Shown here: positions 1 to 47,712 of the stretch, piece by piece
Position numbering within the stretch: the first letter of the stretch is position 1
Layout: every line of letters begins with the position of its first letter
Assembly (NCBI RefSeq): GCF_006861775.1
Contig: NZ_VDGG01000028.1
Location: 1 to 47,712, forward strand
DNA: 47,712 nucleotides
Direction: 5' to 3'
Source: Psychrobacillus soli
GTDB taxonomy: Bacteria > Bacillota > Bacilli > Bacillales_A > Planococcaceae
Program-made: the position numbers and the translations under genes
Notes under the pieces: model-generated
What the model saw: only the letters and a program-made list of their open reading frames with translations
What the model was told of the DNA's origin: nothing
Database searches by the model: none

Positions 1-321
1 TATCGAGCTGGTGAACTGAAAAACGCTGGCAAACGAAATACACGAGAAACGTCCCTTGCGAAGTGGCAAGCATGTGATTTTGCCAACCAAGCAGCAGATG
101 ATGCAGTTCAAATTCACGGGGCAAATGGTTACTCAGACGAATATCCAGCAGAACGTTATTTACGTAATTCGAAAGCGCCGGTAATTTATGAAGGAACGCG
201 TGAAATTCATACAGTAATGCAAGCTGAATACGTATTAGGATACCGGAAAGACAAACAGTTAAACAAAATGCTACCTGCTTGGGAAGTTGAAAATGAAAGA
301 AGAAAAGTATCCTTGAAATAA
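1..321 (+). CDS. Acyl-CoA dehydrogenase, C-terminal part (gene cut by window start)
   Basis: An open frame runs from the first base to a TAA at 319-321 (106 codons, no start in the window). It carries the C-terminal helical-domain signature of flavin-dependent acyl-CoA dehydrogenases: [19 protein letters not shown] followed by [18 protein letters not shown], corresponding to the family's Q-hGg-GY...P-eR and EGT-eI blocks. These enzymes introduce a trans-2 double bond into acyl-CoA substrates. Chain length or branched-chain specificity cannot be read from this part. A hairpin at 430-465 probably ends its transcript. The family call is secure; the substrate is unknown. Confidence 0.9.
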
Positions 322-429
322 ACTTTGTATTGTTTTAATGAGAAATTGAGCAGCATAGGATCATTCAATGAACAAAAAGAAGAGTCATATTTTAAAACAT
401 ATGATCAATTGCAAATAATAACTCAAAAA

Positions 430-465
430 ATAGACTTGTTCATTTAATAAATGTAACAAGTCTAT
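430..465 (+). terminator. Probable terminator of the acyl-CoA dehydrogenase transcript
   Basis: Perfect 11-bp stem ATAGACTTGTT / AACAAGTCTAT with a 14-nt loop, followed by an AT-rich tail but no long T-run. It lies 109 bases after the stop codon. Confidence 0.5.
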
Positions 466-572
466 ATTAATTAAATAGTATAAAAACGTTTAGAAAAATC
501 TTATGTTACGCTTGAATTAGCTCAAGTAAAAGCTTTTATTGATTTTTTGAATGATTCAAAGAAGTGAAACAC

Positions 573-617
573 AAAACAAGAAGCAGCCTAATTTTTGCTC
601 TGACCACTTCTTGTTTT
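573..617. terminator. Terminator hairpin, probably bidirectional
   Basis: Perfect 11-bp stem AAAACAAGAAG / CTTCTTGTTTT. Read on the minus strand it ends with TTTTG about 60-100 bases after the CaiB-type gene, so it most likely ends the eight-gene minus-strand operon; the plus-strand reading also ends in TTTT. Confidence 0.6.
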
Positions 618-675
618 ATAAAATTGAAGCTCTATTTCTCTTTATACTACAGATAACTATCAGAATATTATAGAG

Positions 676-1860
676 TTATTTTAACACAGAGTCTCGTTTT
701 ACTTTTTGGCATTTACCGTTTTTTTTGATTGCCTTCATTATTTCCTCATTATGCTCTCCAAGGTTTGGAGCATGTCTTTGGATGGAAGTAGGAGTTCCCG
801 AAAAATTCACTGGAAACTTCATTTCCCAAATATCTCCCTCGGTTGGATGTTGAGTACTTTTAAAGAATTCCGTAGCAAGAAGATGTGGGTCTTCAAAAAG
901 AGAATCTGGTGTATTAATTTTCGTACAGGGTATATCTGCTTCTTCCAGAATATTCAGCCATTCATTCGTAGTTTTTGTAGCCATGATATCCTCGATAGTT
1001 CCATATACGAAATCAATATTTTTAGTTCGTTCTGTTATATTGCTGAAACGTATATCATCCTGCAGATTGCTTTGCTCTGAAACGTTGAAAAAGGATTGCC
1101 ATTGTTTATCATTGTAAATCATTACACCAATATAGCCATCTATCGTCTTGTACGGTTTCCTATAAGATGAAGTAACCCTGGAATAGTAAGAAGATCCGAT
1201 TGGCGGGGAAAACGTTTTGCCATACATATGCTCCATCATCGTATACGAAACCATTGTCTCAAACATTGGGACCTCGATCTCTTGGCCTTCTCCACTCAAC
1301 TCTCGTCGATAGATTGCAGCTAGTATCGAACTAAGTCCTACCAAGCCAGCTGTTTTGTCGGCTAATACAGTTGCCAAATATTGAGGGGCCCCCGAAACTT
1401 CACCTTGAGCCGCCGCTATCCCAGATGCTCCTTGGATAATATCATCATACGCTGGCCGCTCTCCATATGGTCCTTCTTTGCTGAAACCATACATTCCGCA
1501 ATAGATTAGTCGTCTATTTACTTCCTTCAATTCTCGGTAAGACAAACCTAATCTTTCCATCGATTGCGGACGCATCGTATGAACGAAAACATCCGCCTCT
1601 CTTACAAGTTCTATCAAAATTTCTCGATCATCCACACTTTTCAAATCTAATGAGACGCTTCGCTTATTTCTATTCAAATGAAGAAAGAGACTTCCCATCC
1701 CCCTATTCTTTGCTGGTCCAAGATATCGAGTTGTATCCCCTGATGGATTCTCCACTTTGATGACATCCGCACCCATATCCCCTAACATGAGGGTGCAATA
1801 TGGTCCCATTACAACTGAAGTCAAATCGAGTACCTTAATCCCTTCCAGTGGTCCACTCAT
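676..1860 (-). CDS. CaiB/BaiF-family (family III) CoA-transferase
   Basis: Family III CoA-transferase that would move CoA between a donor acyl-CoA (often succinyl-CoA) and a free acid. The N-terminus MSGPLEGIKVLDLTSVVMGP followed by DMGADVIKVENPSGDTTR is the family signature. LADKTAGL near residue 170 supplies the expected catalytic aspartate, and length (394 aa) is normal. A second ATG three codons upstream at 1867-1869 abuts the ribosome site GGAAGGAG (1870-1877), so the start at 1860, with 9-base spacing, is preferred. It is the last gene of the operon, after a MaoC hydratase and a CitE lyase. That trio is what itaconate (Ict-Ich-Ccl) and mesaconate pathways use. The acid is an inference; the family call is firm. 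Confidence 0.88.
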   Translation of the reverse strand: MSGPLEGIKVLDLTSVVMGPYCTLMLGDMGADVIKVENPSGDTTRYLGPAKNRGMGSLFLHLNRNKRSVSLDLKSVDDREILIELVREADVFVHTMRPQSMERLGLSYRELKEVNRRLIYCGMYGFSKEGPYGERPAYDDIIQGASGIAAAQGEVSGAPQYLATVLADKTAGLVGLSSILAAIYRRELSGEGQEIEVPMFETMVSYTMMEHMYGKTFSPPIGSSYYSRVTSSYRKPYKTIDGYIGVMIYNDKQWQSFFNVSEQSNLQDDIRFSNITERTKNIDFVYGTIEDIMATKTTNEWLNILEEADIPCTKINTPDSLFEDPHLLATEFFKSTQHPTEGDIWEMKFPVNFSGTPTSIQRHAPNLGEHNEEIMKAIKKNGKCQKVKRDSVLK

Positions 1861-1927
1861 TCTCTTCATCTCCTTCCTTAAACTTTTTAAATCCCCATAA
1901 AGCGCACATCATGAAGTTCAAGCACAA

Positions 1928-2404
1928 TCAATTAGAAATACTGGACGTTGCAACCGGTTGTTTTAGCATTAGCCCTGTTCGTTTCGTTTTCACAACAAGT
2001 TTCCCATCTTGATTGTATCCCCTATGTTCAAACCAAACGATACCAGTATTAGGTCGTGACTTTGACTCACGTTTTCCGACGATTTCAGTTTCAGCACGCA
2101 AGGTATCACCAATCCTTACTGGTGCTGGAAAAACAGTTTCTTCGAATCCAAGGTTACCAAGGGTTGTTCCATCCGTTAAATCACCGACGCCTACTCCAAC
2201 AACAAACGATAATGTAAAAAGGCTATTAACAATACGTCCACCATGTTCTGTATTTTTTGCATATTCTTCATCCAGATGAAGTGATTGCGTATTATGCGTC
2301 AAGGTTGTAAAAAGTAAATTGTCTGTTTCCGTCACAGTCCGACCTGGCCGATGTTTATATATGTCACCAATTGCTAATTCTTCAAAGTATTTTCCACCTG
2401 ACAT
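1928..2404 (-). CDS. MaoC-family (hot-dog fold) enoyl-CoA hydratase/dehydratase, mesaconyl/itaconyl-CoA hydratase type
   Basis: A 158-residue single hot-dog-fold protein. The block TLTHNTQSLHLDEEYAKN, followed by HGGRIVNS, fits the MaoC branch that includes mesaconyl-CoA hydratases rather than the PhaJ branch: the PhaJ D-x-N-P-L-H block reads N-T-Q-S-L-H here. The likely reaction is addition of water to an unsaturated C5-CoA ester to give citramalyl-CoA or methylmalyl-CoA, the substrate of the CitE-type enzyme encoded just upstream. The gap to the citE-like gene is 22 bases and to the CoA-transferase 67 bases, consistent with one transcript. Family is confident; substrate is inferred from neighbours. 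Confidence 0.85.
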   Translation of the reverse strand: MSGGKYFEELAIGDIYKHRPGRTVTETDNLLFTTLTHNTQSLHLDEEYAKNTEHGGRIVNSLFTLSFVVGVGVGDLTDGTTLGNLGFEETVFPAPVRIGDTLRAETEIVGKRESKSRPNTGIVWFEHRGYNQDGKLVVKTKRTGLMLKQPVATSSISN

Positions 2405-2426
2405 TCACAAACATCTCCTATCTTCA

Positions 2427-3308
2427 TTACTTTGATCTAACCATTCGATCTACGGTAGTCAAAACTTCCCTAGCTGTTTTCACATGTGCATAATCGACAT
2501 GCTCGCCTTCATACATGATGGCTGTCTCTCCTCTTTTTTCCGCTATCTGAAAAGCTTCTATCATACCACTGTAATAAGTAATCTCTTCATCCGAAGGTGA
2601 GTACACTTCATTTATAATTGGTACGTTTGATGGATGTAACACAAGTTCACCTACGAATCCTAATTGTCTATTAAATGCGGCATTTTTCTTCAATCCTTCT
2701 AGATTGTGAATGTCTTGCCAGAGTCCACCAATTGGAAGAACTCCTGCCGCACGTGCGGACATCACCACTTTTGATCGCAAATACAAAGTCTCTAATCCTT
2801 CAGGAGTCCATTGATAACCAAGTGCTCTTGCAACATCACCATTCTTAGCGCTTAAACCCGTTATACCTATAACCCTATCGCAACACGCGATTTCATAAGC
2901 AAGTTGCATGGATCTAGCAGTTTCAAGAATTGGTATGAATCGAATGGTTCCAACTGGTATGCCCAGTTCTACCTCTAATACTTCTACAATAACGGATAAT
3001 TTCTTTATTTCTTCTGGTCCTTCTGGTTTGGGAAGGACCAGACCTGTTAACCCCTGCGTAACAACAGCTTTTAGGTCATCTACGTCATATTCTTGTAATC
3101 CTTTATTAATACGAACGAATACTTGGATCCCTTTAGAAGAAAGAAACGGAATAGCCTCTGCAACATATGCACGTGCTTCTGCTTTTAGTTGAAGAGGAAC
3201 ACTGTCCTCTAAGTCTAAAATTATGCCATCCATATCGTAGGAAGGAATCTTTTCAAACCACTGCTGCTTGATGCCTGGAACAAATAATAACGTACGGTAA
3301 GTTTCCAT
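2427..3308 (-). CDS. CitE/HpcH-family CoA-ester lyase (citramalyl-CoA or malyl-CoA lyase type)
   Basis: TIM-barrel aldolase of the CitE/HpcH family. The N-terminus RTLLFVPG and GIILDLEDSVPLQLKAEAR carry the family's phosphate and metal motifs, RFIPILETARSM the second acidic ligand, and GDVARALG the C-terminal acidic region. Length is typical of stand-alone lyases. Two ATGs are adjacent (3309-3311 and 3306-3308); the second has better spacing (6 bases) from GGAGG at 3315-3319. The likely reaction is retro-Claisen cleavage of a C5 hydroxyacyl-CoA to acetyl-CoA plus pyruvate, or propionyl-CoA plus glyoxylate. There is no citD or citF nearby, so a citrate lyase role is unlikely. IclR lies 16 bases upstream, MaoC 22 bases downstream. 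Confidence 0.85.
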   Translation of the reverse strand: METYRTLLFVPGIKQQWFEKIPSYDMDGIILDLEDSVPLQLKAEARAYVAEAIPFLSSKGIQVFVRINKGLQEYDVDDLKAVVTQGLTGLVLPKPEGPEEIKKLSVIVEVLEVELGIPVGTIRFIPILETARSMQLAYEIACCDRVIGITGLSAKNGDVARALGYQWTPEGLETLYLRSKVVMSARAAGVLPIGGLWQDIHNLEGLKKNAAFNRQLGFVGELVLHPSNVPIINEVYSPSDEEITYYSGMIEAFQIAEKRGETAIMYEGEHVDYAHVKTAREVLTTVDRMVRSK

Positions 3309-3324
3309 CATACCCCTCCACTAT

Positions 3325-4071
3325 TTATATTTTTGGATAGCCTAATGAATAAGAAATATCCTTAGCTGACTCCTTGACGCTTTGGATAAAGAACTCTTCC
3401 TGACTTTCCTTAAAGTCTCCAATCGGTACAACACAGATAATGCTTCCAATAACTTTGCGACTTGCATCGAACACCGGAGCACCAATGCTTAAGGCTCCTT
3501 CTTTTCGTTCATTTGCCGTCTTTGTATAGCCCTGTTCTTTCACTTTCTTCATTTCATTTTTTAATAGTTCTTTATCATTCTGAGAATCTACTTCCTTCTC
3601 CAAGATCTCCTCTATGTCCGTATCACTCAAATGTGCAAGGATGTTCTTACCACTTGCTGCAACGTGGATCGACTGCAGTACCCCAATCTCAAGCACATAC
3701 TGCAAAGCAGACGAACTTTTGATGCAATCGACAAATGCAAGCTTTTGATGTTGTGGATAATAAAGACTAAAATAAACAGAATGGTGAAGATTCTTTGCAA
3801 GGTTTTCCAAATATGGACGAGCAATCTTTTTCACATCTACATTTGTTGAAATAATCGATGCCATTCGAATAAAATCTGAACCTATTTTATATTTTCCAGT
3901 TACATCTGAATACTCCAGTATATGTTCATCCTTTAGCGTTGAAATCATCCGATGAGTGCTACTGACTGGCATATCGAGGAATCTTGCCAGTTCATTGACA
4001 CCCCACTCGCTTTGTCCATCGGTAAAAGCACGAAGGAGAGAAAATGTTTTGGAAATAACATTTGGTTTCAT
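3325..4071 (-). CDS. IclR-family transcriptional regulator of the TRAP/CoA-ester operon
   Basis: 248 residues. An N-terminal winged HTH (about 5-70) contains the recognition-helix segment MPVSSTHRMISTLKDEHILE. The C-terminal IclR effector domain (about 80-245) ends in GAPVFDASRKVIGSIICVV. The gene sits inside the operon, 45 bases after dctM and 16 bases before the citE-like gene, so it is probably a local regulator that senses the imported acid or an intermediate. Its binding site was not identified. Family is certain; the ligand is unknown. Confidence 0.9.
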   Translation of the reverse strand: MKPNVISKTFSLLRAFTDGQSEWGVNELARFLDMPVSSTHRMISTLKDEHILEYSDVTGKYKIGSDFIRMASIISTNVDVKKIARPYLENLAKNLHHSVYFSLYYPQHQKLAFVDCIKSSSALQYVLEIGVLQSIHVAASGKNILAHLSDTDIEEILEKEVDSQNDKELLKNEMKKVKEQGYTKTANERKEGALSIGAPVFDASRKVIGSIICVVPIGDFKESQEEFFIQSVKESAKDISYSLGYPKI

Positions 4072-4116
4072 ATCTTAATTTCCTTCCTAACTGTATACAG
4101 CTTATCAATGTAATCT

Positions 4117-5409
4117 TTATTTCATCATAAAACTTGGAAGCCATAAAGTAATAAATGGCAAAACAATCAATAATATAAGGATGAGCATATCCATCAGAAC
4201 AAACCATTTCACCCCTTTAAATCCTTCAGCTGTCTTCACGCCAGCTGCTCCCGTAGCGACGAAGACGTTCATTCCTACTGGAGGAGTAACAAGACCAATT
4301 TCAACCGTCTTCGTAACAATAATACCGAACCAAACTGGATCAAATCCGAGAGATACGACAATCGGGAAAGTAAGCGGCAATGTTAATATCAATATAGCAA
4401 TCTGATCCATGAAGAAACCGAGAATCAGATATATAAAAATAATTATAGCCAGAATCCAATACCGTGAAACTTCCATTCCTTCTATTAACGCCACTACTTT
4501 CTGTGTCGACTGTGTCATAGTTAGGAAATAGCTGAAGATATGCGCACCGATGATGATCGTCATGATCATCGTCGTTGATTTAATTGTGTCATTTAAAGCA
4601 GTACCAAATTTATTGAGATTCATTCGCCCCATAACAAAAACAACAACTAACGTAATAAAAGCACCTAGTGCCCCCGCTTCAGTCGCTGTAACAAACCCAC
4701 TGTAAATTCCTCCAATGACAGCGATAATAATGACTAGCATAGGCCAAACATTCTTCAATGAAGCAAATTTCTCTTTAATTGTTGGGTTTATCTCAATTTT
4801 TGGCGCAATGTCTGGTTTCAGTTTCACCCAAACAAAGATGACCACTATGTAACCAATTGCTGTAATTATACCTGGTACAACCGCAGCAATAAGTAATGAA
4901 CCTACCCCGGTTTCCGTTAATATTCCATAAAGAATTAGGATGATACTCGGAGGAATCATTACAGCAAGCGTTCCAGCTATACTGATAACCCCCATTGTAA
5001 AAGCAGTGTTGTACTTATACTTTTTCATTTCAGGCGCAACCGCTTTTGACATAGCTGCTGCAGAAGCCTGGCTCGAACCCGAAACAGCTGCCATCAAAGC
5101 GCCAGCAAAAACTGTAGCAATTCCGAGTCCTCCAGGCAATTTACCCAGCCATTTATATGCTGCTTCAAAAAGATCCTTCATAATTCCACTTACTGTCATG
5201 AAAGCTGCCATTAAAATAAACATCGGTATGGCACTCATTAGGAAACTTTTCACACTATCATATGGTGCTGTCTGTAAAATTCCTAAAAATGAGTCCCAAC
5301 CACTGAACATAAGTAGACCGATAGAACCAGAAATTCCTAATGCAAAAGCAATCGGCATTCCAAATGCAAGAAACAAAGCAAGGCAGATTAGTGGTATAGC
5401 AATAGTCAT
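4117..5409 (-). CDS. dctM: TRAP transporter large permease (DctM family)
   Basis: 430 residues, very hydrophobic, with the tandem-repeat inner-membrane architecture of DctM (roughly 11-12 membrane segments). Diagnostic segments are IPMFILMAAFMTVSGI near the start, SGSSQASAAAMSKAVAPEMK, and LVTPPVGMNVFVATG near the end. It forms the Na+-coupled channel subunit of a tripartite transporter with the DctQ and DctP proteins encoded upstream. Its start overlaps the dctQ stop by 4 bases, which implies translational coupling. TRAP systems of this type carry organic acids, which fits the enzymes that follow. Confidence 0.95.
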   Translation of the reverse strand: MTIAIPLICLALFLAFGMPIAFALGISGSIGLLMFSGWDSFLGILQTAPYDSVKSFLMSAIPMFILMAAFMTVSGIMKDLFEAAYKWLGKLPGGLGIATVFAGALMAAVSGSSQASAAAMSKAVAPEMKKYKYNTAFTMGVISIAGTLAVMIPPSIILILYGILTETGVGSLLIAAVVPGIITAIGYIVVIFVWVKLKPDIAPKIEINPTIKEKFASLKNVWPMLVIIIAVIGGIYSGFVTATEAGALGAFITLVVVFVMGRMNLNKFGTALNDTIKSTTMIMTIIIGAHIFSYFLTMTQSTQKVVALIEGMEVSRYWILAIIIFIYLILGFFMDQIAILILTLPLTFPIVVSLGFDPVWFGIIVTKTVEIGLVTPPVGMNVFVATGAAGVKTAEGFKGVKWFVLMDMLILILLIVLPFITLWLPSFMMK

Positions 5410-5936
5410 TCGAAATCTACCTCCTCTGGCCTACTATCACTTGCTTGAATATCTTTACCTAAACCAAGTAATACGACTAAAAGAATTAGCCGAATCATTA
5501 TTAGAAACGAACCGATTGGGATCCAAATATAAGATAGCCATAACGGGAAATTGATAAGTCCAGATGCGATAAGATTATTTTGCATTGCAGTCAATGTCAT
5601 GTTAAATCCTTGATAACCAATGAAAAACATCATAGCTGCTGCAAGCAAATAAAAGATAATATTCAATATGTCTTGAACTCGTTTGGATAACCGTTCGAAT
5701 ATAATGTCGAGTCTAATATGTCCATCCACTTTTTGTACATAGCTCATACTAAGGAACACGAGCATAACCATTAAATACATTTCGGTTACTTCATAAGCTC
5801 CAGTAATCGATTTACTAAAAAAGTGGCGGCTAAGTGCATCAAAAGTTGTTAAAGTCATCATAATCACAAGCGCAATTTGCGAAAGTCTCAAAAAGAGGAC
5901 TTCTAATTTCCCGAATCCTTTTTCGATTATATCCAT
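5406..5936 (-). CDS. dctQ: TRAP transporter small permease (DctQ family)
   Basis: 176 residues with four predicted membrane helices, the usual DctQ layout. SYVQKVDGHIRLDIIFERLS in the middle loop matches the family's conserved G-H-(I/V)-x-(V/L)-D region. It associates with DctM in the inner membrane. The stop overlaps the dctM start by 4 bases; dctP ends 74 bases upstream. Confidence 0.92.
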   Translation of the reverse strand: MDIIEKGFGKLEVLFLRLSQIALVIMMTLTTFDALSRHFFSKSITGAYEVTEMYLMVMLVFLSMSYVQKVDGHIRLDIIFERLSKRVQDILNIIFYLLAAAMMFFIGYQGFNMTLTAMQNNLIASGLINFPLWLSYIWIPIGSFLIMIRLILLVVLLGLGKDIQASDSRPEEVDFE

Positions 5937-6010
5937 TCCTTCACCTTCCCCAATAGAAGAGCGGCCTGTAGATACATTCCCGTTGGCCGCTGGTTCTGAT
6001 TCTCAATACA

Positions 6011-7042
6011 TCACTTCATACTCTCTCTCAACTCACGATATTTCTTAATTGTCTCATTCGCATTAAATCCTCGTTTTTCTAAATCTGCTGCCCAACGATC
6101 CCATACAGGTTCAAGTGATTTATCCCATTCCGCTGATTCTTTATCGCTAAGTTCATAGATTTCAACTTTGGAGGAAAACTCCTCTGCCAATTCATCATTT
6201 TTCTCATCAAGGAATGTGGATAGATGTTCAACAGTCTCATCACCAGCTTGAGCTAATGCTTCTTTTACATCTTCTGGTAGAGTTTGGTACAATTTTTCAT
6301 TAATAGAATACACAACAGTAAAGCTCCCTAAATTAGCACCTTTAGTTGAGTACTTTGCGATTGCCTCAATTTGATAGGGAGCGAAGCTCGTGAATGGGAA
6401 CGTAACCCCATCAACCGTTCCACGTTCCATTGCTGTATACGCCTCCGTTGCTGGCATAAATACAGGTGATGCACCAAGTTCATCAAAACCAAGTTCCATT
6501 GTGCCAGTGACACGTGCTTTTAATCCTTTAATATCTTCCATACTCTTTACAGGTTTTTTGGAAGTTACAAATTGATATTGAGGTAGTGCAACTGCGTATA
6601 ACGGGCGAACGCCATTTTTCAAATATTCCTCTTCAGCAAGGTAGTCTTTCATAAGCTGCCAAATAATTGCTGAGCCTTCTTGTGCTGAACTATAGGCACC
6701 TGGCAATGTCGCAATCTCCGTCAAAGGTAAGCGGTCAGTTGAATAGGACGTATATCCGATGTCAATCGTTTTCGACAATGTCAAATCGAGGTAACTATTT
6801 GCTTTTCCAATTTGTTCTGCTGGATAATATTCAAATTCTACTTTCCCATCTGTCAATTCCTTTACCCGATCCATGAAAAATACTGCACCTTCCGAAGATA
6901 AATAATTCGTTGTCGGTAGTGAATCAGCCATTTTCAGCTTGATTGTTTCATTTGTTCCATTAGCAGATGTATTTCCACAAGCTGCAATGATAGCCAATAA
7001 CGCTGTGAATAATAGGTACAACATAACTTTTTTCATTTTCAT
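6011..7042 (-). CDS. dctP: TRAP transporter solute-binding lipoprotein (DctP family)
   Basis: 343 residues. A Lys-rich start and hydrophobic segment end in the lipobox LAIIAAC, so the protein is probably anchored outside the membrane. The DctP core includes KMADSLPTTNYLSSEG, then KGLKARVTGTMELGFDELGA, whose arginine usually pairs with the ligand carboxylate, and MERGTVDGVTFPFTSF. It captures an organic acid for the DctQM permease. Ribosome site GGGGG lies before ATGAAAATG. Ligand is inferred from the operon to be a small, possibly C5, dicarboxylate. Confidence 0.93.
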   Translation of the reverse strand: MKMKKVMLYLLFTALLAIIAACGNTSANGTNETIKLKMADSLPTTNYLSSEGAVFFMDRVKELTDGKVEFEYYPAEQIGKANSYLDLTLSKTIDIGYTSYSTDRLPLTEIATLPGAYSSAQEGSAIIWQLMKDYLAEEEYLKNGVRPLYAVALPQYQFVTSKKPVKSMEDIKGLKARVTGTMELGFDELGASPVFMPATEAYTAMERGTVDGVTFPFTSFAPYQIEAIAKYSTKGANLGSFTVVYSINEKLYQTLPEDVKEALAQAGDETVEHLSTFLDEKNDELAEEFSSKVEIYELSDKESAEWDKSLEPVWDRWAADLEKRGFNANETIKKYRELRESMK

Positions 7043-7099
7043 AATTTTCCCCCTCTAATTGTACTAATCTGGTAAAGCTTCTACTATATTTCCAAATCA

Positions 7100-7447
7100 T
7101 TACTTAACTTTTTGCGGAGAATACATCAGGACAAACTTTAAACGGCTATCTCCCACATTTTTAACTTCATGCATAGCCTTTTTCGGAATCCAGACGACAT
7201 CTCCTTCTGTCAAAACCGTTTCTTTGCCTTCGATAATGATGTGCATCTTTCCAGTTAAAATGTACATAATCTGTTCAATGTCCTCGTGAAAATGAGGATC
7301 TGCCAATCCTCCAGGCTCCATTTCCCCAATAATAACTTCCATATGCTCCATGCCTTCATCAGGACCCACAAGACGACGATTAAAAGTTCCTTCATGCCCT
7401 GGTGGAGAGTAAGCCTCTACATCTTTGATACTTTTCCAATAATTCAT
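7100..7447 (-). CDS. Cupin-domain protein, first gene of the TRAP operon
   Basis: 115-residue single cupin. Motif 1 is visible as DPHFHEDIEQIMYILTG (two His, Glu, Gly) and motif 2 as VWIPKKAMHEVKNVGDS (His), so a metal site is probably intact. An AAAGGGG site precedes ATGAATTAT. It is the promoter-proximal gene, 57 bases ahead of dctP. It could be an isomerase or lactonase-like enzyme acting on the transported acid, or a sensor; nothing in the sequence decides which. Confidence 0.85.
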   Translation of the reverse strand: MNYWKSIKDVEAYSPPGHEGTFNRRLVGPDEGMEHMEVIIGEMEPGGLADPHFHEDIEQIMYILTGKMHIIIEGKETVLTEGDVVWIPKKAMHEVKNVGDSRLKFVLMYSPQKVK

Positions 7448-7514
7448 CTTTCAAACCCCTTTCATTAATCACCATTAAACAGAAGGAATACGTATGATAA
7501 AGTACTTTTGAAAT

Positions 7515-7544
7515 AATATACGAAACATTTGAATACGCTTACAA
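7515..7544 (-). promoter_or_regulatory. Candidate SigA promoter with overlapping cre-like site for the cupin-TRAP operon
   Basis: On the minus strand, TTGTAA (7539-7544) and TATATT (7515-7520) are 18 bases apart, putting the start about 60 bases before the cupin ATG. TGAATACGCTTACA (7530-7543) matches the CcpA consensus TGWAANCGNTNWCA with one mismatch and covers the -35 side. CcpA repression of the operon would follow. This is pattern matching only. Confidence 0.45.
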
Positions 7545-7788
7545 TTTATTGGAAACAAACATTTGCAAAATATTGAATCACAAAGTACTATTCCACTATT
7601 CGGAATACCATTCCATTCGTTAAGAATAATTTAACACACACTTTTATTTCCTGCAATACATTTTCGTAATTTTCTGAATCGTTATAATAGAATATTATTT
7701 AATTATTAAATTGAATCAATTTCATAATTACCGTTTTTAAAAATGTGTAGAGTAGCCCTTGGATGAATTTTATGTTTTTTTAAAATAG
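7545..7788. other. Gene-free AT-rich stretch upstream of the cupin operon
   Basis: No gene is visible between the cupin promoter and the LysR remnant. The stretch is strongly AT-rich; imperfect TTCCA/TGGAA repeats occur around 7550 and 7590-7620, with no assigned role. Confidence 0.4.
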
Positions 7789-8407
7789 AATTTCCATTTA
7801 TTTAGGATACTTGTAACGATTGTTGCTTCATTGCTAACTTGATTCGGTCCATAGCTAAATTGGAGGCATTGTAAACAAGCGTCACCAAATCGAAGATACA
7901 AGTGTCAATTTACAATCACTGATTGCAAGTGGGCAGTTAGAAGTAGGACTGATGTCGATGCCAATTACAAATATCCGCCTTGAGAAAGAAACGATTTTAG
8001 AAGAGGATATTTTACTCGCTATTCCGACCAATCATTGGTTAGCAAGTTATGAAGAAGTCAATTTAAAGGATTGCAAAGATGAGCCTTTCATATTTATTAA
8101 AGAAGGCAACCATTTTCGAAAAAATACGTATGATTTATGTGTACAATTCGGCTTCGAACCTAAGATTGTTTTTGACAGCATCAATATCAATACTTGCCAA
8201 TCCCTTGTCACCGCTGGAGTAGGAATTTCTTTTGTCCCCAGAATGGTTGTGAACGAATTTACAATATCAGACAAACCTATGTATTTGCCTATCAAAGCAG
8301 AGAATATTAACCCAAAGAGAGAGATCGTGATGGCTTATAAGAATAATCGTTACCTCTCAAAAGCGGCGCGCTCTTTTATTAATACGATGAAAGAATTGTA
8401 TTATTAA
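7789..8407 (+). pseudogene. Broken LysR-family regulator (HTH remnant plus effector domain)
   Basis: 7952-8407 encodes the C-terminal half of a LysR substrate-binding domain, including EEDILLAIPTNHWLA, SLVTAGVGISFVPRMV and NPKREIVMAYKNNRYLS. The same frame runs upstream to a TAA at 7856-7858 with family-like GGIVN...LIASGQLEVGLMSMP. Further upstream, 7789-7839 reads NFHLFRILVTIVASLLT, resembling a LysR N-terminus, but its start position is TAG and it shifts frame; SIAKLEA of the HTH end appears in another frame near 7845. About 60 residues between HTH and effector domain are missing. The HTH part is weaker evidence than the effector part. Confidence 0.7.
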
Positions 8408-8439
8408 GTGCCGACGAGATAAGTACGAGCGAAAGCGAC

Positions 8440-8476
8440 AAAAGATGATGCCCATACGAGTGGCATCATCTTTTTT
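8440..8476 (+). terminator. Hairpin terminator after the LysR remnant
   Basis: Stem AAAAGATGATGCC / GGCATCATCTTTT with a short loop, followed by further T residues. A very similar hairpin lies at 8851-8885. Confidence 0.7.
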
Positions 8477-8699
8477 AGTAGAGTCTTTAAATTAATAGTT
8501 CCTCTTCCCATAGAATTGTTTCTAGCCAAGGACGCTTTTAAACCCATGTCAGATATGTCGGAATTTGTGGAATGAAACTACGTATATGTTTTCTACACTT
8601 CGATACGGAATCTATCATTCTAATTAAAATCAGCTGAATGCATCACCAAAACCCTATACGGTGTAGTTTTTTGTTATTTGAATATACAGTAAATGGCTT

Positions 8700-8778
8700 A
8701 GAGCAACCAACCAGTCCTGGAAAGCAATCAAATCAGCACGAGAGCAACCAAATCCCTGTTGAAAGCAACCAATTCTTA
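8700..8778 (+). repeat. GCAACCAA array, copy 1 (4 units, about 21-bp period)
   Basis: GCAACC or GCAATC cores begin at 8704, 8725, 8745 and 8766 (steps 21, 20, 21), each preceded by GA(A/G)A or AGA and followed by AA. Unit 2 has a C-to-T change. Spacer bases between cores differ from unit to unit. It is related to the array at 26795-26910. Confidence 0.75.
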
Positions 8779-8850
8779 AAATAACAAGTTTACTTGGTGG
8801 GAAGACGTCGATGAACGTAGCGTATAATACCAATAAATGGTTGAATACAA

Positions 8851-8885
8851 CAAAAGATGATGCATACAGCTTGCATCATCTTTTG
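8851..8885. terminator. Hairpin related to the one at 8440
   Basis: Perfect 14-bp stem CAAAAGATGATGCA / TGCATCATCTTTTG with a 7-nt loop. Either strand could use it as a terminator; no gene ends immediately beside it on the plus strand, and the small minus-strand ORF at 8956-9063 ends 70 bases away. Confidence 0.55.
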
Positions 8886-8955
8886 TTAGATACATTAATT
8901 AACAGTTTTCACTTTCTTGAATTGGCTAGAATCGTTTTTTCACCATAACTGCCTG

Positions 8956-9063
8956 TTACTCCACTGCATTTAAAATTATTCGAATCAAACCGAAAATTGA
9001 AGCCCATAATATAATGCTTAAAATTAAGCCATTAAAGAGCCCCACGAAAAACCTATTTTCCAA
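8956..9063 (-). CDS. Possible 35-residue membrane protein (TTG start)
   Basis: TTG at 9061-9063 begins a 35-codon frame ending TAA at 8956-8958. AGGAGT lies 8 bases upstream of the TTG, which is good spacing. The product (starting MENRFFVGLFNGL) is almost entirely hydrophobic, with a single predicted membrane span from about residue 5 to 31 and charged ends. A hairpin (8851-8885) lies downstream in the right place for termination. No family is recognised. It could also be a chance frame in AT-rich DNA. Confidence 0.45.
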   Translation of the reverse strand: MENRFFVGLFNGLILSIILWASIFGLIRIILNAVE

Positions 9064-9194
9064 AATTACCACTCCTTATGATGTTAAGGATTGGCAATTA
9101 TTTAAGTTTTTAAGCAGCATGGCTAGTTAAAATTTCAATAACTATTACACAAAAATTCCATAGAACATTCTTCTTTTTCCGACCTCTCCCCCAC

Positions 9195-9365
9195 TTTTAT
9201 GTGTCCAAGCATATGACATTGAAACCTGGAGATGTCATTTTCACCGGTACACCAGAGGGCGTATTTTTAGGGTATCCGGAAAATGAACAAGTTTGGTTAA
9301 AGTCTGGAGATAAAGTGGAAGTATCGATTGAAAAAATTGGGACACTAGTGAATACATTAGAATGA
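9195..9365 (+). pseudogene. C-terminal fragment of a fumarylacetoacetate hydrolase (FAH) family enzyme
   Basis: The frame reads [20 protein letters not shown], then [20 protein letters not shown], ending GTLVNTLE and TGA at 9363-9365. This matches the last 50-55 residues of FAH-family hydrolases/isomerases (MTL-x-PGD-x-I-x-TGTPEG signature). No FAH sequence is visible before about 9195, so the catalytic body is gone. A terminator follows directly. Confidence 0.8.
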
Positions 9366-9372
9366 CAAATAT

Positions 9373-9418
9373 AAAAGGTGCCAAATTCTGAATTTCTTCG
9401 GAATCTGGCACCTTTTTC
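9373..9418 (+). terminator. Terminator after the FAH fragment
   Basis: Stem AAAAGGTGCCA / TGGCACCTTTT with an inner GATTCC-like pairing, followed by TTTTT. It looks like the original terminator of the lost FAH gene. Confidence 0.7.
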
Positions 9419-9490
9419 TCCAAGATTATGTTAAAAACAATTTAGAATAGTCTCTTAATTTTATTTCACACAGAATCAACCAAAAAACTA

Positions 9491-10396
9491 TCACTTCACT
9501 GTTACGTTCGGATCTTTAATAAGGCAATCGATATGAACGCCAGCTTCATTTTCACCACCGAACGACTTATTACTTCCAAAAGCAATATGAACTGTACCAA
9601 AAACTTTTTCGTCTTCTAGTATATTTCCTGTAAGACGCGCTTTTTTATTGGTTCCTATACCAAATTCTGCAATAATTCGACCATTACCTTCACCCAAAAT
9701 TTCTAATAATTGTTTTCCTTGGTCACCAGTTGCATGTACTAAACGACCATCAATAATTTCTAAAATAATCGGTTCTTGAACTAAACCAATCCCAGCTATA
9801 GAACCGTCGATTATTACTTTGCCATTTGCCGAGTTCTCAATTGGTGCTATATAGCTCTCACCTGAAGGAATATTGCCGGATTGGCCTTTTTCTTTAAATA
9901 CTCCCGTACTTGCAATACTTTTTCTATTTTCTATGGAGAAGGACAAACTCATTCCTTCTTTTTCAATTGTAACTGTTGAACCTTCATCCAACACTTTGCA
10001 ATACTTTGCCGTCAATTCTTCTATTTCTTCTGCATTTGCAGAAATCGCCCCTTCTTCTAGCATGTCTAAAGTTACTCCAGGCATTGTTGCTACACGTGCA
10101 CCTTTTTTAGAAGCATTTTTTCGTGCCAACGTATGAGTTAGGGAATGCTCAGTTATACAAAGTACTACATCTGCATTTTTCATCGCCTCTGCAACAAGAC
10201 GGGGAGGCTCTTCCCCAGATTTACTTCGAGTAGACATTTGCATGGAAATAGTTTCATTACCTAATTCTCGTCCTGCCTCTACAAAATATTGAGCAATATC
10301 TGATAGTGCAGTATCTGTTAGTACAAGAAGTGTTTCTTCATTTTGAATATGTAGGTTATTAATCAATACATTTTTTGCTTTTTCTATAGTAGACAA
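9491..10396 (-). CDS. M29-like aminopeptidase (leucyl aminopeptidase/NicX-like family)
   Basis: 301 residues, shorter than classical M29 aminopeptidases (about 410). The C-terminal metal region is recognisable: AEFGIGTN, ILEDEKVFGTVHIAFGSN, then GVHIDCLIKDP, giving Glu, Glu, His and a final H-x-D as in AmpS/AmpT-type enzymes. The N-terminal part (LLVLTDTALSDIAQYFVEAG) matches the family's Rossmann-like half. It is the last gene of the minus-strand dpp arm, 25 bases after the IclR gene, and would act in the cytoplasm on the imported compound or on a product of the M20 enzyme. NicX-type dihydroxypyridine dioxygenases share the fold, so a ring-cleaving role cannot be excluded. Confidence 0.7.
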   Translation of the reverse strand: MSTIEKAKNVLINNLHIQNEETLLVLTDTALSDIAQYFVEAGRELGNETISMQMSTRSKSGEEPPRLVAEAMKNADVVLCITEHSLTHTLARKNASKKGARVATMPGVTLDMLEEGAISANAEEIEELTAKYCKVLDEGSTVTIEKEGMSLSFSIENRKSIASTGVFKEKGQSGNIPSGESYIAPIENSANGKVIIDGSIAGIGLVQEPIILEIIDGRLVHATGDQGKQLLEILGEGNGRIIAEFGIGTNKKARLTGNILEDEKVFGTVHIAFGSNKSFGGENEAGVHIDCLIKDPNVTVK

Positions 10397-10421
10397 TACA
10401 TTCCCTCCTCTCTATTAAGCA

Positions 10422-11183
10422 TTAAGATTTAAGCTTTATATTGTACCGCTTAATAATTACTTCTAGCTCATCACGGGCCTTCATTAATAAAGGAATACAT
10501 GCCTTTTTATGCTCCTCTGTCATACGATAAATAGGACCTGAAACAGTTATAGACCCAATAACGCCAAAGTGATCGTTTAATGGAACAGCTACAGCGAGCA
10601 CATCAGGAGTAAATTCTCCCTGACTCTCTCCCCACCCATTTTCCCTTATTAGTGCAAGTTCTTCTTTCAATTTTTCGCCACTATCCAATGTATATTTTGT
10701 ATACTTAGTAAATCCTTTTTTGATAACGTTTTCAATCATTTCTTCTGAAAGAAATGCCAGTATAGATCGGTAGGACGCCCCGACATATAATGGGGCGCGA
10801 CTACCGGCTGAAACGGAAAACTTCACTTTATTTTCAGGTTCTACCGCAGCTAAAGTGACCGCTTCATCTCGGTCAAGAATTGTTAAGAAAACAGATTCTC
10901 CCGTTTCCTCGCACAGCTTATCTAAAGATGGCTTGATAAGGGTATCTACATTTAGAGATTCGTACATAATTCTGCCTAGTTCCCAAGTGGCATAGCCTAG
11001 GGAATACTTTTTGGTAATTGGATCTTTGGTTACAAATCGGTTTTTTTCTAGAGTTTCTAAAATACGATATATATTCGTATGGTTTATATTCATTTCATTG
11101 GCGAGTTCTCTTCCACCCCAAACAGGCGTTTCTCGAGTAAACATCTTTAATACTTTTAAAGATAAATCTAGTGTCTTTAACAA
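10422..11183 (-). CDS. IclR-family regulator of the peptide-import cluster
   Basis: 253 residues. The N-terminal HTH (about 1-65, with GRELANEMNINHTNIYRILE) is followed by an IclR ligand domain with SAGSRAPLYVGASYRSILAF and GVIGSITVSGP. Translation most likely starts at TTG 11181-11183, behind a GGGGG ribosome site; no better ATG exists in frame. It lies in the operon 82 bases after the M20 gene. It is the obvious candidate to bind the TCACAATGTGA palindromes between dppB and the binding-protein gene, but this is an inference. Confidence 0.9.
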   Translation of the reverse strand: MLKTLDLSLKVLKMFTRETPVWGGRELANEMNINHTNIYRILETLEKNRFVTKDPITKKYSLGYATWELGRIMYESLNVDTLIKPSLDKLCEETGESVFLTILDRDEAVTLAAVEPENKVKFSVSAGSRAPLYVGASYRSILAFLSEEMIENVIKKGFTKYTKYTLDSGEKLKEELALIRENGWGESQGEFTPDVLAVAVPLNDHFGVIGSITVSGPIYRMTEEHKKACIPLLMKARDELEVIIKRYNIKLKS

Positions 11184-11265
11184 GTAAAATCCCCCATATC
11201 TTTCCTAATTACCTACTATATTATCTAAATTAGAATAAAACACAAGTAATTTTACACTCAATCTT

Positions 11266-12540
11266 CTAATCATTGGAAGTTTCATATAAAAAATCCACCA
11301 CTGCAGCAACGTATACTTTTGCACATCTTACTATATCTTCTACTAATACTTTCTCGTTATAGCCATGAATGCTAGGTAAATAAGCTGGACCATATTGTAA
11401 CACCGGAATGTGATAATCTCTAAAATGTCTAGCATCGCTACTTGCCCATTGCATTACTCCGTAAGCTTCATCTTTTGTTACAAATTCAATATTTTCTACG
11501 ATCGCTTTACAAACTGGGTCTTGCGCAGATGTATAATTTGCAACACTCTTAAAACCAAATAACCGTATGGAGTAGCGGATACCTAGACTATCTAGCTCTT
11601 TCTTCAAATAATCTGATACTTCTTCATGGGTAATACCAAATGGTAAACGACAATCTACTTGAACTTTACAGCTTTCAGGAATAACATTTGACTTTGTTCC
11701 TCCATTAATCGTTCCAATGTTCACCGTAATTCTTTCTAAAACTGGTTGAAAAATTTCTCTTTCTTCCTCCACCTCACGTAAATAACGTTTAGAAATGTCT
11801 ACCAATTCTCTCACTTCTTCTGGCATGTGAATATCCAAATCCCATAGTGTACGAATCTTTTCAATCGCTGCGATTGCATCTACAATAGCATTGTTGCCTG
11901 CTACTGGTGATAGACTTCCATGACCAGGCTCACCAAATACTTCAAGCTCAAACCAATAGGAACCCTTTTGGCCGATTGTTGGATTTAACGGAGAGGAAGG
12001 TTCTGCTATCAAACATCCATCACCATTAATCAAGTTATTCTCTAGCAACCACGGGACACCGAATTCTCCACCTGTCTCTTCATCTGGAACTATTGCTAAA
12101 GTAAGCTGACCTGGTAATTCGATTCCTAGTCGCTTGAACAAAGTGAATGCAAAAATAATTCCGGCTAGTCCGCCTTTCATATCACTTGCCCCTCGTCCTA
12201 ACATCCAACCATCCACTACTTCTCCTGAAAAAGGATCGAAATCCCATTTGGATAAGTCACCAGCAGGAACCACATCAGTATGACCACAATAAATAAGTTT
12301 TTTTCCTGATTCATCTCCAATAGAACTTACAAGATTATACATTTTTTCGGATGCTTCATGCCAGTCTACTTCTAGCCCAAACTGCTTTAAATAGTCGGAT
12401 ACAAATTCACTCGCTTCTGTTGAGTCACCTGGGGGATTCTCACTAGGAATTCGGATAAGTGAACTACATAATTCGATTAATTCGTCTTTTCTTTTTTCTA
12501 CTTCATCTACTAATTGCTGTTTTAATTGTGTATTATCCAT
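11266..12540 (-). CDS. M20-family metallopeptidase (ArgE/DapE/acetylornithine deacetylase-like)
   Basis: 424 residues with a complete di-zinc M20 active site: IYCGHTDVVPAGD (His and Asp), GRGASDMKGGLAG (bridging Asp), VPDEETGGEFG (catalytic Glu and ligand Glu), and GPAYLPSIHGYNEKV (last His). It hydrolyses an amide bond of an N-acyl amino acid or small peptide in the cytoplasm. Its ATG shares one base with the stop of the upstream DUF1177 gene, so the two are translationally coupled. It is too distant in context from arginine or lysine genes to be a biosynthetic ArgE or DapE. Confidence 0.88.
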   Translation of the reverse strand: MDNTQLKQQLVDEVEKRKDELIELCSSLIRIPSENPPGDSTEASEFVSDYLKQFGLEVDWHEASEKMYNLVSSIGDESGKKLIYCGHTDVVPAGDLSKWDFDPFSGEVVDGWMLGRGASDMKGGLAGIIFAFTLFKRLGIELPGQLTLAIVPDEETGGEFGVPWLLENNLINGDGCLIAEPSSPLNPTIGQKGSYWFELEVFGEPGHGSLSPVAGNNAIVDAIAAIEKIRTLWDLDIHMPEEVRELVDISKRYLREVEEEREIFQPVLERITVNIGTINGGTKSNVIPESCKVQVDCRLPFGITHEEVSDYLKKELDSLGIRYSIRLFGFKSVANYTSAQDPVCKAIVENIEFVTKDEAYGVMQWASSDARHFRDYHIPVLQYGPAYLPSIHGYNEKVLVEDIVRCAKVYVAAVVDFLYETSND

Positions 12541-13490
12541 TAGTTAGTTACCTCTTGTTTTCCAAAAGTTTGTAAATGTTCCATCTTGCCATATAGCTTT
12601 TCTAATAATACAAACTCTTCCTCATTAAAGAATGAACATTTACCTTCTCCATAAACTTTAGCAACTTCAAGCGCAAATCGTACAACTTGTTCAATGTCCA
12701 CTAAGTGACTTGCTCCTGTACCGCAACCAGCTACAGCTGTTTCTGTTGTAATTGCAACGCCAACTACAGGGCTTGTTGTTGCTACTGCCGGTTGTAAAAT
12801 ACTATTTACATGATATACTCCGTTCCCATAAGGAGTAATATCCTGAGTTGTAATAGGTAAAGTTACTGGTAATATGCCAGCAGATTGTGTATAAATATGA
12901 AGCAAATCATCACTTATTTTTAGAATATAGCCTTGTTTTACCGTTGGAGTAATTGCAAAACCTTTGTGATTTGTAATCATATTTCCTTTCGTTGTATCTA
13001 TAGAAAGAATTGCATCCATTTCTTCGGTTACTTCGTATTGATTCATTGTTAAAATATCAACTGGAGAGTCCATAAACGGTACTGGATCATGAGGTAACGT
13101 TGGGGCAGTTGGACAAATATGTGTTGTTAAAATTACGTCTCCTACTAGTTGATCTCCTTTTCCTTGCATATCTAATAACTTAGCAGCTGTTGCCATAGCA
13201 GATAATGCACCATCTCCATCAGATACAAAGCCTTTTACTTCAGGACGGGCACCAATACCACCAAGTCTTCCAACTATTCCTAGTGTTGGAGCAGTACCTC
13301 CCATTCGTTTTCCATTTGTGCCTGGGATGAAAACTTTCACAAAATCAGTAGATCCAGCTTTTCCTTCCACTGTTTGAACACTAATCTCACCTTTATCTGA
13401 GATTTTCTCTAAATAAGACTTAATTACTTCTCCAGTTACATGAATACTATCCATTTCTTCAAATAATTCCATTACGTGTTTTAATGACAT
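12540..13490 (-). CDS. DUF1177-family protein
   Basis: 316 residues of unknown function, recognised as DUF1177 from SLKHVMELFEEMDSIHVTGE, the GGIGARPEVKGFVSDGDGAL block, ILTTHICPTAPTLPHDPVPF and CGTGASHLVDIEQVVRFALE. The His/Asp-rich blocks and the conserved Cys suggest an enzyme rather than a structural protein, but no catalytic role is established that I know of. It has no signal peptide or membrane segment. It is co-translated with the M20 peptidase and lies 19 bases after dppF. It probably processes the imported substrate. Confidence 0.82.
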   Translation of the reverse strand: MSLKHVMELFEEMDSIHVTGEVIKSYLEKISDKGEISVQTVEGKAGSTDFVKVFIPGTNGKRMGGTAPTLGIVGRLGGIGARPEVKGFVSDGDGALSAMATAAKLLDMQGKGDQLVGDVILTTHICPTAPTLPHDPVPFMDSPVDILTMNQYEVTEEMDAILSIDTTKGNMITNHKGFAITPTVKQGYILKISDDLLHIYTQSAGILPVTLPITTQDITPYGNGVYHVNSILQPAVATTSPVVGVAITTETAVAGCGTGASHLVDIEQVVRFALEVAKVYGEGKCSFFNEEEFVLLEKLYGKMEHLQTFGKQEVTN

Positions 13491-13509
13491 GATTTGTTCC
13501 TCCTAGTTT

Positions 13510-14481
13510 TTATGAATATAAGTGACAAGCTACTTTTTGGGTCTCACCCAAATCTACAAATGCTGGTACGTCCTTTTTGCAATGTTCCATTGCATGAGGG
13601 CATCTTTTGTGAAAACTACAACCAGGTGGTGGATTCACAGGACTTGGTACATCCCCCTCCAAAAGAATTCTCTCTTTTTTATCAAAAGGATTTTCTTTTG
13701 GAATTGCAGATAATAATGCTTTGGTATAAGGATGTTTTGGATTTTCATATAACTCCTCGTATGTACCGATCTCCACAATTTTTCCTAAATACATGACCGC
13801 AATTCGATCGCATATATAGCGAACAACATTTAAATCATGGGAAATGAAAATATAAGTTAGATCAAATTTACGCTGTAAATCTTTTAATAAATTTATAACT
13901 TGTGCTTGAACAGATACATCCAAAGCGGAGACTGGTTCATCGCAAATAATAATATCTGGGTTTAACGCAAGTGCACGAGCAATATTTATACGCTGTCTTT
14001 GACCACCAGAAAATTCATGGACATATCTTTCTGCATGATAACCGCTTAAACCAACAACTTCTAATAACTCTATTACTCTCTTTTTTCTAGATTTAGCGTC
14101 ACCAATATGATGAATAGCTAGAGGTTCTGCAATTAAATACTCAATCGTTTTACGAGGATCCAAAGAAGCATATGGATTTTGAAAAACCATTTGGATAGAT
14201 TTTCGAATGGAACGTATCTCTTTTGATCCTAGTGTTGCTAAATTCTTTCCCTTAAACTCAACAACACCTTCTGTCGGTCGGATGAGTTGATTAATAAGCC
14301 TTGCCATTGTGGATTTTCCACAACCAGATTCTCCAACAATCCCTAGCGTTTCACCTTTATATACTTCAAAACTAACTCCATCCACTGCTTTTACACTTTG
14401 TGTAGATTTTTTAAAAGGTACTGCTTCATTTATTGGAAAATGTTTTTTTAAATTTTCTACTTTAATAACAACTTCACTCAA
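13510..14481 (-). CDS. dppF: Dipeptide/oligopeptide ABC transporter ATP-binding protein (DppF/OppF type)
   Basis: 323 residues. Walker A GESGCGKST, signature FSGGQRQRINIARAL, Walker B IIICDEPVSALD and switch His in FISHDLNVV are all intact. The C-terminal oligopeptide-type domain has the Cys-containing CSFHKRCPHAMEHCKK segment. Its start overlaps the dppD stop by 8 bases. With DppD it forms the heterodimeric ATPase driving the DppBC channel. Dipeptide versus other amide substrates (for example opines or nickel chelates) cannot be told from the ATPase. Confidence 0.92.
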   Translation of the reverse strand: MSEVVIKVENLKKHFPINEAVPFKKSTQSVKAVDGVSFEVYKGETLGIVGESGCGKSTMARLINQLIRPTEGVVEFKGKNLATLGSKEIRSIRKSIQMVFQNPYASLDPRKTIEYLIAEPLAIHHIGDAKSRKKRVIELLEVVGLSGYHAERYVHEFSGGQRQRINIARALALNPDIIICDEPVSALDVSVQAQVINLLKDLQRKFDLTYIFISHDLNVVRYICDRIAVMYLGKIVEIGTYEELYENPKHPYTKALLSAIPKENPFDKKERILLEGDVPSPVNPPPGCSFHKRCPHAMEHCKKDVPAFVDLGETQKVACHLYS

Positions 14482-15487
14482 TGTAAACGCGCTCCTTTCT
14501 TTCTAGACGGTTGGAATTTGTTTGGAAATGGCAAGACACTATATGACCTAGTTCCACCTCGATTGGTTGTGGTTTTGTTGTGCTACAAATTTCTTTTGCA
14601 TATGGACAACGATCAGCGAAATTACATCCTGGGATTGGGTTGCGCAAATCCGGAGGACTCCCAGGAATTGCAGGCAATTTATCACCATTCAATGTATTTT
14701 TCGTGATTTGTGACTCTAATAACCCCCAAGTATATGGATGTAGAGGGTTTTCATAAATAGTTTCCACTGTACCAGATTCCACCGTGTTTCCTGCATACAT
14801 CACAATTACTTTATCGCACATCTCCCATACAACACCTAAATCATGCGTAATCATGATAATCGACGTATCATTCTTTTCCTGCAATGATTTCATAAGTTCC
14901 AAAATTTGTGCCTGTACTGTAACGTCTAAAGCAGTAGTGGGTTCATCTGCAATTAGTAACTTTGGATTACACGATAATGCTATAGCGATCATTACTCGTT
15001 GTCTCATACCACCTGAAAATTCATGAGGGTACATTTTCACCCTTTTTTCCGGCTCTGGAATTCCAACAACTTTCAGCATTTCAATTGCTTTTTTCTTTGC
15101 CTCTTTTTTAGACATCTGTTGATGAGTACGTACTGCTTCTTCGATTTGATCTCCCACAGTAAACACTGGATTTAAACTAGTCATCGGATCTTGAAATATC
15201 ATCGCAATTTCATTACCACGAACGTCTCTCATTTCTTTATCAGAAAGGGATAATATATCCTTTCCATTAAAGGTAATTTTCCCATTTGGGATACTACCAA
15301 TTCCTTTTGGCAGTAATCTCATAAGAGCTGTTGCAGTAACACTTTTACCCGATCCGGACTCTCCAACAATCCCCAGAGTTTCTTTCTTCTTCAATGTTAT
15401 GTTTACTCCATTAACTGCTTTTACAATCGATGCTGAAGAACGAAAGTGGACATCTAAATTTTCGACTTTTAGTATTACATCTGACAT
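14474..15487 (-). CDS. dppD: Dipeptide/oligopeptide ABC transporter ATP-binding protein (DppD/OppD type)
   Basis: About 337 residues. Walker A GESGSGKSV, signature FSGGMRQRVMIAIAL, Walker B LLIADEPTTALD and MITHDLGVV are present, with a C-terminal Cys motif CNFADRCPYAKEIC. The ATG at 15485-15487, preceded by GGAGGTGG, is preferred over an in-frame GTG three codons upstream that overlaps that ribosome site. It partners DppF, whose start it overlaps. Confidence 0.92.
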   Translation of the reverse strand: MSDVILKVENLDVHFRSSASIVKAVNGVNITLKKKETLGIVGESGSGKSVTATALMRLLPKGIGSIPNGKITFNGKDILSLSDKEMRDVRGNEIAMIFQDPMTSLNPVFTVGDQIEEAVRTHQQMSKKEAKKKAIEMLKVVGIPEPEKRVKMYPHEFSGGMRQRVMIAIALSCNPKLLIADEPTTALDVTVQAQILELMKSLQEKNDTSIIMITHDLGVVWEMCDKVIVMYAGNTVESGTVETIYENPLHPYTWGLLESQITKNTLNGDKLPAIPGSPPDLRNPIPGCNFADRCPYAKEICSTTKPQPIEVELGHIVSCHFQTNSNRLERKERVYIE

Positions 15488-15514
15488 CTTTTCCACCTCC
15501 AGTAAAAATATTTA

Positions 15515-16408
15515 TTAGACTTTCATTTTAGGATCTAATGCATCCCTTAACCCGTCACCGAACAAATTTATCCCTAAAACGGTAATAAGGATAGCAAGTC
15601 CAGAAAAAGTGGCCATTTGTGGATTAAGTACTAAGAAGTCTTTCCCATCTTTTAAAATACTCCCCCATGAAGCGGTTGGTGGTTGAACCCCTAAACCTAA
15701 GAAACTTAATGCAGCTTCAGAAATAATAGCTCCGGCAATACTCATTGTTCCATATACAATTAATGGAGCTAAACAGTTAGGAAGCACATGTTGAAATAGT
15801 ATCCTTCCGTGAGTTGCACCTAAAGAACGTGTCACTTCTATAAATTCTTCCTCTTTTACACTTAATACTTGTCCTCGTACTATTCGTGCAAACCCTGGTA
15901 TATTAGCTACGCCGATCGCAATAATTACATTCACTAACCCTTGTCCCAAAACCGTCATTAACGTTATCGCTAGTAGGATGAAAGGAAAGGCAAATAATCC
16001 ATCCATTGTACGCATAATAAGAGAATCTAATTTCCCGCCAAAGTAACCAGCTATTAAACCTAAAAACGTACCAAATACAGCCCCAAACAAAACGGCAGAT
16101 ACTCCTACAATCAATGAAATTCTAGCTCCATACACAATTCGGCTAAATAAATCACGTCCATAATTATCTGTACCAAGGAAATGTCCATCCACTCCAGCTC
16201 CTAAAAGACTATGCGTAATATCCATCTCATTCGGTGCATGTGTAGCAATTAGAGGAGCGAAAATTGCGATAATTGTCATGAAAATAGTGACAAACAAACC
16301 AAAAGCAGCTATGCGATTTTTCAATAATTTCCGTATAAAACTTCGCTCATTTATTTCCTTTTTCTTCACTTCTCTTGTTTCCATAGATGAAGGTTGAGTA
16401 GAAGTCAT
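15515..16408 (-). CDS. dppC: Peptide-type ABC transporter permease (DppC/OppC family)
   Basis: 297 residues: an N-terminal cytosolic stretch, one helix, then a five-helix BPD_transp_1 core. Recognisable are GTDNYGRDLFSRIVYGARIS, the EAA-type loop RSLGATHGRILFQHVLPN, and the ending FGDGLRDALDPKMKV. The start overlaps the dppB stop by 4 bases. It forms half of the transmembrane pathway. Confidence 0.94.
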   Translation of the reverse strand: MTSTQPSSMETREVKKKEINERSFIRKLLKNRIAAFGLFVTIFMTIIAIFAPLIATHAPNEMDITHSLLGAGVDGHFLGTDNYGRDLFSRIVYGARISLIVGVSAVLFGAVFGTFLGLIAGYFGGKLDSLIMRTMDGLFAFPFILLAITLMTVLGQGLVNVIIAIGVANIPGFARIVRGQVLSVKEEEFIEVTRSLGATHGRILFQHVLPNCLAPLIVYGTMSIAGAIISEAALSFLGLGVQPPTASWGSILKDGKDFLVLNPQMATFSGLAILITVLGINLFGDGLRDALDPKMKV

Positions 16409-17373
16409 TTTCCTTCTCCTCCTTTTCCAGAAGAATAATTGACACGTGGATTCACAATTTTATATAAAACATCAATTAATAGATTGACTAATACAAAAAT
16501 TATAGCGATAAATAGTACGGTTCCTTGCACTACTACAAAATCCCGTTTATCTATTGCATCTACTATTAATCGCCCCATCCCTGGCCAACTAAAAATTGTT
16601 TCTGTTAAAACTGCTCCTCCTAATAGGGCGGACACTTGCATACCAAGTACAGTTAAAATAGGCGTTAATGCATTTTTAAACGCATGTTTACCTATAACGA
16701 AAAACTCTTTTAACCCTTTTGCCCTGGCTGTTTTTATATAGTCTTGAGAAATAACTTCCAACATACTAGAGCGTGTAATTCTTGCAAAAGTAGCCATGGG
16801 AATAGTTGCAAGAGTAATACTCGGTAACACTAAATGCTTAATGTATGTGATAAATCCTTCATCCATCGTTCCCATTCCGGTAGCTGGAAACCAACCTAAA
16901 TTTACACTAAAATACAATACAAGCATGACTCCTAACCAAAAGATAGGAATAGAGACTCCTATTAACGAAATAACCATAACCGTATAGTCCATTACCGAGT
17001 TTTGCTTTGATGCGGAAATGATACCTGCTGGAATTCCTATTAATAGAGCTATTACTAATGCTGAAAAGGCAAGTACAAGTGTATTAGGAAATCTATCCAT
17101 AATTAGTGAAATCACTGGTTGATTATAAGTTAATGAAACTCCGAAATCTCCTTGAACTAAGTCTCCAATATACTGAAGAAATTGCGTATGCAATGGTTCA
17201 TTTAATCCTAAATCATCTCTTAACTCTTGTATGTCTTCTACACTTGCTTGTGGTCCTAACATTACTGCAGCCGGATCACCAGGTATTAAACGTGTGATGA
17301 CAAAAACAATAATAGCTACGACAAAAATAGTTGGAAGCAAATCTACTAAACGTTTAAGTATGTATTTACCCAT
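16405..17373 (-). CDS. dppB: Peptide-type ABC transporter permease (DppB/OppB family)
   Basis: 322 residues with six membrane helices. It opens with the DppB signature KYILKRLVDLLPTIFVV and contains FVITRLIPGDPAAVMLG, the EAA-type loop ARAKGLKEFFVIGKHAFKNA and the ending ETIFSWPGMGRLIVDA. First gene of the minus-strand arm; its start faces the binding-protein gene across a 220-base regulatory gap. Confidence 0.94.
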   Translation of the reverse strand: MGKYILKRLVDLLPTIFVVAIIVFVITRLIPGDPAAVMLGPQASVEDIQELRDDLGLNEPLHTQFLQYIGDLVQGDFGVSLTYNQPVISLIMDRFPNTLVLAFSALVIALLIGIPAGIISASKQNSVMDYTVMVISLIGVSIPIFWLGVMLVLYFSVNLGWFPATGMGTMDEGFITYIKHLVLPSITLATIPMATFARITRSSMLEVISQDYIKTARAKGLKEFFVIGKHAFKNALTPILTVLGMQVSALLGGAVLTETIFSWPGMGRLIVDAIDKRDFVVVQGTVLFIAIIFVLVNLLIDVLYKIVNPRVNYSSGKGGEGK

Positions 17374-17404
17374 AAAACCCCTCCTTTTTTCACTATATGA
17401 ATCA

Positions 17405-17570
17405 CTGGTTCACAATGTGAATTAAAAAAAGTTTATCATCTGACTAATTATTTGTAAATATAAAATTAACAATTATCTAAACATTTTAAAAAAATCATTT
17501 ACACATCTTTTCTCATGTGATAAATTAGTTAACAATTCATCATGTGATACAGCGTTTCACAATGTGAATC
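17405..17570. promoter_or_regulatory. Operator cluster in the dppB/binding-protein divergent gap
   Basis: TTCACAATGTGAAT occurs twice (17409-17422 and 17556-17569), each close to one divergent start. The related sites TCATCATGTGA (17537-17547) and TTCTCATGTGA (17510-17520) lie between. The first two are near-perfect palindromes around TCACAATGTGA. They probably bind one dimeric regulator, most simply the IclR protein of the cluster. The right-hand copy lies in the leader of the binding-protein gene. Confidence 0.6.
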
Positions 17571-17593
17571 AACTAAAAGGAGTGATTATAAAT

Positions 17594-19204
17594 ATGGAAA
17601 AGAAGAAATATTTATCACTACTAATACTTGTTTTATGTATGGTATTAGTACTTGCAGCCTGTTCTGGGAAAAAATCTTCTAATGAAGAAGTTTCTTCTAA
17701 TGGAAACGAAAATGCAACTGGAGAACCTCAAGATGGGGGCACCCTTCGTCTAGGGTTATCAGCAAACCCTAAAACGCTTGACCCTATTAAATATACTGGA
17801 GTTTATGAATCTCAAATAATGAGAATGGTTTCAGATACTTTAGTTGTTTACAGTAAAGATTTAAGTGAAATTCAACCATCTCTAGCAACAAGCTGGGAAG
17901 TATCAGAAGATATGAAAGAATATACTTTCCAATTAAGAGAAGATGTATTTTTTCAACCTGGTGAATATCAGGATGGACGTCAAATGACAGCGGAAGACGT
18001 AAAGTATAGCTTAGAACGTTCTGCTACAGAATCTGCGATGAATCGCCTAAGAGGGGTAGCAAGCGTTGAGGTAACAGGAGAATTCGAAGTAAAACTCCAC
18101 ACAGAAGCACCAAATGCCGCACTGCTAGCAATGCTTACAGACTCTGGAAATATGATTGTGGCTAAAGAAGAAGTAGAAGGCTGGGGAGACAACTTCGGTA
18201 CAAATGTTGTAGGAACAGGACCTTTTATGATTAAAAATTGGCAACAAGATCAACAAGTTGAGCTTGTACGTCATGATAAATATTGGGGAGAAAAACCTCA
18301 CTTAGATGGAGTAACAGTTAAAATCATTTCAGATCCTAATATGATGACAAACGCACTTCGCTCTGGTGATATTGACATTGCTTCTGATGTTAAAGGACAA
18401 AACCGAGAATTAATTAAGCAAGATACTAATTTAGAGTTAATTTCTAAATCAGCACTAGCAACAGTTTATCTAGACTTAAATAACAAAAAAGGTCCTACTG
18501 CTGATGCTAAAGTCCGCGAAGCAATTTATAAAGCTACAAATGTAGAAGAAATTGTCCAAGGTGTAAACCAATGGGGTGGAGCAGTTCCTTCCCTTTTACC
18601 AATCCCTAAAGATTCATGGGGATATGACGAAAGTTTAGAAGCTCTTGTCCCAACATATGACCCGGACGCTGCAAAAGCCTTACTTTCGGAAGCAGGTTTT
18701 CCAGATGGTTTCAAAACGGAAATTTATGTATCGGAAGCTCGAGTACCATATGCGACAATCTTCCAAAATCAAATGAAGAAAAACCTTAATATTGATGTAG
18801 AGATTAAAACCGTGGAATGGGGAACGTATAGCGATACTGTCTCTAAAGGAAATGCACCGATGTCCATTGGTGGATGGACATGGTATCCAGACCCTTACTT
18901 TTACTTATACCAACTATTCCACACGGATCAGCTTGGAGCACTAGGTAATGGGAAAGGATATGAAAATGCAGAAGTTGATGCATTATTAAATCGTGCAGTA
19001 TCTGAAACAGTTGACCAAGCGGAACGTGCAACACTTTATCAAGAAGCGCTTAAACTAATCTTGAAAGATGTGCCACGAATTGAGTTAGAAAATACAGAAG
19101 CAGCAGCAGGAATTACGAAAAAAGTTAAAGGCTTTGATGTTTCTCCAGACTTCTCTATCTCTATCGTTAACCCTAATGGTACAAACGTATGGTTGGAGAA
19201 ATAA
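17594..19204 (+). CDS. Peptide-type ABC transporter substrate-binding lipoprotein (SBP family 5, DppA/OppA-like)
   Basis: 536 residues. MEKKKYLSLLILVLCMVLVL leads into the lipobox LAAC, so the mature protein is a surface lipoprotein. Family 5 features include DGGTLRLGLSANPKTLDP, YTFQLREDVFFQPGEY and VVGTGPFMIKNWQQDQ. The start at ATG 17594 is chosen because the signal peptide begins there; AAGGAG at 17577-17582 is 12 bases upstream, a slightly long spacing. It supplies the DppBCDF permease across the gap and is the first gene of the plus-strand arm. A hairpin at 19231-19266 may reduce expression of the genes after it. Confidence 0.92.
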   Translation: MEKKKYLSLLILVLCMVLVLAACSGKKSSNEEVSSNGNENATGEPQDGGTLRLGLSANPKTLDPIKYTGVYESQIMRMVSDTLVVYSKDLSEIQPSLATSWEVSEDMKEYTFQLREDVFFQPGEYQDGRQMTAEDVKYSLERSATESAMNRLRGVASVEVTGEFEVKLHTEAPNAALLAMLTDSGNMIVAKEEVEGWGDNFGTNVVGTGPFMIKNWQQDQQVELVRHDKYWGEKPHLDGVTVKIISDPNMMTNALRSGDIDIASDVKGQNRELIKQDTNLELISKSALATVYLDLNNKKGPTADAKVREAIYKATNVEEIVQGVNQWGGAVPSLLPIPKDSWGYDESLEALVPTYDPDAAKALLSEAGFPDGFKTEIYVSEARVPYATIFQNQMKKNLNIDVEIKTVEWGTYSDTVSKGNAPMSIGGWTWYPDPYFYLYQLFHTDQLGALGNGKGYENAEVDALLNRAVSETVDQAERATLYQEALKLILKDVPRIELENTEAAAGITKKVKGFDVSPDFSISIVNPNGTNVWLEK

Positions 19205-19230
19205 TAAATAATTTCATCTAAATTTATACA

Positions 19231-19266
19231 AGAAAAGTAGAGAGTATATATTCTCTACTTTTCTTT
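19231..19266 (+). terminator. Terminator or attenuator between the binding protein and the amidohydrolases
   Basis: 13-bp stem AGAAAAGTAGAGA / TCTCTACTTTTCT followed by TTTTAAA. It sits in the 83-base gap. Incomplete termination would give high binding protein and less enzyme, a common arrangement. Confidence 0.7.
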
Positions 19267-19287
19267 TAAATGAAAGGAAGAGCCTAA

Positions 19288-20388
19288 ATGATCATATTTA
19301 ACCATGCATACGTCCTAAATCCAATTTCTAATGAATTCAAGAAGAAGAAATTAGTGATTAAAGATCAATATATACATGCCATTTTAGACTGCGATACTAC
19401 CATCGAACAAGAAGACCTTTATCAAAACATAGATGCATCCACTTTATATATTACACCTGGTTTAATAGATGCTTGTTCTCAAATTGGTTTGAAAGAAACC
19501 GGTATCCGTTGGGAAGGAAATGATTCATATGAACCTACCCAAGAAACTAGTAATATTTTATCTGTTGTAGACGGAATTTATCCATTTGATCCTTCCTTTA
19601 AGCTAGCCATTTCTTCTGGAGTTACTAGCGCACATGTTATGTCCACTGCTGAAAATGTTATTGGTGCATACTCTGCGATTATCCATATGGACGGCACAAC
19701 GGTAGATGAAATGCTTATAACAAATAATGTAGGACTTTCTTTTTCTATGGGTGATGTTCCTAAAAAAGCATTCTTTGACTTTACTAAAAAGCCATTAACA
19801 CGCATGGGTATTGCTAATATTATTAGGCAAACGATTCAAAAACTAAGAGCAGATGGATTACCTCTTGATTTTCCTTTTTTTATACGTTGTCACCGTGCCG
19901 ATGATATTGAAACAGCACTCCGAATTCAAAGTGAACTTCAAGCTAATTTCACCCTTGTACATGCAACAGAGTTTGCACTTATAGACAAGGATGCTCAAAA
20001 AGAAATTAGCCAGATAATTGCCGGTCCAGTTTTTCAAGCAATCGAAAGATTTGAACTAAAAAATTTACATCCTTCCCTTTTTAAACAATTACAAACGTTG
20101 GAGATTTTATCATGTAACGCAACAGATCACCCTATTAGCTCAGTATCTCATTTAAAACTAGAGAGTTCGTTAGCAATTCGGGAAGGTGTTTCAAGAAATA
20201 ATGCCATACGTTCTTTAACAACAGATGCTGCAAAAATTCTTCAAATAGATCATTTAACTGGTTCTTTAGCGGCTGGTCTATATGCAGATGTTGTCGTGTG
20301 GGACCAACACCCTCTAAATCTATCAGCTAAAGTATTGAGTACGCTTATTAAAGGAAAAGAAGTTTATAAAGGAAGTGATTGGAAATGA
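19288..20388 (+). CDS. Amidohydrolase-superfamily protein with a degenerate metal site
   Basis: 366 residues, a composite beta-sandwich/TIM-barrel amidohydrolase (imidazolonepropionase/adenine-deaminase-like). The usual D-x-H-x-H after strand 1 reads DACSQ (residues 61-65), so both metal-binding histidines are missing. Later positions are kept: FIRCHRADD, LVHATE and NATDHP. It is paralogous to the next gene over the whole length. It may be a pseudoenzyme partner, or may bind one metal through the remaining His/Asp residues. Its stop overlaps the next start by 4 bases. GAAAGGAAGAG precedes the ATG. Confidence 0.8.
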   Translation: MIIFNHAYVLNPISNEFKKKKLVIKDQYIHAILDCDTTIEQEDLYQNIDASTLYITPGLIDACSQIGLKETGIRWEGNDSYEPTQETSNILSVVDGIYPFDPSFKLAISSGVTSAHVMSTAENVIGAYSAIIHMDGTTVDEMLITNNVGLSFSMGDVPKKAFFDFTKKPLTRMGIANIIRQTIQKLRADGLPLDFPFFIRCHRADDIETALRIQSELQANFTLVHATEFALIDKDAQKEISQIIAGPVFQAIERFELKNLHPSLFKQLQTLEILSCNATDHPISSVSHLKLESSLAIREGVSRNNAIRSLTTDAAKILQIDHLTGSLAAGLYADVVVWDQHPLNLSAKVLSTLIKGKEVYKGSDWK

Positions 20389-21536
20389 CGGTTATTTATA
20401 AAAACTGTATGATTTTCACAATGGATGAACAAAATTCATACTATGAAAATGCAGAAATCTGGGTGGAAAATGGAAAGATTTTATATGTCGGAAATGCTAA
20501 ATCTCCACCTAATAATGCAAAAGTTATAGATAAAAGTGGCTGTATCCTCACCCCCGGTTTGATAGATATACATACGCATGTTGGTATATGGAGTGAAATC
20601 AATGAACAGATTAACGATGCAAATGAATACTCTTCCCCTTACACACCACTAATGAATGCAATAGATGGAATAGATATACGACACTTTTCTTTTGACTTAG
20701 CTATTCAAGGCGGGGTAACTACCATACAAACAGGAGCAGGCAGCGCCAATCCCATTGGTGGTGTTTGGATGATATTAAAAACAAGTGGACGGTCTTTAAA
20801 AGAAAGGATAATTATGGAACGAAGCGGGCTAAAAGGAGCATTAGGAGAAAACCCCAAAAATGTATTTGGTAATAGTAAGCAAAAACCAATGACACGTATG
20901 GCAGTTGCAGAAATTATTCGAAAAGGTTTTCGAGAAGCACTCGCACTATCAGAAACAGAAAAAGAAAACGTTCTAAAAAATAGATCACATCTCTATCCAT
21001 TCATAGAAGTATTGGAACATAAGATGCCGCTACACCTTCACTGTCACCGTGCAGATGATATTGCAACTGCTATTCGCATTGCGAAAGAGTTCGATGTAGA
21101 GCTTTCTATAGAGCACTGTACAGAAGGACATTTAATGCTAGATGCTATTAAAGATAGTAAAGCACACGTAACACTAGGACCATTTATGCTTCCTCCTAGT
21201 AAGTACGAAACTAGAAATTCAACTCCTGCAGGCCCTATGCATTTTGAACAAGCAGGTATTCCATTCGCAATTATGACAGATCATCCTTTTATTCCTATTC
21301 AATATTTATATTATTGTGCTGCTGAAGCAGTCAAATATGGTTTAAGTAAAACAACTGCATTGCGAAGCATAACGATAGAAGCCGCAAAATTAACGAAGAT
21401 CGATAACAGAGTAGGTTCACTTGAAATTGGAAAAGACGCGGATTTTGTTATTTGGTCCCATCCACCTTTTAAAACAGAAGCAAATATAGTAGAAACTTAT
21501 ATCAATGGAGAACAAGTATACAAAAGAGAGGAATGA
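20385..21536 (+). CDS. Amidohydrolase-superfamily enzyme with intact metal site
   Basis: 383 residues. All metal-site elements of the superfamily are visible: GLIDIHTHVG (residues 59-67), LHLHCHRADD, LSIEHCTEGH and IMTDHPFIP. ATG 20385 overlaps the previous stop as ATGA; the TTG two codons upstream is less likely. It probably hydrolyses a cyclic or linear amide (or deaminates) in the cytoplasm. Because the transporter is of peptide type and M20 and M29-like peptidases are encoded in the other arm, a peptide-derived or cyclic amide is the best guess. Substrate unknown. Confidence 0.87.
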   Translation: MTVIYKNCMIFTMDEQNSYYENAEIWVENGKILYVGNAKSPPNNAKVIDKSGCILTPGLIDIHTHVGIWSEINEQINDANEYSSPYTPLMNAIDGIDIRHFSFDLAIQGGVTTIQTGAGSANPIGGVWMILKTSGRSLKERIIMERSGLKGALGENPKNVFGNSKQKPMTRMAVAEIIRKGFREALALSETEKENVLKNRSHLYPFIEVLEHKMPLHLHCHRADDIATAIRIAKEFDVELSIEHCTEGHLMLDAIKDSKAHVTLGPFMLPPSKYETRNSTPAGPMHFEQAGIPFAIMTDHPFIPIQYLYYCAAEAVKYGLSKTTALRSITIEAAKLTKIDNRVGSLEIGKDADFVIWSHPPFKTEANIVETYINGEQVYKREE

Positions 21537-21537
21537 A

Positions 21538-22212
21538 ATGCATCTGAAAACAATATGTGTAATCACAATTGGTCAAACTCCTCGCACAGATATGATTCCT
21601 CCACTTCGATCCTATTTACCAAATGACACTCGAATTATCGAAAAAGGAGTTTTAGATTCGTTAGTAATAGAGGAAATTCAACATCTATTTGTGGAAGAAG
21701 GTCAAACAACATTAGTCTCACGATTAACGAATGGAAACAGTGTAGTAGTAAGCAAAGAAAAAATAATTCCAATCATTCAACAGCTTATAGACGAATGTCA
21801 AAAATCTGAAATAGATTTAATATTACTTGCTTGTACAGGGAAATTCCCTTTATTCTCATCTGAAATTCCTGTAATCTATCCCGATTTTTTACTAAATTAC
21901 GCTGTAAAAGGATTGCTTAGAGAGGGTGAATTAGGGGTGATTGTCCCTTTAATCGAACAATCAGAAATGATTCAAGATAAGTGGAAAGAAGTGAATTTCA
22001 AAACGTGTATTACTTCCACTTCACCATATAATGGGACACATGAAGAATTGGTTCAAGCAACAAAACGATTAAATGAGTCACAAGTTCAAGCAATACTCTT
22101 AGATTGCATGGGATATTCCAATGAGATGAAAAATATTATTCGGGAACACACAACGAAACCAATAATTGTGGCGCGTAATATTATTTATGCAAATCTAGCA
22201 GAATTGCTGTAG
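21538..22212 (+). CDS. AroM-family protein
   Basis: 224 residues. ICVITIGQTPRTDMIPPL at the N-terminus is the AroM signature. LLACTGKFP and LLDCMGYS supply two cysteines placed as in the Asp/Glu racemase-like fold, so an isomerase or racemase activity is possible. The start at 21538 is chosen because AGAGAGGAA lies just before it; an upstream in-frame ATG would overlap the amidohydrolase by 32 bases. AroM was named for co-regulation with aroL in E. coli and its function is still unclear. Here it is co-transcribed with the amidohydrolases. Confidence 0.85.
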   Translation: MHLKTICVITIGQTPRTDMIPPLRSYLPNDTRIIEKGVLDSLVIEEIQHLFVEEGQTTLVSRLTNGNSVVVSKEKIIPIIQQLIDECQKSEIDLILLACTGKFPLFSSEIPVIYPDFLLNYAVKGLLREGELGVIVPLIEQSEMIQDKWKEVNFKTCITSTSPYNGTHEELVQATKRLNESQVQAILLDCMGYSNEMKNIIREHTTKPIIVARNIIYANLAELL

Positions 22213-22249
22213 AAAATTAGTATTTATAAGAGTTAGGAGAAAGACATCC

Positions 22250-22528
22250 ATGCATGGTCTACTTAGAAAAAGATATATTCAAACATCCTGTGAGCAAAAA
22301 CTTTATGCAGTCCAGGAAGTTTTATTAAAAAAACGTCCACGAAAAGAAATTGCCACAGAATTGAATGTGAGCGTCAATTCCGTTACCACATGGATAAAAA
22401 AATATAAAGAATACGGAGAGAATAGCTTCATCTCCTCCGCACAATACGAAATAAAGCGATTAAAAGAAATTGAAAAGCATTATTACGAGCTTATAAACAT
22501 CGATAAAAAACAAAGTTACGTAAAATGA
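22250..22528 (+). CDS. Small helix-turn-helix protein (transposase-OrfA-like HTH)
   Basis: 92 residues. RPRKEIATELNVSVNSVTTW is a clear helix-turn-helix of the kind found at the N-terminus of IS3/IS630-type transposases (family terminal helix WIKKYKEYG follows). The rest is a charged helical tail rich in Lys and Glu, with no catalytic domain and no terminal repeats around it. GGAGAAAGA precedes ATG 22250. Since it lies 37 bases after aroM on the same strand it may be a domesticated regulator of the cluster; it could also be an orphan transposase fragment. Confidence 0.65.
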   Translation: MHGLLRKRYIQTSCEQKLYAVQEVLLKKRPRKEIATELNVSVNSVTTWIKKYKEYGENSFISSAQYEIKRLKEIEKHYYELINIDKKQSYVK

Positions 22529-22697
22529 CAGAAAGTTTACCTCATTTTTTCTAAGCACCTTACACTTTACATTCACTATGAAAAATCAGAAACTTCGAGA
22601 AAAACTTGATGAAATAATCATTTTGCCAAAAAACTTAGTTGTGTACCCTTCTAAAATGAATTGTAATGGACATAGGAACGCTTTAAATTTTAAATAC

Positions 22698-22742
22698 ACA
22701 TCCAGGTTGGAAACAATGTTTCATCGCTTCCAACTTGGATGT
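22698..22742. terminator. Bidirectional terminator between converging transcripts
   Basis: 15-base arms ACATCCAGGTTGGAA / TTCCAACTTGGATGT with one internal mismatch and a 15-base loop. It separates the plus-strand AroM arm from the minus-strand ABC transporter that ends at 22773. Confidence 0.65.
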
Positions 22743-22772
22743 TATTTATGTATATGCTCTTACTAGCTACAA

Positions 22773-23804
22773 TTATTTCGGCAACACTACCACCCGATCT
22801 CCCACTTGAAAACTCGCATGAATACTTTCAATTACATCAATGGTGTTTGTACCCGTATCTACGGTGAAATGTATTTCCCTACCTTGGAATAATACATTTC
22901 GAACCCCCCCCGGAATCCCATTTCCTTTTTTACTTAAGGTTAATTGTTCTGGTCTAATTGGACATTTCGATTGCCTTTTCATATCTTCTGTTATATCTGG
23001 AATTTGCCACTTCACTGTTTCATCTTTTAATGGGAAAAAATAGTTCTCTCTCCACTTGCCATTTAACACATTTGCTTTCCCTATAAATTTCGCTACAAAT
23101 TCAGTTTTAGGCGTAAAATAAATTTCCTTTGGAGTTCCTATTTGTTCGATCTTCCCATTGTTCATCACAACAATTTTATCCGCCATTGCTAATGCTTCAC
23201 TTTGATCATGTGTGACATAAACAATCGAAGTATTCGTTTTTCGATGAATGGTTTGGATTTCATTTCGCAGTTCTATTCTCAATTTCGCGTCCAAACTACT
23301 TAAAGGCTCATCCATCAACAACAGTGCTGGGCTTGGAGCTAATGCTCGAGCAATTGCTACACGTTGCTTTTGTCCACCAGAAAGATCCCCTGGCATTCTT
23401 TCCGCAAAATCTTGAAGTCCTACGAGTGAAAGCATCTCTTCTACTCTTTTTGTTTTATTTTTATGTAAACTAGATGTAACAAAACGATGATATTTTAATG
23501 GAAATGCTACTTGCTCCTTTACTTTCATATGTGGCCAAAGTGCAAATGCTTGAAAAACCATTCCGAGATTTCTTTTTTCAGGAGGCATGCTATTGTTCGC
23601 ATTAGCTACTAATTCATCATTCATGTAAATGGAGCCTTCTGTTGGTGTTTCAAAACCTGCGATTAGGCGTAATAGCGTAGTTTTGCCGCAGCCAGATGGA
23701 CCGACGATTGCCACAAACTCCCCATCTTCTATGGTCAAATCTATTCCCTTTAATGCTTGAAAGCCATCAAATGTTTTTTTTACATGTTGTAATCTTGTAC
23801 TCAC
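22773..23804 (-). CDS. ABC transporter ATP-binding protein (FbpC/PotA/PhnT-like)
   Basis: 343 residues. Walker A GPSGCGKTT, signature [15 protein letters not shown], Walker B LLLMDEPLSSLD and VTHDQSEAL are present, followed by a C-terminal TOBE-type domain (about 240-343). It matches importers for Fe3+, 2-aminoethylphosphonate, thiamine or spermidine. The start overlaps the permease stop by 4 bases. It is the last gene of a three-gene operon. The substrate cannot be fixed from the ATPase. Confidence 0.9.
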   Translation of the reverse strand: MSTRLQHVKKTFDGFQALKGIDLTIEDGEFVAIVGPSGCGKTTLLRLIAGFETPTEGSIYMNDELVANANNSMPPEKRNLGMVFQAFALWPHMKVKEQVAFPLKYHRFVTSSLHKNKTKRVEEMLSLVGLQDFAERMPGDLSGGQKQRVAIARALAPSPALLLMDEPLSSLDAKLRIELRNEIQTIHRKTNTSIVYVTHDQSEALAMADKIVVMNNGKIEQIGTPKEIYFTPKTEFVAKFIGKANVLNGKWRENYFFPLKDETVKWQIPDITEDMKRQSKCPIRPEQLTLSKKGNGIPGGVRNVLFQGREIHFTVDTGTNTIDVIESIHASFQVGDRVVVLPK

Positions 23805-25489
23805 CCTTTACTCAACCTCCGCTTCCACCAATACTGAATACCGTAAACGATTAAGGCTAACAAGAGCATCAAGCCTAATATAACAACCGATAAAGCAGAG
23901 GAGTGCGTTGTATAGCCCGCTTGCTCAAAATTATAAATAACAATACCTATTGTTTCCGTACCACTAGACCATAAAAGCGAAGAAACAGTTAGTTCTGTCA
24001 GCGTAGTCAATAATACTAAAAATGCGCCACTCACTATTCCAGATAGTAACAATGGCAATAAAATAGTTTTCCATTTAACGAAAGTACTTGCACCAAATAA
24101 ATGCGCCGCTTCCTCTAGATCGATAGACACTTGCGATATGGCTGTCATACTTCCCCTTACTTGTAAAATCATAAATCGCGTAATATAGGCGATTAACAAT
24201 ATCCAAGCTGTTCCATACAGTCCTGGATTCCATCCCGGAATTGGCTGCATCCATGCAAAAATCATCGAAAGTGCCATGACCATTCCAGGCAATGCATAAG
24301 GTAATCCGACAATCACTTCTACAAAACGCATAATAGAGGAATTCTTTCTCGATCTTATGTAAGCAATCATCGTTCCAAAAACAGCACAAATGAATGTAGT
24401 AATGAGCGCTAATTTCAAACTAGTGCCCATAGACTGTAGAACCTTATCGTATTCAAATAATACATATTGGTAGTGCTTTAATGTAATATTTTCTCTAATA
24501 AAATCCAAACCGTATGCGCGGATTAAGGATGTTTTGACCATCGACAATAATGGCACAATACTAATGCCTAATAGAAAAATCCATAAAGGAATTTCCAACC
24601 ATTTTCTTCTTTTCCCAAGTATATAGCGAGGACTCTCATCGATGCTCGCTGTTTCACTTAGTTTGGACTTTCGGAGTAAAAACCATTGCAATCCTGTACC
24701 AACAAAAGCAACGAGTGCAAGTAGAACAGATAAAGTTGCAGCCCGAGCAAATGCATTTGGACCAAAGCCAATGACCTCTTGATAGATGGCTGTACTCAAA
24801 ACCGTTATATTAGCAGGAATACCAAGAATAGCAGGGATGCCAAAATTGTCTAGGTTCGACAGGAATACGATCATCCCGCCTCCTACAATTCCAGGTAAAG
24901 CCAAGGGAATAGTCACTCGCTTAAAAGCAACCCAACTACTACCTCCTGACGAACGAACCGCCCACTCCAATTCTTTTGGAATTCTTTTCAGTACAGTTAC
25001 GGTAAATAAATAAACGAGTGGATAATGGGAAATACCTAACACAAAAATAATACCCAAATGACTATTTAAATGGATATCTATTACATCGATACTATTGGCA
25101 AACTGGGACCAAGCAATCGTCACGATATAAGATGGAATAACAAACGGGATGATAATAAATATTTGTATTACTTTCTTCCACCGGATATCTGTGTATGCCA
25201 TAACCCAAGCCGTCCCTACTCCTAATAGGAGAGCGAACAGAGTAGAACCTACTACAACGATTAATGTATTTTGAAGCATCGACCAAGTCGATGCTTCCGC
25301 TAGTATAATAGTGTAATTGATCAAAGAAAACTGATCATTGTGCTTAAAACTCATGACAAAAAGTCTAACGATTGGCAGTAAAAAAAGTAGAATAATGAGC
25401 AGAAGGCTTGTGAGGCCAATTAATCTTTTCATCATTTTCATACTAAAACCTTTTTTCGTTATCGTTTCTGGAGTAACTACTTGTGTCAT
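23801..25489 (-). CDS. ABC transporter permease with two fused permease domains (FbpB/ThiP type)
   Basis: 562 residues, about 12 membrane helices, with two BPD_transp_1 domains in one chain. Two EAA loops are visible: AVRSSGGSSWVAFKRVTIPL (first half) and EEAAHLFGASTFVKWKTILL (second half). The fused architecture is typical of ferric iron and phosphonate importers. A 21-base gap separates it from the binding-protein gene upstream. Confidence 0.92.
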   Translation of the reverse strand: MTQVVTPETITKKGFSMKMMKRLIGLTSLLLIILLFLLPIVRLFVMSFKHNDQFSLINYTIILAEASTWSMLQNTLIVVVGSTLFALLLGVGTAWVMAYTDIRWKKVIQIFIIIPFVIPSYIVTIAWSQFANSIDVIDIHLNSHLGIIFVLGISHYPLVYLFTVTVLKRIPKELEWAVRSSGGSSWVAFKRVTIPLALPGIVGGGMIVFLSNLDNFGIPAILGIPANITVLSTAIYQEVIGFGPNAFARAATLSVLLALVAFVGTGLQWFLLRKSKLSETASIDESPRYILGKRRKWLEIPLWIFLLGISIVPLLSMVKTSLIRAYGLDFIRENITLKHYQYVLFEYDKVLQSMGTSLKLALITTFICAVFGTMIAYIRSRKNSSIMRFVEVIVGLPYALPGMVMALSMIFAWMQPIPGWNPGLYGTAWILLIAYITRFMILQVRGSMTAISQVSIDLEEAAHLFGASTFVKWKTILLPLLLSGIVSGAFLVLLTTLTELTVSSLLWSSGTETIGIVIYNFEQAGYTTHSSALSVVILGLMLLLALIVYGIQYWWKRRLSKG

Positions 25490-25510
25490 GCTATGAACCT
25501 ACCTTTTTGA

Positions 25511-26584
25511 TTACTCACCAAACATTTCTTTAAACTTAAGCTTGTCCTCATCACGCGTTTTGATTAACTCGGAAACCGGTGCAGAAATTACCTTTAGTTC
25601 TGAGATAGATTTTAAACCTTCTGGAGCTGCAACACCTTCACGAATTGGTGTATAACCGATTTCTGCAGCTAATTTTTGACCTTCTTCCGATACGACAAAA
25701 TCAATAAATGCTTTTGCAGCATCTGGATTTTTGGCATCTTTCATTAAACCAATTGGCTCCGTAACTACAGGTACACCTTCTGCTGGATAGACAAGATCAA
25801 CTGGTGAACCTTCAGCTTTACCTCTAGTGATTAAATAATCTACTACCATTGCATACGATTTTTCTCCGCCTGCGACTGCTTTTAATGCTGCTCCATTCCC
25901 TTGAACAACTGAAACTTCATTAGCTTTTAAGTTCTCATAGTACTCCCAACCAAAATCAGCTTGACGTGTAATGACACCAAGATTATATGCTGCAGCACCT
26001 GAATATAAAGGACTTGGCATAATCGCATTACCTTTCGCAACTTCCTCCGTTAGAACATTCCAAGATGTTGGCAAGTCAGTAACGTCATTTGTATTCACTG
26101 CAAGAACGGTTGCCATTATTTTAGTTCCAGCGTACATAAAATCAGCATCCACAAAATCAGCTGGAAGATTGCTATATTCCGGTGACTCGTATGACTCTAA
26201 TAATCCTTGTTCTTTTAAACTCTCAAACGTAACATTATCTGCTACAAGTAGAACATCTGCTTGAACCGATCCAGCTTGCTTTTCAGCTAATAATTTCCCA
26301 ATAACTTCTTCTGTACCAGAACGGAAAATCTTTACTTCTACATCTGGATAAATTTCATTAAACTTATTCACTAAAGCTGTTGCATCTGTATCCGGCTGAG
26401 ATGTATAAAACTGTAACTCGCCTTCCACTTTCACTTCCTCTTCTGCAACTACTTCTTCTGCTGTTTCCTTGTTTGAACTGTCAGATGAAGCTGTATCTGT
26501 ACTTTCCTCTTGTTCTTTGCTCGAACATGCAACCAATAATAAAATTAGTGCAAACATAAATGTGACGAATGTAAACTTTTTCAT
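25511..26584 (-). CDS. Extracellular solute-binding lipoprotein, Fe3+/phosphonate type
   Basis: 357 residues. The signal segment FALILLLVAC gives a lipobox (LVAC), then a Ser/Glu-rich linker of about 35 residues, then a type II periplasmic-binding fold: EGELQFYTSQPDTDATALVN, EKQAGSVQADVLLVAD and VVSEEGQKLAAEIGYTPIR. This matches the FbpA/AfuA/PhnS class. A ferric-binding tyrosine pair is not obvious (only KSYAMVVDY), so iron is not certain; 2-aminoethylphosphonate or a sugar phosphate remain possible. Confidence 0.88.
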   Translation of the reverse strand: MKKFTFVTFMFALILLLVACSSKEQEESTDTASSDSSNKETAEEVVAEEEVKVEGELQFYTSQPDTDATALVNKFNEIYPDVEVKIFRSGTEEVIGKLLAEKQAGSVQADVLLVADNVTFESLKEQGLLESYESPEYSNLPADFVDADFMYAGTKIMATVLAVNTNDVTDLPTSWNVLTEEVAKGNAIMPSPLYSGAAAYNLGVITRQADFGWEYYENLKANEVSVVQGNGAALKAVAGGEKSYAMVVDYLITRGKAEGSPVDLVYPAEGVPVVTEPIGLMKDAKNPDAAKAFIDFVVSEEGQKLAAEIGYTPIREGVAAPEGLKSISELKVISAPVSELIKTRDEDKLKFKEMFGE

Positions 26585-26738
26585 TGAATTGATCCCCTTT
26601 CATTCTCCTGATATTTTCGTTAAAGCATTCTCTCTTTCGAATTTATATTACTTGTGAATTGTAAAGGTAGAATACGCTACAAGTTAACGAATTATTAAGA
26701 TGATAATAATCAAAGGAGAAAAACTACTAGAATAGTTT
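26585..26738 (-). promoter_or_regulatory. Upstream region of the Fe3+/phosphonate-type importer
   Basis: On the minus strand, TTAACT and TACAAT about 18 bases apart (around 26657-26686) form a plausible promoter. A dyad GTAG-N6-CTAC lies in its spacer. TGATTATTATCA (about 26702-26713) is only a weak Fur-box match. No assignment beyond a likely promoter is possible. Confidence 0.3.
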
Positions 26739-26794
26739 TTGAATTGTGCGAGTGACTGTTATTTTGTTTACCATCTTTGTAAAAATAATCCTAA

Positions 26795-26910
26795 GGGCAA
26801 CCAATTATGCCATGAAAGCAACCAAATGATCGGCGTAAGCAACCAATTCACCCACGAGAGCAACCAACTAAACAGCGAAAGCAACCAGTTTCTCCTCGAA
26901 AGCAACCAAC
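26795..26910 (+). repeat. GCAACCAA array, copy 2 (6 units, exact 21-bp period)
   Basis: GCAACC cores start at 26797, 26818, 26839, 26860, 26881 and 26902: five steps of exactly 21 bases. Each is followed by AA or AG and most are preceded by GA(A/G)A. The intervening 12-13 bases are not conserved apart from this edge. The plus frame spells repeated S-N-Q, but the four-unit copy at 8700 breaks that frame with a 20-base step, so conservation is at DNA level. Confidence 0.85.
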
Positions 26911-26979
26911 GCAAAAACGGATACAGGTCCAACTTCCATCAGACCATATACCCTATCTTTGAATTCACATTAAATTGTA

Positions 26980-27015
26980 AATAACACCTACCCGTTAGTA
27001 AGGTAGGTGTTATTT
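26980..27015. terminator. Bidirectional hairpin downstream of the CAP gene
   Basis: Perfect 14-bp stem AAATAACACCTACC / GGTAGGTGTTATTT with an 8-base loop, about 60 bases after the minus-strand CAP gene stop. Confidence 0.6.
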
Positions 27016-27076
27016 GGCGATTACTTATTGAATTGCATTAAATCTTTCACGAATTATATGGGTGACTGGCACTTAT

Positions 27077-27751
27077 TTATTTCCCAATAAATTGTTGTGT
27101 CCAGTAGAAACCACTATCAGATAATCCTACTCCGATATGTGTATAAGAGGGATTCATGATATTTGCTTTATGTCCAGGTGATTTCATCCATGCATCCATT
27201 ACTTCTGTTGCACTGCGTTGTCCCATCGCAATATTTTCACCTGCTGATTTATACGCAATGCCTAGAGATTTCATTTGGTCAAATGGTGAGCCATATGTTG
27301 GGCTCGTATGAGAAAAATAGTTTTTATTTTTCATGTCTTGCGATTTTGCTTGAGCCGATTCCGTAAGTTTTGTATCGATTTGCAATGCTTGTAGTCCAGC
27401 TTTTGCTCGTTCACTATTTACTAAATCAACAACTTGCTGAATTGTAGAAGAAACTTGTACATTTTCTTTGTTTTGTTCTACTGATGGCTGTACTGGAGTA
27501 GCTGGTTGCTCAGTAGCCCGTGCTTGTTCAGGTACTTCATTTTTCTGTGGAGCATTATGGCTGTTTTTGTGAGATTTGTTAAAGTTATATTTATATTGAT
27601 ATGGAGATTTCCATGTATGTGTTTCATAAGATTTTGCTTCTGAAGTGGTATTTGCATTTCCAGTAGTCATAGATGCCTCGACAGTATGTGTGGAAAATAA
27701 CAAACTTCCTGCTGCAAGTACCCCAACTAGTAATGAATAATTTTTTTTCAT
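27077..27751 (-). CDS. Secreted CAP/SCP-domain protein (YkwD-like)
   Basis: 224 residues. Start MKKNYSLLVGVLAAGSLLFS is a Sec signal peptide, cleaved probably after VEA. A low-complexity Pro/Gln/Glu linker (about 45-105) leads to a C-terminal CAP domain (about 110-224) with VNSERAKAGLQAL, HTSPTYGSPFDQMK, GENIAMGQRS, and HKANIMNPSYTHIGVG. ATG 27751 is preferred to an in-frame ATG 13 codons upstream because GAAGGAGGAGA precedes it and the signal peptide begins there. Bacillus homologues are exported or spore-associated; the activity is not known. Confidence 0.9.
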   Translation of the reverse strand: MKKNYSLLVGVLAAGSLLFSTHTVEASMTTGNANTTSEAKSYETHTWKSPYQYKYNFNKSHKNSHNAPQKNEVPEQARATEQPATPVQPSVEQNKENVQVSSTIQQVVDLVNSERAKAGLQALQIDTKLTESAQAKSQDMKNKNYFSHTSPTYGSPFDQMKSLGIAYKSAGENIAMGQRSATEVMDAWMKSPGHKANIMNPSYTHIGVGLSDSGFYWTQQFIGK

Positions 27752-28098
27752 TATTGTCTCCTCCTTCTTGTGCTCCCTCAGTATAAACATAGAATGCGAG
27801 TTTTTTTACTATAAAATATTCCAGTGAATCCATTTAGAGTGGCAAATCCATTTAAAACAGCTGTTCTACTACAAAAAATATGGATATTTTATCCTCAGCG
27901 TTTAATTATTTCATCTAGAATACTGTTGACAGTTTTGTATATCTGCTTCAAAGAATGGATTACTGTTAGATAATAGAACAGTAAACGTTAAATAGTGCCC
28001 ACCTGTTAACCGGGTGGGCACTGCATTATGGAAGTTCTTTGATTTGGACTTTTTATTTATCTTAAAAATAATGGTATTTAAGGGGAGCTCTGTTTCAC
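27752..28098. other. Gene-free stretch with one hairpin
   Basis: No gene is seen between the CAP gene and the MntA pseudogene. It contains the hairpin AGTGCCCACC / GGTGGGCACT (27994-28022), which could end the minus-strand hepT-mntA transcript although its T-tract (ATTTAACGTTT) is poor. Confidence 0.45.
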
Positions 28099-28398
28099 TC
28101 ATAGGGACGTTTCACTATATAAAACCTGATAACACTGATTGATTTGTCGTTGCAACTCTTCGGATACTTGCTCATATAAAACTAAGTCGATTTTCAATAG
28201 TGTATCTAACTCATTCTCTATTTGTTCAGTTACCAATAACCAATCTTTATCCGATATTCTGGGTGCTTTAATCGCTAGATCAATATCAGAGAGATTATTA
28301 AAATCGCCATGGGCACGGGATCCAAATAACAAAACAGCTTGTATTTCGTGTTATCTAGTAGCTATTTCTCTTAATTGGGCTATGAGCAACTCATTCAT
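28099..28398 (-). pseudogene. mntA: MntA-type minimal nucleotidyltransferase antitoxin, interrupted by an in-frame stop
   Basis: Reading from ATG 28396-28398 gives MNELLIAQLREIATR, then TAA at 28351-28353, then HEIQAVLLFGSRAHGD and NNLSDIDLAI in the same frame to the stop at 28099. The nucleotidyltransferase motif GSX10DXD is intact after the stop. Family members normally have Tyr or similar at the stop position, so a single base change is likely. A restart at TTG 28330-28332 would make a 77-residue protein lacking the first strand and helix. MntA proteins AMPylate and silence their HepT partner. The ATG overlaps the hepT stop region, so the pair was an operon. Confidence 0.8.
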
Positions 28399-28810
28399 TT
28401 TTATCGAATTCCTTCATATATTGTCTTTCCAGGTTATGAAAAGTTGTTTTCATTGTTGGAAAATAACGGACGATGTTTTCTAGAATTTTTCTAGCCATTT
28501 CTTCGTCATAAGCATTAGAAGTTTCATTTCGATCTTTAAGCATTTGTAGCCAAGCTTGCTCATCTTGAAGCCATCCAACTTGATAAGCCTCTTTCAATGT
28601 TTCTCGAGGAGTTTTTGCTTCAATTCCTTCACTAAGTAGCAGTCTTTTTAACATTTTCCAATAGACCTCTATAGTAAATTCAAAACGTTGAATCGTTCCA
28701 TCAACTATTAAGCTATTCTCTTGATTTTCATTTAACGCTTCTTCTAAACGATCTAAAGCCTTTTTTAGGTTTGTGAAGCTTTGTATTAATTTACGATTTG
28801 CTTCTTCCAT
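28391..28810 (-). CDS. hepT: HepT-like HEPN-domain protein (HI0074 family), RNase motif altered
   Basis: 139-residue all-helical HEPN protein of the HI0074/HepT family, usual length. The toxin RNase motif RX4HXY reads RNETSNAY (residues 94-101): Arg94 and Tyr101 are present but the His is Asn99. Tyr101 would be the AMPylation target of MntA. Without the His, RNase activity is expected to be lost or weak. First gene of the pair with the MntA pseudogene; TATAAT near 28845 on the minus strand could be its -10 element. Confidence 0.82.
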   Translation of the reverse strand: MEEANRKLIQSFTNLKKALDRLEEALNENQENSLIVDGTIQRFEFTIEVYWKMLKRLLLSEGIEAKTPRETLKEAYQVGWLQDEQAWLQMLKDRNETSNAYDEEMARKILENIVRYFPTMKTTFHNLERQYMKEFDKNE

Positions 28811-28969
28811 CGAAAATTCCCCCCATCAAAGTGCTATTAATTCATATTATACCATTAGTTAAAGGCGGAGGTTTATTGCGAATGTCAGAATTGTTCCTAG
28901 AACGCGGTTTAATATTTTGAATAAAACCACCTATACTGAGCACATTAAACTCAGGGAGGTGACGATGCC

Positions 28970-29110
28970 ATGGTGAAGAAAAATAAACCAAACTTTAAGA
29001 AAAAAGAACCTAATTCAAGAAACAACAATCGTGAAGAATTTGCTGAAGAGCTAGATGTAAACCAAACTAAACAAAAAAACGCACAACAAAATAATCAACA
29101 GAATCGCTAA
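28970..29110 (+). CDS. Small spore protein, gamma-type SASP-like (46 aa)
   Basis: ATG 28970 follows GGGAGGTGA by 8-9 bases; TAA at 29108-29110. The 46-residue product is Lys-rich at the start and Asn/Gln-rich at the end, with EEFAEELDVNQTKQKNAQQN resembling the EFASET-x-V-x-x-V-K-x-x-NAQ repeat of gamma-type small acid-soluble spore proteins (SspE); YfhD-like proteins look similar. Such proteins are made in the forespore and serve as amino-acid reserves. The ATG at 28965 is excluded because it meets a stop after three codons. Confidence 0.65.
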   Translation: MVKKNKPNFKKKEPNSRNNNREEFAEELDVNQTKQKNAQQNNQQNR

Positions 29111-29233
29111 AACAATTTTAAACATAAATACAATAGAGTATAATAGTGTTTTTTGTACAGGATTTATTTAAGAGTTACAAATTTAATAAGTCGAGTGTCG
29201 CTGGATCGAAACCAGTCGAGACTACCTTTAGAG

Positions 29234-29276
29234 AAGCCTACAAGTATTGAAATTTCTATGTTTGTAGGCTTTTTCT
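29234..29276 (+). terminator. Terminator hairpin downstream of the SASP-like gene
   Basis: Perfect 10-bp stem AAGCCTACAA / TTGTAGGCTT with an 18-base loop and a following TTTTTC on the plus strand. Confidence 0.65.
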
Positions 29277-29289
29277 CTATTTATAAATC

Positions 29290-29688
29290 TCAAAAAACTT
29301 GTACACCTTCAGCGTGCATTTTATCTTTGATTTCCCGCAAGTTGGTCAGTTCATTTGCAAATAAAAGAAATGACTCCTTATCATGTGCATCGAGTGCTTC
29401 GTTTATTTTAAAATTCAAATGAATAGTTTTTAGCTCCAAATCTAAAACAGAGCAAATACTGCCGTTATTATAAAGATCTTCCATATCTTCCACATGCATA
29501 AGAAAGCGAAATTCGCCGTTGACAGTAACTAAAAAGTGCCATCCAAGGCAATCTACGTATTTTCGTTCATTTGTAATGGTCCAAACATCCCCTTGATGGA
29601 ACTCAATGAGATGTTGATGCTTTTGCCCCGGGCAGCAGCAGCTCACTTCATGCTGAAAAAACTCTAGTATAACAAAACGGTCATTCAT
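29290..29688 (-). CDS. Hypothetical protein with an IDEAL-like C-terminal segment
   Basis: 132 residues. The N-terminal region includes HEVSCCCPGQKHQHLIEF, a Cys/His cluster that could bind metal. The C-terminus INEALDAHDKESFLLFANEL resembles the short IDEAL domain of Bacillus YpiB-type proteins. GAAGGAGG lies before ATG 29688, so the in-frame ATG seven codons upstream, which overlaps that site, is rejected. A strong promoter with a Fur box in its spacer lies about 190 bases upstream, so iron control is likely. The function is not known. Confidence 0.65.
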   Translation of the reverse strand: MNDRFVILEFFQHEVSCCCPGQKHQHLIEFHQGDVWTITNERKYVDCLGWHFLVTVNGEFRFLMHVEDMEDLYNNGSICSVLDLELKTIHLNFKINEALDAHDKESFLLFANELTNLREIKDKMHAEGVQVF

Positions 29689-29846
29689 AGTTATTCCTCC
29701 TTCATTCATCTTCGTTTTTTAGGTGTTCTTTAATTAGAGCTCTCTTTGTAATTTAAGTAGTTTAGGCTTGTTGCTTATCAATATTTCTACCTGTATCGTT
29801 ACTTACTATTTATTAACATGTAAGAGTAGCTTTTGAATTTTCAATT

Positions 29847-29902
29847 GAAAACGATTATCATTTTCACTTACTATTGTATATGATAATGATTATCAACGTC
29901 AA
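29847..29902 (-). promoter_or_regulatory. SigA-type promoter with two Fur boxes
   Basis: On the minus strand TTGACG (29897-29902) and TACAAT (29873-29878) are separated by 18 bases that contain TGATAATGATTATCA (29881-29895), a near-perfect Fur 7-1-7 box. A second box, GAAAACGATTATCATTTTC (29847-29865, plus-strand sense), covers the start-site region. Occupied Fur would block polymerase, so the IDEAL-like gene downstream should be induced by iron starvation. Confidence 0.75.
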
Positions 29903-30196
29903 TCTTATTTACCGCTAACTTTCCTATATAGTTGTTTTGTTACATAGCAGGATTCCAAAATACCTAGATAAATATAGTAATTCTACCTAGATTATTTTCA
30001 TAAATCATTTCCATAAAGTTTTATGTTCTTAACATGCTGTTTTTCAAGAAGTGCATTTTCCTGAGAGAGGTCTTATTTGTATCAACCTGAAACATCTTCA
30101 TCCCTCTTAACTTTTCAGATTTCCTTTGTCACACTAATTATAGATTTTTCATATGAGCTACTTTAAGTTGGAGAAGTGATCTTAAACAATTACAAA

Positions 30197-30233
30197 AGCA
30201 CCTCCTGATACTTCCATCGTATCAGGAGGTGCT
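30197..30233. terminator. Perfect 15-bp hairpin downstream of the BCCT operon
   Basis: AGCACCTCCTGATAC / GTATCAGGAGGTGCT with a 7-base loop. Minus-strand reading ends in CTTTTGTAATT, so it probably terminates the GntR-to-BCCT operon about 195 bases after its last stop. Confidence 0.6.
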
Positions 30234-30427
30234 ACTTGTTTATATTTACTAGTTTACATTATATTTGACGCTAACTTATTTAATGGTGAACTGTCAGAAT
30301 TATCCCTTGCACAAGGATGCTTTTTTTATCAATTTTATCATGAAATTCACAAAATGTAAGAGTAGTGCAGAGTTGTTTCGAACGCAAAAATGCCTTTTGA
30401 TTTGTTCAACGTAGTGGGAACACGACG

Positions 30428-32002
30428 CTATCTTTCCTTTAATTCATCTACTTCCGACTTACTAATTCCAGCAGCACTTATTTCTTCAATTTTGTCAGCC
30501 GGAACGTGCCCAAAGTCTTTGACCATCCATCTCATCCATCCAACAATCATGACAATCATGATAAAGATGACTGGGACACCCGTGATGATGGCACTCGTCT
30601 TAATCGTATTCAAATCTGCTCCTATAAAGATCATTGTTAATGGAACTAATGCCAACATAACACACCAGAAAAGTCGATGCATTGGATGTGGATCTTCATT
30701 CTCCTTTAACTTTGGTGTTGCTGTAGAAGCCATTGTAAATGCAGCTCCATCTAATGTAGTTGCAAGGAATAATACAGAAACCGTACAGAATAATACCATG
30801 AAAATACTACTTAACGGTAAGGTTTGTAACACTTCAATTATTGCACTATTGTCTTTGCCGTCCCCCAGCATACCAACGACATCAACCATTCCTCGTAATT
30901 GACGATCCATCGTCAAGCTTCCAATAACCCCAAAGAAAAAGAAACAACCAACACTTCCACTAACCAATGTATTGGTAATAACAGAGCGGAGTGTTCTACC
31001 TTTTGAAACTTTGGCTATAAATATCCCTGTAAATGGCGCATACGTTATCCAATATAACCAATAGAATATAGTCCATGCTTGAGGAAAACCTGATTGTCCG
31101 ATTGGATCTGTAAATAAACTCATTTGTAAAAAGTTTTGTAACATTAAACCGATGGCATTCGTGCTATTTGCGATGATAAAAAATGTTGGTCCCAGAATAA
31201 GAACACCGACACATAAAATAATCGCCAATTTCGTCGTCCAATTTGCAATACGTGCCATCCCTTTTTGCAAACCTATATATGAACTTAACGAATAAACAAT
31301 AGAAATAATAAGGATTAATACAATGTTCATCGCAAATGATGGTTCGATTCCAAGAACATTACTTAAAACCTCATTTACCAATGGTACAGAAACACCTAAT
31401 GTTATACTTAAACCTCCAAAACAGATAAAGATAAACATGACATCAACAATTCGTCCGATAATACCGTTTTGCTTTAAGCCTGTAATGGAGCTAATGATCG
31501 AACTTAAACTAAGTCCTTGATTTTTTCGTATATAAATATGATAACAGATTGGTATACCTACTAATGCATATAAAGTCCAGGCACTAAGGCCCCAATGGAA
31601 CATATTGTATGGTAATGCCATTTCGAAAGCCTTTTGAGTATTCGGCTCAATACCAAGACCTGGTGTACCAATATAATAAGCCCATTCGATGAATGCCCAA
31701 TAGACTGTAGCGGATCCTAGTCCACAAGCAATCATCATCGAAATCCATTTAAAAGTGGAATATTCCGGTTTCGTATTTCCTAATCGGATTCTACCGAATT
31801 TACTAAATGCTACAAAAACAAGAAGTAAAACTCCCAAAAATGTAAATAACAACGTTACAGAACCAAACCATTCTGTCATTTTCCCAAAAATATTATTGGC
31901 AACAGATTGTGATTGAGCTGGCTGAAAGTATAATACACCAACGACAATTAGGACAAGTGCAACGCTTAAAGAGATTAATAACTTATCAACTTTATTTGTC
32001 AT
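30428..32002 (-). CDS. BCCT-family transporter (betaine/carnitine/choline type)
   Basis: 524 residues, about 12 membrane helices. BCCT signatures include MMIACGLGSATVYWAFIEWA (helix 3, close to CaiT), ALPYNMFHWGLSAWTLYAL and FYWLYWITYAPFTGIFIAKV, then SKGRTLR. The long N-terminal extension of osmosensing BetP is absent, so it is more likely a catabolic uptake or exchange system. It is the last gene after two enolase-superfamily genes, so the substrate is probably a quaternary-ammonium acid (for example a carnitine, proline-betaine or hydroxyproline-betaine relative). GGAGAG precedes the ATG. Confidence 0.92.
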   Translation of the reverse strand: MTNKVDKLLISLSVALVLIVVGVLYFQPAQSQSVANNIFGKMTEWFGSVTLLFTFLGVLLLVFVAFSKFGRIRLGNTKPEYSTFKWISMMIACGLGSATVYWAFIEWAYYIGTPGLGIEPNTQKAFEMALPYNMFHWGLSAWTLYALVGIPICYHIYIRKNQGLSLSSIISSITGLKQNGIIGRIVDVMFIFICFGGLSITLGVSVPLVNEVLSNVLGIEPSFAMNIVLILIISIVYSLSSYIGLQKGMARIANWTTKLAIILCVGVLILGPTFFIIANSTNAIGLMLQNFLQMSLFTDPIGQSGFPQAWTIFYWLYWITYAPFTGIFIAKVSKGRTLRSVITNTLVSGSVGCFFFFGVIGSLTMDRQLRGMVDVVGMLGDGKDNSAIIEVLQTLPLSSIFMVLFCTVSVLFLATTLDGAAFTMASTATPKLKENEDPHPMHRLFWCVMLALVPLTMIFIGADLNTIKTSAIITGVPVIFIMIVMIVGWMRWMVKDFGHVPADKIEEISAAGISKSEVDELKER

Positions 32003-32071
32003 AATTACTCTCCATTCTAATTTCTATTTATCTTAGTGGCATCACCAAGATCTAAAGCTGATTTTTCTTCT

Positions 32072-33187
32072 TTATATTCTATACATTTCTATTATGGTTT
32101 CATCTAACTCGACACCTAGTCCAATCACATCTGGAACTTTTACGTAACCGTTTTCAATTGGAATTAAGTTTTTTACTAGTTTCGTAAATAACGGACTCGT
32201 ACTTTGCGAGTATTCCATTAAGTCACCGTCTTTTGTTGCAGCTAGAAATTGAACCGTTGCAGCTAAAAGTATTCCTGTACTAAATCCATGAGGAACCAGT
32301 TTAATTCCATTCATTTCAGCGATATCGTTAATGATGCGCATTTCACTTATGCCACCACAACGAGTAATATCTGGTTGTATAATATCTGGTTGAGCCTGTT
32401 TTATAAAATCATCAAATTCAAATCTTGTAGTTAATGATTCCCCACCAGCAAGTTTTGCTCCTGATAAATTCGCTAATTTGCGATAGCCTCTCATATCATC
32501 AGCTAATACTGGTTCTTCAATCCAATTTAATTGGAAAGGTTCCACTTTCTTAACCATATGTGCTGCATGACTATACGTTCGCCATTTAGAAGCTAAATCA
32601 ATTTGTAATTCAAAATCATTCCCTAATTCTTCCCTAACTGCTTTAATAATTTCATAATCGGTTTGCGCATCATCACCTAAGATACCACCACCGAATTTCA
32701 AGCTCGTAAAGCCCTTATCTTTTAGTTGACGTGCAATTTTCTTATTCTCCTCAGGTGTATCTGCAGGGATAAATGTACCATACGCTCGGATTTTCTCTCT
32801 ATATTTCCCTCCTAATAGCATATAAATAGGAACTTGATAGAATTGAGAAGCGATATCCCATAACGCAATATCAATCGCACTCATCGCATGAATCCCTGCC
32901 CCACGTCTTCCTAGATAATTCGAAGACCAATACATTTTATCCCAAAGTTTTTGAATTTCTAAAGGATTTTCTCCAATTAAAAGAGACTTTAATCCCGAAC
33001 AGTATAGATTTGAGTTCGGTGCCTCGATAACCGCTTTAGCTACTATTGGAGAGGTATCGCTTTCACCAATCCCTATAAATCCATTATCTGTGACTACTTT
33101 AACAATAAAAGCATCTTCTCCCCATTCACAAGCTTGGTCGATTGGAGGAACCCTAAGCGTAATTACTTCTATATCTGCTATTTTCAT
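32072..33187 (-). CDS. Mandelate racemase/muconate lactonizing enzyme-family protein (enolase superfamily), complete metal site
   Basis: 371 residues. An N-terminal capping domain (about 1-120) is followed by an (alpha/beta)7 barrel. Metal ligands appear as Asp197 (LQIDLAS), Glu224 (NWIEEPV) and Glu250 (LAGGES). Asp273 (IQPDITRCGG) and His300 (LVPHGF) form the MR-type general acid/base pair, and Lys164 (TSLKFGGG) is the other base with Gly at the next-but-one position. This fits dehydratases or racemases of the MR subgroup. AAGGAAG precedes the ATG. It would act on the compound brought in by the BCCT carrier. Confidence 0.88.
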   Translation of the reverse strand: MKIADIEVITLRVPPIDQACEWGEDAFIVKVVTDNGFIGIGESDTSPIVAKAVIEAPNSNLYCSGLKSLLIGENPLEIQKLWDKMYWSSNYLGRRGAGIHAMSAIDIALWDIASQFYQVPIYMLLGGKYREKIRAYGTFIPADTPEENKKIARQLKDKGFTSLKFGGGILGDDAQTDYEIIKAVREELGNDFELQIDLASKWRTYSHAAHMVKKVEPFQLNWIEEPVLADDMRGYRKLANLSGAKLAGGESLTTRFEFDDFIKQAQPDIIQPDITRCGGISEMRIINDIAEMNGIKLVPHGFSTGILLAATVQFLAATKDGDLMEYSQSTSPLFTKLVKNLIPIENGYVKVPDVIGLGVELDETIIEMYRI

Positions 33188-33252
33188 TAATAAACTTCCT
33201 TTTATTAAAATTTTCTCAACCTTATTTATATCAATTATTCATAAATTACAAA

Positions 33253-33270
33253 TTATGTTATAATACATAA
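33253..33270. promoter_or_regulatory. Palindrome between the two enolase-family genes
   Basis: TTATGTTATAATACATAA has inverted arms TTATGT / ACATAA around 6 bases, of the size of a GntR/FadR-type operator. The 141-base gap also holds an 8-bp stem CAGAATCC / GGATTCTG (33273-33326). It could be a second control point of the operon. Confidence 0.35.
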
Positions 33271-33328
33271 GGCAGAATCCTTTAAAGTACGTATGGTTGC
33301 CCCCATCTATTTTAATATGGATTCTGTT

Positions 33329-34465
33329 TTATTCTGTCCAACCAGTTTCATCAAAAGCAAACTTTAGTACTGCATTTTTACTGATCATTTCCCAATCCAT
33401 TTCAATCCCCAATCCATTTCCTTTTGGCGCATGAACGTAACCGTCTTGATCCGTTCTAATTGGATTGATTGCCCCAAATTCCAATGGCTCTACCGGAACT
33501 GCTTGTTCAAAAAAATTACTATTGGTACAAGCTAGCATCAAATGTAAATTTGCGGCTTGTGATAAAGTATATCCCCATGATTGTAGTTCAACTGTCATAG
33601 AATTCGCTTCTGCAATACCCATTATTTTTTTAGTTTGTGTTATTCCACCCGCTAGAGTAGCATCTACTCGCACACTTGACCAACAACCATTTTGAATCCC
33701 GTGCTCCAGTTGGTTCAAATGAAGCAATGTATTCCCTGCTGGAATAATTGGAATATCGACTCTGGATCTCAATTCCCTATAGCCTTCCAGATCGGTATCC
33801 GGTAGTGGTGCCTCAAACCAAAGATAATCATAGTTTTCCAATATCCTCGCAGCCTTTAATGCCTGCTCCCTTGTATATGCTGTTTCCACATCTAACATAA
33901 ATGTAAGATTGGTATCCTTAAATTCTTCATGAATAGCTTTTACTAATGCCATATCTTCATCAAATGTGCACCAGGTATGAAACTTGATAAATTTATACCC
34001 TTGCTCTTTAAGGTCATGAACGTGTTCGATGTAGTCTTCAATACTAGGCAAAAATGGTGTACTTGCATAAGAAATAATTTTCTCCCTTGCTCCCCCTAAC
34101 ATTTGATACAAAGGCATTCCTGCGTATTTAGAAACTAAGTCCCATAAAGCAATATCAATCGGTGACTGGGCTTGAGGTGTCATTTGGACACATCGACTTG
34201 CCATTAGCGCATATATTTCTTCCCTTTGCAAAGCTGATTTTCCCATTAAGAATGGGATTAGATGGCGGATGGACTCTGCAAGACTTTTATCAACGCCTGC
34301 TTCTGTCCAAGAAATTGCCCCGCCATATCCTTCATATCCATCGTTAGTCTGAATTCTGACTATCGTATTTGTAATTGTCAGGTCAGAATAGTGCGAAGAT
34401 GTCTTATATTTTGCGTCAGGACCTACTACAACAAACACTTCCACTTTACTAATCTTCAGTTTCAT
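33329..34465 (-). CDS. Enolase-superfamily protein with atypical active-site residues
   Basis: 378 residues, same fold as the next gene but a different branch. KFH (161-163) is the K-x-H base motif. Metal ligands are Asp192 (FMLDVETAY), Glu218 (WFEAPL) and, at the third position, Asn245 (IPAGNT) in place of the usual Glu; glucarate dehydratase also uses Asn there. Asp268 (VRVDATLAGG) is present, but the dyad His position reads Gln295 (VELQSWGYT). It is probably a sugar-acid-type dehydratase or epimerase variant of unknown substrate. AAAGGAGCAG lies upstream of the ATG; GntR ends 71 bases upstream. Confidence 0.82.
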   Translation of the reverse strand: MKLKISKVEVFVVVGPDAKYKTSSHYSDLTITNTIVRIQTNDGYEGYGGAISWTEAGVDKSLAESIRHLIPFLMGKSALQREEIYALMASRCVQMTPQAQSPIDIALWDLVSKYAGMPLYQMLGGAREKIISYASTPFLPSIEDYIEHVHDLKEQGYKFIKFHTWCTFDEDMALVKAIHEEFKDTNLTFMLDVETAYTREQALKAARILENYDYLWFEAPLPDTDLEGYRELRSRVDIPIIPAGNTLLHLNQLEHGIQNGCWSSVRVDATLAGGITQTKKIMGIAEANSMTVELQSWGYTLSQAANLHLMLACTNSNFFEQAVPVEPLEFGAINPIRTDQDGYVHAPKGNGLGIEMDWEMISKNAVLKFAFDETGWTE

Positions 34466-34536
34466 AGTATTTTCACTGCTCCTTTAACTTTTTGATATTG
34501 TAATGTTGATGTATCCCCCCTTTCAATAAATTGATT

Positions 34537-35193
34537 CTAGTCTAATAAATAAACATCTGGAATGTTTGTTTCAACAATATGTTGTCTTAGTGTTTCCAGT
34601 GCTATATCTAAAGATTTCCCATTAATGAGGATGTCAATTAACACCTCATGATCGTTTAGCCACTTTTCTAAGGTGCTAGATTTACTGTTTTGATATAAGA
34701 AATGTAGTCTAATTCGATGAACAATGCTTTCCCAAATTCGTATCACGTTATCAAGCTGGGATGACATAACAATAAGTTCATGCAATTGAATATCCAACTC
34801 AATGAATGTAGACAAATCTTCATATCGTGTGGCCTTTCTCATATTTCCACGAATTTTTTCAAATTGTTCCTTCGTATCATCGCCCCAAGTAGAAAAGCCT
34901 TTTCTTAAAGCATACGTTTCGATATGAAGCCGCATAGGAATTAACAATTCAAGCACTTCTTCCTGTGAAATGGTCGTTACTCTTGTATCTTTATATGGTT
35001 CAGAAATGAGAAGACCTTCCAACTCTAAAAGCAATATAGCTTCTCGTACAGATGTTCGGCTAACACCCAAATCTTGTGCTATCTGCAATTCTGTAATTTT
35101 TTCACCTTGTTGCAGTGCACCTTCAAATATCATTTTTTTTATTTGCTGTGCAATTTGATATTTTAACGAGTTTTTCGAAAAACTAGCACTCAC
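34537..35193 (-). CDS. GntR-family regulator, FadR/FCD type
   Basis: 218 residues. The N-terminal winged HTH (about 8-72) contains KITELQIAQDLGVSRTSVRE; the C-terminal all-helical FCD domain includes ELDIQLHELIVMSS with the metal-binding Asp/His pattern. Translation probably starts at GTG 35191-35193, with GGAG about 10 bases upstream. First gene of the operon. A TTGTCGACAA palindrome lies in its leader, suggesting autoregulation. Confidence 0.9.
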   Translation of the reverse strand: MSASFSKNSLKYQIAQQIKKMIFEGALQQGEKITELQIAQDLGVSRTSVREAILLLELEGLLISEPYKDTRVTTISQEEVLELLIPMRLHIETYALRKGFSTWGDDTKEQFEKIRGNMRKATRYEDLSTFIELDIQLHELIVMSSQLDNVIRIWESIVHRIRLHFLYQNSKSSTLEKWLNDHEVLIDILINGKSLDIALETLRQHIVETNIPDVYLLD

Positions 35194-35221
35194 TTATTTA
35201 TTCTCCTTTTAACTTTGTCTA

Positions 35222-35233
35222 TTTGTCGACAAT
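35222..35233. promoter_or_regulatory. Candidate GntR/FCD operator
   Basis: TTGTCGACAA (35223-35232) is a perfect 10-bp palindrome of the T-x-GT-N(0-2)-AC-x-A type bound by FCD-class GntR proteins, 30 bases upstream of the GntR start codon. Confidence 0.5.
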
Positions 35234-35655
35234 GCCGTATTTTTAGTTATTATATTTCAAATACTCCTAATTGTAAATATTATTCTGTTAATAATTTAGT
35301 TCATCCCCATTTGTGCAAGTAAACAGAAAATGAATGAATCACTACCTTGGTCGGGGAAATAACAAGCAGAACTATTTTTTACCTTTCAAGTATTGAATCA
35401 TCCATTGATGGAAGGGCTAATGGATGATTCAATACAATTTCTGTTCATACGTAAACGTTGGCGTCGATTGTTTCCTCACCAAATTCTTGATAATAGGAAA
35501 ATGAGTTGAAATTGCGTTTTCTTGTCCTTTCCTACTCCTTCCTTATTGCACCAAGGTGGAAATAACACCAAAATAACACCAAATATTAAAGAAACAAAAA
35601 AAAACCTTCTACACTTTATTAATTCAAGTGTAGGAGGTCTTATAAGTATATGGTT

Positions 35656-35700
35656 GTCCCTGAGTAATAAACGATTCTGAATCGTTTATTACTCAAGGAC
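35656..35700. repeat. Long palindromic element with GTCC/GGAC ends
   Basis: Perfect 17-bp arms TGAGTAATAAACGATTC / GAATCGTTTATTACTCA around one central T. After one mismatch the symmetry continues as GTCC / GGAC. There is no T-run on either side, so it is not an ordinary terminator. The element at 44824-44852 has the same architecture. Confidence 0.65.
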
Positions 35701-35738
35701 GCGTTTAGGGATGTACCTAACAGGATTAACACCAACCA

Positions 35739-35899
35739 TCATATTTTTTTATCCACTGCTCCGGAAGCTATAACAACATTATTCGCCATTTTCACTCCTG
35801 GATTAATGACAGCTCTGCCACCAATCCTTCCATTGTCTCCGATATGTATCGACTTTCCAAACTCCGCCCCTGTGATTCTTTCTTCTGTACTTATTAGGT
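35739..35899 (-). pseudogene. Remnant of a maltose/galactoside O-acetyltransferase (hexapeptide-repeat family)
   Basis: The frame reads [20 protein letters not shown], then [20 protein letters not shown], ending at TGA (35739-35741). These are the last two left-handed beta-helix turns and C-terminal end of Maa/LacA-type acetyltransferases; the usual N-W-I-G is N-G-R-I-G here. Nothing of the N-terminal 130 residues is visible. Confidence 0.75.
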
Positions 35900-35966
35900 A
35901 AATCTCCTCCTCGATTGAAATCCTTTACTTGAAGTATTCCTACAAACTTTGTAAGGGACTTGTTTT

Positions 35967-36134
35967 TTAACTTCGTGAATTTTTCTTTAGATAGTTTCCA
36001 TTCGTGTTAGTGAAGTCAAAATTAGGTTCTTTTTCATCATCTACGTACGGAATAATATTAGCTGATAACCCGTGCTTCTTTTCAAAAGATACCAGGGTAC
36101 AATCGCTTCTTATTTTTATTGGTTTATTTCCTAG
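35967..36134 (-). pseudogene. Open fragment of unknown protein
   Basis: 55 codons without a start, containing SFEKKHGLSANIIPYVDDEK, with protein-like composition. It lies in a run of decayed genes; I do not recognise the family. It could be chance. Confidence 0.25.
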
Positions 36135-36214
36135 TTAATAAAAAAACAGGTAATTATCTATATTGGATCATATGAACTTTATCCAAGGTGAATGTTGCAC
36201 ATTTGTTAGCACCC

Positions 36215-36307
36215 CTAGTTAAAGGGCAATAGTTTAATAAATAATTTATTTTCATCGGGATATACTTGTTTATCTATATAGAAGGCTACTACTTCACCTA
36301 AAATCAT
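36215..36307 (-). pseudogene. Possible flavin-reductase-family remnant
   Basis: A 30-codon frame, MILGEVVAFYIDKQVYPDEN and then KLLPFN, resembles the conserved G-E-V-v-x-x-x-I-D region of flavin reductase-like FMN-binding proteins. There is no barrel around it in any frame. Weak. Confidence 0.3.
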
Positions 36308-36467
36308 CTTGTTTTTCAAACAGAAATATATTTATAGAGGGTACGTTCCAATTTGATAGACGCATTTTTTACTCCTTGGATATTTTATCAATACCAGCTT
36401 TACGTTTCGCTATAAGAGTGTTCTCGTCTGACGTAATGATTTGCATTGTTTCTTACACTGGGACACG

Positions 36468-36713
36468 TTATTGGTTCACAGACTCATCGATCACTCTTCT
36501 AATATCGTCGACTTTATAATTCCCGTTTTCTTCTCGAAGAATAATATAGTACATATGTGGAATGTATATTTCACTATCCAGGCCTTGGTGTTCACTTATT
36601 TCGACATACTTGATATTATTCTTTTCATAACGAATTACTTTCGTATCTTCTGTCCAGAAAATGGGAGTCAAAACTAAGTGGCCACTATCTCTAGCTTTTA
36701 AAATCTCCCACAT
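36468..36713 (-). CDS. Hypothetical protein, probably partial (81 aa)
   Basis: The frame contains HLVLTPIFWTEDTKVIRYEK and ends YYIILREENGNYKVDDIRRV. The codons before the ATG at 36711-36713 continue protein-like (a basic KLRKKAAWCS segment) to a TAA near 36800, and no ribosome site precedes the ATG, so this is probably a 5'-truncated gene. No family recognised. Confidence 0.35.
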   Translation of the reverse strand: MWEILKARDSGHLVLTPIFWTEDTKVIRYEKNNIKYVEISEHQGLDSEIYIPHMYYIILREENGNYKVDDIRRVIDESVNQ

Positions 36714-36842
36714 ACAACTTCCGCTTGATAATGAACACCAAGCTGCCTTTTTCTTAGTTTATTGATTAGTTGAAATGGGGATTGCTGGAGAAAATTTTAA
36801 CAACTAAATAAACCTAACTTTTCACATAAACTCTTACTCCTA

Positions 36843-36878
36843 AATAAAAGATTCCCAACCAATAATTAGTCGGGAATC
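36843..36878 (-). terminator. Terminator of the ABC-HisD operon
   Basis: GATTCCC / CGGGAATC pairing (arms at 36850-36856 and 36871-36878) followed on the minus strand by TTTTATTT, 18 bases after the hisD-like stop. Confidence 0.7.
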
Positions 36879-36895
36879 AATTCAGTATCACCATA

Positions 36896-38206
36896 TCAAA
36901 ACTTCGAAATACTAGTTAATAATTCCTTCTCAGCATCTAATTCGCCTGTTAAGCGGACATTAGCTGAACGTAAATGTCCGATCAATCCTTCACGATAGGA
37001 TTGCCTTACACAATGTGGTGCTAGCACATCGATTCCAGCTTGTTCAATTCTTTGATAAGTAACAACTTTTAGGAATGTACCTACCCATACTCCTCCAGTA
37101 TATTTTGCTGCTTCATTGGTAGGTAAAATATGATTTGTGCCACAAACTTTGTCAGCGTATACTACAGATGCATTTTCTCCTAAAAAAAGTGAACCGTAAT
37201 TTGTTAGACGATTTAGGTAAGACGCTGCATCTTTTATTTGGACATGTAAATGCTCGGAAGCTAGATCGTTTGTTACTTCAATTGCTTCATCTAATGTGGA
37301 AGTAAGAATAATTTGGCCTCTAGTCTCCCACGAAACTCGGGCAACCTCCGCAGTCGGAAGTGTTTTCAATTGTTGGTCTATTTCGGATTGGACTGCTAAT
37401 GCTAACGTTTCACTGTTTGTGACTAGTATCCCTTGTGCATGAATATCATGTTCAGACTGTGCCAGTAAGTCGGATGCAATATATTTTGGGTTGGCATCTT
37501 CATCTGCTAAAACGAGTACTTCGCTTGGTCCGGCTAGTAAGTCTATTCCTACTTTTCCATGAACTTGTTTTTTAGCTTCCGTAACGAATCTATTACCCGG
37601 TCCAGTAATCTTATTTACAGGACTAATAGATTCAGTTCCATAAGCTAAAGCTGCTATCGCTTGTGCTCCTCCAACGCTAAATATTTCGTCCGCTCCAGAA
37701 AGACTAGCTGCGACTAGAACGGCTGGGTGTATTTCACCATTTTTCATTGGTGGTGTACATACCTGTACTTTTTCAACACCTGCAACTTTTGCTGGAATAA
37801 TAGCCATTTGAGCTGAAGAGAGGAGAGGATATCTGCCTCCCGGTACGTATGCTCCAACCGATTCAATAGGGATCACTTTTTGACCTAAAAATACACCTGG
37901 AATCATTTCATTTTCGAATTCAGAAATAGAATTTCTTTGAAGCTCTGCGAAACTTTTTATACGTTCTATTGAAAACTTCATATCTTCAAGTAAGGTAAGC
38001 GGTAACTGTTTCTTTGCTTTATCGATAGAATCTGCGGAAACTTTTATAGTATCCAACTCAACACTATCAAACGCTTTTGAGTACTCAAATATCGCCTGGT
38101 CCCCTTTTTCAATAACGTTGCTAATAATAGATTGTACCGAATCTTTTAAGTTTTGCTCTTCACTTTTTCCTTGTGTAACGGCTTTTTTAATGTAATTAAT
38201 CATCAT
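36896..38206 (-). CDS. hisD: Histidinol-dehydrogenase-family NAD-dependent dehydrogenase
   Basis: 436 residues, full-length HisD fold. Zinc and catalytic motifs are present: LLAQSEHDIHAQ (Gln/His ligands), LASEHLHV (catalytic Glu-His), CGTNHILPT and, near the end, GHLRSANVRL (last His). NAD-site VGAYVPGGRYPLLSS is typical. No other his gene is nearby, and the gene is last in an operon with an amino-acid-type ABC transporter, so it probably oxidises an imported alcohol (histidinol-like; HpsN, a sulfopropanediol dehydrogenase, is a precedent for other substrates). True histidine biosynthesis is less likely. Confidence 0.85.
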   Translation of the reverse strand: MMINYIKKAVTQGKSEEQNLKDSVQSIISNVIEKGDQAIFEYSKAFDSVELDTIKVSADSIDKAKKQLPLTLLEDMKFSIERIKSFAELQRNSISEFENEMIPGVFLGQKVIPIESVGAYVPGGRYPLLSSAQMAIIPAKVAGVEKVQVCTPPMKNGEIHPAVLVAASLSGADEIFSVGGAQAIAALAYGTESISPVNKITGPGNRFVTEAKKQVHGKVGIDLLAGPSEVLVLADEDANPKYIASDLLAQSEHDIHAQGILVTNSETLALAVQSEIDQQLKTLPTAEVARVSWETRGQIILTSTLDEAIEVTNDLASEHLHVQIKDAASYLNRLTNYGSLFLGENASVVYADKVCGTNHILPTNEAAKYTGGVWVGTFLKVVTYQRIEQAGIDVLAPHCVRQSYREGLIGHLRSANVRLTGELDAEKELLTSISKF

Positions 38207-38226
38207 AATTTCCCCCTGTTTTGTTA

Positions 38227-38979
38227 TTAATAGTCTTCCTGCATGATAAATTGTTTCGCACGTTCAGTTGATGGATTATTAAAGAATACTTCAGGAGGCG
38301 AATCTTCGACGATTACACCATTGTCCATAAATACAATACGATCCGCAACATCTTTTGCAAACTTCATTTCATGTGTAACTAGCACCATTGTCATCCCATC
38401 TTCTGCTAAACCTCTAATTACTCGTAACACTTCTCCTACTAGTTCTGGATCAAGGGCTGAAGTAGATTCATCGAATAACATTACCTTCGGATCCATTGCT
38501 AATGCTCTTGCTATAGCTACGCGTTGTTGTTGTCCTCCTGACAGCTGACTTGGATAATTCTTCGCTTTCTCAAGTAATCCGACTTTTTCAAGATTAAACT
38601 CAGCTATCTGTTTAGCTTCCACTTTACTTAAACCTTTTATAGTAACTAGAGCTGCCATAACATTACCTAGAGCAGTTAGATGATGAAACAAGTTAAACTT
38701 TTGAAATACCATACCAACTTCTGTTCTAAGTAAAGCGATGTGCTTTTCTTGGTTTTTTCTATTTTTATCTTCAAATGCATTTCCATTAATTTTTACGCTA
38801 CCTTGCGTAGGATATTCCAAATAATTAATGCATCTCAATAATGTCGATTTACCAGATCCAGATGGACCCAGGATGACTACTTTTTCACTTTCCTTCACAA
38901 CTAAATCGATACCTTTTAAGACCTCTACATTTCCAAACTGTTTATGCAAATCTTGAATTTCAATTATTGACTTAGACAT
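38227..38979 (-). CDS. Polar amino acid ABC transporter ATP-binding protein (GlnQ/HisP-like)
   Basis: 250 residues. Walker [10 protein letters not shown], signature [15 protein letters not shown], Walker [13 protein letters not shown] (Ser in place of the usual Pro after DE) and [14 protein letters not shown] are all present. It overlaps the permease stop by 8 bases and lies 20 bases before the hisD-like gene. ATPase of an amino-acid-class importer. Confidence 0.94.
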
Positions 38980-39667
38980 ATTTAGTAACTCTCCTCTCTA
39001 ATACGCGTACAAGATAACCAAGAGGAATACATGCTACCAAGTAAACCAAAGCCGCTATTGTATAGGATTCAATTGTTAAGAAAGTCTGTGCTGCATAAGA
39101 TTGCGTTGTTAAAATTATTTCACCCAATGTTATAAATGCGCACAAAGAAGTGTCCTTTAAAAGCATTACTAAATAGTTACCTAGTGCTGGTAAAGAAATC
39201 CTTATAGATTGTGGGAAGATAATCTTCCGTAAAGCTTGATGTTTCGTGTATCCCAACGCCAAGGCCGCTTCATTTTGACCTTTATCAATTGCTAGAATGG
39301 AAGATCTGAATATTTCAGACATATAACATCCATAGTTAATTCCTAAACCTATAACACCGGCTTCAAAAGCACCAAAATTCATATGAAAATCCGGAACGAA
39401 AAATGATACTACAAAACTAATTAACTCCGGTACTACGTAGTACACATAGAGCAACTGAACTAGCAACGGGGTACCTCTTATTATTTCTAGTAAAACTATT
39501 AAGAAACGATCTAATATTTTATTACCAGAAATACGTCCTACCGCGATCAACATCCCAATCATAAGTGCAAGCGCAAAAGCAAGTATTGCTAAAAGGGTAA
39601 CAGTCTTCAAAGCGTCAAAAAGCGATGGAGCCAGTTCACTGAAAGCCCTTCCAAAATGGATTGTCAT
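38972..39667 (-). CDS. Polar amino acid ABC transporter permease (HisMQ/GlnP family)
   Basis: About 231 residues, five membrane helices. [18 protein letters not shown] and [20 protein letters not shown] (EAA loop) are family signatures. The ATG at 39665-39667 is chosen since AAGGGAAGTGATT lies upstream of it; a longer frame from 39703 would run over that site. Only one permease gene is present, so the channel is probably a homodimer. Confidence 0.92.
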
Positions 39668-39709
39668 AACATAATCACTTCCCTTGTAAAACTTTGATTT
39701 CAATTAAAA

Positions 39710-40552
39710 CTATTCAATTAAGTTATCTTCACCTAAGCCATATTTTTTTAATACTTCTAGTATAAAACCTTCATCTTTCAATTTTTGAAGTTCTTCACTT
39801 ACAGCATCATAAAATTCTTCATCATCAAGGCGAATAGCTGCACCAATTTGCCCATCAAAGTGTGGTGTATATGGGGATGCTAATTTAATATTCAATGTTG
39901 GATCTGTTTTTATTGCAAAGGCTGCTGTGGCACTATCCGTCACTGCTGCATCTATTTTTTTCGTATTTACAGCAAGCAGTAATTCTGCTTGAGAACCAAA
40001 AATTTTCACTTCTTTTATTTCTCCTTGTTTTTGTAACTCATCTAAAAATGGTTGAAATGTTGTACCTTTTTGAGCCCCAACTATCTTGTCTGATAACTGA
40101 TCTAAAGAGGTAAGCTCGGAATCTTTTAACACAATTAAACCTTCTCCTTGTTGGTACCAAGGTTCTGTAAAATTCGCTACCTTTTTCCGATCATCATTGA
40201 TGTACATTCCATCTGCTACTATGTCTGCATCACCTTTATTTAGTTCAATTAACATATTTTCAAATTTAACTTCTTTCATTTCAACTCTTTCAATGCCTAA
40301 TCGTTTTGCTATTTCTTTAATTATCTCCGCATCAATACCAACGAACTCCTTTGAATCCTTGTCAATGTATGCAAAAGGAACATCATTTGAAGATATGACG
40401 GTCAAAACTCCTTTTTCTTTTATTTTTTCCAAGGTTCCTAGTTTAGTAGATGATGTATTTTCTTTCGCTGAAGAATTGTTACCATCGCTACTACATGCCG
40501 CTAAGACGATACCCAGTACTAAAATTAATAACACCATTAAATACTTTTTCAT
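39710..40552 (-). CDS. Amino-acid-type substrate-binding lipoprotein (SBP family 3)
   Basis: 280 residues. Signal segment VLGIVLAAC (lipobox LAAC) then family 3 motifs: VLTVISSNDVPFAYIDKDSK, EFVGIDAEIIKEIAKRLG, KGDADIVADGMYINDDRKK, VGAQKGTTFQPFLDEL. Arg-x-(K/R) and Asp positions that bind an alpha-amino acid are only partly recognisable, so the ligand could be a non-standard amino acid or amino alcohol. First gene after the sigma-54 promoter. Confidence 0.92.
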   Translation of the reverse strand: MKKYLMVLLILVLGIVLAACSSDGNNSSAKENTSSTKLGTLEKIKEKGVLTVISSNDVPFAYIDKDSKEFVGIDAEIIKEIAKRLGIERVEMKEVKFENMLIELNKGDADIVADGMYINDDRKKVANFTEPWYQQGEGLIVLKDSELTSLDQLSDKIVGAQKGTTFQPFLDELQKQGEIKEVKIFGSQAELLLAVNTKKIDAAVTDSATAAFAIKTDPTLNIKLASPYTPHFDGQIGAAIRLDDEEFYDAVSEELQKLKDEGFILEVLKKYGLGEDNLIE

Positions 40553-40616
40553 AAGTCGACTTATCCCCCTTTTTTATAGAAAGGAAATTCTTATCCCCTT
40601 CTCGAAACATTTAATA

Positions 40617-40633
40617 TGCAATTTCTATGCCAA
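40617..40633 (-). promoter_or_regulatory. Sigma-54 (-24/-12) promoter of the ABC-HisD operon
   Basis: On the minus strand TTGGCATAGAAATTGCA matches TGGCAC-N5-TTGC with T for the last C of the -24 block; the GG and GC dinucleotides and 10-base spacing are exact. It lies between the stop of the activator gene (40637) and the binding-protein start (40552), giving a leader of about 50 bases. Confidence 0.8.
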
Positions 40634-40636
40634 CTT

Positions 40637-42082
40637 TTAATTTTCCACTTGGTTTAGCTTTCTGCTAATTGTACTTTGGCTTGTTTTTAGTACTTCTGCG
40701 ACCTGTTGAGTAGATTTATATTTTTTGTAATATCTATTAACAATTTCATATTCAAACCATTTGACACGGTCTTTAAGTGACATGTCATTTTCTAAGGAAA
40801 AAATTTCATTTGTTATACTTTCATCGTTATCAATACTGCTCCTACGCGGTATTTCCTCGTTTATATAATCACTGTTATTAAAATACAAATATTTTATTAG
40901 TGAACTTTTATCTAAATCTATATATTCATCTTTACTTGTGACACAAATCCTTTCAATCGTATTTTTCAATTCTCTTATATTACCTGGCCATTGATGATTT
41001 AATAAACTTTGAATAGTTGTATTGGAAAAAGTATATTTCTTATCATATGAAATGTTTAAGTTATCTAATATAAGGAATATCAATGCTATTAGGTCTTCTT
41101 TTCTTTCCCGAAGTGGGGGTATCTTAATTGGAATTACGGATAACCGATAGTACAGATCTTCTCTAAATTTCCCCTTATTGACCATTTGTTCTAAATTTCT
41201 ATTTGTAGCAGTAATAATTCTAACATCAGATTTTTCGGTTTTGTTCCCCCCGACTTTTCTAAAACTTTTCGATTGAATAAACTGCAAAATTTTGGATTGT
41301 AACTCTAATGACAGTTCTCCTATTTCATCTAAAAATAAAGTGCCTTTATCTGCTTCTAATGCAAGTCCTCTTTTCCCAGAGGATAAAGCTCCAGAAAATG
41401 CTCCAGGTTCATAACCGAATAATTCAGATTCAAAAAGATTACTAGGAATGGCGGCACAATTTACTTCAATTAATTTTTTATTTGATCTATTACTTCTTTT
41501 ATGAATCCAGTGTGCTATTTCGCTTTTTCCTACGCCAGATTCTCCTAATAGCAATATTGTCGAATCAACCTGTGTGATCATTTCGAGCATTTCGTATACC
41601 CTTTTCATATGGTGGCTACTTGCAATAATTTCTCCTTGATTAAACTTTATTGTTTTCTTAATGGAGGCAAGTTCTTTATTGTAATCATCAAGCATTAATT
41701 CCATTCTTTGAACTTTTTCTTGAAACTTCAAGATTTCAGTAATATTAATAGAAGTGCTAATAACCCTACTTATCTCACCATTTTCAGCGAAAACAGGAAT
41801 ACCAGTTGCATATAATTTTTGCCCGATACTCGTTTCTTGAATTAAACTAACCGGCTTTTTTTCCTCTAAAACTTTAAGTGTTGTAGAATTAGTAAACAAC
41901 CCACGGCTTACTAAGTCTTTGACATTGGTACCAATGAGTGATGCAGCATCAATCCCAAGATTTTTTTCACATTCCGGATTCACTTGAATACAAATACCTT
42001 GACCATCTGCTACAAAAATTTCATTTGTAGTATTTCGAAAAATTAAATTCAATTCATCTTCTTTAACGATTTGTTTATACAA
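40637..42082 (-). CDS. PAS-domain sigma-54-dependent transcriptional activator
   Basis: 481 residues in three parts: PAS sensor (about 10-115), AAA+ sigma-54 interaction domain (about 152-385) and Fis-type HTH at the end (QQVAEVLKTSQSTISRKLNQ). Walker A is GESGVGKSE (180-188) and Walker B GTLFLDEIGEL. The sigma-54 contact loop GAFTGA reads GAFSGA (227-232). No receiver domain, so it probably senses a ligand through PAS. It reads directly into a sigma-54 promoter. Two dyads (42105-42130, 42142-42169) precede the gene. Confidence 0.93.
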   Translation of the reverse strand: MYKQIVKEDELNLIFRNTTNEIFVADGQGICIQVNPECEKNLGIDAASLIGTNVKDLVSRGLFTNSTTLKVLEEKKPVSLIQETSIGQKLYATGIPVFAENGEISRVISTSINITEILKFQEKVQRMELMLDDYNKELASIKKTIKFNQGEIIASSHHMKRVYEMLEMITQVDSTILLLGESGVGKSEIAHWIHKRSNRSNKKLIEVNCAAIPSNLFESELFGYEPGAFSGALSSGKRGLALEADKGTLFLDEIGELSLELQSKILQFIQSKSFRKVGGNKTEKSDVRIITATNRNLEQMVNKGKFREDLYYRLSVIPIKIPPLRERKEDLIALIFLILDNLNISYDKKYTFSNTTIQSLLNHQWPGNIRELKNTIERICVTSKDEYIDLDKSSLIKYLYFNNSDYINEEIPRRSSIDNDESITNEIFSLENDMSLKDRVKWFEYEIVNRYYKKYKSTQQVAEVLKTSQSTISRKLNQVEN

Positions 42083-42104
42083 ATTAGTCCCTCCTCAGCC
42101 CAAT

Positions 42105-42130
42105 TTATTTATTCAACTTTGAATAAATAA
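42105..42130. promoter_or_regulatory. Palindromic site 1 upstream of the activator gene
   Basis: Perfect 12-bp arms TTATTTATTCAA / TTGAATAAATAA around CT. It shares TTATTCA-N4-TGAATAA with site 2, 38 bases away centre to centre. Candidate binding site for the activator itself. Confidence 0.5.
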
Positions 42131-42141
42131 CCCAAAAATGA

Positions 42142-42169
42142 TTTGATTATTCAGAATTGAATAATCAAA
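42142..42169. promoter_or_regulatory. Palindromic site 2 upstream of the activator gene
   Basis: Perfect 12-bp arms TTTGATTATTCA / TGAATAATCAAA around GAAT. The adjoining homopolymer is A on the plus strand after it, so neither strand reads it as a terminator. Confidence 0.5.
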
Positions 42170-42446
42170 AAAAAAAAAAGAAGCTACAATTGCCTGCTGA
42201 ATATAGATTCAATTCTTCTTTCAGCTGTATCCTTCTATAAATGGGATTCTCCTTCAAAGGATTAAATCCTCTATTTTCATAAGAAAAATTAAAGTAGTTG
42301 CTTATAATGGTAGCAGAAAAATTGAATCATGATATTACGCTTAGAGAGTATATTTGGTTAAACAGCAATACATTTGAATTTCATGCGTCGATTTCGCATA
42401 CTTCAGTCCACTTTGCTATGGCAAATGAATGCACTTATTCTACAAA

Positions 42447-42483
42447 TAAAAATAGCAGCCGAAGATGCAATGATCGGCTGCTT
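42447..42483 (-). terminator. Terminator of the deacetylase-nitrilase transcript
   Basis: Stem AGCAGCCGA / TCGGCTGCT with an 11-base loop, followed on the minus strand by ATTTTTATTT. It lies about 40 bases after the nitrilase-family stop and separates this pair from the activator gene. Confidence 0.7.
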
Positions 42484-42519
42484 GTAGTAATTTAAAATTA
42501 AATATAATGAGACTTCAGA

Positions 42520-43398
42520 TTAATACATGGACTTAAATGGCTCATATTTTGTATAAAGGTTCTCACGACGGGTACGATCTAAAAAGGTAGTTGCTGCACC
42601 TGTTTTCCGGTTTTGATAGAGTTCGTCGAGGTCCACCGTTCCAGTCACTATCGTATGTGTATTTATCTCTGATTCAGCTACAATACCGTTTGGTGTCCAT
42701 GGATTATCACATGGACTTAATATAGAGGATCGTCCATATCCGTTTGGTAATGGAGAACCAGGTTCACCAACTGTAGGGCAGTGAACAAAATAGACTTGAT
42801 TTTCAATTGCCCGAGCCTGTGCACAATGACGTACACGCCAAAAACCAGCTTTGGTGAAAGTAAATGAAGGACAGAAAATGATTTCAGCCCCATTTATACT
42901 TAAAATCCTTGAAACCTCAGGTATTTCCGCCTCATAGCAAACAGCTAATCCAATTTTTGCAGGACCGATAGAATAGACTTCAAGTGAGTCTCCTTCGGAA
43001 GTTTGCCAATTTGCTTCTGCTGGGAAAATATGAGTCTTTTTATGTTCTACGAAAGAACCATCCTTATCAAAAATATAAGCGATGTTATAGTATTTATCTT
43101 CCCTACGTTCTAAATGTGAGCCAGCAATGATGATTTGCTGTCTATCTTTCGCAAGATTACTAAAAAAAGTTTTATACTGTGGCGTATACTCATCTATTTT
43201 TATCAAGTCAGCAGCAGTCAATTCCTCTGCATCTGGAAAACTTGCCAATAAACCTACAGTAAAAAGTTCTGGGAAAATGACATAATCAGAGTCTGAAGGA
43301 ACTTGACTGATCAATTCTTCCACTTGATTTTGAAATTCTGCAAACGAAGAAACTTTCTCTATCCTAAATTGACAAGCAGTTATTTTAACCTCTTTCAA
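42520..43398 (-). CDS. Carbon-nitrogen hydrolase (nitrilase superfamily)
   Basis: 292 residues with the complete Glu-Lys-Cys triad: VIFPELFTVG, EHKKTHIFPAE and GLAVCYEAEIPE. The alpha-beta-beta-alpha fold continues to the end. Members hydrolyse amides, N-carbamoyl compounds or nitriles. It is 50 bases after the polysaccharide-deacetylase-like gene. If that enzyme opens a cyclic imide or hydantoin, this one would remove the resulting amide or carbamoyl group; this order is an inference. Confidence 0.9.
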   Translation of the reverse strand: MKEVKITACQFRIEKVSSFAEFQNQVEELISQVPSDSDYVIFPELFTVGLLASFPDAEELTAADLIKIDEYTPQYKTFFSNLAKDRQQIIIAGSHLERREDKYYNIAYIFDKDGSFVEHKKTHIFPAEANWQTSEGDSLEVYSIGPAKIGLAVCYEAEIPEVSRILSINGAEIIFCPSFTFTKAGFWRVRHCAQARAIENQVYFVHCPTVGEPGSPLPNGYGRSSILSPCDNPWTPNGIVAESEINTHTIVTGTVDLDELYQNRKTGAATTFLDRTRRENLYTKYEPFKSMY

Positions 43399-43448
43399 TC
43401 ATACTCCTCCTAAAAAAAGCTTTATAAAAGAAAATAAGATCACTATTA

Positions 43449-44297
43449 TTAAGATTCTTCAAATGCATCATAGATTTCACCAAGTGTTGCAAACCACGCA
43501 CCATTTTCTTCCATATACTTTATTAATTTTTCTAACATTTGAATCGTATGTGCTCTGCCAATTGTTTGTGGATGTGTGGTTAACACGTAACATGCACCCT
43601 CTTCATTATTAGCAGCATAATCAAAAATAGAAGCCCAACGATTATAAATATCTTCTACCGGTCTCATACCTTCTTGTCCACCAGTAATGTACTCCATTTG
43701 TGGAAAATCATCTAAGTACCAGGAGACTGGTATTTCCAAAACGCTAGAATTAGCTCCGAATTTATTTGCTTTATCTGAATGAACTTCAACTGTACGAGGA
43801 TAATAAGGGTGTAAATCATTCCCCATTAAGCTACTATCATATTTAAATCCATATTTTTCAAGAATGCTAAGGGTATTTGGACTAAAATCCCAATACGGAG
43901 ATCGGTATCCCCTAGGGGTTACACCAATTTTCGCGAGTGATTCAAGACCCATCTGCATAACCTTTTCTTCCTCTTCAAAACTGAGATTAGTAGGATTTTC
44001 ATGGACATATCCATGATGAGCTACCTCATGTCCAGTTGCTACAACCTCTTTACAAATGTCCGTGAATGTATCTACAGTATGTCCTGGAATACACCACGTT
44101 GTTTTTATATCATACTTTTCAAAAAGCTTGAGTAAACGTGGAGCTGCTACCTCAGCCCCAAACTCGCCTCTTGCCATGTAAGCCGGGGATGTTAAATTAA
44201 ATGAACCGTCCCAAATTGACTGCGCATCAAAATCACAACCAATATTAACTGCAACCTTTTTTCCTTTTGGAAGTCTAATTTTCCCACTTTTTTGCAT
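43449..44297 (-). CDS. Polysaccharide deacetylase-family (CE4/PuuE-like) hydrolase
   Basis: 282 residues. CE4-fold motifs are VNIGCDFDAQSIW (Asp pair), GHEVAHHGYVHENPTNLSF (metal His residues) and RGYRSPYWDFSPNTLS. There is no signal peptide, so it is cytoplasmic and unlikely to act on peptidoglycan. Its closest-looking relatives are PuuE-type allantoinases and cyclic-imide hydrolases that use this fold for amide ring opening. AGGAGGAATAAC precedes the ATG. First gene of the pair with the nitrilase-family hydrolase. Confidence 0.85.
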   Translation of the reverse strand: MQKSGKIRLPKGKKVAVNIGCDFDAQSIWDGSFNLTSPAYMARGEFGAEVAAPRLLKLFEKYDIKTTWCIPGHTVDTFTDICKEVVATGHEVAHHGYVHENPTNLSFEEEEKVMQMGLESLAKIGVTPRGYRSPYWDFSPNTLSILEKYGFKYDSSLMGNDLHPYYPRTVEVHSDKANKFGANSSVLEIPVSWYLDDFPQMEYITGGQEGMRPVEDIYNRWASIFDYAANNEEGACYVLTTHPQTIGRAHTIQMLEKLIKYMEENGAWFATLGEIYDAFEES

Positions 44298-44555
44298 GTT
44301 ATTCCTCCTGTATTTTTGTAAATTTTAATTACTAAAATAGCTTGACCAACAGGGTTAAGATATGCACCCAAAATGCTAAGTAGACCTCTGCAGCAATATA
44401 TGAAACTTATTTTTTCTTGTTCATGAAGTTAAATGAACAAATAGTGCCAGGCACCCGTAACATAAATGTAACAAAGGTGGATTTGTCGTTACGCACAGGG
44501 ATACATGAAAAATGGTATGATGAAATAAAAGATTACGTGAAAAGGGGGAATAGAA

Positions 44556-44810
44556 ATGTATCAACGAACAGGAAAAAAGAGAAAAACGGAGCATGTTATT
44601 TTAGGGGTGGATATGTGGACTAGTGACTTGATTGAGAAACTAAAAAAGTCAGGAACGTGGAATATTTCTGTGATCGATTATGAAGCAGAGGCGGACAAGC
44701 TTGCATTAGGATCTACTATCTTTTACTCTCCCGAATTGGCAAAAGAGGAACTAGCAAAATCTAAGAAAATAGTTTTCCATAAATATTTAGATCCCAACAT
44801 GAGATGGTGA
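44556..44810 (+). CDS. Hypothetical small protein (84 aa)
   Basis: ATG 44556 follows AAAAGGGGGAA by about 6 bases. The product starts with a basic stretch (RTGKKRKTEH), then HVILGVDMWTSDLIEKLKKS and a Glu/Lys-rich helical part. No signal peptide, membrane segment or recognised domain. An overlapping frame from 44417 has no ribosome site. The palindrome at 44824-44852 follows directly. Confidence 0.5.
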   Translation: MYQRTGKKRKTEHVILGVDMWTSDLIEKLKKSGTWNISVIDYEAEADKLALGSTIFYSPELAKEELAKSKKIVFHKYLDPNMRW

Positions 44811-44823
44811 AATTGCTCTCCGC

Positions 44824-44852
44824 GCAAGACACAATTCTGAATTGCATCTTGC
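44824..44852. repeat. Imperfect palindrome related to the 35656 element
   Basis: 14-base arms GCAAGACACAATTC / GAATTGCATCTTGC with two mismatches around a single T; GGGAC follows at 44856. Central ATTCTGAAT and the GGAC-type flank match the element at 35656-35700. It may also end transcription of the 84-residue gene. Confidence 0.5.
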
Positions 44853-44863
44853 ACGGGGACAAA

Positions 44864-45928
44864 TCACGCAGGGACAAGCGCGGATGAGTAAAATGAATCT
44901 ATTTCCTCAAAGTACTTTTGAACGGTCGATGTGGATACATCGAACATTGCCGCAATGTCTTTGTTCGTCCATGGGAACTCCTCAGCGGATAGACGTTCTC
45001 TTCCGAAGCGAATGGCGCCAGCTGCTACGGCTCCAGTTTTTCTTGGGTTTGGAGAGCATTCCATTAAATAGGAGTTGAAAATACGATGGAGCTCGTCGTT
45101 ATTTACATCTTGCTCACTCATCATATCTTCGAATGCTACTAGCATTTCCATTTGCTTGGTGGTTATTTTAGGATCAATTTGTTGAGTTGTACTTTCTAAT
45201 TGTTCACTTTCGTCGACGCTTCTCAGGCTTTCCTGATCGCTCTTTTGGCTTTCATTAATGAACATCAGGCATTCTAGCAAATGTTCTCGGTAAAATGCTT
45301 GTGTGTCTAGTTTGCTTTCTTTGGCAAGCTGTTTCACATGCTTCAAACCATCCGAAATCCAATTCGGCATGAATGCAAGGCTGGTAATCACCATTATGCC
45401 ATTCAAACCACGACGGCTATTGGGCAGTACTATGCCTACTACATAACTTCCTACTTTAGCTGTTGAATCACCCTCTACCGAATCTAGTTCATAAACATTG
45501 CCATCTAAATATTCCTTCAATTTGATAATCCCTTGACTAGCCTCTAGCACTTCTCCAATAAGCATCATTGGGCTTGTCCACGTTTCAAGCACTTGAATAA
45601 CGGAAGGGCGAACTGTTTTTTGCAATTGTTTTACTACGTATTTCTTCCAAATATCTTGCTTTTGTAGAAGTAAATAGTAATCTACTACTTGCTGTTGGAT
45701 TTGATTTGGTGGCCAAAATCCTTTTAACCTCGCATTCCATTTGCCAAGTAGCATACGTAGCTCGTACATATCCTTTCTTTCTGGATATTCATTGTAAAAG
45801 TTTTGGATGATTAAATCCAATTCCTCGTCGGCCACTTGTTGAATCGACACGACTTCTTTGCCGCCATGACATTTTTTATACTTCTTTCCGCTGCCGCATG
45901 GACATGAATCATTACGTCCTATAGTCAT
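44864..45928 (-). CDS. SEC-C metal-binding domain protein with C-terminal HTH
   Basis: About 354 residues. The N-terminal SEC-C motif GRNDSCPCGSGKKYKKCHGG is a zinc site (C-x-C-x8-C-H). A long middle region follows, with EVLEASQGIIKLKEYLDGNV, and near the end FPWTNKDIAAMFDVSTSTVQ, a helix-turn-helix. ATG 45926-45928 fits GGCGGG better than two in-frame ATGs upstream. The last residues SALVPA are encoded by a TTGTCCCT-type repeat, so the 3' end may have been altered by insertion. Function unknown; ribosome or RNA-linked roles are common for SEC-C proteins. Confidence 0.75.
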   Translation of the reverse strand: MTIGRNDSCPCGSGKKYKKCHGGKEVVSIQQVADEELDLIIQNFYNEYPERKDMYELRMLLGKWNARLKGFWPPNQIQQQVVDYYLLLQKQDIWKKYVVKQLQKTVRPSVIQVLETWTSPMMLIGEVLEASQGIIKLKEYLDGNVYELDSVEGDSTAKVGSYVVGIVLPNSRRGLNGIMVITSLAFMPNWISDGLKHVKQLAKESKLDTQAFYREHLLECLMFINESQKSDQESLRSVDESEQLESTTQQIDPKITTKQMEMLVAFEDMMSEQDVNNDELHRIFNSYLMECSPNPRKTGAVAAGAIRFGRERLSAEEFPWTNKDIAAMFDVSTSTVQKYFEEIDSFYSSALVPA

Positions 45929-46114
45929 TAACATCCCGCCTTTTCTTACTATCATATCGCTTAATGTCCTTGCGTTGCAAACTATTCTTATAGTGTCCTA
46001 GCGTTCAGCAAAATTCGACTCTATTCTGAATAAACCCACTATTGTAGCCTTTTGTCGAATGGATACAGACACAATTGGAACAACGGGGAATATTAGTCCC
46101 ATCCAACTCATACG

Positions 46115-46897
46115 ATGTATATTAAAAGGACTCAGGAGGAATTTTGTATCGTATGTTCTAGTTGTGGTTACGAACAAGCAGTCGGAAACTTTTGTGGAAT
46201 ATGTGGTTATAAATTAGAAGAACCAACTGTCTTGGTGAAAAAAAGAGCTTCCACTCAACAAGCTGAAGCGAATATTCATCTAGAAAACATCAAAAAGAAG
46301 TCCAAACAATATAAAATCTATTTTATGCAGCAACTAAGAAACCCTTCTCGTGCATTTGAACAAGGAGAAAAAGATTTTTCAAACGGTATGCTTAGCATTC
46401 TTTTGTTTGCCGTAGTGTACACTGTTTCTCTATTTTTAGTTGTGAATCGCAATTATTTTGGTGAGTCTTTAGGTTTTTTTCCATTTTTCGTTCAAATCAT
46501 GTTCCTTACTCTCTTGCTGTTTGGCATTGGGGTATTTGCCCTTTTTATAGCGAATAACTTTTTTGGATCTCCACATTCTTTGAAAGCTATTATTAGTTTT
46601 TATGGAGGTCAATTGTCCCCATTTCTTATTAGTATTGCGATTTCCTTCCTACTAATAATCATTCAAACATTTACATATGGGAATATTATTTTAATGATTA
46701 GTTTTATATTCGCTTTGTTCGTATTACCGCTGTACTTGGTGAGTTTTTTGGCGACTAAAAAGACGCCTGGATTGGATTCTTTATATGGGTTTATCCTTTA
46801 TATTGCGGTGTTTGTGCTGTTGTTTTTGATTTTGGTCACTATTTTGGCTGACACGATGCTAGGTACGTATCTCGATCGAATGGTTTACTTGTTTTAA
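46115..46897 (+). CDS. Zinc-ribbon membrane protein
   Basis: 260 residues as called. A four-Cys zinc ribbon sits at the start (CSSCGYEQAVGNFCGICGYK), then a basic Lys-rich helix, then five or so membrane helices (about 85-260), a YIP1-like arrangement. The start is uncertain: CAGGAGGAA lies 20 bases after ATG 46115, inside the frame, and the codon at the right distance from it is ATC or GTA, not a standard start. Use of a rare start around 46148 would remove about 11 residues but keep the ribbon. Function unknown. Confidence 0.72.
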   Translation: MYIKRTQEEFCIVCSSCGYEQAVGNFCGICGYKLEEPTVLVKKRASTQQAEANIHLENIKKKSKQYKIYFMQQLRNPSRAFEQGEKDFSNGMLSILLFAVVYTVSLFLVVNRNYFGESLGFFPFFVQIMFLTLLLFGIGVFALFIANNFFGSPHSLKAIISFYGGQLSPFLISIAISFLLIIIQTFTYGNIILMISFIFALFVLPLYLVSFLATKKTPGLDSLYGFILYIAVFVLLFLILVTILADTMLGTYLDRMVYLF

Positions 46898-46914
46898 TTG
46901 AATGAATAAATGCG

Positions 46915-46957
46915 CAAAAAAGCTCTGCAGAGATTTTACTTCTCTACAGAGCTTTTC
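46915..46957. terminator. Bidirectional terminator between zinc-ribbon and sigma genes
   Basis: AAAAAGCTCTGCAGAG / CTCTACAGAGCTTTT pairing with one mismatch and a short loop; A-run before and T-run after, so it serves both converging genes. Confidence 0.75.
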
Positions 46958-46959
46958 GC

Positions 46960-47442
46960 TTATTTTATTAGTTTTTCTCTAAGCTTTTGCAACAATCGTT
47001 CGCGTCTTTTTTTGATACCCGGTATTGTAATGCCAACGCGTGCCGCGGCTTGTTGGAGCGAGATTCCTTCGACAAAAATCCAAAGTAGCAGTTCTCGTTC
47101 GTTGTCGGTTAAGTTTTCTAGTGCATTTTCGAGTTCTTCGTGAACAAAACTTGTGACGAGCGGCTTTTCGAATAGAAGTAATAGTTTTTCATCTTCTACT
47201 ACATCGACGTATTCTTCTTGATGTTTTTCTTTTTTCAACTCATCAAGCATGGATCCGTATATGCAACGATATGCGTATGGCGCGAAATCCCCTTTTGTAT
47301 CATCGAACTTCATCCATGCTCTCCATAAAGCAATTCTACCTGCTTGTCTATACAGTTCATGATTTTTGTAAATATGCAATTTTCGGATGTTGGCGGAAAT
47401 CATCGGTTCATATTGTAACAGTACTTCTTCAAATGTGCTCAC
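46960..47442 (-). CDS. Sigma-70-family RNA polymerase sigma factor (regions 2 and 4 only)
   Basis: 160 residues. Region 2 is ELYRQAGRIALWRAWMKFDD then FAPYAYRCIYGSMLDELKKE; region 4 is LTDNERELLLWIFVEGISLQ with HTH QQAAARVGITIPGIKKRRER. Region 1 and most of region 3 are absent, so it is a small alternative sigma factor. No anti-sigma gene is adjacent on the same strand; the converging zinc-ribbon membrane protein is a possible but unproven partner. Target genes unknown. Confidence 0.82.
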   Translation of the reverse strand: MSTFEEVLLQYEPMISANIRKLHIYKNHELYRQAGRIALWRAWMKFDDTKGDFAPYAYRCIYGSMLDELKKEKHQEEYVDVVEDEKLLLLFEKPLVTSFVHEELENALENLTDNERELLLWIFVEGISLQQAAARVGITIPGIKKRRERLLQKLREKLIK

Positions 47443-47705
47443 TGTGCATTCCTTTTGACTCGTGCACGATTCGGTTATTCCTAGGTACGTTTAGGATAAT
47501 CGGTTTCTAGCATTAGTACGAATGAGTGTATGCATAGTTTGGTTGTGTGAAACTGCAAGTTTTAGGTTGGAGGGTCTCTGATTTGTCCCTACAATGTTAA
47601 ATAGATAGATAACAAAGTTAAAAACCATTGTTTTCAGGGTAAACAAGAAGTACCAATCACAGAACTTCCATCAATACCCACCCACATCAAAAGGAGCTGA
47701 AAACA
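47443..47705. other. Gene-free stretch at the right edge
   Basis: Upstream of both the sigma gene and the edge gene. It holds TGATTTGTCCCT (47579-47590), the same short word as at 44856-44868 on the opposite strand, and the left arm of the inverted repeat at 47623-47637. Confidence 0.45.
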
Positions 47706-47712
47706 ATGGTTA
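47623..47712 (+). promoter_or_regulatory. 15-bp inverted repeat enclosing a start codon
   Basis: AACCATTGTTTTCAG (47623-47637) is the exact reverse complement of CTGAAAACAATGGTT (47697-47711). The right arm contains the likely ATG at 47706 and touches the AAAGGAG ribosome site. Either the leader RNA folds to hide the start, or this is one end of a mobile element. Confidence 0.5.
47706..47712 (+). CDS. Start of a gene cut by the window end
   Basis: AAAAGGAG (47689-47696) is followed by ATG at 47706 with 9-base spacing; only ATG GTT A is in the window. Product unknown. Confidence 0.4.

Follow-up and report, generated by a model that had tools for sequence, protein, structure and literature searches.

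What would a bacterium take up and dismantle with a peptide-type transporter, a DUF1177 protein, an AroM protein and two amidohydrolases? The question is raised by positions 9491-22212 of the window, the 47,712-nucleotide stretch of Psychrobacillus soli DNA analysed here, where 12 genes form one divergent cluster. Its operon is compact and looks complete and separately regulated, which makes it a suitable place to test DUF1177 and AroM, two families without known function, as partners in one pathway. The reading that we prefer, tentatively and with slightly less than even confidence, is that these genes make up a self-contained catabolic unit, controlled by an IclR-type regulator, that imports and dismantles a small peptide-like amide, likely a ringed one.

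Cluster layout and paired operator-like sites

The named genes are open reading frames at the coordinates given in the preliminary description, and Pfam matches above cut-off were obtained for M29, IclR, M20, DUF1177 (447.6 bits), OppF/D with oligo_HPY, OppC/B, SBP_bac_5, two amidohydrolases and AroM (224.7 bits). The reverse-strand arm encodes a short M29-like metallo-enzyme (9491-10396), an IclR-type regulator (10422-11183), an M20 ArgE/DapE-type deacylase (11266-12540), DUF1177 (12540-13490), OppF/DppF-type (13510-14481) and OppD/DppD-type (14474-15496) ATPases, and OppC/DppC-type (15515-16408) and OppB/DppB-type (16405-17373) permeases. The forward-strand arm encodes the substrate-binding protein (SBP; 17564-19204 from the listed GTG start), with an N-terminus that reads as lipoprotein-like, followed by the amidohydrolases AH1 (19288-20388) and AH2 (20379-21536) and by AroM (21505-22212). 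The transporter is complete, as had been proposed: SBP_bac_5, two BPD permeases and two ATPases with oligo_HPY provide all five subunits of a Dpp/Opp ABC importer with their diagnostic domains. However, unlike characterized importers of this type, the SBP scores below the cut-off of every curated equivalog listed among the family models; its relatives are dipeptide (DppA), glutathione (GsiB), heme-binding-protein-A, agrocinopine and metallophore binding proteins. A small HTH gene at 22250-22528, single-copy in the genome and previously counted as a member, lies outside the cluster, because it is IS3-transposase-like and has no match in the loci of 80 relatives. No Rfam match at gathering score was found within the window.

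The suggestion that the two arms are arranged around common operator-like sites is borne out by a pattern search, which located one 33-bp double palindrome beside the start of each arm, both on the reverse strand. Site 1 (TTCACATTGTGAA-N7-TTCATATAGTGAA, 17389-17421) adjoins the importer arm and site 2 (TTCACATTGTGAA-N7-ATCACATGATGAA, 17536-17568) the SBP arm. At up to two mismatches, they are the sole matches in the 4.2-Mb draft genome, with none for the reversed control; at up to three, the window contains three matches, one of them the opposite strand of site 1, versus 0.13 expected from shuffles. Of 28 divergent gaps, the window's among them, 24 have a best site that scores 17/20 or more; the pattern had been derived from these sequences themselves before scoring, and the shuffles preserve base content only. 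A variant with a 9-base spacer had no matches, the actual spacer being 7. Because site 2 overlaps the listed GTG start of the SBP at 17564, translation probably begins instead at the ATG at 17594. Both sites are predicted, and presumed here, to be bound by the IclR-type regulator.

Enzymes of the two arms

The structure model of DUF1177 finds its best Foldseek match in an M28 aminopeptidase (E 2.3e-8, probability 1.00), at a moderate TM-score of about 0.5, and its overall fold resembles that of the M28/M17/M20 zinc peptidases and glutaminyl cyclase. In sequence, by contrast, no significant relation of DUF1177 to these enzymes was found: the profile comparison with M20 was not significant (probability 0.4%), phmmer returned no match among solved chains at E <=1, and the five matches of the DUF1177 profile to solved chains (E 0.065 to 1.1) are chance-like, leaving a sequence-level relation to M20 or to a solved chain unsupported. 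The canonical metal set of MH-type zinc peptidases consists of His, Asp, Glu-Glu, Asp and His. This set is not retained in DUF1177, where Arg75 occupies the inferred position of the first His in 55/55 sequences, D91, D165 and H227 are invariant and the Glu-Glu is missing after the next strand, the equivalence of these positions being based on strand order rather than on a residue-level structural alignment. The model thus points to a protein folded like a zinc peptidase whose active site departs from the canonical one.

For AroM, the best match of the structure model is a racemase-fold malonate decarboxylase (E 8.1e-7), followed by Asp, hydantoin and Glu racemases, with a moderate TM-score of about 0.6. 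C110 and C201, which we take to be the racemase catalytic cysteine pair, are invariant in 41/41 sequences. The racemase-like fold attributed to AroM at the outset is consistent with both observations, and the protein is predicted to have an Asp/Glu-racemase superfamily fold with putative racemase activity; in Pfam it matches PF07302 only, and not PF01177.

The two amidohydrolases share their best solved relative, 3ooq (8.4e-76 for AH2 and 2.6e-45 for AH1), presumably Thermotoga maritima TM0814, which is deposited merely as 'amidohydrolase'. The metal ligands of AH2 (HxH, here HTH, with H223, H246 and D301) are present in 19/19 sequences, and its best NCBIfam relative, under that model's cut-off, is imidazolonepropionase. 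AH1 belongs to the amidohydrolase family by sequence and has lost the HxH metal motif of the catalytic members in 19/19 sequences, yet it is under purifying selection (dN/dS 0.06-0.13 in nine pairs, some with saturated dS). Therefore, the pair probably consists of an enzyme and a non-catalytic partner, which may form a complex. The pair of genes noted earlier is indeed present, but it does not represent two equal catalysts, because AH1 lacks the metal motif.

At 301 aa, the M29-like protein is shorter than a full-length two-domain M29 enzyme of about 410 aa, and its Pfam match spans positions 185-385 of the 406-position profile. E180, E244 and H270 (with H288 and D290), presumably the M29-family metal ligands, are found in 33/36 sequences. 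By profile, the protein is closer to NicX, a 2,5-dihydroxypyridine 5,6-dioxygenase (7cn3; E 4.9e-14; chain of 363 aa), than to aminopeptidases; nevertheless, a NicX-type dioxygenase is ruled out by the peptidase-type set of ligands, and a NicX-like His at position 244 occurs only in three paralogues of 24-25% identity. The original M29-like label is thus apt for the ligands, but less so for the length and the profile. The M20 protein scores 274.3 bits against TIGR01910 (cut-off 217.6), which places it in the ArgE/DapE family, and retains in 21/21 sequences six residues that we take to be the metal and catalytic positions; no equivalog (single-function) model exceeded its cut-off among the best 25 of 52.

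Our literature search, in which subscription journals were mostly not covered, retrieved no functional work on DUF1177, no study of TM0814 or 3OOQ and, within the aroM literature (with aroL and TyrR), no title on what AroM does. The term 'DUF1177' was encountered only in work titled on fungal DUF1996 proteins.

Association of DUF1177 with AroM

DUF1177 and AroM are strongly, though not absolutely, associated. Among 299 genomes of the class, DUF1177 is found in 31, AroM in 30 and both in 28; among 151 genomes of the family, the respective numbers are 20, 23 and 20, so that the coupling read from this locus recurs in other genomes. The Fisher and hypergeometric values for co-occurrence disregard relatedness, and whether genes of the class sample lay within 10 kb was judged by eye. 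AroM occurs without DUF1177 in three family genomes (G073, G116, G133) and two class genomes (G276, G288), and DUF1177 without AroM in three (G331, G342, G413); some DUF1177 matches are fragmentary (43 positions in G093 of the family, 42 in G413 of the class). Of the control genomes, Escherichia coli has AroM without DUF1177, and Sulfolobus acidocaldarius has DUF1177 without AroM.

Gene neighbourhoods were compared across 80 DUF1177 loci, the ones whose DUF1177 comes closest to that of the window among at least 588 confirmed and not a random sample, with counts made at the level of open reading frames (matches of at least 50 bits); these supersede the counts of a simplified gene caller that missed genes, such as AroM in L059, L082 and L089. 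AroM is present in 61/80 loci, adjacent and co-directional in 30, and M20 in 45. AH2 occurs in 20, and the amidohydrolases are accordingly not part of the core. DUF917/S-Me-THD is found in 24 loci and an Asp/Glu-hydantoin racemase in 25. AH2 and DUF917 never share a locus (0/80), as if one substituted for the other. Elsewhere, the DUF1177-AroM core is accompanied by DUF917, a hydantoin-type racemase and an OPT transporter, and in some cases by a cyclodipeptide oxidase (CDO). Such neighbourhoods indicate association, not function.

Candidate substrates and relation to known systems

In the pathway that we envisage, the substrate brought in by the SBP and OppBCDF would be a small peptide-like amide, most probably one that bears a ring (diketopiperazine-, hydantoin- or imidazolone-like). 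AH2 would open this ring while AH1, itself no longer metal-binding, would hold AH2 in a hetero-oligomer, AroM would invert a stereocentre by a two-cysteine mechanism, and DUF1177, the M29-like enzyme and the M20 deacylase would hydrolyse the remaining amide bonds to release amino acids. In the presence of inducer, the IclR-type regulator would alter its hold on the two sites, switching both arms together. A cyclic amide is favoured, though unproven, because DUF917, the hydantoin-type racemase, OPT and the occasional CDO accompany the core; the lack of a CDO subunit B match in the window's own genome and the presence of the CDO pair in a single one of the 80 loci speak against it. A bolder and rather doubtful extension is that DUF1177 and AroM form the core of an unrecognised cross-phylum route of cyclic-amide (diketopiperazine/hydantoin) breakdown, with DUF1177 as a new, rewired and perhaps single-metal branch of the zinc peptidases and with an exchangeable ring opener, namely, DUF917 in OPT-type clusters and the amidohydrolase/pseudo-amidohydrolase hetero-oligomer here.

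DUF917, the hydantoin-type racemase and the rare CDO as partners of the core weigh against ordinary dipeptide or oligopeptide scavenging, in which a Dpp-type importer would serve peptidases including DUF1177, with AroM and the amidohydrolases recruited for D-residues or side reactions. A two-cysteine isomerase is not obviously needed for plain peptide uptake, and the M20 protein is of the ArgE/DapE type. Yet the resemblance of the SBP to DppA, GsiB and heme-binding-protein-A types, the peptidase fold of the DUF1177 model and the peptidase-type ligands of the M29-like and M20 proteins all suit scavenging. Furthermore, 12 of the 39 importer-type loci lack AroM in the DNA examined and 21 lack AH2, and ring opening and racemisation are therefore not obligatory in such loci. 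We consider scavenging somewhat unlikely, but the most serious competitor to the import of a ringed amide.

Less probable still is the use of N-acylated or conjugated amino acids (N-acyl, opine, gamma-glutamyl or advanced-glycation adducts), with M20 deacylating, AH2 opening an imidazolone-like ring and AroM correcting the stereocentre. The M20 family score, the sub-cut-off resemblance of AH2 to imidazolonepropionase and the agrocinopine, metallophore and glutathione binding proteins among the SBP relatives are compatible with this use; however, Pfam recognised no opine or conjugate enzyme in the cluster, the SBP equivalogs all remain under their cut-offs, and M20 is found in just over half of the DUF1177 loci. 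A role in quenching or detoxifying a signal or antibiotic of the cyclic-dipeptide kind might be suggested by the CDO pair adjoining the core in L087 and by three genomes in which CDO subunit B and an AroM lie no more than 4 kb apart. This role is highly improbable, because feeding better suits a cluster that has its own importer and several hydrolases and in whose version in the window Pfam recognised no exporter. An EamA-type gene was detected by the simplified gene caller in 6/80 loci.

An amidohydrolase-fold chain that has lost catalysis and is retained as a partner is known from the aspartate transcarbamoylase (ATCase)/pseudo-dihydroorotase of Pseudomonas aeruginosa (PMC7053772), although the partner described there is ATCase rather than an active amidohydrolase paralogue, and the AH1-AH2 complex is putative. 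If confirmed, the pair would be a clear example of an inactive amidohydrolase retained for its partner.

According to a 2013 paper (PMC3852281), little was known of cyclic dipeptide degradation. In 2024, clusters around CDOs were described in which AroM occurs alongside DUF917, hydantoin racemase, OPT/ABC importers and peptidases (PMC11055893), and the pathway can be called undescribed, as it was earlier, only in part. The term DUF1177 does not occur in the main text of that paper, and we found no functional study of this family. CDO subunit B is found in 4/299 class genomes, all of which belong to the 28 that carry DUF1177 together with AroM, and the CDO pair in 1/80 DUF1177 loci (L087), where it lies upstream of PucR, racemase, OPT, DUF917, DUF1177, AroM, EamA and M29-like genes. 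Compared with the CDO-linked clusters as described in that source, the window's cluster likewise unites AroM with a peptide-type importer and peptidase genes, and L087 carries the CDO pair near DUF917, DUF1177 and AroM. By contrast, the window's cluster has no Pfam match to DUF917, OPT or a PF01177-type racemase, its genome has none to CDO subunit B (PF19585), and the cluster carries AH1/AH2, M20 and the IclR-type regulator.

Architecture of the cluster and of its divergent gap

Twelve of the 13 ORFs at window positions 9491-22528 form a cluster (9491-22212) of two divergent arms, so that the preliminary description of a gene cluster in this region was correct for all but the last ORF. The minus-strand arm runs outward from 17373 and consists of the genes for importer subunits OppB, OppC, OppD and OppF, followed by DUF1177, M20, IclR and M29-like genes; the plus-strand arm, from 17564, encodes the substrate-binding protein (SBP), two amidohydrolase-fold proteins (AH1 and AH2) and AroM. 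As called, AH1 overlaps AH2 and AH2 overlaps AroM, suggesting translational coupling at both junctions. The own draft genome (4,226,526 bases) contains one match each to DUF1177 and AroM, both inside the cluster, and neither family was found in the 16 other listed genomes of the genus; the distribution of the cluster within its genus is therefore sporadic.

The remaining ORF (22250-22528, plus strand), a helix-turn-helix (HTH) gene, was rejected as a cluster member, being absent from the loci of 80 relatives. Its single-copy product of 92 aa resembles the N-terminus of IS3-type transposases, and the gene is probably a remnant of a mobile element. An abutting 21-nt inverted repeat without a loop (19227-19268, 90% complementary) lies between the SBP and AH1 genes and possibly forms a hairpin reducing the expression of the genes after SBP. 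Another 21-nt inverted repeat (22698-22742, 86%, arms separated by 3 nt), located in the gap between the cluster and the next, converging operon, might be a terminator common to both. The minus-strand genes at 22773-26584 encode a separate ABC importer with a TOBE_2 ATPase, a double permease and an SBP_bac_8/6-type binding protein; iron would be our guess for its type. On the other side of the cluster, 7952-8407 (plus strand) encodes only a LysR substrate-binding domain (151 aa), near genes for a TRAP-type binding protein (6011-7042) and a cupin (7100-7447). No open HTH part was detected upstream in the three forward frames of 7471-8410, and the gene probably encodes a disrupted LysR regulator.

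Two 33-bp sites lie in the 190-bp gap that separates the arms, one beside each gene start, each composed of two 13-bp palindromes with centres 20 bp apart (TTCAnATnnTGAA-N7-TTCAnATnnTGAA). With up to two mismatches, these are the sole matches in the whole genome (reversed control, 0), and up to three mismatches yield three matches in the window (one of them site 1 on the other strand) versus 0.13 expected. Of 28 divergent SBP/OppB gaps (the window and 27 relatives), 24 have a best site with a score of 17/20 or more; the other four, L033, L034 and L035 (16 each) and L052 (15), are not above chance by themselves because per-region shuffles, averaging about 12, peak at 14 to 17. A second site scoring at least 15 is present in 23 of the 28 gaps, many at 15-16, which shuffles also reach. 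The five gaps lacking it are that of L052 and the short ones of L023, L033, L039 and L101 (125-215 bases), which are probably truncated by the called gene starts. Given that the pattern was derived from the same sequences, comparison with the shuffles is post hoc; it does not affect the finding that the sites are unique in the genome. We infer that the cluster's own IclR binds the two putative sites. The listed SBP start, GTG at 17564, would overlap site 2, and ATG at 17594 appears the likelier start.

Association of DUF1177 with AroM and two types of clusters

The proposed coupling of DUF1177 to AroM was borne out by the genome survey. Among 151 genomes of the family, 20 encode DUF1177 above the cut-off (including a fragment in G093 and excluding G065, a 21st match under the cut-off), 23 encode AroM and 20 both; among 299 genomes of the class, the respective counts are 31, 30 and 28 (Fisher values 4e-22 and 1e-33, kinship ignored). 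As judged by eye from the tables, the two genes lie within 10 kb on the same contig in 26 of the 28 class genomes, the exceptions being G339 and G421; in G410, the nearby AroM copy is broken. We further analysed 80 DUF1177 loci in named genomes, the most similar of at least 588, mostly from Bacillota, with Synergistota, Actinomycetota, Pseudomonadota and one archaeal MAG also represented. Among these best 80 loci, AroM is encoded within the examined stretch in 61 and is the immediate neighbour of DUF1177 on the same strand in 30. For 12 of the remaining 19, an AroM match was found in the genome (for L047, a fragment of 36 positions) by a scan covering the genomes of 22 loci, three of them already among the 61. 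In L070, one of these 12, an AroM copy with nine stops (about 10954-11595) directly follows DUF1177 by coordinates, the identity of the contig being inferred from position. The link is not absolute, because among 14 control genomes Escherichia coli encodes only AroM and Sulfolobus acidocaldarius only DUF1177; Haloferax volcanii has both.

Importer-type loci, defined by OppB, OppF, DUF1177, M20 and IclR in one locus, account for 39 of the best 80, and include AroM in 27 cases, AH2 in 18, an M29-like gene in 32 and DUF917 (Pfam 'S-Me-THD-like') in one (L042). The other type features an OPT family transporter (23 of the same 80 loci), DUF917 (24) and an Asp/Glu-hydantoin racemase (25), often with a PucR-type regulator (22) and then DUF1177, AroM and M29-like genes. 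AH2 never shares one of these 80 loci with DUF917, OPT or the racemase (0/80 each); for DUF917, the chance of such exclusion is 3e-4 (computed with 20 and 23 loci, kinship ignored). This pattern reads as a common core with an exchangeable ring opener, either DUF917 or the amidohydrolases, although some importer-type loci contain neither. L042 carries both types of cluster next to each other and two paralogues of DUF1177, which makes it a natural setting for asking if the two act on a common substrate.

Predicted enzymes and a possible link to cyclic dipeptides

The DUF1177 model (mean pLDDT 88.9, pTM 0.91) best matches the M28 aminopeptidase 1qq9 in the PDB (Foldseek E 2.3e-8, probability 1.00, TM 0.49/0.55), followed by M17, DapE/M20 and glutaminyl cyclases among the 50 listed of 117 matches at E<=0.001; sequence searches revealed none of these relationships. 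Positions were read against what we take to be the M28 metal ligands, by matching strand order rather than by residue-level alignment. On this basis, Arg75 (55/55) occupies the place of the first metal His and Asp91 (55/55) that of the bridging Asp, and His124 (54/55) and Cys126 (55/55) stand where the Glu-Glu motif would be. Asp165 and His227 (55/55 each) could represent the last two ligands. A single-metal site, like that of glutaminyl cyclase, is possible. The nearest solved family of the M29-like protein by profile is NicX, followed by PepS and AmpS, and the peptidase ligand set is present in 33 of 36 sequences; the exceptions, L073, L074 and L076 (24-25% identity), have Gln180, His244 and Glu270. 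The M20 protein exceeds the cut-off for the ArgE/DapE family. The AroM model (pLDDT 95.3) shares its fold with (aryl)malonate decarboxylase as well as with racemases acting on hydantoin, aspartate or glutamate (TM about 0.6, E from 8.1e-7), with Cys110 and Cys201 conserved in 41/41; its sole match by sequence profile is a hydantoin racemase, 2eq5, which is weak (E 0.009). The suggested stereochemical role of AroM fits this predicted fold.

Cyclodipeptide oxidases (CDOs) without a cyclodipeptide synthase have neighbourhoods enriched in AroM, DUF917, hydantoin racemase, OPT/ABC transporters and peptidases, with AroM and DUF917 termed not experimentally characterised (PMC11055893, 2024); 'DUF1177' has no occurrence in the main text of that study. 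CDO subunit B (PF19585; PMC11055893) was detected in four of the 299 class genomes, all of which belong to the 28 that encode both families (chance 6e-5, kinship ignored). Its gene is about 40 bp from AroM in G410, 1.6 kb from one AroM copy in G371 and 3.2 kb from DUF1177 in G162; in G421, the genes are on separate contigs. A scan of 47 of the 80 named genomes detected it only in that of L087 (Planomicrobium), as a nitroreductase-CDO-B pair directly upstream of PucR, racemase, OPT, DUF917, DUF1177, AroM, EamA and M29-like genes. PF19585 was not found in the window's own genome. The CDO neighbourhood, an association only, is the main ground for proposing a ring-type substrate, and the idea that the cluster genes form one pathway is reasonable but unproven.

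The amidohydrolase pair

Both amidohydrolases of the preliminary description are present, but its implication of two catalysts is weakened. Across the window and 18 other loci, AH2 retains HxH, His223, His246 and Asp301 in 19/19, whereas in AH1 the HxH histidines are replaced in 19/19, by Cys (18) or Phe (1) and by Gln (17) or Ser (2), and Arg substitutes for His221 in 19/19; His223 (18/19), His246 and Asp301 (19/19) are kept. AH1 occurs solely in loci with AH2 (18/18), and AH2-like genes without AH1 were found in two loci, L062 and L088. AH1 and AH2 each form one clade with 100/100 support and similar inner branching, the deep order being unsure since the program warns of long branches meeting. 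In nine pairs, dN/dS is 0.06-0.13 for AH1 versus 0.03-0.08 for AH2 (in two of the pairs, dS is close to 2 or higher); AH1 is therefore evolving faster than AH2 but is conserved, not decaying. The wider AH2 family has matches in 65 of the 299 class genomes at E<=1e-30. Neither DUF1177 nor AroM was seen in 20 stretches examined around such homologues, and H[TS]H is present in 17 of 19 sequence slices, the other two not reaching the motif.

L062 carries a separate amidohydrolase pair (4660-6986) beside DUF1177, SBP and AroM. Replacement of Asp301 and His246 in its second AH2-like copy hints, from this one locus, that the pairing of an enzyme with an altered copy arose twice. The amidohydrolase pair of the cluster should be read as an enzyme (AH2) plus a partner (AH1). 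A precedent for an inactive amidohydrolase-fold partner is the Pseudomonas aeruginosa ATCase, in which an inactive dihydroorotase-like chain is required for activity (PMC7053772).
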